A stretch of 33,847 bases of DNA from Bacillota bacterium (GTDB taxonomy: Bacteria; Bacillota; Limnochordia; JAAZLZ01), in NCBI GenBank assembly GCA_012521755.1, contig JAAYLV010000094.1, positions 1-33,847 on the forward strand. Direction: 5' to 3'. This document shows positions 1-33,847 of the stretch, piece by piece. Each line of letters starts with the position of its first letter. Positions within the stretch are counted from its first letter, which is position 1. Under the pieces are notes generated by a model. It did not search any database. It was given only the letters and a program-made list of their open reading frames with translations, and was not told the DNA's origin. Both the position numbers and the translations under genes were made by a program.

Positions 1-438
1 AAATACGGCCGGGCGAGTGAAGATCCCAATGACCTTCCGGAAGGGGCCCTATTGCCCTTGGGCTACAAGGGATATGGGCTGGCTGTGATGGGGGAGGTCC
101 TCTGCAGCGTCATGACCGGTGCGGGCATCCTGAGCGAGGTCCTAAACTGGCTCTTTAACCCGACGAAAGCGACTAATACGGGCCATGTCATGGCGGCCGT
201 CAACATCGCCCATTACATCTCCGTAGATGACTTCAAAGACCGGATGGATCAGATGCGCAATGAACTGGTGAACTGTCCCAAAGCAGAAGGAGTCGACCGG
301 ATCTATGTGCCGGGAGAAATCGAAAGCGAACTAGAGACAGTCCGGCGCAAAGGATTTGCCGTGTCGGAGGCGGTTTTCCGCGACTTGCAGCAACTAGCCG
401 CCGAATACGATGTGAAGATCGACTTTGTCATCGATTAA
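1..438 (+). CDS. Ldh-family (malate/L-lactate type) dehydrogenase, C-terminal part, 5' truncated
   Basis: The reading frame is open from base 1 to a TAA at 436-438, so the gene begins outside the window and only about 145 C-terminal residues are present. The segment GYKGYGLAVMGEVLCSVMTG and the C-terminal pattern of a PGE(I/L)E motif followed by a helix-rich tail are typical of the Ldh_2 family of NAD(P)-dependent 2-hydroxyacid dehydrogenases (malate, L-lactate, ureidoglycolate and related enzymes), which do not share the classical Rossmann fold. The protein should be cytosolic and oxidise a 2-hydroxyacid to a 2-oxoacid or the reverse. The substrate cannot be decided from the C-terminus alone. 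A TTG at 52 opens a shorter ORF, but it is internal to the family domain and is not taken as the start. The next gene, nadE, is convergent. Confidence 0.85.
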   Translation, partial: KYGRASEDPNDLPEGALLPLGYKGYGLAVMGEVLCSVMTGAGILSEVLNWLFNPTKATNTGHVMAAVNIAHYISVDDFKDRMDQMRNELVNCPKAEGVDRIYVPGEIESELETVRRKGFAVSEAVFRDLQQLAAEYDVKIDFVID

Positions 439-688
439 GGACAGACTGTTCGCGATGAAGTAAGGCGAAAGACGGGGCCTTGCCTTCGCTCGGCGGCTGC
501 GGCCGCCTCTGGCACGATCAGTGAAGTCTTGGCGCCAATGGCCATTGGCGCCCCCTCATTCAAAGCAGCATGTTGGTCGGGGCATCACCAAGTGCGCCTC
601 CTCTTGGGACCTGGCGGCAAGCTAGGTCCCTTCCAGTCATGTCGAAGGGTGAAGGCATTGTCAGACTCTGCCCGTTGGTGATTCCCCT
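439..688. other. convergent intergenic region with three inverted repeats
   Basis: No convincing gene lies in these 250 bases between the Ldh-family gene and nadE. Three potential hairpins are present: GGCGGC/GCCGCC (492-497 with 502-507), a perfect 22-base palindrome (531-552) and GGGACCT/AGGTCCC (606-612 with 624-630). None is followed by a run of T on either strand. If they end transcription they are not classical intrinsic terminators. Confidence 0.5.
531..552. repeat. perfect 22-bp palindrome
   Basis: The half site GGCGCCAATGG is followed directly by its reverse complement CCATTGGCGCC with no spacer. It lies between two convergent genes. It could form a cruciform or RNA hairpin, or be a dimeric protein site; the sequence does not decide. 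Confidence 0.6.
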
Positions 689-1453
689 TCAAGCTAGGCC
701 AAGGCGAGGAGGCTTGCCCCAGGGCCGCTGGAAAATCGTCGGAGTCCGCCGCTTGTGTTCTGTCTGGCGATGCAGGCGCAAGAGCTTCGCGGCCGCCTCT
801 TCCGGGATTGTCCTCCCCTGCAGGTAGCCGTCGATGTCGGCGTAGGAAACCCCCAGCTCCCCTTCATCGGTCTGCCCCGGCCACAACCCCGCGGAGGGCG
901 TCTTGTGGATGATGCGGTCAGGGACTCCTAAGAGGCCTGCGAGCCCCCGGACCTCCTCCTTGGTGAATTGGGCCAGGGGCAGAAGGTCGCAGCCGCCGTC
1001 TCCGTACTTGGTGAAGTAGCCCGTCCAGTACTCCGCCGCGTTGTCGGTGCCCACCACCAAGTACCCTAGAGCGTTAGCCGCGGTGTAGAGGGCGCACATC
1101 CTCAGCCTCGCCCTCAGGTTGGCGTCGGCTGAACGCCTTTCCCCCTCCTCAGGCAGGAGCCTTAAGGTTGGCTCGAGGATTGCCTGATGGGCCGGGGTCA
1201 AATCTAGCTCCCCATAAGTCAAGTCAAGAGTCTCACAGACCAGGCGGGCGTCTAAGACATCCTCGGGGGCGCTGTGGCAGGGGAGGATCAAACCCATGGA
1301 CCCGTCGGGCATAGCCCGTTTAATCAAGGCGGCAACGACCGCCGAGTCCAGTCCCCCGCTGACCCCTACGATCAACCCCTTAGTGCCCGTTTGGTCAACT
1401 TGGCCCCGCAGCCAAGCGACCAGTTCCCCAATCAATTCTCCTAGGTTTGCCAA
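689..1453 (-). CDS. nadE: NAD(+) synthase, ammonia-dependent type
   Basis: This 254-residue protein is the length expected for single-domain NH3-dependent NAD synthetase, which amidates nicotinate adenine dinucleotide using ATP in the last step of NAD biosynthesis. The PP-loop pyrophosphatase signature SGGLDS is at residues 32-37. The downstream [20 protein letters not shown] segment and the [12 protein letters not shown] segment are characteristic of the family. No glutaminase (nitrilase) domain is attached, so free ammonia is the expected nitrogen donor. The start is TTG at 1453-1451, preceded on the minus strand by a strong GGGAGGGGG about 8 bases upstream. The gene stands alone on the minus strand, convergent with the Ldh-family gene and divergent from the FAD protein at 1686. 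Confidence 0.93.
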
Positions 1454-1502
1454 GGCCGTTCCCCCTCCCGCAAGGTTGGTTGAGATATGGCTGCCGTAAT
1501 AA

Positions 1503-1508
1503 ATTATA
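1503..1508 (-). promoter_or_regulatory. possible -10 box for nadE
   Basis: On the minus strand a perfect TATAAT lies about 50 bases upstream of the nadE start codon. No good -35 hexamer is seen 16-18 bases further upstream (the 17-bp position reads AGCAGG), so this rests on the -10 match and its position alone. Confidence 0.3.
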
Positions 1509-1685
1509 GATGGGATGGCCTAAGGCCTGCTCGATTAGTCTGTCTTTCTTGCGGGAAGCTTAAGCCCGGGGGCCGCTCACCTGTATGAAGGACTCAGAGC
1601 AGGTAATAGGGAATGACTTCGTCGGGGGCATTGCTGCACACCAATCATGAGACGGGCGAACGGCCCGCCAACGGAGGAGAAGGCT

Positions 1686-3056
1686 TTGTATGACGTAATC
1701 ATTGTAGGCGCAGGTCCTGCAGGGATTTTTGCGGCTTTGGAGCTGTCGCGAAACAACCTGCGGGTGTTGATGCTCGAGAAAGGTCTCGACATCGACAGGC
1801 GCAGTTGTCCAATGAAGGTCAAGGGAAAATGCATCGAGTGTCAGCCTTGCGCCACCGTCAGCGGTTGGGGCGGCGCGGGAGCCTTCAGTGACGGCAAGCT
1901 CACCTTGGCAACGGAAGTTGGCGGATGGTTGAATGAATACATGGATATTGGCGAGCTCGAAGAGCTGATCGCCTACGTCGATGGCATCTACTGTCAATTT
2001 GGGGCGCCAAAGAAGGTGTACGGCCTGCAAGGCGATGCCCTCGATGACTTAAGAGCAAAGGCGCTCCTAGCCGAGCTGCGGCTGGTTCCCGCGGCCATCC
2101 GCCATTTGGGCAGCGGCCGCACCCAGGCAATACTGGCCGCCATGCGCGAGCATTTGCTCGGACGGCGGGTCGAGCTGATCACCAAGTGCAAGGTGGAAAA
2201 GATACTGGTTGACAAGGGATCGGTTGTCGGAGTGGAAACGGACCGGGGCACCTTCCAGGCGGGATATGTGATTGTTGCGCCGGGGAGGGAAGGGGCCGAA
2301 TGGCTGATGCAGGAGATGCGTCGATTGGGGCTGTCAACTGCGGTCAATCCCGTCGACATCGGCGTCCGGGTGGAGCTGCCCTATGTTGTGACGAGGGAGC
2401 TGACGGATAATATTTACGAGTCGAAGCTGGTCTATCACTCCCGGACCTTTAATGATAAGATCCGCACCTTCTGCGTTTGTCCCCAAGGTGAGGTGACCCT
2501 GGAGAACAACGGCGGGGTGCTCACCGTCAACGGCCACAGTCATGCCGAACGCAAGACGGAAAACACCAACTTTGCCCTCCTGGTCAGCAAGAACTTCACC
2601 GAGCCCTTCCGGGAGCCCATCGCCTACGGCAAACACATTGCCCGGCTGGCCAACCTGCTGGGGGGAGGCGTATTGGTCCAGCGTCTGGGGGATTTGCTGA
2701 GCGGCCGCCGCTCAACTCCCGCCCGGATGGCCAAGGGGACCGTCATCCCCACCCTGAAAAGCGCGACGCCCGGGGATCTCAGTCTGGTCCTTCCCTACCG
2801 CTACTTGGTGGGGATCATCGAGATGCTCCAGGCTTTAGACAAGCTAGCACCCGGCGTTTACTCCCGGAATACACTTTTGTACGGGGTGGAGGTCAAGTTC
2901 TATTCATCTAGGCTGAACCTCTCCACATCCCTAGAGACCGAAATCGCCAATCTTTTCGCCGCCGGAGACGGCGCCGGGATAACCAGGGGCTTGATGCAAG
3001 CCTCCGTCGCGGGGGTGGTAGCTGCCCGCAGCATCATGAATCGAAGCAAGAACTAG
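1686..3056 (+). CDS. NAD(P)/FAD-dependent dehydrogenase, COG2509 type
   Basis: The N-terminus YDVIIVGAGPAG gives an FAD-binding GxGxxG motif at residues 8-13. The segment SGWGGAGAFSDGKL and the C-terminal AAGDGAGITRGLMQA nucleotide-contact motif match a widespread but uncharacterised group of FAD-dependent dehydrogenases (COG2509). An N-terminal cysteine cluster (SCPMKVKGKCIECQPC) is also typical of this group. Its physiological substrate is not known. I place the start at TTG 1686 because GGAGGAGA lies 5-8 bases upstream and the protein then begins exactly at the family's usual MYDVIIVGAG. The upstream in-frame ATG at 1647 has no ribosome binding site. The predicted protein has 456 residues, near the usual length. 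It appears monocistronic, followed by 270 non-coding bases. Confidence 0.85.
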   Translation: MYDVIIVGAGPAGIFAALELSRNNLRVLMLEKGLDIDRRSCPMKVKGKCIECQPCATVSGWGGAGAFSDGKLTLATEVGGWLNEYMDIGELEELIAYVDGIYCQFGAPKKVYGLQGDALDDLRAKALLAELRLVPAAIRHLGSGRTQAILAAMREHLLGRRVELITKCKVEKILVDKGSVVGVETDRGTFQAGYVIVAPGREGAEWLMQEMRRLGLSTAVNPVDIGVRVELPYVVTRELTDNIYESKLVYHSRTFNDKIRTFCVCPQGEVTLENNGGVLTVNGHSHAERKTENTNFALLVSKNFTEPFREPIAYGKHIARLANLLGGGVLVQRLGDLLSGRRSTPARMAKGTVIPTLKSATPGDLSLVLPYRYLVGIIEMLQALDKLAPGVYSRNTLLYGVEVKFYSSRLNLSTSLETEIANLFAAGDGAGITRGLMQASVAGVVAARSIMNRSKN

Positions 3057-3273
3057 CGTAACACCGACCAGGGTCGCAGCCGGCAGACAGGGGACGCGAA
3101 TGCGGCAAAGGGATTATTCAGCAACAATGGGGTGCAAAGCTGAGACCGTCTCTTAACTGCTGGAGCAATGGCAGAGCGGATCGATTGCTTGGTGTTTCCT
3201 GAGTCTAGACCCACTTAGCCTTGCGGTTACTGAAGGCAACTCTAGCCAGTTTGCCCCCTCGATGTGATTTTAC

Positions 3274-3302
3274 TTGCGGGGGCCCCCCACCTCTGATATA
3301 AT
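3274..3302 (+). promoter_or_regulatory. promoter of tRNA-Arg
   Basis: TTGCGG (3274-3279) and a perfect TATAAT (3297-3302) are separated by 17 bases, a sigma-A-type arrangement. Transcription would start near 3309, about 17 bases before the mature tRNA. The rest of the 3057-3325 gap shows no gene or clear terminator. Confidence 0.65.
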
Positions 3303-3325
3303 ATCTCTGCGGAACCTTTGTCAGT

Positions 3326-3400
3326 GCGCCTATAGCTCAGCGGATAGAGCACCGGCCTCCGGAGCCGGGAGCGCAGGTTCGATTCCTGCTAGGCGCACCA
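3326..3400 (+). tRNA. tRNA-Arg(CCG)
   Basis: The 75-base cloverleaf is complete. The acceptor stem GCGCCTA pairs with TAGGCGC over 7 bp. The D stem is GCTC/GAGC, the anticodon stem CCGGC/GCCGG carries the loop CTCCGGA with anticodon CCG, and the T stem GCAGG/CCTGC carries the loop TTCGATT. The 3' CCA is encoded at 3398-3400. The tRNA reads the CGG arginine codon. It is followed by a T-rich stretch (TTTTTATTTC) that may end the transcript. Confidence 0.97.
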
Positions 3401-3553
3401 TTTTTATTTCTCCCGTCCGATTTCCACTGTACCCAAGTGAGGGTTGTTTTTTTGATCTCCCGGGTCGGGGGCTTTGTATTGATGACGGCAGGAATTCGGA
3501 CATGCCCGGGTGAATAGAATACTGTTCGAGGCCGATCGCTGGGGGTAAAGGTC

Positions 3554-4138
3554 TTGGATGGACCGGTCAGTATCTATCGTGGGTTGACAGAGTCGCTGCT
3601 GCTTGCCGTCAATCCGGCGAGCCTTTTTGTTGTAGCCTTCATCGAAGCCATCTTTTTCCCCGTACCACCGGATACCATTCTCCTGCCGCTGGTCCTTTTC
3701 CAACCTCGGTTGGCCCTCTTTTATGCAGGTCTGGCCACGTCAGGCTCAGTTTTGGGGGCCATGATCGGGTACGCCTTAGGGTCCTTCGGAGGGAAGTCCT
3801 TCCTCCGCAGGTGGGTTGGGGAAGAGACCTACGGCCGCTTGCAGGAGCTTTTTTCTCGGTATCAGGTGTGGGCTGTGGCCATCGCTGGATTCACCCCTAT
3901 TCCTTACAAGGTCGCAGCTATTGGCGCCGGCTGCTTTCAATTGGATTTTCGTCTATTCGTCCTCGTTTCTATTATCAGCCGGGGAGCGAGGTTCGCCTTG
4001 GAAGCGGCATTTGTCGCCCTCTTCGGCGAGCCGGTTCTCCAGTTCATCCAAAGCTACTTTGAGCTGATCACGGTCTTGGTGGCCGCTGTTTTCCTTGTAG
4101 CCTATGGCCTGCATAGACGATGGCGAAAGCCCTGGTGA
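3554..4138 (+). CDS. YqaA/DedA-like (VTT domain) membrane protein
   Basis: This 194-residue integral membrane protein has four to five hydrophobic segments. It contains the VTT/SNARE-associated pattern: an N-terminal FIEAIFFPVPPD re-entrant-type segment, a glycine-rich second helix (GSVLGAMIGYALGSFGGKSFLRRW) and the GFTPIPYKVAAIGAG motif, all typical of the YqaA branch of the DedA superfamily. DedA-superfamily members are implicated in lipid flipping and membrane homeostasis; the specific role of YqaA-like proteins is not settled. The start is TTG at 3554, with GGGGG at 3541-3545 and AAAGG at 3547-3551 as ribosome-binding candidates. It follows tRNA-Arg and ends just before a small ORF whose ribosome binding site overlaps its stop codon. 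Confidence 0.8.
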   Translation: MDGPVSIYRGLTESLLLAVNPASLFVVAFIEAIFFPVPPDTILLPLVLFQPRLALFYAGLATSGSVLGAMIGYALGSFGGKSFLRRWVGEETYGRLQELFSRYQVWAVAIAGFTPIPYKVAAIGAGCFQLDFRLFVLVSIISRGARFALEAAFVALFGEPVLQFIQSYFELITVLVAAVFLVAYGLHRRWRKPW

Positions 4139-4152
4139 GGGAGGGTTCGATA

Positions 4153-4293
4153 GTGGGGGTGAAGTTGAATGTACGCCCCGTGAAGGCTGGGCCTTGGCCC
4201 CTTGATGTGAAAATAGTGTGGCAGGGAGGTCGCATAGCCCGGTTAGTGTTCACTAGCGGTGTTGTCGTCGAGTTTTCGCGGGATAGGCGTTGA
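4153..4293 (+). CDS. small uncharacterised ORF, 46 residues
   Basis: A GTG at 4153 is preceded by GAGGGAGGG (4137-4145), a near-ideal ribosome binding site with 7-base spacing that overlaps the stop codon of the YqaA-like gene. The frame runs 46 codons to TGA at 4291-4293. The peptide begins MGVKLNVRPVKAGPWPLDVK, continues with alternating hydrophobic stretches that suggest beta strands, and ends FSRDRR. No cysteines, signal peptide or membrane segment are seen. I do not recognise the family. Its placement suggests co-translation with the membrane protein. It could be a chance ORF; the ribosome binding site is the main argument for it. Confidence 0.45.
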   Translation: MGVKLNVRPVKAGPWPLDVKIVWQGGRIARLVFTSGVVVEFSRDRR

Positions 4294-4389
4294 TTGCGGC
4301 GGTTCCTTTTTTTAGGCGTGGGAAGGGTTTCGTCCCCCAATGTTGAAACAGACGAAAGGAAGTAACACGGGTTGGAAGGGGAAATTGGG

Positions 4390-5550
4390 ATGCGCATCGT
4401 GGTGGCCCCTGATTCCTTTAAGGGGAGTGCCAGTGCTTCAGAAGTTGCGGATGCCTTGGCCCGGGGCTTAAGCCGGGCCTTGCCAAATGGTGAGTTCATC
4501 AAGGTGCCCATGGCCGATGGGGGGGAGGGGACAGTCCACGCACTAGTTGCCGCCACGAATGGGCGATTGGCTGAGGAGGAGGTGTGTGGGCCCCTGGGAC
4601 GTAAAGTCCGGGCCTTCTACGGCATAACCGGCGACGGGACCACAGCCGTCATCGAAATGGCGGCTGCGTCGGGACTGACTCTGGTGCGGCGGGAAGAACG
4701 GGATCCCCGTCGGGCGACGAGCTTTGGCACCGGCGAGCTCATTCGCGCCGCTTTGGATCAAGGATGCAGGCGGTTCATCATCGGCATCGGAGGCAGCGCC
4801 ACTAATGATGGAGGAGCAGGGCTGATCCAGGCCCTCGGCGGGCGCCTGCTCGATAAGGAAGGGAAGGAGCTTCCCTTGGGTGGGGCTTACCTTGCCCACT
4901 TGGAGCGGATCGATTTGACGGCTCTCGATCCCAGATTGAAAGAGTCCCGCTTCCTCATTGCCTGTGACGTGGACAACCCCTTGTTGGGCGAACGAGGGGC
5001 GAGCGCCGTTTACGGTCCGCAAAAAGGCGCAACCCCCCAGATGGTCAAAGAGCTGGATAGGGCCCTGGCCCGGTATGCCGAGGTTATTAAACGCGATCTG
5101 GACAAGGACGTGGCCAATGTGCCCGGCAGCGGCGCGGCGGGGGGGTTGGGAGCTGGCCTGATGGCCTTTTTAGATGCCACCCTCCACCGGGGCGTCGATC
5201 TGGTCATTGAAGCTGTGGGCCTAGCCGATAAGGTGAAGTCCGCGGACCTGGTCATCACCGGCGAAGGGTCGGTGGACGGACAGACTGTCTATGGCAAGAC
5301 GCCCGTTGGCGTTGCCCGGGTGGCCAAGAGTTTCAATAAACCGGTGGTAGCTGTGGCCGGCACCATAGGGGCCGGTGCGGAGGCGGTCTATGGGCACGGA
5401 GTTGACGTGGTCGTGGGGATTTTGGAGGGGCCGACCTCTCTGGACACGGCCATGGCCAGGGCAGTCTACTATCTGGAGACGACGGGGGAGCGGCTTGGTC
5501 GTTTACTGAAGGTTGGCGCAGGTCTTGGCTGCGCGCTACCCAGGGGTTAA
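4390..5550 (+). CDS. glxK: glycerate 2-kinase, GlxK/GarK type
   Basis: The protein has 386 residues, the family length, and opens with MRIVVAPDSFKGSASASEVA, the hallmark of the class I glycerate kinase family that phosphorylates D-glycerate with ATP to 2-phosphoglycerate. The motifs PMADGGEGT, GIGGSATNDGGAG (nucleotide-binding glycine-rich loop) and VITGEGSVDGQT near the C-terminus are all present. It is a cytosolic enzyme feeding glycerate into lower glycolysis. I choose ATG 4390 because GGAAGGGG (4375-4382) lies 7 bases upstream; the frame is open to a TTG at 4372 that lacks such a site. It precedes the nfnAB operon by 28 bases and may share its transcript, although a functional link to C1 metabolism is only inferred. 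The gene symbol denotes the family. Confidence 0.93.
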   Translation: MRIVVAPDSFKGSASASEVADALARGLSRALPNGEFIKVPMADGGEGTVHALVAATNGRLAEEEVCGPLGRKVRAFYGITGDGTTAVIEMAAASGLTLVRREERDPRRATSFGTGELIRAALDQGCRRFIIGIGGSATNDGGAGLIQALGGRLLDKEGKELPLGGAYLAHLERIDLTALDPRLKESRFLIACDVDNPLLGERGASAVYGPQKGATPQMVKELDRALARYAEVIKRDLDKDVANVPGSGAAGGLGAGLMAFLDATLHRGVDLVIEAVGLADKVKSADLVITGEGSVDGQTVYGKTPVGVARVAKSFNKPVVAVAGTIGAGAEAVYGHGVDVVVGILEGPTSLDTAMARAVYYLETTGERLGRLLKVGAGLGCALPRG

Positions 5551-5578
5551 TTGTAATTAGGCTCGAGGAGGGATGGGT

Positions 5579-7806
<2,228 letters not shown>

Positions 7807-7824
7807 GAGGGGGATGGTTGCACG

Positions 7825-8676
7825 ATGGCAGCAAAGATTATCGATGGGAAGCAGATTGCGGCCGAGATCAGGGCTGAACTGGCCAAGGAGATTGAGGGTC
7901 TGAAAAAAGAGGGTCTGAATCCTGGTTTGGCTGTGATCTTAGTGGGGGACGACCCTGCATCCAGGGTTTATGTGAACAACAAGAAAAAGGCTTGTGCGGA
8001 GGTCGGCATTTACTCCCGGGAATACGCGCTGCCCAAGGAGACTACCCAAGAGGAGCTGTTGAACCTGATTAGGGAGCTCAACCAGGACCCTGAGATCCAC
8101 GGCATCCTGGTTCAGCTGCCTTTGCCGGACCATTTGGATGAACGTCAGGTGCTGGAGACAATCAGCCCCGCCAAGGACGTGGACGGCTTCCACCCGGTCA
8201 ACGTCGGACGCTTGGTCACCGGCCAGCCTTGCCTGAAGCCCTGCACCCCCGCGGGGATCATCGAGCTCATTGACCGGACGGGGATCGAGCTCAAGGGCAA
8301 AGAAGCCGTCGTTGTCGGCAGGAGCAACATCGTCGGCAAACCCGTCGCCCTCCTTCTCCTCGCCCGCCATGCGACGGTGACGATCTGCCATTCCCGGACG
8401 GAGAGAATCGATGAGGTATGCCGGCGGGCCGATGTGCTGGTAGCGGCTGTGGGCCGGCCGGAAATGATTACAGGGGACTGGGTCAAGCCTGGCGCAGTTG
8501 TCATCGATGTGGGCATCAACCGGGTGGAAAAAGGATTGGTGGGGGATGTGGAGTTCGACTCCGCCAAAGAAAAGGCTGGCCATATTACACCGGTGCCCGG
8601 AGGCGTCGGACCGATGACCATCGCCATGCTCATGAAAAACACGGTGGAGGCAGCCCGCTCCTTGGCTAACCGCTAA
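7825..8676 (+). CDS. folD: methylenetetrahydrofolate dehydrogenase/cyclohydrolase
   Basis: The 283-residue protein is full length for FolD, which interconverts 5,10-methylene-, 5,10-methenyl- and 10-formyl-tetrahydrofolate using NADP(H). Visible family signatures are the catalytic YVNNKKKA segment with the Y-x3-K pair near residue 50, [24 protein letters not shown], the [14 protein letters not shown] nucleotide loop and [15 protein letters not shown]. The enzyme is cytosolic. It starts at ATG 7825, 18 bases after nfnB, with AGGAGGGGG further upstream than usual (about 13 bases). Adjacency of folD to nfnAB is also known in acetogens such as Moorella and suggests a supply of NADPH for the folate C1 branch. 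Confidence 0.96.
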
Positions 8677-8691
8677 TTAGGAGGGGTAGGA

Positions 8692-10542
8692 TTGAACCAT
8701 TGTCAAGTCAGCTTTGTCTTGCCCGAAGGCCGGGTCGTCGAGACCCGGTCTGCTTCGGGCATCACCATCCTCGAGGCTGCCCGGGCCGGTGGACTGGAGA
8801 TCCAGGCCACCTGCGCGGGCCGGGGGCGCTGCGGCCACTGCCGGGTCCAGGTTGAAGGAAAGCTTGCCCCGCCATCGCCAGTGGAGCAGCGGATCTTAAC
8901 GCCCGGGGAGAGGGCCCGGGGGATCCGCTTGGCCTGCCAGGCGCGACTTGAAGGGGACCTGAAGGTAATCCTGCCTAAAGTTGCGGCAGGGCCAGCGAAG
9001 ATCCTCACGGCCGGCACCGCCGCGGCGGTGCCGGTTGATTCTGGCTTCACAAAAAAGGTAGTCATCCTCGATCCGGCCACCCTCGAAGATGTGCGGGGCG
9101 ATTATGAGCGGCTCCGGGCGAAAGTGGAGATGTCCCAGCCGCCCCTTGCCATCTTGCGGCAGCTGGCCGCGGCTTTCCGTCAGGGTGAGGGGAAGGTGAC
9201 GGTGGCCTCTTTCAAGGACCAGGTCCTAAGCGTCGAACCGGGGGATGTCAGCGGGGAGTTATACGGGATGGCCTTCGATATTGGGACCACCACCGTTGTC
9301 GGCAGTCTGCTGGATCTTCGGACCGGCCGGGAGCTTGCCGTTTCCGCTGCAAGAAACGGCCAGGCCGTCCACGGGGCCGATGTCATCGCCCGCATCCAGT
9401 TTGCCCAGACGGTGCCGAAGGGCCTCCAAGAGATGCAAAAGAAGGTCATCCAGACCCTAAACACCATCATCGCGGACCTGCTGCAAGAGGCCAACGTCAA
9501 GCCCGAGTCAGTCTATGGTCTGTCGGTGGTCGGCAATACATGTATGCAGCATCTGCTCCTGGCCATCGACCCAAGTCCCCTGGGAACATCGCCCTATGTA
9601 CCCGTCTTCCAGTCGCCCCTGGTGGTAGAGGCGGGCGAGCTGGGTCTGCAGGTGAATCCCCAGGCTAAGGTCCTTGTCCTGCCTAATATTGCCGGGTTCG
9701 TCGGGGCCGATACTGTCGCGGTCATTATGGCCGCAGGACTAGACCAAGTCAAAGAGCCTGTGGTGGCCGTTGACATCGGCACCAATGGGGAGATAGTCGT
9801 GGCCCGGGATGGACAGCTTTGGGCCTGTTCCACCGCCGCGGGGCCGGCCTTTGAAGGGGCCCAGATCACTTGCGGCATGGGGGGAACGGCAGGCGCCATC
9901 GAAGGGGCAGACGTGATCGATGGCGAGCTAAAGCTGCAGGTCATCGATGGGGAGCCGGCGAGGGGCATCTGTGGGTCGGGACTCATTGACCTGATTGCCG
10001 TGCTCCTTGAGGCGGGAATCATTGACGAAACAGGCAGGATGCTGTCTCCCGATGAGCTGCCTGACGAAGTGCCCGCCGATTTGCGGCGGCGGGTCGTAGC
10101 CGGGGAGCGGGGCGTGGAGTTCATCCTGACCGAGGACGGAGAAAACCCGGTGGTCCTCACCCAAGGGGACGTACGGGAGCTGCAGCTGGCCAAGGGGGCC
10201 ATCTACGCAGGGATCAAGATCCTGATGAATGAGGCGGGGCTTGCTCCCCAGGATCTTAGTCAGGTAATACTTGCCGGCGCCTTCGGGAACTACGTCCGCA
10301 AGGAAAGCGCCATCGCGATCGGCTTATTGCCCATCGCCGAAAAGGACAAGATAGTCTCGGTGGGTAATGCCGCCCGGATGGGGGCCAGGATGGCGCTGTT
10401 GTCCCAGGAGGTGCGGGACCGGGCCCTGCGCGCTGCGGCCGCGGCCCAGTATGTTGAGCTTTCCGGGCGTCTTGACTTCCAGATGGAGTTTGCCGACGCC
10501 ATGCTCTTTCCCCGTCCCGGCGGGCATTTGGACAAAATATGA
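8692..10542 (+). CDS. RACo-like ATP-dependent reductive activator of corrinoid protein
   Basis: The 616-residue protein joins an N-terminal plant-type [2Fe-2S] ferredoxin domain, with cysteines C41, C47, C50 and C82 (C-x5-C-x2-C-x31-C), to a DUF4445/ASKHA-type ATPase. The ATPase shows DIGTTT at 196-201, a second DIGTNGE motif and the GICGSGLIDL segment. RACo proteins use ATP to push an electron uphill onto inactive Co(II) corrinoid and return it to Co(I). The start is TTG 8692 with AGGAGGGG at 8679-8686. It is 15 bases downstream of folD and followed by a corrinoid methyltransferase and corrinoid protein, which are its probable clients. I cannot tell from sequence whether it belongs to the CoFeSP activators or the RamA-like activators of methyltransferase systems; the 2Fe-2S domain favours RACo. 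Confidence 0.88.
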   Translation: MNHCQVSFVLPEGRVVETRSASGITILEAARAGGLEIQATCAGRGRCGHCRVQVEGKLAPPSPVEQRILTPGERARGIRLACQARLEGDLKVILPKVAAGPAKILTAGTAAAVPVDSGFTKKVVILDPATLEDVRGDYERLRAKVEMSQPPLAILRQLAAAFRQGEGKVTVASFKDQVLSVEPGDVSGELYGMAFDIGTTTVVGSLLDLRTGRELAVSAARNGQAVHGADVIARIQFAQTVPKGLQEMQKKVIQTLNTIIADLLQEANVKPESVYGLSVVGNTCMQHLLLAIDPSPLGTSPYVPVFQSPLVVEAGELGLQVNPQAKVLVLPNIAGFVGADTVAVIMAAGLDQVKEPVVAVDIGTNGEIVVARDGQLWACSTAAGPAFEGAQITCGMGGTAGAIEGADVIDGELKLQVIDGEPARGICGSGLIDLIAVLLEAGIIDETGRMLSPDELPDEVPADLRRRVVAGERGVEFILTEDGENPVVLTQGDVRELQLAKGAIYAGIKILMNEAGLAPQDLSQVILAGAFGNYVRKESAIAIGLLPIAEKDKIVSVGNAARMGARMALLSQEVRDRALRAAAAAQYVELSGRLDFQMEFADAMLFPRPGGHLDKI

Positions 10543-10684
10543 CCGGCTTAGAGCAATATTATACCGGAATTAGCAAAAACGTACCGAGGGATAAGGGAGC
10601 AAGCGTCAAAGTTATGCCGTAATGGAGAATTAAGCCTGGGGTGCGGTTTTGTCCAATTCCGGCCCAACCCCGGAGGAGGTAACT

Positions 10685-11482
10685 ATGGTAATCATTGGCG
10701 AATTAATCAACACTAGCCGCAAGAAGATCGGTGAAGCGGTAGAGGCCGGCGATGTTGCCTACTTGCAGCAAGTAGCAAAGGATCAAGTGGAAGCAGGCGC
10801 CCATTACCTCGATGTCAACTGCGGGACCATGATCGGCAAAGAGCCGGAGACCTTAGAATGGCTGGTCAAGCTGGTCCAAGAAGTGGTGGATGTTCCCCTG
10901 TGCCTCGACAGCCCGGATCCGGCGGCCCTGGAGCGGGCTTTGGGCGCCCATAAGGGAACGGCGATGATCAACTCCATCAGTCTGGAGAAGGAGCGCTATG
11001 ATGCCATCCTGCCCCTTCTCAAGGAGACTGACTGCTCCGTAGTGGCGCTCTGCATGGATGATAAAGGGATGCCGGAGACTGTGGAGCAGGGTCTGGAGTA
11101 TGCCAGCCGATTGGTTGACAGCCTGGGCGCAGAGGGCATCGATCCAGACCGGATTTACCTGGACCCCTTGGTTCGTTCGGTGGGCACCGGCTCCCATTAC
11201 GGCCGCATGTTCATTGACACAGTCAGCGCGATCAAGGAAAAATACCCCACGGTGCACATCACCTGCGGACTTAGCAACATTTCCTTCGGACTTCCTAACC
11301 GCAGGCTCCTCAATCGAACCTTCCTGGCCATGGCCATGGCCGCGGGGATGGACAGCGCCATCATGGATCCATTAGACAAGGTAATTATGGCCCACTTGTA
11401 CGCTGCCCGTGCTGTGTTGGGCCAAGATGATTTTTGTGCAGAATATATCACTGCACAAAGAGAGGGCAAGCTGGAAGTGTAA
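10685..11482 (+). CDS. methyltetrahydrofolate:corrinoid protein methyltransferase (AcsE/MtrH/MtgA-like)
   Basis: The 265-residue pterin-binding (dihydropteroate synthase-like) TIM-barrel protein opens MVIIGELINTSRKKIGEAVE and contains HYLDVNCGT, LCLDSPDP, GTAMINSIS, YLDPLV and CGLSNISFGLPNRRLLNRTF, matching AcsE and MtgA. Such enzymes transfer the methyl group between N5-methyl-THF and the cobalt of a corrinoid protein. ATG 10685 has GGAGGAGGT (10672-10680) directly upstream; an in-frame TTG at 10649 lacks a site. It lies between the RACo-like gene and the corrinoid protein gene. The partner resembles MtaC/MttC rather than the CoFeSP subunits of the Wood-Ljungdahl pathway, so an MtgA- or MtvA-like role is more likely than true AcsE. 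The in vivo direction of transfer is unknown. Confidence 0.88.
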   Translation: MVIIGELINTSRKKIGEAVEAGDVAYLQQVAKDQVEAGAHYLDVNCGTMIGKEPETLEWLVKLVQEVVDVPLCLDSPDPAALERALGAHKGTAMINSISLEKERYDAILPLLKETDCSVVALCMDDKGMPETVEQGLEYASRLVDSLGAEGIDPDRIYLDPLVRSVGTGSHYGRMFIDTVSAIKEKYPTVHITCGLSNISFGLPNRRLLNRTFLAMAMAAGMDSAIMDPLDKVIMAHLYAARAVLGQDDFCAEYITAQREGKLEV

Positions 11483-11513
11483 CACAATAAACACAGAGGA
11501 GGTCTAGCTGTAC

Positions 11514-12152
11514 ATGGCGGATTTCACCAAGATTAGCGAAGCTTTGATTAAGGGCGATGCCAAGACGGTTAAGGAACTGACGGAACAAGCAGTGGCCGAA
11601 GGTATTGCTCCGGGCGAGATTATCCAGCAAGGGCTCATCGCCGGCATGTCCGTCATCGCCGAGCGCTTCAAGAAGAACGAGATCTACGTTCCCGAGGTAC
11701 TTATTGCCGCCCGGGCGATGCACGCTGGCTTGGGCGTACTCAAGCCCCTGCTGACCGAGAGCGAGACGGAGGCTGCCGAGGTATTCCTCATCGGCACCGT
11801 TAAGGGCGACCTGCATGACATCGGCAAGAACCTGGTGGCCATGATGATGGAAGGCGCCGGCTTCCGGGTTGTGGACCTGGGCGTCGATGTACCTCCGGAG
11901 AAGTTCGTTGAGGCCATCAGAGAGCATAAGCCAAGCATCGTCGGACTGTCTGCTTTGCTCACCACCACCATGGTGGCCATGAAGGATACCCTCGAGGCCA
12001 TCAAGGCATCCGAGTTCAAGGACAAGGTGAAGGTTATGGTCGGCGGCGCCCCCGTCACCCAGAACTATGCGGACGAGATCGGTGCGGACGGCTACGCTCC
12101 CGATGCCAGCACCGCGGTCGACGTGGCCAAGAAGCTGATCGGAGCAGCGTAA
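11514..12152 (+). CDS. corrinoid (cobalamin-binding) methyl carrier protein, MtaC/MttC type
   Basis: The 212-residue protein has an N-terminal helical cap (about residues 1-88) and a C-terminal B12-binding Rossmann domain. The base-off/His-on motif D-x-H-x2-G is D99, H101, G104 in GDLHDIGKNLV, with the supporting SALL segment (146-149) and GGAP (177-180). It would carry a methyl group on cobalt between two methyltransferases. A GAGGAGGT site precedes ATG 11514, and a strong intrinsic terminator follows at 12171-12202, making it the last gene of the nfnA-folD-RACo run. The upstream gene is the THF-side methyltransferase. No MttB-, MtaB- or MtmB-like substrate-side methyltransferase is present in the window. 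Confidence 0.92.
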   Translation: MADFTKISEALIKGDAKTVKELTEQAVAEGIAPGEIIQQGLIAGMSVIAERFKKNEIYVPEVLIAARAMHAGLGVLKPLLTESETEAAEVFLIGTVKGDLHDIGKNLVAMMMEGAGFRVVDLGVDVPPEKFVEAIREHKPSIVGLSALLTTTMVAMKDTLEAIKASEFKDKVKVMVGGAPVTQNYADEIGADGYAPDASTAVDVAKKLIGAA

Positions 12153-12170
12153 TCGTATAATTGCGCAACC

Positions 12171-12202
12171 GGGGAGGAAGCTGCGGCGTTCCTCCCCTTT
12201 TT
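12171..12202 (+). terminator. rho-independent terminator after the corrinoid protein gene
   Basis: GGGGAGGAA (12171-12179) pairs perfectly with TTCCTCCCC (12189-12197) across a 9-base loop and is followed directly by five T (12198-12202). It begins 18 bases after the corrinoid protein stop codon and marks the end of the C1/corrinoid operon. Confidence 0.93.
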
Positions 12203-12764
12203 CTGTCCTGCAAGGACTTCATTCCTTCCAGGTCGAATACTTGGCAAAACCAAAAAGAAGACAAATCGGCCAGGCGCCAGATCTTCGGCCCTATCCTGGA
12301 GGATTGCTTGGGGCCTTGCCAAAAGTCTGCCTCTGCCCGACAATTGCCTTGTTGACCATGGCTCGCCAACGGTTCCTGCGGCCGGGCCTTTTTTGCATCG
12401 GTGGCGGACTTATTGGCGCCATCCTGAAAGCTTGCTCTTTAGTGGGCCCTTGCCGGCGGCGGTGGAGAAACACCGGTTCAGTAGGCCCCGGGACCACCGC
12501 TTATTATCCATCGTGTTGCCAAAGGGGCTAGAAATGGCTAATATCAAGGTGCACGGCCCTCGCCTAGGGAATTTCGGGAAGAACGCTGCTTTCTGGCCAG
12601 AGGTCCTGAGGGCAAGGGCCCCTTGCAGATGGAACAATTGCCTGCTGGGCAGGCTATAGACGCGATGGAAGGGCCTAGGGTCATTGTAGCGGGGAGACCC
12701 TGGCGGGGGCTGGCCGTTGGCCTGGAAAGGCCAACCTTAGGTGATGTGGGGAGGGATAAGAGTA
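12203..12764. other. long non-coding gap between two operons
   Basis: No convincing protein gene is seen in about 560 bases. Short frames exist (for example a 41-codon ATG frame at 12534-12659 behind AAAGGGG), but their peptides look random. The stretch is rich in short inverted repeats, most clearly the GNRA-capped hairpin at 12716-12735. I checked by eye for cobalamin, T-box, SAM, THF and c-di-GMP riboswitch signatures and for SRP, RNase P and tmRNA cores, and did not recognise any. Confidence 0.5.
12716..12735 (+). other. 8-bp hairpin with GGAA tetraloop upstream of the acyl-CoA dehydrogenase
   Basis: GTTGGCCT (12716-12723) pairs perfectly with AGGCCAAC (12728-12735) around the GNRA-type loop GGAA (12724-12727). 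It ends about 14 bases before the ribosome binding site of the acyl-CoA dehydrogenase, so it would lie in the 5' leader of that transcript. No T run follows it, so it is not a terminator. Confidence 0.6.
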
Positions 12765-13922
12765 TTGAACTACTTTCTCAGTGAAGAACAGCAAATGATT
12801 AAGGAGCTGGCGGCCCAGATCGCCAGGGAGAAAGTCCGTCCCGCAGCTGCAGAGTTGGATGAGCGGGAGGAGTTCCCTCGGGAGATCCTCAAGGTCCTGG
12901 CCCAGTCGGATCTTTTCGGGGTGTGGATACCGGAGGAATACGGGGGCCTAGGAGGGGGAATCTTTGAGCAGTGCCTGGTGGTGGAGGAGCTGAGCAAGGC
13001 CTGCGGCGGCGTAGCTGTGAGCTATGCGGCCAGCGCCCTCGGTTCGGTCCCCATCTTGCTCTTTGGCAATGAGGAGCAAAAACAGACATACCTGCCCCGG
13101 GTCGCTTCCGGGGAGCTGCTTGCGGCCTTTGCCTTGACGGAATCGGAGGCCGGCAGCGATGCAGGGGGCCTGCGGACCACCGCTCGCCTTGAGGGCGATG
13201 TTTACATATTAAACGGCGTCAAACAGTGGATCACCAACGGGGGCGAAGCCGATCTCTACACCGTCTTCGCCGTCACCGATGAGAGCAAAGGAATCAGGGG
13301 AACAAGCGCCTTCATCGTGGAGAAGGATACGCCGGGACTGAGTTTTGGGCCGAAGGAGCGAAAATTGGGGATCCGCTCCTCCGCCACCACGGAAGTCATT
13401 CTCCAGGACTGCCCCGTCCCGCGGGAAAACCTATTGGGCAGGCCGGGACAAGGCTTTTTGGTGGCCATGGCCACCCTGGATCGGACAAGGCCCGGCATTG
13501 GCGCCCAGGCGGTGGGCATCGGGACCGGGGCATTGGAAGCGGCCCTCCAGTTTGCCCGGGAGCGGCGTCAGTTCGGCCAGCCCGTCGCCTCCTTCCAGGC
13601 CATCCAGCATAAACTGGCCGACATGGCCACCCGCCTAGAAGCGGCTCGGGCGCTAGTCTATGCTGTTGCCCGCATGATCGATGCTGGCGAGAAGGACATC
13701 GCCATGGCGGCGGCGATGGCTAAGACCTTCGCCTCGGATGTGGCTATGGAAGTTGCCGTAGAGGCTGTGCAGATCATGGGGGGCTATGGCTACATGCGGG
13801 ACTACCCGGTGGAGAAAATGATGCGGGATGCGAAGGTGACCCAGATCTATGAGGGCACCAACGAAATCCAACGGAATATCATCGCCCAAGAACTAATCAA
13901 GAGGGCGGCCAAGGGAAGGTGA
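12765..13922 (+). CDS. acyl-CoA dehydrogenase
   Basis: The 385-residue protein is full length and has all three acyl-CoA dehydrogenase domains. FAD- and substrate-contact segments [12 protein letters not shown] (131-142) and QWITNGG (164-170) are followed by the C-terminal catalytic region [10 protein letters not shown], with E363 in the position of the catalytic base of short/medium-chain enzymes. It would form a 2-enoyl-CoA and reduce ETF; the chain specificity cannot be read reliably. TTG 12765 is chosen as start because it gives the family N-terminus [13 protein letters not shown] and has GGAGG 10 bases upstream; the open frame extends to GTG 12741. It overlaps etfB by 4 bases, so the three genes encode an enzyme with its dedicated electron acceptor. 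Confidence 0.93.
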
Positions 13923-14731
13923 GGGCCTTGCGGATTATAGTCTGCATCAAACAAGTGCCCCACCCCGATGAGGCCAAGGTGGACCCCGCGACGGGACTCG
14001 TCATTCGGGAAGGGGTGCCCATGGTCCTCAATCCCAATGACTATTTTACCATCGAAGAGGCCCTGCGTCTGAAGGAGGCGATGGGCGGGGAGGTTGTGGC
14101 CATCACCATGGGTCCCCCCACCGCCGAAGCCGTCTTGCGGGAGGCCATCAGCCTGGGCGTCGATGACGGGGTGCTCCTTTGCCATCGGGCCTTTGCCGGA
14201 GCGGACACTCTGGCGACGGCTTATGCCTTAGCCCGGGGAATCGAGTCCTTGGGCGGCTATGACCTCATCCTGACCGGCAGCCGCTCGACTGACGGCGAGA
14301 CGGGCCAAGTCGGTCCCCAGATCGCGGAGCTCCTCGGGATTCCCCATCTGACCGAACTTATCCGTCCCATTGAAGTTGAGGGGGATCACCTCTTGGCCTG
14401 GCATCAAACGGACTACGGCCAGGAGCTGCTGCAAATGCCCTTGCCGGCTCTCCTCACCGTAGCCAAGGGGATGAATGAGCCCCGGCTGCCCTCCCTCAGG
14501 GGAAAGATGCGGGCCAAGAAGCAGACGATTCCCATCTGGGGGCCTCAGGAGATCAAGGCTGAACCGGATCGAATCGGACTTGCGGGCTCGCCCACCCGCA
14601 TGCTGGAAACAGCTCTCCCGGAGAGGAAGTCCGGCTCCAAGATGCTGGAGGGCAGCATGGCCCATCAGGTCGACGCCCTCCTTGATCACTTGGCGGATAT
14701 GCTGCCCGGAAAGGCAGGTGGCCGGCGATGA
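13919..14731 (+). CDS. etfB: electron transfer flavoprotein beta subunit
   Basis: The 270-residue protein begins with the EtfB pattern [18 protein letters not shown] and contains [18 protein letters not shown], the AMP/FAD-contact segment [21 protein letters not shown] and [20 protein letters not shown]. With EtfA it accepts electrons from the acyl-CoA dehydrogenase encoded immediately upstream. The start GTG (13919) overlaps the upstream TGA as GTGA, and its own stop overlaps the etfA ATG, so translation is probably coupled. A TTG at 13928 is an alternative start. Whether the second nucleotide site holds AMP or a bifurcating FAD cannot be decided by eye. Confidence 0.93.
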
Positions 14732-15723
14732 GGGAGGTATGGATCTACGCGGAGTCGGAAGGGGAAAGACTCCATCCAGTCGTGGGTGAACTCTTGGGGG
14801 AGGGGCGCCGTTTAGCCGAGCGTCTTGGTGGATCCCTGGGGGCCGTGCTGGCAAGTCCCCATGGTTCCTTGGCCGAGGAGCTGGCCTTGTTCGCGGATCG
14901 AGTCTATGTTGTTCAGGATCCCCGCCCCTATACCGATGAATGGCAAAGCCAGGCCCTCATCCGGTTGATCGAAGATCGGCGACCCGAAATCCTCCTCTTT
15001 GGGGGCACCCGCCGGGGCAAGTCCCTCGCCCCCAGGGTTGCGGCGCGGCTGGGGACGGGCTTGATCGCCGACTGCACATCCCTTAGGATCGATGAGGACG
15101 GACTGCTCCTGGCTGAGCTGCCCACCTTTGGGGGACGGTTGCTTACCACTATCGCCTGCCCAAGCCATCGGCCCCAGATGGCAACCCTTGCCCTCGGGGC
15201 CTTTGCCCCAGGTCCAAAGGGGGCAGGCGGCGAGATTATTGACTGTCCATGGGCGATTCCTGGGCCCGGGACCATGAAGGTCTTGGGGCAAGAACCTTTG
15301 CCCGTGGATTCACGTCCCTTGCGGGGGGCAGAGATCGTCATTGCCGGCGGGCGGGGGCTGGGCTCCCGCGCGAACTTCGCTCTTTTGGAGGAGGTTGCTC
15401 GCCTTTTGGGGGCGGCCGTTGGCGCCTCCCGGGGGGCCGTGGATGCAGGCTGGATGGACCCGGAAGGGCTCATCGGCCAGACGGGGGCCATCGTGCGGCC
15501 CCGCCTCTACATCGCTTGCGGCATCTCTGGCGCCACCCAGCATGTGGTGGGGATGCAAAGGGCCGAGGTGATCGTGGCCGTCAACAAAGACCCGAAAGCC
15601 CCCATCTTCGATCTGGCCACCTACGGCATCGTGGGGGATTGTCGGCAGTTTCTGCTTGAGCTGAAGGGGCGTTTAGCTCTGCCAGGCGCGGTGGATGAGA
15701 AGAATGAGGGACAGGACGATTAG
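14728..15723 (+). CDS. etfA: electron transfer flavoprotein alpha subunit
   Basis: The 331-residue protein shows the C-terminal FAD domain of EtfA: GGRGLGS, VGASRGAVDAGWM, IGQTGAIVRPRLYIACGISG, and the Q-H-x-x-G-M and VNKDPKAPIFDLATYGIVGD segments. The N-terminal domain ([10 protein letters not shown] to roughly residue 190) is the ETF alpha/beta fold. No N-terminal ferredoxin domain, present in some clostridial EtfA proteins, is attached. The ATGA overlap with etfB indicates co-translation. Its last 51 bases overlap the 3' end of the convergent membrane protein gene on the minus strand, an unusual arrangement with no space for a separate terminator. Confidence 0.94.
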   Translation: MREVWIYAESEGERLHPVVGELLGEGRRLAERLGGSLGAVLASPHGSLAEELALFADRVYVVQDPRPYTDEWQSQALIRLIEDRRPEILLFGGTRRGKSLAPRVAARLGTGLIADCTSLRIDEDGLLLAELPTFGGRLLTTIACPSHRPQMATLALGAFAPGPKGAGGEIIDCPWAIPGPGTMKVLGQEPLPVDSRPLRGAEIVIAGGRGLGSRANFALLEEVARLLGAAVGASRGAVDAGWMDPEGLIGQTGAIVRPRLYIACGISGATQHVVGMQRAEVIVAVNKDPKAPIFDLATYGIVGDCRQFLLELKGRLALPGAVDEKNEGQDD

Positions 15724-16290
15724 GAAGAACCCTGTCCGGTAAAAGCGATAAAGGAGATGCTGGGCCGCGGGGGAGGGCTCATCGACTTCCTCCGGGGAAA
15801 AGGGGGATTCGCCGCCTTTCTGCTGATAAGATCCCTCGAAGAAGTAGAGCCAGGTCCGCCAGGTGCCCCAGGCCATCAGGGTGATGATGGTGGGCACGGT
15901 GAAGGTCATCAGTCCCTTAGTGGGATCGGCAAGGCCCGGGGCGCCTTGGACATCGGCCGGCAGCGCCTGCGCGGCCAGGCGCAGGAGTCCCCGGGCTGTG
16001 GGCAGCAGGGTCTGGATATGGATCGCAAGGAGGGGGAACATCCATAGGGCGCTGGCGACGGATCGGCCATGCTCTTTCCCTGCCCAGTGGGCAGCTGCCC
16101 CCACCAGGCCGCCCCAGAGGACGGCGAACAAGGCGAGGCGGGGGCCGGCGGGCATGAACGCCAGGGCATCGACCTGGATTCTGTGGGCGAGGGCCCGGTT
16201 GGCCAGGAGCAGCCCCAGGAGGAGCAGGGCGACGGCCTCCCCGGCCAGCAGCCCTGCACTAAAGGACGGTCGCCAATCATCCTTAAACAT
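15673..16290 (-). CDS. uncharacterised multi-pass membrane protein
   Basis: The 205-residue protein is predicted to cross the membrane about five times: hydrophobic stretches near residues 12-32, 48-68, 80-95, 128-145 and 185-200. A short loop in the C-terminal half carries acidic and proline residues (SPFSPEEVDEPSPAAQ). I do not recognise a family. It starts at ATG 16290, overlapping the stop of a 54-residue gene upstream by 8 bases, so the two are probably translated together. Its 3' end runs 51 bases into the end of etfA on the other strand. Base composition is like the neighbours, with no sign of recent transfer. A membrane anchor or accessory role is possible, but nothing in sequence assigns it. 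Confidence 0.72.
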   Translation of the reverse strand: MFKDDWRPSFSAGLLAGEAVALLLLGLLLANRALAHRIQVDALAFMPAGPRLALFAVLWGGLVGAAAHWAGKEHGRSVASALWMFPLLAIHIQTLLPTARGLLRLAAQALPADVQGAPGLADPTKGLMTFTVPTIITLMAWGTWRTWLYFFEGSYQQKGGESPFSPEEVDEPSPAAQHLLYRFYRTGFFLIVLSLILLIHRAWQS

Positions 16291-16447
16291 CTTTCGGCCC
16301 TTCTTTCGCGGCTGCCGTCTTTGGCGGCGACGACGTCGTTCCCCGGCGCTGGCCCAGCTGCCCCATGAGGAGCTTGCCGGCCTGACCGTAGGCTCCCAGC
16401 TCCTCTGTGTCTTTACCGAGCTTTTGGCGCGGCTTCTTGTTGGCCAT
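16283..16447 (-). CDS. small hypothetical protein, 54 residues
   Basis: Reading the minus strand, GGAGG sits 6-7 bases before ATG 16447, and the frame runs 54 codons to TAA at 16285-16283. The stop overlaps the ATG of the membrane protein gene at 16290. The peptide is basic and soluble, beginning MANKKPRQKLGKDTEELGAY, with a proline/alanine-rich lysine-containing tail. No known domain is recognised. The strong ribosome binding site and coupled overlap argue that it is real. It is the first gene of a two-gene unit divergent from the ABC ATPase gene, with about 80 bases between the start codons. Confidence 0.7.
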   Translation of the reverse strand: MANKKPRQKLGKDTEELGAYGQAGKLLMGQLGQRRGTTSSPPKTAAAKEGPKDV

Positions 16448-16530
16448 GGATATCCTCCTTCGTCTTGTAGTATATCCTAATTCTGTCCTGCATCGCTGGT
16501 TATTCTTGGCAGTCGTTGGGAGGGGAAAGT

Positions 16531-17811
16531 GTGTTGGAGGGCGGTCCCAAGCTGGACTTAGTCGTTGACAACGTCAGTTTCGCCTATGCGTCCCGTTCTA
16601 TCCTGGAGAACATTTCCTTCCATATCCAGGGAGGGGACTTTGTGGGGATCATCGGCCCCAACGGGTCGGGCAAGTCGACCCTGCTGAAGAATATGAGCCG
16701 GGTCCTGGTCCCCCAAGGGGGAGCCATCTATTTGGGCAGGGAGGACCTGGAGAAGATGCCTAGGAGCCAGCTGGCCCGAAAAGTGGCCGTCGTTCCCCAG
16801 GAAACGATGGTCAATTTCGCCTTCACCGTTGAGGAAGTTGTCCTCATGGGCCGGACGCCCCATCTGGGTCGATTTCAATGGGAAGGTCCGGAAGATCGGC
16901 AAGTCGCCAGGAAGGCCATGGAAGCAACGGGGATCCTGCCTTTGGCCGACCGGCCCATCACTACTTTGAGCGGCGGGGAGCGGCAGCGGGCCATCATCGC
17001 CCAGGCCCTGGCCCAACAGCCGCGGGTCCTCCTCTTGGATGAGCCGACGAGCCACTTGGACATCAACCATCAGGTGGAGATTTTTGAGCTCCTCCGGGCT
17101 CTCAGCCAAAAGGAGCAGGTAACAGTCATCGCCGTCCTCCACGATCTCAACTTGGCCGCCCAGTATTGTGACTACCTGATTCTGCTCAGCGAAGGCCGGG
17201 TCTTTGCCCTGGGCAGCCCGGCCAGGGTCCTCACTCCGGAAAACGTGGCGGCCGTTTACGGCACGGAGGTGCTTGTTGATCTTAATCCGGCCACCAACCG
17301 TCCCTGGGTGCTGATTAAACCTCGGCGGGAGCCTGTAGCCATGGAGCTCAAGATTCATGTCATCGGCGGTGGAGGGACCGTCGGGCAACTCTTGGAAGAG
17401 CTGTACCGCAGCGGCCTCCATCCCTCAATTGGGGTCATCAACATCGGGGACAGCGACTGGCAGACGGCCCAAACCCTGGGGATGACCTGCATCGAGGAGA
17501 AGCCCTTCAGTCACATCGGTCCTGAGGCCCACCGGCAGAATTTGGCCATGATCGAAGGGGCCGATCTGGTGATCTTGGGTCCTGTCCCTTGGGGTCCGGG
17601 GAATCTGTTGAACCTGGCTGCAGTCGAGGAGGCCCTGCGGCTGGGCAAAGAAGTGATCGTCCTTGGTGTCGACGGCATCCGCGGGCGGGATTTCACCGAC
17701 AATGAAGCATGGCGACGTTTAGAGGAAGTCATCCGGGGGGGAGCGGTCCCCGTCGCCAGTATCGATGACGTCCTCGACTACTTGCGGAAAAGAGGTCAGG
17801 GAGAGAGTTGA
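16531..17811 (+). CDS. FecE/BtuD-type ABC transporter ATPase with extra C-terminal domain
   Basis: Residues 1 to about 255 form a complete ABC ATPase of the iron-siderophore/heme/vitamin B12 type: Walker A GPNGSGKST, Q loop VPQE, signature LSGGERQR, Walker B VLLLDEPTSHLD and the H-loop histidine in VLHDLN. The remaining 160 or so residues begin ELKIHVIGGGGTVGQLLEEL and have the look of a nucleotide-type Rossmann fold, with a GADLVILGPVPWGPGN stretch. I cannot assign this part. GTG 16531 is preferred (GGAGG 7 bases upstream) over TTG 16516. No permease or binding protein gene is nearby, so it is an orphan ATPase. Its stop overlaps the start of cobO, suggesting a role in corrinoid uptake or salvage. 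Confidence 0.85.
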   Translation: MLEGGPKLDLVVDNVSFAYASRSILENISFHIQGGDFVGIIGPNGSGKSTLLKNMSRVLVPQGGAIYLGREDLEKMPRSQLARKVAVVPQETMVNFAFTVEEVVLMGRTPHLGRFQWEGPEDRQVARKAMEATGILPLADRPITTLSGGERQRAIIAQALAQQPRVLLLDEPTSHLDINHQVEIFELLRALSQKEQVTVIAVLHDLNLAAQYCDYLILLSEGRVFALGSPARVLTPENVAAVYGTEVLVDLNPATNRPWVLIKPRREPVAMELKIHVIGGGGTVGQLLEELYRSGLHPSIGVINIGDSDWQTAQTLGMTCIEEKPFSHIGPEAHRQNLAMIEGADLVILGPVPWGPGNLLNLAAVEEALRLGKEVIVLGVDGIRGRDFTDNEAWRRLEEVIRGGAVPVASIDDVLDYLRKRGQGES

Positions 17812-18320
17812 AAGGATTAATCCAGGTGTATACAGGCAAGGGCAAAGGAAAGACTACCGCGGCTTTGGGACTGGCCTTGCGAGCCGTGGGTCAGGGCATG
17901 CAAGTTCGCATGATCCAGTTCGTCAAGAATGTTCAAGGTTCGGGGGAAGTGAAAATGGCCGGGCAATTGCCGGGCTTTTCCTTGGAGCAGTTTGGGACGG
18001 GGCGCTTCGTTAAAGGGGAGCCAGGGCCTGCCGACAGGGAGAAGGCTGCGGCCGGCTGGGAGGCCGCCCGGGAAAGTCTCCAGGGAGACTACGATCTGGT
18101 GATCCTCGATGAGATTAGCCATGTGCTGAACAAAGGGCTCCTCTCTGTGGAAGAGGTCCTTGGGGCGCTGCGGGAGCGAAGCCCCCAGGTTGAGGTGGTG
18201 CTGACGGGGAGGGATATGCCGCCGGCGATTATCGACGCGGCCGATCTAGTCACGGAAATGGTCCCGGTGAAACACCCGTACGATCAAGGGGTGCCTGCCC
18301 GGCGCGGGATCGAGTTTTGA
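17808..18320 (+). CDS. cobO: cob(I)alamin adenosyltransferase, CobO/CobA type
   Basis: The 170-residue P-loop protein opens GLIQVYTGKGKGKTTAALGL, with the GKGKGKTT nucleotide loop at residues 10-17. It also has VRMIQFVKN, the YDLVILDEISHVLNKGLL Walker-B-like region, VVLTGRDMPPAIIDAADLVTEM and the C-terminal MVPVKHPYDQGVPARRGIEF that are diagnostic of this ATP:corrinoid adenosyltransferase family. It attaches the 5'-deoxyadenosyl group to Co(I) corrinoids in cobalamin biosynthesis or salvage. The TTG start at 17808 overlaps the stop of the ABC gene. No other cobalamin synthesis genes are in the window, so a salvage role is possible. Confidence 0.95.
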   Translation: MKGLIQVYTGKGKGKTTAALGLALRAVGQGMQVRMIQFVKNVQGSGEVKMAGQLPGFSLEQFGTGRFVKGEPGPADREKAAAGWEAARESLQGDYDLVILDEISHVLNKGLLSVEEVLGALRERSPQVEVVLTGRDMPPAIIDAADLVTEMVPVKHPYDQGVPARRGIEF

Positions 18321-18383
18321 CGTATGGGCTGGACCAATTGGTGGTAAAGTAAGTAAAGAGCGACAATCCAGGGAGGGGCTTGC

Positions 18384-19784
18384 ATGAACAAGATCAAGTT
18401 CGGCACCGACGGCTGGCGGGCAGTCATGTGTGATGAGTTCACCTTTGCCAATGTTCGTCTGGTCACCCAGGCCATAGCGGACCATGTGGGGGGGCGGGGG
18501 ACGATCCTGGTGGGACACGATACCCGCTTCCTTGCCGAAGACTTCGCCGCCCAGGCGGCAGAGGTCCTCATTGGCAACGGCATTCCCGTCGAGATCGTCA
18601 AGGGGGATGTCCCCACTCCCGTCCTGGCCCACGCCGTCCTGCAGCGGGGCTGTCAGGGCGGGGTCATGTTCACTGCAAGCCACAATCCGCCCAAATACAA
18701 CGGGATCAAGTTCATCCCCCATTACGGGGGGCCGGCCGACGACTCCATCACCCGGTCCATCGAGGCCAACTTGGCCCGCCTGACCCATGAGGACGTTAAG
18801 CGTAAGCCGTTAGCCAAGGGGGAGGACTTGCTCACTTGGGTCGAACTGGGGGACGAGTATGTGGATTCGGTCCGGACCATCGTCGATTTTGACGGCATCG
18901 CCCGGGCGGGCCTGAGGGTGGTCGTTGATCCCATGTACGGGACAGGCCGGAAGCTCTTGCCCCGGCTCCTTGAAGAGGCGGGTTGTGTGGTGGATCTGAT
19001 CCACGCCGACCGGGATCCCCTCTTTGGAGGGCTCAGCCCGGAACCTACCGAGGCCCAGCTTCAGGACCTGATCCGGCTGGTCAGGGAGAATAACGCCCAT
19101 TTGGGGCTGGCCAACGACGGCGATGCGGACCGCTTCGGCGTCATCGACACAACAGGCGATTTCCTCAGTCCCAATCAGGTGCTGGTCCTTCTCCTGGCCC
19201 ATCTGGTGGAAAACAAGGGGTGGCGGGGCGATGTGGTCCGGACGGTGGCCACCACCCACATGCTAGACCGGCAAGCCGCCCATTACGGTCTCACCCTTCA
19301 CGAGACCCCTGTGGGCTTTAAGCATATCTGCCAGCTGATGTTGAAAGGCGAGGTCTTGATCGGCGGCGAGGAGAGCGGGGGCCTCAGCATTGGACCCCAT
19401 ATTCCCGAGAAGGACGGCTTGCTTGCTTGTCTGCTCCTCGCCGAGCTGCGGGCGGTGGAGGGCAAGTCCCTAACCGCCATTCTGGGGGATATCATGGAGG
19501 AAGTGGGTGGTTCCTACAGCGCCCGGCTGGACATGCATCTGCCGGGGAACAAGAAGGAAGAGCTCATGGCGGCAGCCCGGGATGTGGAGGGCAGCTGGCA
19601 AGGGCGCAGGATCCTTCGCCGCATTGACGTGGATGGCATCAAATGGATTTTCGCCGATGATTCCTGGTGTTTGATCCGGCCTTCGGGTACGGAACCGTTG
19701 GTGCGCATTTACCTGGAAGGGGCCGACCAGGAGGCCCTGGAGGGGTTGAAAAAGGATGCACTAGCCTTTGTTGATGCCCTATGA
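18384..19784 (+). CDS. phosphoglucomutase/phosphomannomutase family protein
   Basis: The 466-residue alpha-D-phosphohexomutase has the phosphoserine loop TASHNPPKYNG (S99), the metal-binding loop DGDADR (D245, D247, D249), the sugar-binding GGEESGG and the C-terminal phosphate-binding RPSGTEPLVRIY. It interconverts hexose 1- and 6-phosphates. Sequence alone does not separate glucose, mannose and glucosamine preference, although the FGTDGWRA opening and the length are common in the Bacillota phosphoglucomutase/phosphomannomutase group. A GGGAGGGG-like site precedes ATG 18384. Its stop overlaps the first possible start of the HtrA-like protease gene. Confidence 0.92.
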   Translation: MNKIKFGTDGWRAVMCDEFTFANVRLVTQAIADHVGGRGTILVGHDTRFLAEDFAAQAAEVLIGNGIPVEIVKGDVPTPVLAHAVLQRGCQGGVMFTASHNPPKYNGIKFIPHYGGPADDSITRSIEANLARLTHEDVKRKPLAKGEDLLTWVELGDEYVDSVRTIVDFDGIARAGLRVVVDPMYGTGRKLLPRLLEEAGCVVDLIHADRDPLFGGLSPEPTEAQLQDLIRLVRENNAHLGLANDGDADRFGVIDTTGDFLSPNQVLVLLLAHLVENKGWRGDVVRTVATTHMLDRQAAHYGLTLHETPVGFKHICQLMLKGEVLIGGEESGGLSIGPHIPEKDGLLACLLLAELRAVEGKSLTAILGDIMEEVGGSYSARLDMHLPGNKKEELMAAARDVEGSWQGRRILRRIDVDGIKWIFADDSWCLIRPSGTEPLVRIYLEGADQEALEGLKKDALAFVDAL

Positions 19785-19801
19785 AAGGTGGCGAAACTTG
19801 C

Positions 19802-20863
19802 GTGGCGAACGGACGTTGGGTGCTGCTCGCGATAGTCTGCCTGGCTGCGGGGGTCCTGGCGGGTAATCTGTCGGCATCATTGCGGACCGAACAGCCCTTC
19901 GAGGCGGCGGTGGCCCCGCCCACCTGGGAGGAAACGGTGGTTGACATCGTCCAAAGGGTGGGGCCGGCGGTGGTGAAGCTGGTTACCACCCGGGAGGTGT
20001 TCCTGGACCAGTTTTTCTTCCAGGTGCGCCAGGAGGAAGAAGGGGTGGGGTCAGGGGTCATCTTCCATCCCGACGGCTACATTGTGACGAACAATCATGT
20101 GGTGGCCGATGCCCGGGAGATCACCGTCTTTCTCCCCGATGGCAGGGAAATGGCCGGGGAATTAGTTGGGCGGGATCCCTACACTGATTTGGCCGTGGTC
20201 AAAGTCGAGGGCAACGACTTGCCCGTTGCGGAGCTGGGAAGCTCGGGCGAGCTCAAAGTGGGTCAGAACGTGGTGGCCATTGGCAATCCTTTCCGCTTTG
20301 ACAACTCGGTGACTACCGGCGTTGTCAGCGCGCTTGGGCGGGACATCAGCGTTCATCCCGAGCGGGACTTTGATCTGACAGGGATGATCCAAACGGATGC
20401 GGCCATTAATCCGGGCAATTCCGGCGGGCCCCTCCTCGATCGGGAAGGAAAGGTGGTGGGGATCAATACCGCCGTGTTTCGTCCCGCCCAAGGGATTGGC
20501 TTCGCCATCCCTATCGATTTGGCGAAAGGGATCATCGACCAACTTCTCGAACATGGCAAGGTAATCAGACTGGGGGTTGTAGGGGGGACCTTGACTCCCC
20601 AGATCGCCGCGGCCCTAGAGGAGCAGCAGGGCATTTCCCTGGGGACGACCCGGGGGGCCTATGTGCTGCGGGTGATGCCAGAGACCCCTGCGGACAAGGG
20701 GGGCATCCAGCCCGGAGATGTGATCGTGGAGGTGAACGGACAGAAGATCGACTCCATTGAGGAGATGGCGGACTTGGCGCAACGGGCCGGATTTGGCGCT
20801 TCACTGCGGTTGGTGCTGATCCGGGATGCCGAGCCGATAGGAATAGAAGTAGTCTTGGAGTGA
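19802..20863 (+). CDS. HtrA/DegP-like membrane-anchored serine protease with one PDZ domain
   Basis: The protein has an N-terminal hydrophobic helix (about residues 6-22) that acts as signal or anchor, a trypsin-like protease domain and a single C-terminal PDZ domain (about 255-350). The catalytic triad is complete: H99 in TNNHVV, D129 in DPYTDLAVV and S207 in NPGNSGGP. It should sit on the outer face of the membrane and degrade damaged or misfolded proteins. The frame opens at ATG 19781, which overlaps the upstream stop codon but has no clear ribosome site. GTG 19802 has AAAGGTGG upstream and is used here (353 residues). It is followed within 8 bases by rlmH, the same order as htrA-rlmH in many Bacillota. 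Confidence 0.92.
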   Translation: MANGRWVLLAIVCLAAGVLAGNLSASLRTEQPFEAAVAPPTWEETVVDIVQRVGPAVVKLVTTREVFLDQFFFQVRQEEEGVGSGVIFHPDGYIVTNNHVVADAREITVFLPDGREMAGELVGRDPYTDLAVVKVEGNDLPVAELGSSGELKVGQNVVAIGNPFRFDNSVTTGVVSALGRDISVHPERDFDLTGMIQTDAAINPGNSGGPLLDREGKVVGINTAVFRPAQGIGFAIPIDLAKGIIDQLLEHGKVIRLGVVGGTLTPQIAAALEEQQGISLGTTRGAYVLRVMPETPADKGGIQPGDVIVEVNGQKIDSIEEMADLAQRAGFGASLRLVLIRDAEPIGIEVVLE

Positions 20864-20870
20864 GGCGTCT

Positions 20871-21350
20871 TTGCAGGTAGATATCATCGCCGTAGGCAAG
20901 ATTCGCGAAGCCTATATTGCGACCGGCATCCACCAGTACATGAAGCGGCTTCGGGCCTACGGGCGCTTTGCCATCAGGGAGATCAAGGAGGAAAGCTACC
21001 GCGACCCTCTGACTACGGGACAGATGGAGCAGGTGCTGCAGGCGGAGGGAGAGCGGCTGTTGGCCGCGGTTCCTCCTGATTCCTTTGTTGTCGCCTTGAC
21101 CCCTGAGGGACGGCTGTATTCTTCGCCGGAACTAGCCAAGCTGATGGGTGATTTAATAATCCGGGGACAAAGCAGGTTTGCTTTCCTCATCGGCGGCTCC
21201 TTAGGTCTTAGTCCTGAGGTCCTGAACCGGGCGGATCTTCGCCTTTCCTTTTCTCCCCTTACTTTTCCCCATCAGCTGTTTCGCCTCATGCTCGTTGAGC
21301 AGCTTTATCGGGCGGCTACCATTTTGCGGGGGGAGCCCTATCATCGTTAA
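20871..21350 (+). CDS. rlmH: 23S rRNA (pseudouridine-1915-N3)-methyltransferase
   Basis: The 159-residue SPOUT-class methyltransferase is exactly the usual RlmH length. It begins VDIIAVGKIREAYI and carries the SAM-binding knot motif FLIGGSLGLSPEVLNRADLRLSFSPLTFPHQLFRLMLVEQLYRA with the typical YHR C-terminus. It methylates the pseudouridine at position 1915 of 23S rRNA in assembled ribosomes. The start is TTG 20871, with the purine-rich GGAGTGAGG at the end of the protease gene as ribosome binding site. Confidence 0.96.
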   Translation: MQVDIIAVGKIREAYIATGIHQYMKRLRAYGRFAIREIKEESYRDPLTTGQMEQVLQAEGERLLAAVPPDSFVVALTPEGRLYSSPELAKLMGDLIIRGQSRFAFLIGGSLGLSPEVLNRADLRLSFSPLTFPHQLFRLMLVEQLYRAATILRGEPYHR

Positions 21351-21384
21351 AGGATCGCTGTAAATAAAGAAGGAGTTGAAGCGA

Positions 21385-21504
21385 TTGACGAGAATAATCC
21401 TTGCAATGGGCATCGACAGATCCGCCCCGCGCGGGGCAGTCCCCTGGAGTGGAGCAATCACTTGTCGAAAGGAGGCTAGCAATGCGGTGGAGCAAGATTT
21501 CTGA
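21385..21504 (+). CDS. possible 39-residue leader ORF overlapping the rex start
   Basis: TTG 21385 lies 9 bases after AGGAG (21371-21375) and opens 39 codons ending in TGA at 21502-21504, in a different frame from rex and overlapping its first 23 bases. The peptide starts MTRIILAMGIDRSAPRGAV. A GC-only 14-base palindrome (21424-21437) lies inside it. It could be a leader peptide that couples translation to rex, or a chance frame; no family is recognised. Confidence 0.3.
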   Translation: MTRIILAMGIDRSAPRGAVPWSGAITCRKEASNAVEQDF

Positions 21505-22123
21505 CGCGGTGATCAGGCGTTTGCCCCTCTACCTGCGGGTCTTGGAAGAGGTGGGCCGGGATCCTGACGTCAAGCTGATTTCCTCCCAAGAGTTGGGAGA
21601 CCAGGCGGGAGTCAGTCCAGCATTGGTGCGCAAGGACTTAGGCTGGTTTGGGGAGTTTGGCAAGCAGGGCGTTGGTTATGAGATTGCTTATCTAGCCAGT
21701 GAACTTCGCCGGATCCTCAACTTGGACAAGGAGATTCCGGTAGCCTTGGTAGGTGTGGGGAGCCTCGGCTCTGCATTGGTGCGCTACGCCGGCCAGCGCT
21801 ATGAAGAAGAAGCGTCCTTCAATCTGCATATAGTCGCCTTGTTCGACTCATCCCCGAACAAGATCGGGGGCAATGTGGATGGAATCCCCATTTGGCCTAT
21901 GGAGGCCCTTAAGGAACAAGTGGCGGAGAAGGGAATTAAAATTGCGATTGTGACCGTTCCCTCCAGTTCAGCCCAGATGGTGGCGGATCAACTGGTTGCT
22001 GCTGGAGTGAAGGCGATTCTGAACTTTGCTCCTGTTCAGCTGACCGTTCCCGAAGGAGTCCATGTGGCCAACGCCGATGTGAGTCTAGAGCTTCAGCGAC
22101 TAGCTTATTACTTATCAACCTAG
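21482..22123 (+). CDS. rex: redox-sensing transcriptional repressor Rex
   Basis: The 213-residue protein has an N-terminal winged helix (KISDAVIRRLPLYLRVLEEV through SQELGDQAGVSPALVRKDL) and a Rossmann domain with GVGSLG at residues 91-96. The FNLHIVALFDSSPNKIGG stretch and a C-terminal domain-swapping helix follow. Rex represses fermentation and respiration genes at low NADH/NAD+ and releases DNA when NADH binds. ATG 21482 is preceded by AGGAGG at good distance; the frame is open further upstream but without a site. I did not find a convincing Rex operator (TTGTGAAnnnnTTCACAA type) near it or elsewhere in the window by eye. Confidence 0.96.
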   Translation: MRWSKISDAVIRRLPLYLRVLEEVGRDPDVKLISSQELGDQAGVSPALVRKDLGWFGEFGKQGVGYEIAYLASELRRILNLDKEIPVALVGVGSLGSALVRYAGQRYEEEASFNLHIVALFDSSPNKIGGNVDGIPIWPMEALKEQVAEKGIKIAIVTVPSSSAQMVADQLVAAGVKAILNFAPVQLTVPEGVHVANADVSLELQRLAYYLST

Positions 22124-22140
22124 TTTGATTTCCTCTGCAG

Positions 22141-22845
22141 GTGATGCACTTGATCGAAGGAGAAGGTTCGATCCAAAGTATGTTCACCCGGGTTGCCTCC
22201 AGATATGATCTGTTGAACAACCTGATGAGCCTCGGCGCCCACAAGCGGTGGCGCCAGGCCGCGGTGAACATGCTCCGGCCAAGGCCGGGGGATTTAGTCG
22301 TTGATGTGGCTACGGGGACGGGGGACATGGCCCTTCTGCTTGCTGGCCGCGTAGGACCTGAAGGCGGAGTGGTGGGGGTTGACTTTTGTCCGGAAATGTT
22401 GGCCATAGCTCGCCGAAAGGCCTCTTCCCATCCCCAAGGACACATCTGCTCCTTCATCGAAGGGAATGCCCTGGGGCTGGATCTGCCCGATGACTATGCT
22501 GACTGTGTAACGATCGCCTTCGGTCTGCGCAACTTGACAGACATCGCTAGAGGGCTGGGGGAGATGGTGCGGATTCTAAAACCGGGGGGGAAGCTGTTGT
22601 CCCTGGAGCTGTCCGTACCCCAGCCTTCCTGGCTCCAGTCCTATCTGATGCGGGGGATCCCCTGGCTTGGCCGCCGGTTTTCGTCCCATCCACCGGCCTA
22701 TGAGTATTTGGCTTCCTCCATTTTCAACCATCCGCCTCCGGAGGAAATCGCCCGGCTGGGGAAGGAAGCGGGGCTGGCTGCCGTGGATTGCCATCAACTC
22801 TATGGCGGTCTGGCCGTGATTCACCTGGGAAGGAAAGGGAGTTAG
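22141..22845 (+). CDS. menG: demethylmenaquinone methyltransferase (UbiE/MenG family)
   Basis: The protein of up to 234 residues is a class I SAM-dependent methyltransferase of the UbiE/COQ5 type. The N-terminal MFTRVASRYDLLNNLMSLGAHKRWR segment, SAM motif VVDVATGTGDMALLL, VTIAFGLRNLTD and the GGKLLSLELSVP region are characteristic. It would add the C2 methyl group in the last step of menaquinone synthesis. The start is uncertain: GTG 22141, ATG 22144 and TTG 22150 are all in frame, and AGGTG at 22139-22143 is best spaced for TTG 22150. It is followed within 3 bases by the polyprenyl diphosphate synthase gene, which supports a quinone role. Confidence 0.88.
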   Translation: MMHLIEGEGSIQSMFTRVASRYDLLNNLMSLGAHKRWRQAAVNMLRPRPGDLVVDVATGTGDMALLLAGRVGPEGGVVGVDFCPEMLAIARRKASSHPQGHICSFIEGNALGLDLPDDYADCVTIAFGLRNLTDIARGLGEMVRILKPGGKLLSLELSVPQPSWLQSYLMRGIPWLGRRFSSHPPAYEYLASSIFNHPPPEEIARLGKEAGLAAVDCHQLYGGLAVIHLGRKGS

Positions 22846-22847
22846 CC

Positions 22848-23789
22848 ATGGATTTGGAGGAGGTCATCGCCCCTTACGCTCCTGCAATGGAGAAGGTGGA
22901 GGAAGTAATTCGCCGAGTGGAGGAGAGGGCCCAGAGCCCCGTGAAGGAGATCTTGGCCTACCTTAATCATCGGTCCGGCAAGCGGCTCCGGCCTTTGCTT
23001 GTCATCATCTCTTCCTCCCTTTTTGGCTCTATTCCCCCCCAGGCAATCTTGGTTGCGGGAGCCGCCGAGCTCATCCATACCGCCGCTTTGCTCCATGATG
23101 ATGTGGTGGATGAGGCCAACACCCGCCGCAGCGGCCCCACAGTCAATCACCTGTGGGGTGATAAGGCGGCGGTCTTGGTGGGCGATTATCTCCTTGCCGA
23201 GGCCCTTCATCTGTTGCTGGACACCGATCTGGAGATGATCGGCATCATGGCCGCCGTGGTGGCAGACATGTGTACGGGGGAGCTGGATCAGCTGTGCAGC
23301 CGGTTCGATCCCAACCAGGCTCTAGCCGCCTACCTCAAACGGGTTGAGCTAAAAACGGCCCGCTTTTTTTCCGCCTGCTGTCGGGCCGGAGCTTTGCTTG
23401 GGGGCGCTTCTTCTTCCGAGGCGGAAGCTATGGCCTGCTACGGGCTGAATATTGGGATGGCATTTCAGTTAGTTGATGACCTTCTCGACTTGCAAGGAGA
23501 GGGCCGCCTCCTTGGCAAAGCAACGGGGCAGGACCTTGCGGCCGGCGTGTTGACCCTGCCCGTCCTTTACCTCCTCAACGATCCCCACTGGGGCCCACTT
23601 GTCCAAGAACACCTGCGGGAGCCCAACCTCCTTGCCGATTGGGCAAGGGAAAGCGGGGCCATCGATCGCTCCTGGGACACTGCCCGCGACTACGCTCTCT
23701 CTGCCCTAGGCTGCCTTGACTGCCTCTCTGGCAAGGACCATAGGCACCTTCATGCAATCAGCCGGTTCGTCCTTTGCCGGCAGGTGTAG
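22848..23789 (+). CDS. hepT: trans-polyprenyl diphosphate synthase (HepT-like)
   Basis: The 313-residue prenyltransferase has both aspartate-rich Mg-binding motifs, D84-D85-x2-D88 in LLHDDVVDEA and D210-D211-x2-D214 in QLVDDLLD, and the SGKRLRPLL substrate segment. It condenses isopentenyl diphosphate units to make the menaquinone side chain. ATG 22848 is preceded by AAGGAAAGGGAG. Downstream of menG this corresponds to hepT of the Bacillus hepS-menG-hepT operon, but no hepS-like gene is present, so the enzyme may act alone as a homodimer. The gene symbol reflects context; the chain length of the product is not known. Confidence 0.85.
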   Translation: MDLEEVIAPYAPAMEKVEEVIRRVEERAQSPVKEILAYLNHRSGKRLRPLLVIISSSLFGSIPPQAILVAGAAELIHTAALLHDDVVDEANTRRSGPTVNHLWGDKAAVLVGDYLLAEALHLLLDTDLEMIGIMAAVVADMCTGELDQLCSRFDPNQALAAYLKRVELKTARFFSACCRAGALLGGASSSEAEAMACYGLNIGMAFQLVDDLLDLQGEGRLLGKATGQDLAAGVLTLPVLYLLNDPHWGPLVQEHLREPNLLADWARESGAIDRSWDTARDYALSALGCLDCLSGKDHRHLHAISRFVLCRQV

Positions 23790-23883
23790 GAGGAATTCGA
23801 CGTTGCAGACGGACGGCCCGCCCATCTAGGCATGCCGCCAGCAACAACTGTTCTTGAACGTCGGACCCCGCGCAAACTGCTTC

Positions 23884-24489
23884 CTAGTCCCAAAGATTCA
23901 CGGCCCTCAGCCACTCCGCAGCAAAGAGGGCATTGCCCGGACCGGCTAGATGAACGCCATCGACGGTCAGGGCAGGACTGCGGCGGTGCTTGAGGTAGTT
24001 GAGACAGGCGGCATGGATGGGTACGAGGACCGCTCCATATTCCCGCGCCAAACGCCCCACGCAGTCGACGTAGGGTCTAAGCATCCGGTTTCCTATGCTC
24101 GCTGGATCTTCTCCCAGGAGAGAGGGCTCCATTAGAATCAACTTCACCTGGGCGACCCGATCGAGGAGCCTTCGATAGATCTCTTCATACATTCCCGCCG
24201 AAATTATGGGTTCCCTACCATCAAGCTGATTCCATACGTCATTGATGCCGATGGAGATCGACAGCCAATCGGGCCGTGTTGCGATGGCATCCCTGTCCCA
24301 GCGCGACTCAAGGTGGACGATGGCATCACCGCTTACCCCTCGGTTTATCCATTCGAAATCCAAGTGGGGGTGTCTTGCCGCGCAAAGATCGCGGATCAAG
24401 CGGACGTATCCTGTTCCCAAGCCTTCCTCATCAAAGAACCTGCCCGATTCGGTGATGGAATCACCGATGAAGACGACTCTAGTTTTCAT
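23884..24489 (-). CDS. SGNH/GDSL-type esterase or hydrolase
   Basis: The 201-residue protein shows the four SGNH blocks: block I FIGDSITE with the nucleophile serine near residue 10, block II glycine in NRGVSGD, block III GINDVW with the asparagine, and block V DGVHLAGPGN with catalytic Asp and His. No signal peptide is seen, so it is probably cytosolic. SGNH enzymes deacetylate or de-esterify sugars, lipids or other acyl compounds; the substrate is unknown here. It starts at ATG 24489, with TAGGTGATG upstream on the minus strand. It is convergent with hepT and divergent from the TRAP operon. Confidence 0.88.
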   Translation of the reverse strand: MKTRVVFIGDSITESGRFFDEEGLGTGYVRLIRDLCAARHPHLDFEWINRGVSGDAIVHLESRWDRDAIATRPDWLSISIGINDVWNQLDGREPIISAGMYEEIYRRLLDRVAQVKLILMEPSLLGEDPASIGNRMLRPYVDCVGRLAREYGAVLVPIHAACLNYLKHRRSPALTVDGVHLAGPGNALFAAEWLRAVNLWD

Positions 24490-24785
24490 TGCTGCATCAC
24501 CTAGACGAGAAGTTCTTCGACCCGGGGCTATTTCCTCTGTGGAGGTTCCAATGATGCCCAGGTGAGGAAATGGGGGAGGAATTAGCGGCTGAAAGTCAAA
24601 TGTATAATGTAGGGGATTTTAATAAAAGAGACAGACATATTGATATGGTTTTCACAAGGTGGCAGCAGCGCCGTCATGGGACAGCGGTGCGGGCCACTGG
24701 CATTGAAGCTCCGGAGGAGGTGGTGCCTGCTAAGACTGAGGACCTGCAGGGTCTACTATATCACTGGGGAGGGAATCCAATAATA
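24490..24785 (+). promoter_or_regulatory. leader and probable promoter region of the dctPQM operon
   Basis: These 296 bases separate the divergent SGNH hydrolase and dctP. No gene is supported, although the dctP frame stays open to 24570. The part from 24590 to 24660 is clearly richer in A and T than its surroundings and holds a perfect TATAAT at 24603-24608. The -35 position (24580-24585, AATTAG) matches poorly. The remaining 175-base leader before ATG 24786 contains no riboswitch that I recognise. Confidence 0.4.
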
Positions 24786-25760
24786 ATGAAGAGACTTAGC
24801 CTTGTGTTGACTTTGGTTGTCTGTATTCTTGCGTTGACCATTGCACCGGTCTTGGGTGCACCTAAGATTATTCGCCTGAATCATACTCTAGCCCCTGATT
24901 CCCATTATCATAAGGGCCTCGAGTATTTTGCCGAACTAATCGCTGAGAAAACCAACGGTGAGATAGAGGTTCAGATCTTCCACAGCTCCCAGCTAGGCAG
25001 TGAGCGGGATGCCATCGAAGGCGTCATCCTTGGCACCTTGGAAGCGACCTTGGTTTCCACTGCTCCCTTGGCCAACTTCTCCAAGCAGTTCCTGGTGTTT
25101 GACCTGCCCTTCATCGTGAAAGACAGGGACACCGCCTACGCCGCCCTCGACGGCGAACTAGGGGAAATGATGGCCAAGTCCCTAGAGGATAAGGGCATCA
25201 AGACTCTGGCTTTCTGGGAGAACGGCTTCCGGATGCTGACCAACAGCCGGCGGCCCATCAACCAACCGGAGGACGTGGCGGGCCTTAAGATCCGACTCAT
25301 GGAAAACCCTGTGCATATGGCCACCTTCCGAGTCCTTGGAGCTGCTCCCGTGCCCATGCCCTTCGGTGAGCTCTTCACCGCCCTTCAGCAAAGGACGGTA
25401 GACGGCCAGGAGAACCCGCTGGTCATCATCCAGACCTCCAAATTCTACGAGGTCCAGAAGCATCTCGCGATGACGGGGCACTTCTATTCACCAGCGGCGC
25501 TTCTGATCGGTCAGAGGTTCTTTGACAGCTTGACCCCAGAGCAGCAGCGGGCAATCGAGGAGGCGGCCGTCGAAGCCCGCGACTGGGAGCGCCAGTATTG
25601 TATCGACCTAGAAGCCAGCCTTGTGGCAGAGCTTAAGGCAGCCGGCATGGAGGTAACCTATCCCGATCTGGATGCCTTCGAAAAAGCAGTGCAGCCGGTC
25701 TATGAGGAGTTCGAAGCGGAGATTGGCGCCGACGTCATCAGGGCGCTGCGGGGCTACTAG
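24786..25760 (+). CDS. dctP: TRAP transporter substrate-binding protein, DctP family
   Basis: The 324-residue protein has a signal peptide (MKRLSLVLTLVVCILALTIA, probable cleavage after VLGA) and the DctP fold. IIRLNHTLAPDSHYHKGLEYFAELIAEKTNGEIEVQIFHSSQLGSERD is the N-terminal lobe, and GLKIRLMENPVHMATFRVLGAAPVPMPFGELFTALQQRTVDGQENPL contains the conserved carboxylate-binding arginine (R in KIRLMEN). It binds an organic acid, most often a C4-dicarboxylate or sugar acid, outside the membrane for delivery to DctQM. ATG 24786 is chosen because the signal peptide begins there, although the frame opens at 24570. A GGGAGGG site is somewhat distant (about 13 bases). Confidence 0.93.
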   Translation: MKRLSLVLTLVVCILALTIAPVLGAPKIIRLNHTLAPDSHYHKGLEYFAELIAEKTNGEIEVQIFHSSQLGSERDAIEGVILGTLEATLVSTAPLANFSKQFLVFDLPFIVKDRDTAYAALDGELGEMMAKSLEDKGIKTLAFWENGFRMLTNSRRPINQPEDVAGLKIRLMENPVHMATFRVLGAAPVPMPFGELFTALQQRTVDGQENPLVIIQTSKFYEVQKHLAMTGHFYSPAALLIGQRFFDSLTPEQQRAIEEAAVEARDWERQYCIDLEASLVAELKAAGMEVTYPDLDAFEKAVQPVYEEFEAEIGADVIRALRGY

Positions 25761-25773
25761 TTGTCGCAGTTTG

Positions 25774-25802
25774 TGGGGTCTCGCCGGCAAGGCGAGACCC
25801 CA
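25774..25802 (+). other. 12-bp intercistronic stem-loop between dctP and dctQ
   Basis: TGGGGTCTCGCC (25774-25785) pairs perfectly with its complement at 25791-25802 around the 5-base loop GGCAA. No T run follows, and the ribosome binding site of dctQ comes 8-10 bases later. It probably stabilises the dctP 3' end or causes partial termination, giving more binding protein than permease. Confidence 0.7.
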
Positions 25803-25822
25803 TTGAATCGAGGAGGTGTCCC

Positions 25823-26317
25823 ATGCGGTTATTGGATCGCTTCGAAAACTATGTCATCATCATCCTTCTAAGCGCGATGAGCATCCTCGTTTTCGTAACC
25901 ACGATGGCGCGCTACGTGTTCTTCTATCCAATCCCCTGGGGGGAGGAGGCCGCCAGGTACATGATGGTGTGGCTGGCCTATATAGGCGCCTCGGCCGGAT
26001 TGAAGAGGGGCTCTCACCTCGGCGTTGAGGTCTTTGTCCAGTCATTGCCAAAGAAGTGGCACTGGGTCCTCGACGTCGTCAGATATCTGATCATCATCGT
26101 CTTCAACGTGCTGGTGGTCATTTTTGCTCTTCAGATACTTCGAAACCAAAAAGCAACGGGACAGATTTCACCCGCTCTTGAGATCCCCATCTATTATGCT
26201 TACGCCGCCGTTCCCTTTGGAATCGGGCTGATGACCATCAGGGCGGTGCAGAAACTAATTGCAGTCGTAGCCACTAGGAATCAAGACATAGTGGCGGCCA
26301 AGGGTCAGGAGGGGTAG
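25823..26317 (+). CDS. dctQ: TRAP transporter small permease, DctQ family
   Basis: The 164-residue protein has four predicted membrane helices (about residues 10-31, 44-62, 83-107 and 121-145). It carries the family features: R-Y-V-F between helices 1 and 2, IPWGEEAARYMMVWLAYIGA and the GSHLGVEVF loop. DctQ is the small membrane partner of DctM in sodium-coupled TRAP uptake. GAGGAGGTG precedes ATG 25823. dctM follows after 3 bases. Confidence 0.93.
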   Translation: MRLLDRFENYVIIILLSAMSILVFVTTMARYVFFYPIPWGEEAARYMMVWLAYIGASAGLKRGSHLGVEVFVQSLPKKWHWVLDVVRYLIIIVFNVLVVIFALQILRNQKATGQISPALEIPIYYAYAAVPFGIGLMTIRAVQKLIAVVATRNQDIVAAKGQEG

Positions 26318-26320
26318 AGG

Positions 26321-27601
26321 TTGGGAGTACTGCTATTTGGTTCATTCCTGATATTAATGCTGTTTAATATCCCCATCGCGGTGGCCTTAGGTTTGGCTTC
26401 GATGATCGCCCTGGTCTTCGGACCCATGGCCGTGCCGCCGCTGGTAGTCGTACAGCGCATGTTCACATCGGTGGATTCCTTTCCATTCATGGCCATTCCC
26501 TTCTTCATGCTGGCCGGCGGTCTGATGGAGGGAGGCGGCATCTCCAAGCGACTGGTAAACTTCGCCAAAACCCTCATTGGTTCTATGCCCGGGGGACTTG
26601 GCATCATCACCGTAGTCTCTTCCGCCTTCTTTGGCGCCATCTCCGGCTCCAACCCGGCGACAGTGGCCTCCATTGGCGGCATCATGATCCCTGCCATGCA
26701 TGAGGCCGGATACCCGAAGGACTATGCCGCGGCGGTTGCGGCTGCCGCCGGCACCTTGGGCGTCATTATTCCTCCAAGCATTCCGATGATCACCTATGGT
26801 GTAGTGTCTGGCTGCTCCATTGGTGATCTGTTCATTGCCGGTTTGCTGCCTGGCATTTGTATTGCCCTGCTTCTGTCCTTCAGCATCTGGACTAATGCCA
26901 AGAAGCTAGGGCTCAAGGGCGATCGCAACTACACCTTTCGCGAGATGATCGCAGCTGCGAAGGACGCTGCCTTTGCCTTGTTAATGCCTGTGCTCGTCTT
27001 GGGCGGCATCTATGGCGGCGTCTTTACACCCACGGAGGCGGCGGCGGTGGCCGTGATCTACGCCCTCATCATCGGTCTGTTTGTCTACCGGGAATTCACG
27101 TGGAAAGACTTGCCCCAGATCATCATCAACGCCGGGATAAGCACGTCAGTTGTGTTTTTTGTAATCGCCGCATCCTCTTCCTTTAGCTGGCTGATTACTG
27201 CCGGGCGCATTGCCGACTCTGTTACCAAGGCCATGATGGCTATTTCCAGCAACAGGTATGTGTTGATTTTCCTCATTAACATACTGCTTCTGTTCCTAGG
27301 AACGTTCCTCGAGACCCAGGCCATCATCCTCCTGGTTGCCCCGATCCTCATCCCCTTGGCAACCCGGATCGGATTGGATCCCTTGGCCCTTGGCATCATC
27401 ATGGTCGTCAACACATCGATTGGAATGATAACGCCGCCGATGGCTGTCAACCTTTTCGTAGCCTGTGGAATCGCGAATCTGAAAATCGAGGAGATAACGA
27501 AGCCAATTCTTCCCCTCCTCGCGGTCGAAGTTGCCTTCTGTTTGCTCATCTCCAACTTTCCGCAGCTTCTACTGTGGCTGCCGCGGTTGGTTCGTGGTTA
27601 A
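26321..27601 (+). CDS. dctM: TRAP transporter large permease, DctM family
   Basis: The 426-residue protein is a 12-helix ion-coupled transporter subunit. It shows PFFMLAGGLMEGGGISKRL, the ISGSNPATVASIGGIMIPAM substrate/Na+ site region, GTLGVIIPPSIPMITYG and the mirrored second half with FLETQAIILLVAPILIP and NTSIGMITPPMAVNLF. The start is TTG 26321, with AGGAGGGG at 26307-26314. Together with dctP and dctQ it forms one complete TRAP system. Confidence 0.95.
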   Translation: MGVLLFGSFLILMLFNIPIAVALGLASMIALVFGPMAVPPLVVVQRMFTSVDSFPFMAIPFFMLAGGLMEGGGISKRLVNFAKTLIGSMPGGLGIITVVSSAFFGAISGSNPATVASIGGIMIPAMHEAGYPKDYAAAVAAAAGTLGVIIPPSIPMITYGVVSGCSIGDLFIAGLLPGICIALLLSFSIWTNAKKLGLKGDRNYTFREMIAAAKDAAFALLMPVLVLGGIYGGVFTPTEAAAVAVIYALIIGLFVYREFTWKDLPQIIINAGISTSVVFFVIAASSSFSWLITAGRIADSVTKAMMAISSNRYVLIFLINILLLFLGTFLETQAIILLVAPILIPLATRIGLDPLALGIIMVVNTSIGMITPPMAVNLFVACGIANLKIEEITKPILPLLAVEVAFCLLISNFPQLLLWLPRLVRG

Positions 27602-27678
27602 TGGTGAGCGGGGTGTTGGGAGTATGGCTGTAGGGAGAGGCAAGGGATAATGGGGAGGTGGGTCATGGCATAAAGGTC

Positions 27679-28089
27679 ATGGTGAAAAATCCGGTTTTCG
27701 TCACTCCCCATGCTGTGAAGCAGTTTCAGCGTCGGGTGGCCCCTTGGCCGGCTGGTGCAGTCATAGACTTTCTGCTTGCCCGCCTTCAGCGGCTGCCCGA
27801 CGAAGTCGACGTGGCGATGGCATCGCTGCTTTACCGGGTACCCTTTGCCGGTCGACATATCACCGTTGTTGTGGGCCGTGGTGAAGGCGAGTGGCCCGCG
27901 GTGATCACGGTGATAGGCGATACCCAGCGCATCGATAGGCTGCTCAGCTGGCGAGGCAGGAAATGGGCGAGCAGGGATGCCGGGCGGTTGCGCACATTGC
28001 ATCAATGGGGATTTACCCCGCAAGAATGCGCCGAAGTGATGGGAAAGCCCCTAGGCGAAATCAGTAAGAGGTGGCCTGAGCCTCCTTAG
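27679..28089 (+). CDS. hypothetical protein with possible C-terminal helix-turn-helix
   Basis: The protein of about 136 residues has no signal peptide or membrane helix. Its N-terminus (VFVTPHAVKQFQRRVAPWP) and middle part with alternating beta-type stretches (RVPFAGRHITVVVGRGEGEW) are unfamiliar to me. The C-terminal WGFTPQECAEVMGKPLGEI looks like a helix-turn-helix of the sigma-region-4 type. The start is unclear: GTG 27658, ATG 27679 and GTG 27682 are in frame. AAAGG (27672 on) would fit GTG 27682 and GGGGAGG lies 20 bases before ATG 27679. It follows dctM by less than 100 bases and may be part of that transcript. Confidence 0.6.
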   Translation: MVKNPVFVTPHAVKQFQRRVAPWPAGAVIDFLLARLQRLPDEVDVAMASLLYRVPFAGRHITVVVGRGEGEWPAVITVIGDTQRIDRLLSWRGRKWASRDAGRLRTLHQWGFTPQECAEVMGKPLGEISKRWPEPP

Positions 28090-28217
28090 CGGAGGTCTGC
28101 TGGAGTTATTGAACGAGAATGTAGCTTTCTTGCTAGGCTCTGTGATTCTTCCGGTGAGGAAAAATCAGCGACATCACCTGATTACTCTTGAGCGGTGTCT
28201 CTCAAGTATGGGAAAAA

Positions 28218-28260
28218 GCCCCGGATAGGCTTTGGGAACTTCAAGTCTGATTTCCGGGGC
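28218..28260. terminator. possible bidirectional terminator hairpin
   Basis: GCCCCGGA and TCCGGGGC form an 8-bp stem across a 27-base loop. On the minus strand the stem is followed by five T; on the plus strand it is followed only by the pyrimidine-rich CTTCTGCTTCC. It could end the dctPQM transcript or antisense transcription from the gntR region. The long loop makes it uncertain. Confidence 0.4.
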
Positions 28261-28445
28261 CTTCTGCTTCCTGTTGCCGCTTGTCTCTATCAATGATCAT
28301 CCGAAAGAGTCTATGGAAACGGGACCATTGCCAACCAATCCATCTTGCAAGCTCCCTACTGAACTAAGGGGAAAAGGGTCCGAACTCCTAAGTTTTTTGA
28401 TTTGCTTGCAGGAGAAATGGTCGGGTGAGAGAATTTAGCGAAGTA

Positions 28446-28459
28446 GATTCTCGAGAATC
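28446..28459. promoter_or_regulatory. 14-bp palindrome upstream of the gntR gene, candidate operator
   Basis: GATTCTCGAGAATC is a perfect palindrome ending 43 bases before the regulator start codon. Overlapping partial repeats follow directly (GAATC-GA-GATTC, GATTCGAGA). Clustered dyad repeats of this kind upstream of a GntR/FCD gene suggest an autoregulatory site. Confidence 0.5.
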
Positions 28460-28502
28460 GAGATTCGAGACTCGGGGTGCCGAAAAGAGAGGTGGAGTGG
28501 AC

Positions 28503-29213
28503 GTGCTTATGAAGCTGCCTCCTGTCGGAAAAAAGAGACGCCTGAGCGAACAGGTTTATCAAGTGCTTCTTAGCGCGATCATTAACCACGAAATCTGCCC
28601 CGGTACTAGGCTCTTTGAGGATGAGCTGGTTAGACAATTGGGTGTTAGTGGAACAACCGTCAGGGAAGCCCTGGCTAAGTTGGAACAGGATGGTCTTGTT
28701 GTCAAATCACCCCACCGGTTCACAATGGTTCCCAAACTCTCGCAACAAGATATCGAGGAAATCTATGATCTGCGTTTAGCCCTTGAAACACTGTCCGTTA
28801 GGCGAGTCCATGAGAGGATCACCCCTGAAGGCTTAGCGCGATTGAAAGAGTTGGTGATGAAGGGCGAGGAGGCATTAGAACAGGGAGACCTAAATGGATT
28901 GGTTCATTACAATGAGGAATTCCACAACGCCCTGTGTGCACTTTCGGGTAATCGACGGCTGATACGCATGATTCAGATCCTGCGAAAGCAAATCCGTCTC
29001 TTTCGGGTAAGAGGGATAAGAGATTATCCAGGTCTTGAAGAGCATAGGCGTATTGTTGAGGCATTGGGAGAGAGGGATTGCGAACGGGCAGTAGAGGAGA
29101 TGAGTAGGCACATCATTCGCGGCAAGCAGTATTACCTAAAAGAACTAGCCGAGAGTACTAGTGGAGAAGTACATGATGAAAGGGGAACGGAGGCAAATGA
29201 CTTCGAGGCCTAG
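28503..29213 (+). CDS. GntR-family transcriptional regulator, FadR/FCD subfamily
   Basis: The 236-residue protein has an N-terminal winged helix-turn-helix (LSEQVYQVLLSAIINHEICPGTRL, then ELVRQLGVSGTTVREALAKLEQDGLV). Its C-terminal FCD ligand-binding domain has the typical NEEFHNALCALSGNRRL, EEHRRIVEAL and AVEEMSRHI segments, whose Asp/His residues usually bind a metal and a carboxylate ligand. It probably controls the neighbouring transporter and oxidoreductase genes. GTG 28503 is chosen because AGGTG (28490-28494) lies 8 bases upstream; GTG 28497 and ATG 28509 are alternatives, and the frame opens at 28425. It overlaps the following FAD oxidoreductase gene. Confidence 0.93.
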   Translation: MLMKLPPVGKKRRLSEQVYQVLLSAIINHEICPGTRLFEDELVRQLGVSGTTVREALAKLEQDGLVVKSPHRFTMVPKLSQQDIEEIYDLRLALETLSVRRVHERITPEGLARLKELVMKGEEALEQGDLNGLVHYNEEFHNALCALSGNRRLIRMIQILRKQIRLFRVRGIRDYPGLEEHRRIVEALGERDCERAVEEMSRHIIRGKQYYLKELAESTSGEVHDERGTEANDFEA

Positions 29214-30582
29214 AGTAATTGTGGAACCTGCAAGGGAAGTACCAGTCTTGCTAGATGTGGATGTAGTCGTCGCGGGTGCTGGTTCGGCCGGCCCCATGGC
29301 AGCCATCGCGGCGGCCAGACAGGGGGTTAAAGTAGTTCTGATTGAACGTTTCGGGGCTTTGGGAGGAAACCTGACAGTGGGCATGAACTCGAAGCCTTCG
29401 GGGTTGCTTCCTGGCGGGATTCCTTTAGAGTTTTGGGAGAGGGCGCAAGCGATTGGGGCCGCGGGCACCCGGTACGTCGCCGATATCGGGGAAGGCAACA
29501 TTGGCTTGACTGCACCATGCGATCCGGAGATGGCCAAAGTCCTCCTGGCCAGAATGTGCACTGAGGCCGGTGTTCAGATCTTGTTTGAAGCCATGGTGGT
29601 TGCTCCCATCGTTGAGGAGAATCAAGTGAAAGGCGTCATCATCGAATGTAAAGATGGGCGGCGGGCCATCCTGGCGAAGGTCGTCATTGATTGCACAGCT
29701 GATGGGGACGTTGCCGCGTCTGCCGGAGCACCGTTTATTGTGGGCTCTGAAGAGGGGGCAATGCAGCCGGTATCTATGTACTTCAAGATGAATGAGGTAG
29801 ATATCGAGAAGTTTGCCGAATGGGCAAGAAACCATCCGGAAGATGTCACCGAGCGTTATATCTCCCCTGATAAGCCCGAGTATGGTATTTGGGCCACCGG
29901 ATTTGAGCGAATGCTAAAGAAGTTCCAAGCCGAGACGGGGATCAAGCTTCAGCGGGAAAACATCACTCTTAAGACGGCCTATGGGAAGACGGAAGTGTTC
30001 TGCAACTCGACGCGAGTGATCGGGGCTTCTGGTCTATCCGTTTTGGATATCAGTAATGCCATTATGGAACTATACCGTCAGATCGAAGCCAATGCCCGAT
30101 TCTTGCGGGAGAACGTCCCCGGATTTGAAAACGCTTATATCAACGGTATTTCTTCGATGCTGGGTGTTCGGGAAACCCGTCATATCCTTGGGGAATATGT
30201 CTTGACCGGCCAGGATGTGATGAGCGGTAAGCACTTTGACGATTCGATTGCCGTTGACTTGGCGGCGATGGACATCCACGATGTCAGAGGGTCGCTGGTT
30301 CGATTCGAGAGCTACCCGCCTTATGAAATCCCCTATAGGTGTTTGGTCCCGCAAGAAATAGACCAGGTGCTAGTTGCAGGCCGCTGCATATCGAACGATC
30401 ACGTTGCCCACGGTCGAACACGGAATATCCCGGCATGCATGTCGACCGGTCAAGCAGCCGGCTTTGCCGCAGCTGTTGCTGTGAAGACTGGGCGGCTCGT
30501 CCGGGAAGTAGATGTAAAATCAGTCCAAGAGCTGGTCTTGGCGACCGGCATGCCCATTGACGCTCGCCAAGTAGAGATTTAA
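29197..30582 (+). CDS. FAD-dependent oxidoreductase (FAD_oxidored family)
   Basis: The 461-residue protein has an N-terminal PAREVPVLLDVDVVVAGAGSAG with a GxGxxG FAD fold, LIERFGALGGNLTVG, a middle domain with VVIDCTADGDVAASAGAPF and a C-terminal LVAGRCISNDHVAHGRTR with the ACMSTGQAAGFAAAVAV closing motif. These are typical of PF12831-like FAD oxidoreductases often found near TRAP transporters; their substrates are mostly unknown. Met at 29197 gives the usual family N-terminus; AGGGGAA lies 9 bases before it. The frame opens at GTG 29161, inside gntR, and the genes overlap by 17 bases. It probably oxidises the compound imported by an adjacent TRAP system, but this is inference. Confidence 0.86.
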   Translation: MTSRPRVIVEPAREVPVLLDVDVVVAGAGSAGPMAAIAAARQGVKVVLIERFGALGGNLTVGMNSKPSGLLPGGIPLEFWERAQAIGAAGTRYVADIGEGNIGLTAPCDPEMAKVLLARMCTEAGVQILFEAMVVAPIVEENQVKGVIIECKDGRRAILAKVVIDCTADGDVAASAGAPFIVGSEEGAMQPVSMYFKMNEVDIEKFAEWARNHPEDVTERYISPDKPEYGIWATGFERMLKKFQAETGIKLQRENITLKTAYGKTEVFCNSTRVIGASGLSVLDISNAIMELYRQIEANARFLRENVPGFENAYINGISSMLGVRETRHILGEYVLTGQDVMSGKHFDDSIAVDLAAMDIHDVRGSLVRFESYPPYEIPYRCLVPQEIDQVLVAGRCISNDHVAHGRTRNIPACMSTGQAAGFAAAVAVKTGRLVREVDVKSVQELVLATGMPIDARQVEI

Positions 30583-30590
30583 CAACAAAC

Positions 30591-30627
30591 AGGCCCAAGT
30601 CCAAGGTAAAGCCCAGGACTTGGGCCT
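30591..30627 (+). other. 12-bp intercistronic stem-loop before the TAXI-TRAP permease
   Basis: AGGCCCAAGTCC (30591-30602) pairs perfectly with GGACTTGGGCCT (30616-30627) across 13 bases. It begins 9 bases after the oxidoreductase stop and has no T run. Like the stem at 25774-25802 it may set the relative mRNA levels of neighbouring genes. Confidence 0.68.
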
Positions 30628-30661
30628 GATGCAACAAGCCGAAAATGAGGGGAGCTCCAAA

Positions 30662-32536
30662 ATGACTACTGTTATGGAAGAAAGGACTCAGAAGTTGCTC
30701 AAGGCAGTAGTGCTAATGATGGCAGCGTACCATTTCTATGTGGCCCTCACTGGCATGCCAGAGCCGATGGTTGTGCGGCCCATCCACATTGCATTTGTTC
30801 TCTTCTTAGGTTTTCTTAAGTATAGGGGAGGGAAAAAACAGACAACAATACCCTGGTATGACTGGTTGTTCGCGATAGCCGGGGTATTAAGTGCAGTCTA
30901 TATCTTGTTTGACTATCAGCGCATTGTCTGGCGGTTGCCGTTCTTCGATCCACTGACAGTTGGTGATTGGATTTTCGGCATCGTAACTATAGCTTTGGTG
31001 TTGGAGCTTACTCGCCGGACCGTGGGGAAGACGTTGGTTGCTATTGTCCTTTTCTTGATCATTTATACACTGTATGGCAAGTATTTTCCCGGGCTTCTCA
31101 GACACCCTGGCATTCCGGCCAAGAATCTCTTGGAGCATTTGTTTCTGACTACTAATGGTCTCTATGGCTCGCTGGCATCTTTGTCCCTCGCCGAAATCTT
31201 CATGTTCATCTTCTTCGGGGCCCTCATCCAAGAGGCTGGTGGCAGCGAGTTTTTCACGAGGGTGGCGGTTGCTCTCACAGGCAACGCGAAAGGAGGGCCG
31301 GCGAAAGCTGCGGTGTTGGGAAGCGCCCTGTTTGGCTGTATAAGCGGAAGCGGCACTGCTAATGTCTTCGCAACAGGCTCAGTAACCATCCCCTTGATGA
31401 AGAGGACTGGCTTTGACCCAGAGTTTGCAGGCGCAGTTGAAGCTGTGGCATCTTCCCTCGGACAGTTGATTCCACCGGTCATGGGCGCGGCGGCCTTCCT
31501 GATCGCGGAATTCAGTCGGCGACCGTACATGGAAGTAGCGGCTGCAGCGGTGGTCCCTTCGATCCTTTACGTCTTTGCCATATACCTTGCAGTCCACTAT
31601 CAGGCGGAAAAGGCGGGCATCGGGGTCTATCAGAGCGATGAGGAAGAGCCTGGGATTTGGGAAACCTTCAGGGACTATGGACATATCCTAATTCCTGTCG
31701 TTGTGTTGGTTGTCCTGTTGGCCCAGCGACGAACGGCCTATTATTCTTCGACGATGGCCACCTTGTGTGCGATTCTGGTCAGCTATCTGCGGCCCACCAC
31801 GCGAATGACTTGGGCCAAACTATCTGACGCCATTGAGACTGCCATCTGGCGGGTGATCACCATTGCTTCGACTTTGCTGTCCGCTGGTGTGGCAGTTGCG
31901 GCCCTCCAGACGACCGGTACACCCTATCGATTGACGGCCGTCATCATCCAGTTGGCTCAGGGCAACTTGTTTGGTGTGCTCTTCCTGGTGGCGCTGACGG
32001 TCATCATCCTTGGCATGGGGCTGCCAGTCACCGGTGCCTTCCTGATTGCATCGGTTTTCGGGGCTTCGGCGCTGATGGAGTTTGGCATCGACCCCTTTGT
32101 GACCTATATGTTCATCTTCATGTACGGCATGCTGGCACCGATAACGCCTCCTGTATGCTTATCCAGCTTCGCGGCGGCGTCAATCGCTGAGACTTCATTC
32201 ATTCGGACGGGGATTAGGGGGTTCATCCTTGGCATCCCGGCATACATCATCCCGTTCATGGTGGCCTACAATCCGACGCTGCTGAACCTATTTGGGTCGG
32301 GTGTATGGTTTGGCATCCAATCCTTTATCACTGCAATGCTTGGGATTGTTGCTCTTGTGAGTGCCACCGAGGGGTGGATGAAGGGCAAACTAAACCTGTT
32401 GCAGCGGATAATCCTCTTTGTTATCGCCTTTGGACTCTTATGGCCGGAAACGGTGAGCGACATTATTGGTTTGGTGGGGGTAGCCCTGGTGTTTTATTCA
32501 CAGCGAATCAAACATAAAGGGGCGGCGGCCGCGTGA
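30662..32536 (+). CDS. TRAP transporter fused 4TM/12TM permease (TAXI type)
   Basis: The 624-residue membrane protein fuses the DctQ-like and DctM-like parts in one chain, as is usual for TRAP transporters working with TAXI binding proteins. The first 150 or so residues hold about four helices (KAVVLMMAAYHFYVALTG to IPWYDWLFAIAGVLSAVYIL). The rest has the 12-helix DctM-like core with the site SGSGTANVFATGSVTIPLM, SLGQLIPPVMGAAAF, GMGLPVTGAFLIASVF and MLAPITPPVCLSSFAAA. ATG 30662 has GAGGGGAG upstream; the frame opens earlier at 30620 within the preceding stem-loop. The binding protein gene follows after 105 bases. Confidence 0.93.
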   Translation: MTTVMEERTQKLLKAVVLMMAAYHFYVALTGMPEPMVVRPIHIAFVLFLGFLKYRGGKKQTTIPWYDWLFAIAGVLSAVYILFDYQRIVWRLPFFDPLTVGDWIFGIVTIALVLELTRRTVGKTLVAIVLFLIIYTLYGKYFPGLLRHPGIPAKNLLEHLFLTTNGLYGSLASLSLAEIFMFIFFGALIQEAGGSEFFTRVAVALTGNAKGGPAKAAVLGSALFGCISGSGTANVFATGSVTIPLMKRTGFDPEFAGAVEAVASSLGQLIPPVMGAAAFLIAEFSRRPYMEVAAAAVVPSILYVFAIYLAVHYQAEKAGIGVYQSDEEEPGIWETFRDYGHILIPVVVLVVLLAQRRTAYYSSTMATLCAILVSYLRPTTRMTWAKLSDAIETAIWRVITIASTLLSAGVAVAALQTTGTPYRLTAVIIQLAQGNLFGVLFLVALTVIILGMGLPVTGAFLIASVFGASALMEFGIDPFVTYMFIFMYGMLAPITPPVCLSSFAAASIAETSFIRTGIRGFILGIPAYIIPFMVAYNPTLLNLFGSGVWFGIQSFITAMLGIVALVSATEGWMKGKLNLLQRIILFVIAFGLLWPETVSDIIGLVGVALVFYSQRIKHKGAAAA

Positions 32537-32641
32537 TGGCCGATAATGGAAGGGGTGGTGGCTGGCACTAATGGCGTAATAGGAGCAGGTTACGGCAGCG
32601 GAGACAGTAAAGACTGCGTAGATAGAGAGGAGGCAACAAAG

Positions 32642-33646
32642 ATGAAGAGAAAACTAGCAGCAATTCTTTTGGTCAGTCTTCTATTGATGTCTGTGCAGGT
32701 TGCCAGTGCGAAAAAGTATTCGCTCACTTTCCATACAGGTGCCGTGGGGGGGCTGTACATGGAGCCTGCGGCCATCTGGGCGGATCAATGGCACAAGAAC
32801 TTGCCCGATGTTGAAGCCTCGGTCATCCTTGGCGGCGGCTTCACCAATCCATTGGTTGTGGCAGAATCGCCACCAAACGAGGCTGTTGGGATCACCGATA
32901 CCCTATCGGCCCGGGAAGTGCAACTGGGCGTCGGTGAGTACGCGGGCCGTGTTCCCCAGGGAATTAAGAATCTGCGGGCCTTGTGGCGATTCAACGTCAA
33001 GAGCTGGGGCCACATCCTTGCCAGGCCAGGGGTTGTTCCCGAGGGAATAGAAACCTTCGGCGAGTTCTTGGCAACCAAGCCTAACATCAAGCTAGCTCTC
33101 AAGATCCGGGGGAGCGGCGATGAGATCTTTGCCCGCCGGCTCTTAGAATGCTATGGTCTAACTTACGATGATATCAATTCGTGGGGTGGTTCTGTCTCCT
33201 TCAACAACCCCGCGGATATCTCCGGCCTGATGATCGATGGACATGCCGATGTCACAATCGCCATCGTCCGGGTCCCCGCATCGTACGTATTGGACATGGA
33301 CGCTTCGATCAAAGGCATGAAGTGGCTCGCTCTTGAGCCGGAGACTATCGATAGGTTAGTGGAGGAATATGGGTATATCAGGGGATACCACCCCGGGGCG
33401 GACTATACGACCCTCGGCAAGGATATCCCGTCGGTCGCCTTCGACCACTTGGTGTTCGTCCACGAGGACATGGATGAGGAGCTGGCTTATCAACTCACTA
33501 AAGTGGTCATCTCCGATCCCGAGCGAGTAGGGAAGGCAGTGCCGGCGTTGTCAACGTTTAGCGCTGCTGAGGCCCCCCTTGATACAGGTTTTCCCCTTCA
33601 TCCGGGTGCTGAGCGGGCCTATCGTGAACTGGGCCTCTTGAAGTAA
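32642..33646 (+). CDS. TAXI family TRAP transporter solute-binding protein
   Basis: The 334-residue protein has a signal peptide (MKRKLAAILLVSLLLMSVQV, probable cleavage after ASA) with no lipobox cysteine. Its mature part starts KKYSLTFHTGAVGGLYMEPAAIWA, the hallmark G-x-x-x-G-x-Y/L-Y opening of TAXI proteins. It contains LGGGFTNPLVVAE, GITDTLSAREVQLG and LALKIRGSGDEIFARRLLECYGLTYDDI with a second lobe ending in a YHPGADYTTLGKDIPSVAFDHLVFVH segment. Ligands of this family are mostly unknown (glutamate or other carboxylates in a few cases). ATG 32642 has GAGGAGGC upstream; the frame opens at 32546. A stem-loop follows the gene. Confidence 0.94.
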   Translation: MKRKLAAILLVSLLLMSVQVASAKKYSLTFHTGAVGGLYMEPAAIWADQWHKNLPDVEASVILGGGFTNPLVVAESPPNEAVGITDTLSAREVQLGVGEYAGRVPQGIKNLRALWRFNVKSWGHILARPGVVPEGIETFGEFLATKPNIKLALKIRGSGDEIFARRLLECYGLTYDDINSWGGSVSFNNPADISGLMIDGHADVTIAIVRVPASYVLDMDASIKGMKWLALEPETIDRLVEEYGYIRGYHPGADYTTLGKDIPSVAFDHLVFVHEDMDEELAYQLTKVVISDPERVGKAVPALSTFSAAEAPLDTGFPLHPGAERAYRELGLLK

Positions 33647-33667
33647 TCGGTGTAATAGAATGGCAGG

Positions 33668-33692
33668 AGGGGCAGCTTTGAGAGCTGCCCCT
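33668..33692. terminator. terminator-like hairpin between convergent genes
   Basis: AGGGGCAGCT (33668-33677) pairs perfectly with AGCTGCCCCT (33683-33692) across the loop TTGAG. It lies between the TAXI gene stop (33646) and the stop of the minus-strand NuoE-like gene (33699). Neither side has a strong T run, so bidirectional termination is likely but not proven. Confidence 0.65.
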
Positions 33693-33698
33693 CAGTGT

Positions 33699-33847
33699 TT
33701 ACTGAGCCTTGGCGGCTCTCTTCTTTTGCCGGAGGAGCTTGCGCACATCCCTTGGGGTGAGGCGGCCATAAGTCTCATCATCGATCATGATCGTCGGCGC
33801 AAGGCCGCAGGCGCCGATGCAGGCCACAACTTCCAGGGTGTACTCTA
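33699..33847 (-). CDS. NuoE/HndA-like [2Fe-2S] thioredoxin-fold subunit, C-terminus (5' truncated)
   Basis: Reading the minus strand from the right edge, 48 codons end at TAA 33701-33699. The visible part has the second cysteine pair of the NuoE family [2Fe-2S] site in LEVVACIGACGLAPTIMIDD, followed by the usual ETYGRLTPRDVRKLL tail. The family includes the 24-kDa subunit of complex I, HydC/HndA of electron-bifurcating hydrogenases and NAD-linked formate dehydrogenases. Which of these it belongs to cannot be told here because the gene continues outside the window. Confidence 0.85.
   Translation of the reverse strand, partial: EYTLEVVACIGACGLAPTIMIDDETYGRLTPRDVRKLLRQKKRAAKAQ

Follow-up and report, generated by a model that had tools for sequence, protein, structure and literature searches.

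A single stand-alone corrinoid protein (CoP) probably acts as the methyl-carrying hub for many demethylases of the UroD superfamily, with an activator of the RACo type returning it to the active state and a methyltransferase (MeTr) handing its methyl group to folate; we put the probability of this reading at about 0.7. The three genes were found in the window (the whole stretch of 33,847 nucleotides that was analysed, contig C103 of genome G000), in a same-strand run that opens with glxK and is closed by a terminator:

4372..5550, + strand: glxK, glycerate kinase (NCBIfam TIGR00045, 515 bits)
5573..6424, + strand: nfnA-like FAD/NAD-binding subunit (NCBIfam NF004862, 408 bits; conserved in 9 loci)
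6400..7806, + strand: nfnB-like NADPH-dependent oxidoreductase, gltA/gltD-type (NCBIfam TIGR01316, 634 bits; conserved in 11 loci)
7825..8676, + strand: folD, methylene-THF dehydrogenase/cyclohydrolase (Pfam PF02882 and PF00763; conserved in 13 loci)
8692..10542, + strand: RACo-type ATP-dependent corrinoid protein reductive activator (Pfam PF14574, PF17651, PF17650 and PF00111; PDB 3zyy, 2e-94)
10685..11482, + strand: MeTr, methyl-THF:corrinoid protein methyltransferase (NCBIfam NF005719; PDB 4o0q, 3e-64, also 2yci and 1f6y)
11514..12152, + strand: CoP, stand-alone corrinoid protein, putative common methyl carrier (Pfam PF02607 and PF02310; PDB 1y80, 2e-67)
12171..12202, + strand: intrinsic terminator, hairpin 12171-12197 followed by a U-run (RNA fold -21.3 kcal/mol, z = -3.0)

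The original prediction had described a run of three genes starting at 8692. RACo, MeTr and CoP are real and were correctly named at the family level, but the run starts upstream, since glxK, nfnA, nfnB and folD (from 4372, 5573, 6400 and 7825) follow one another on one strand, separated by no more than 22 bases and with one 25-base overlap. The predicted terminator was confirmed by RNA folding, none of 200 shuffles being equally good; a simple consensus scan overlooked this hairpin, which only folding revealed. No riboswitch was found in the window with Rfam, the sole match being a tRNA. Neighbourhood comparison showed that the RACo-CoP-folD-nfnAB synteny is conserved across four families, and that one relative (G004) retains glxK, whereas family f6 has a sugar-phosphate-isomerase-like gene in its place. 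Two further genes outside the run concern corrinoid supply, the first of them probably; a related BtuD-like gene comes after the cluster in family f6:

16516..17811, + strand: corrinoid/heme-type ABC transporter ATPase with C-terminal extension (NCBIfam NF007082, 354 bits, under the cut-off of 537)
17808..18320, + strand: cobO/btuR, ATP:corrinoid adenosyltransferase (Pfam PF02572, 5e-63)

RACo displayed the domains Fer2, RACo_linker, Raco_middle and RACo_C_ter (E-values down to 2e-75). MeTr contains a Pterin_bind domain and passed NF005719 (369.7 bits, cut-off 259), its best solved relatives being 4o0q and 4o1e; its reading frame is open from TTG 10649, and the ATG at 10685, behind GGAGGAGG, is the better start. 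CoP carries both B12-binding domains and the cobalamin motif D-L-H-D-I-G (DxHxxG), with Moorella 1y80 as best solved relative. It had been called MttC-type: its nature as a corrinoid protein stands, whereas the assignment to MttC specifically does not, because it remained under the cut-offs of MtgC_2 (250.9 versus 370) and TIGR02370 (210.7 versus 215.3) and fell outside MttC/MtmC, as well as outside CobDH and MetH, in a tree whose deep support is weak. A PF02310 search of the genome returned no second free corrinoid protein, the only other match being a radical-SAM protein, and since the assembly is 93% complete one could be missing.

The substrate side was searched with two models, PF06253 (MttB) and PF01208 (UroD). 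Neither model matched on the window contig, in agreement with the prediction that the window encodes no substrate-side methyltransferase. The further suggestion of a partner encoded elsewhere is well supported, although not by an enzyme of the MttB kind: PF06253 had no match anywhere in the genome, MttB being rejected as partner of CoP on this ground, and the candidates are instead about 20 UroD-superfamily genes spread across 15 contigs. A wholly undescribed methyl-transfer route, also envisaged originally, need not be invoked to account for this genome. The UroD superfamily includes MtaA, MtvB and OdmB. The zinc-ligand histidine of MtaA was present in 20/20 UroD open reading frames of the genome and absent from the HemE control, and MtaA was the PDB fold nearest to the structure model of one member. 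The full His-Cys-Cys set occurred in two of the 20, both off the window contig, and judged by metal-ligand type most of these enzymes look like O-type rather than S-type ones. TRAP and ABC transporters are among the neighbours of UroD genes. They have no carrier genes of their own, and the imbalance between 20 UroD reading frames and one free corrinoid protein favours a shared carrier.

In the proposed cycle, inactive Co(II)-CoP would be reduced by RACo to Co(I). Any of the roughly 20 UroD-superfamily methyltransferases would then demethylate its own substrate and methylate the single CoP, and MeTr would pass the methyl group from CoP to tetrahydrofolate. The first and third of these steps are based on family membership, whereas we infer the second from genome content, co-occurrence and gene order. 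Methyl-THF would finally enter one-carbon metabolism, for which FolD and the Nfn pair are encoded alongside and a complete CODH/ACS elsewhere.

Distribution across the class was in agreement with this reading. Among 73 genomes, 36 with CoP and 37 without, at least three UroD matches were found in 32/36 CoP genomes versus 1/37 of the others (Fisher 4e-15), a contrast chosen after the data had been seen and drawn from related genomes, so that the counts are not independent. The association persisted at the genus level (7e-6), and the direction was the same within three of four mixed genera. CoP and UroD genes shared one cluster in 11 genomes of four families, and in unrelated genomes relatives of MeTr have UroD, CoP and RACo genes as neighbours (L027, L029); together with the conserved synteny, these observations also favour the shared carrier. 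Counted against it are the kinship of the genomes, the UroD genes of family f1, which do not adjoin CoP, one genome (G061) that encodes CoP and MeTr but returned no UroD match, and the very divergent UroD members (H-L-H group), which may not be methyltransferases.

It is rather unlikely that just one or two UroD enzymes are the main partners of CoP and that most of the other paralogues have functions unrelated to corrinoids. Ligand sets differ strongly among the UroD subfamilies, pairwise identities are often 13-25%, and CoP is retained in two genomes having just one or two UroD genes (G010, G037), all of which would fit such a restriction; however, the number of UroD genes climbs with the presence of CoP, also within genera, and the ligand histidine is universal among the UroD reading frames of the genome studied.

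A split cobalamin-dependent methionine synthase can also be assembled from this gene content, with MeTr as folate module, CoP as B12 module, RACo in place of the activation domain and a PF02574 protein encoded on contig C98 as homocysteine module. The genome lacks both MetE and full-length MetH, and its single PF02574 protein, closest to the homocysteine domain of MetH and devoid of a B12 domain, is encoded beside MTAP- and MtnA-like genes. Stand-alone PF02574 proteins occurred in 18/36 CoP genomes and in 0/37 others (p 1.7e-7), and precedents exist in split MetH and in MtgC/MtgD/MtgE (PMC12478193). As the only role of the set this is nevertheless quite unlikely, and it was rejected as such: the homocysteine module is not retained across relatives, being absent from half of the CoP genomes, including 6/11 f6 genomes with the same operon, and both the numerical correlation and the adjacency of CoP and UroD would be left unexplained. 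As an additional role beside the many demethylases, methionine synthesis has slightly less than an even chance; CoP may then also act as methyl donor for the stand-alone homocysteine methyltransferase on contig C98, with methionine as product. MetE or core-MetE was rejected as methyl acceptor, PF01717 being absent from this genome, as it was from 18/21 genomes examined.

A single dedicated enzyme of the MtaB (PF12176), MtmB (PF05369), MtbB (PF09505) or MttB kind, missing from the assembly or unrecognised, is improbable. The incompleteness of the genome and a substrate-side search confined to the MttB and UroD models leave room for it, and some MeTr relatives outside the class adjoin MttB (L021, L025). 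Against this, MttB is absent from 3/3 genomes of the genus and from 69/73 of the class (four having it) while CoP is kept, and UroD genes are plentiful. Highly improbable is a function in completing the Wood-Ljungdahl pathway as methyl carriers for CODH/ACS, even though CODH/ACS is encoded in the genome and FolD in the run, because the acs cluster on contig C56 has its own AcsE, AcsC, AcsD, AcsV and CooC and the CoP-RACo-folD cluster is retained in f6 and f10 genomes without an AcsE-like match. No CoFeSP/acs gene was found in the run by Pfam, MeTr is only 36% identical to the AcsE of the same genome, and the idea that the set supplies an acs/CoFeSP cluster lacking its carriers was rejected, that cluster being complete. 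The absence of MttB and this completeness both favour the UroD enzymes as users of CoP.

Stand-alone MeTr was present in six CoP genomes and absent from 30/36, which indicates that it is not obligate in the partnership of CoP and UroD. One conserved His-Cys-Cys UroD (58-83% identity), adjoining CoP in at least 10 genomes, was found in 23/30 of the MeTr-less CoP genomes, in 0/6 MeTr carriers and in 0/37 CoP-less genomes. MtrH was rejected as a hidden folate enzyme of these relatives (0/73 class genomes). It is conceivable, if doubtful, that in most relatives CoP works without a known folate methyltransferase and that the His-Cys-Cys UroD replaces MeTr on the acceptor side. It may methylate folate or else a thiol, for example homocysteine, and the UroD family would then contain an acceptor-side enzyme of a novel type. 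The methyl acceptor where no folate methyltransferase exists was an open question in Kountz and Balskus (PMC10418091), and the alternation of the two enzymes makes it directly testable.

If CoP does serve many UroD enzymes, a lineage of uncultured bacteria from anaerobic digesters would draw methyl groups from many compounds via one B12 carrier. The UroD-family enzymes would be its specific front ends, and many 'uroporphyrinogen decarboxylase' annotations there would denote demethylases; about 20 enzymes and one carrier form a concrete set for substrate testing.

The hub design itself is already known for MttB enzymes, and the UroD arrangement proposed here would add a new variant to it. In Eubacterium limosum, MtqC/MtqA/RamQ serve quaternary amine metabolism and their sharing among substrate enzymes has been demonstrated (PMC8604678). 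As proposed for our window, several substrate enzymes encoded at other loci use a single corrinoid protein together with a single THF methyltransferase and a single activator, and the genes of MtqA and RamQ have methyl-THF oxidation genes around them, much as our run includes folD; the substrate enzymes are of the MttB family there and of the UroD family here, in a genome devoid of MttB, and sharing is here a proposal. The Odm, Vdm, Mtv, Mto and Cdm systems (PMC13222342) likewise combine a UroD-superfamily substrate enzyme, a corrinoid protein, a 4o1e-type methyl-THF methyltransferase and an activator. They usually encode one substrate enzyme with its own corrinoid protein, whereas about 20, encoded apart, would share one here, and CoP is not close to CobDH in the tree.

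Type 1 mlp gene clusters (Kountz and Balskus, PMC10418091) also unite UroD-family enzymes, a corrinoid protein and an activator, often without an H4folate methyltransferase, a situation also seen here in families f5, f13 and f14. They are recognised by Mlp2 and Mlp3 clustered with the corrinoid protein and the activator, and group two or three His-Cys-Cys Mlps; the window cluster has none and possesses MeTr, no UroD gene lies on its contig, and the His-Cys-Cys set is lacking in most of the UroD enzymes that the genome encodes. The acs cluster (AcsE, AcsCD, AcsV, CODH/ACS) resembles the set in that AcsE is homologous to MeTr and AcsV to RACo, and differs in being separate. Finally, MtgC/MtgD/MtgE of Ruegeria pomeroyi resemble the set in having a single corrinoid protein, a single pterin methyltransferase and a separately encoded homocysteine module; their substrate side is MttB-like (PF06253), and the dual use in demethylation and methionine synthesis demonstrated for them (PMC12478193) would have its counterpart here in UroD enzymes and the C98 protein.

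The activator RACo, the methyl-THF:corrinoid methyltransferase (MeTr) and the stand-alone corrinoid protein (CoP) formed one run ending in a strong hairpin with a U-run, so that the gene set and terminator of the original prediction proved real. The run reached upstream on the same strand through folD, nfnB, nfnA and glxK, with no intergenic gap above 22 bases, which ties methyl transfer to folate one-carbon chemistry. The window is an entire contig (C103) of G000, a draft genome of 1.96 Mb in 140 contigs, 93% complete; genomes of the same genus are Bacillota drafts from digesters. One of these (G002, contig C52; L064, about 8332-8994) carried a reverse-transcriptase-like ORF, by appearance of group II intron type, beside its acs cluster. 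An acyl-CoA dehydrogenase and EtfBA (window 12741-15723) lay directly past the terminator, a place beside CoP also kept in family f6. The window further held two TRAP-type transporter sets, judged by sequence appearance (DctPQM-like, 24570-27601; TAXI-like, 30620-33646), the second preceded by a GntR-like regulator and an FAD-dependent oxidoreductase, and a tRNA gene (3326-3397), its sole Rfam match.

Family searches of G000 recovered neither MttB nor MetE. Its acs/CoFeSP genes, checked for a cluster with missing carriers, formed a complete CODH/ACS cluster on contig C56 with its own AcsE, AcsC, AcsD and AcsV. One homocysteine methyltransferase (PF02574) was present; its 495-codon ORF contains no B12 domain. 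The UroD superfamily (PF01208), which includes MtvB, OdmB, VdmB, MtoB and CdmB (PMC13222342) and likewise MtaA, gave 21 matches in 20 ORFs; these, and not MttB, are the candidates for the partner suspected to be encoded elsewhere. The zinc-binding His of MtaA was kept in all 20 (Phe in a HemE-like control), and none fell in the HemE score range (at most 237 bits, vs 407-460 bits for likely HemE of other genomes). Ligand sets were His-Cys-Cys in two, His-Cys-His in five and His-Asp-Asn in four, the remainder being more divergent; the nearest PDB structures to a modelled His-Cys-His member (mean pLDDT 95) were MtaA, then HemE. His-Cys-Cys has been assigned to S-type members and replacement of Cys to O-type (Kountz and Balskus, PMC10418091), a rule by which most of the G000 enzymes would be O-type. 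Six of the genes were adjacent to, or one gene away from, TRAP or ABC transporter genes, which were present in 9 of 18 fetched UroD loci.

The closest relative of CoP was Moorella 1y80, and CoP fell below the cut-offs of the MtgC and pyl-corrinoid models. In a tree with weakly supported deep forks, it grouped with other CoPs of its class and outside MttC/MtmC, CobDH and MetH; the missed pyl-corrinoid cut-off and this placement both speak against the MttC type first proposed. Since the only other B12-binding match in G000 sits in an ORF that appears to encode a radical-SAM protein, the UroD enzymes, if they are corrinoid methyltransferases, have no known free carrier other than CoP.

Among 73 genomes of the class, 36 had CoP (E < 1e-50, plus G022, in which a contig end carries a 61-residue fragment) and 37 did not. 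At least three UroD matches were found in 32/36 vs 1/37 (Fisher 4e-15, on related genomes and for a contrast picked with the counts in view), and CoP was associated with UroD number across 42 genera (Mann-Whitney 7e-6). Contrasts within genera mostly agreed: 4, 6 and 12 UroD with CoP and 0, 0, 0, 0 and 2 without in g35, 3-6 vs 0 in g5 and 8 vs 1 in g11, with no difference in g39 (2 vs 2). CoP and a UroD gene shared a cluster in 11 genomes of four families. Outside the class, loci L027 and L029 combine a MeTr relative with UroD, CoP and RACo, and in L021 and L025 the MeTr relative has MttB-like genes as neighbours. In G064, an ORF of about 627 codons (L192:7431-9314) matched both UroD and corrinoid protein, a fusion of methyltransferase and carrier that is CmuA-like in layout.

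The system most likely works as a shared corrinoid hub (probability roughly 0.7), a known design that here has enzymes of the UroD family at its front end. CoP would be brought to Co(I) by RACo and methylated by one of many UroD enzymes, each from its own substrate; MeTr would then hand the methyl to THF, the product being used or balanced by the neighbouring FolD and Nfn pair and by CODH/ACS elsewhere. Judged from gene content, the window set is neither a partnerless carrier set nor in itself the undescribed route once considered, the hub design being known.

Families f6 and f10 carried an otherwise identical operon, nfnAB-folD-RACo-CoP (L096-L105), with MeTr found neither in it nor anywhere in those genomes by family search. 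The genomes holding these clusters gave no AcsE or MtrH match anywhere, and genus g6 had no PF02574 gene either. A sharply bounded His-Cys-Cys UroD family (58-83% internal identity, at most 26% to all other UroD compared) has orthologues in 23 genomes, including:
L198, 4705-5745: His-Cys-Cys UroD member
L184, 4602-5639: His-Cys-Cys UroD member
It occurred in 23/30 CoP genomes without stand-alone MeTr vs 0/6 with it (Fisher 9e-4), or 6/7 vs 0/4 by family (p 0.015), p-values that are a guide only because the tests were picked after the data were seen and the genomes are related. It was absent from genomes without CoP. Presence was confirmed on fetched sequence; absence was read from a match list reaching about 1e-24, in which any member would be listed. 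The enzyme may act on the acceptor side, replacing MeTr in genomes that lack it.

Stand-alone homocysteine methyltransferases were found in 18/36 CoP genomes vs 0/37 others, a count that excludes one broken gene and genes cut short by contig ends. The one on contig C98 of G000 (L054:1268-2755) neighbours endonuclease III, MTA phosphorylase-like and MtnA-like genes; in some relatives (G014, G018) the C-terminal half of this type resembles a degenerate pterin-binding barrel. By analogy with Ruegeria, where one carrier does both demethylation-side and methionine jobs (PMC12478193), methyl flow from CoP to methionine is a plausible second role beside the hub.

Among the papers found, none describes a hub with a UroD front end in this lineage. 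In Eubacterium limosum, three MttB-family enzymes share one carrier in the MtqC/MtqA/RamQ layout, with MtqA and RamQ located among methyl-THF oxidation genes (PMC8604678). This layout is the same as that modelled for the window operon, but the substrate enzymes are of the MttB family there and of the UroD superfamily here.
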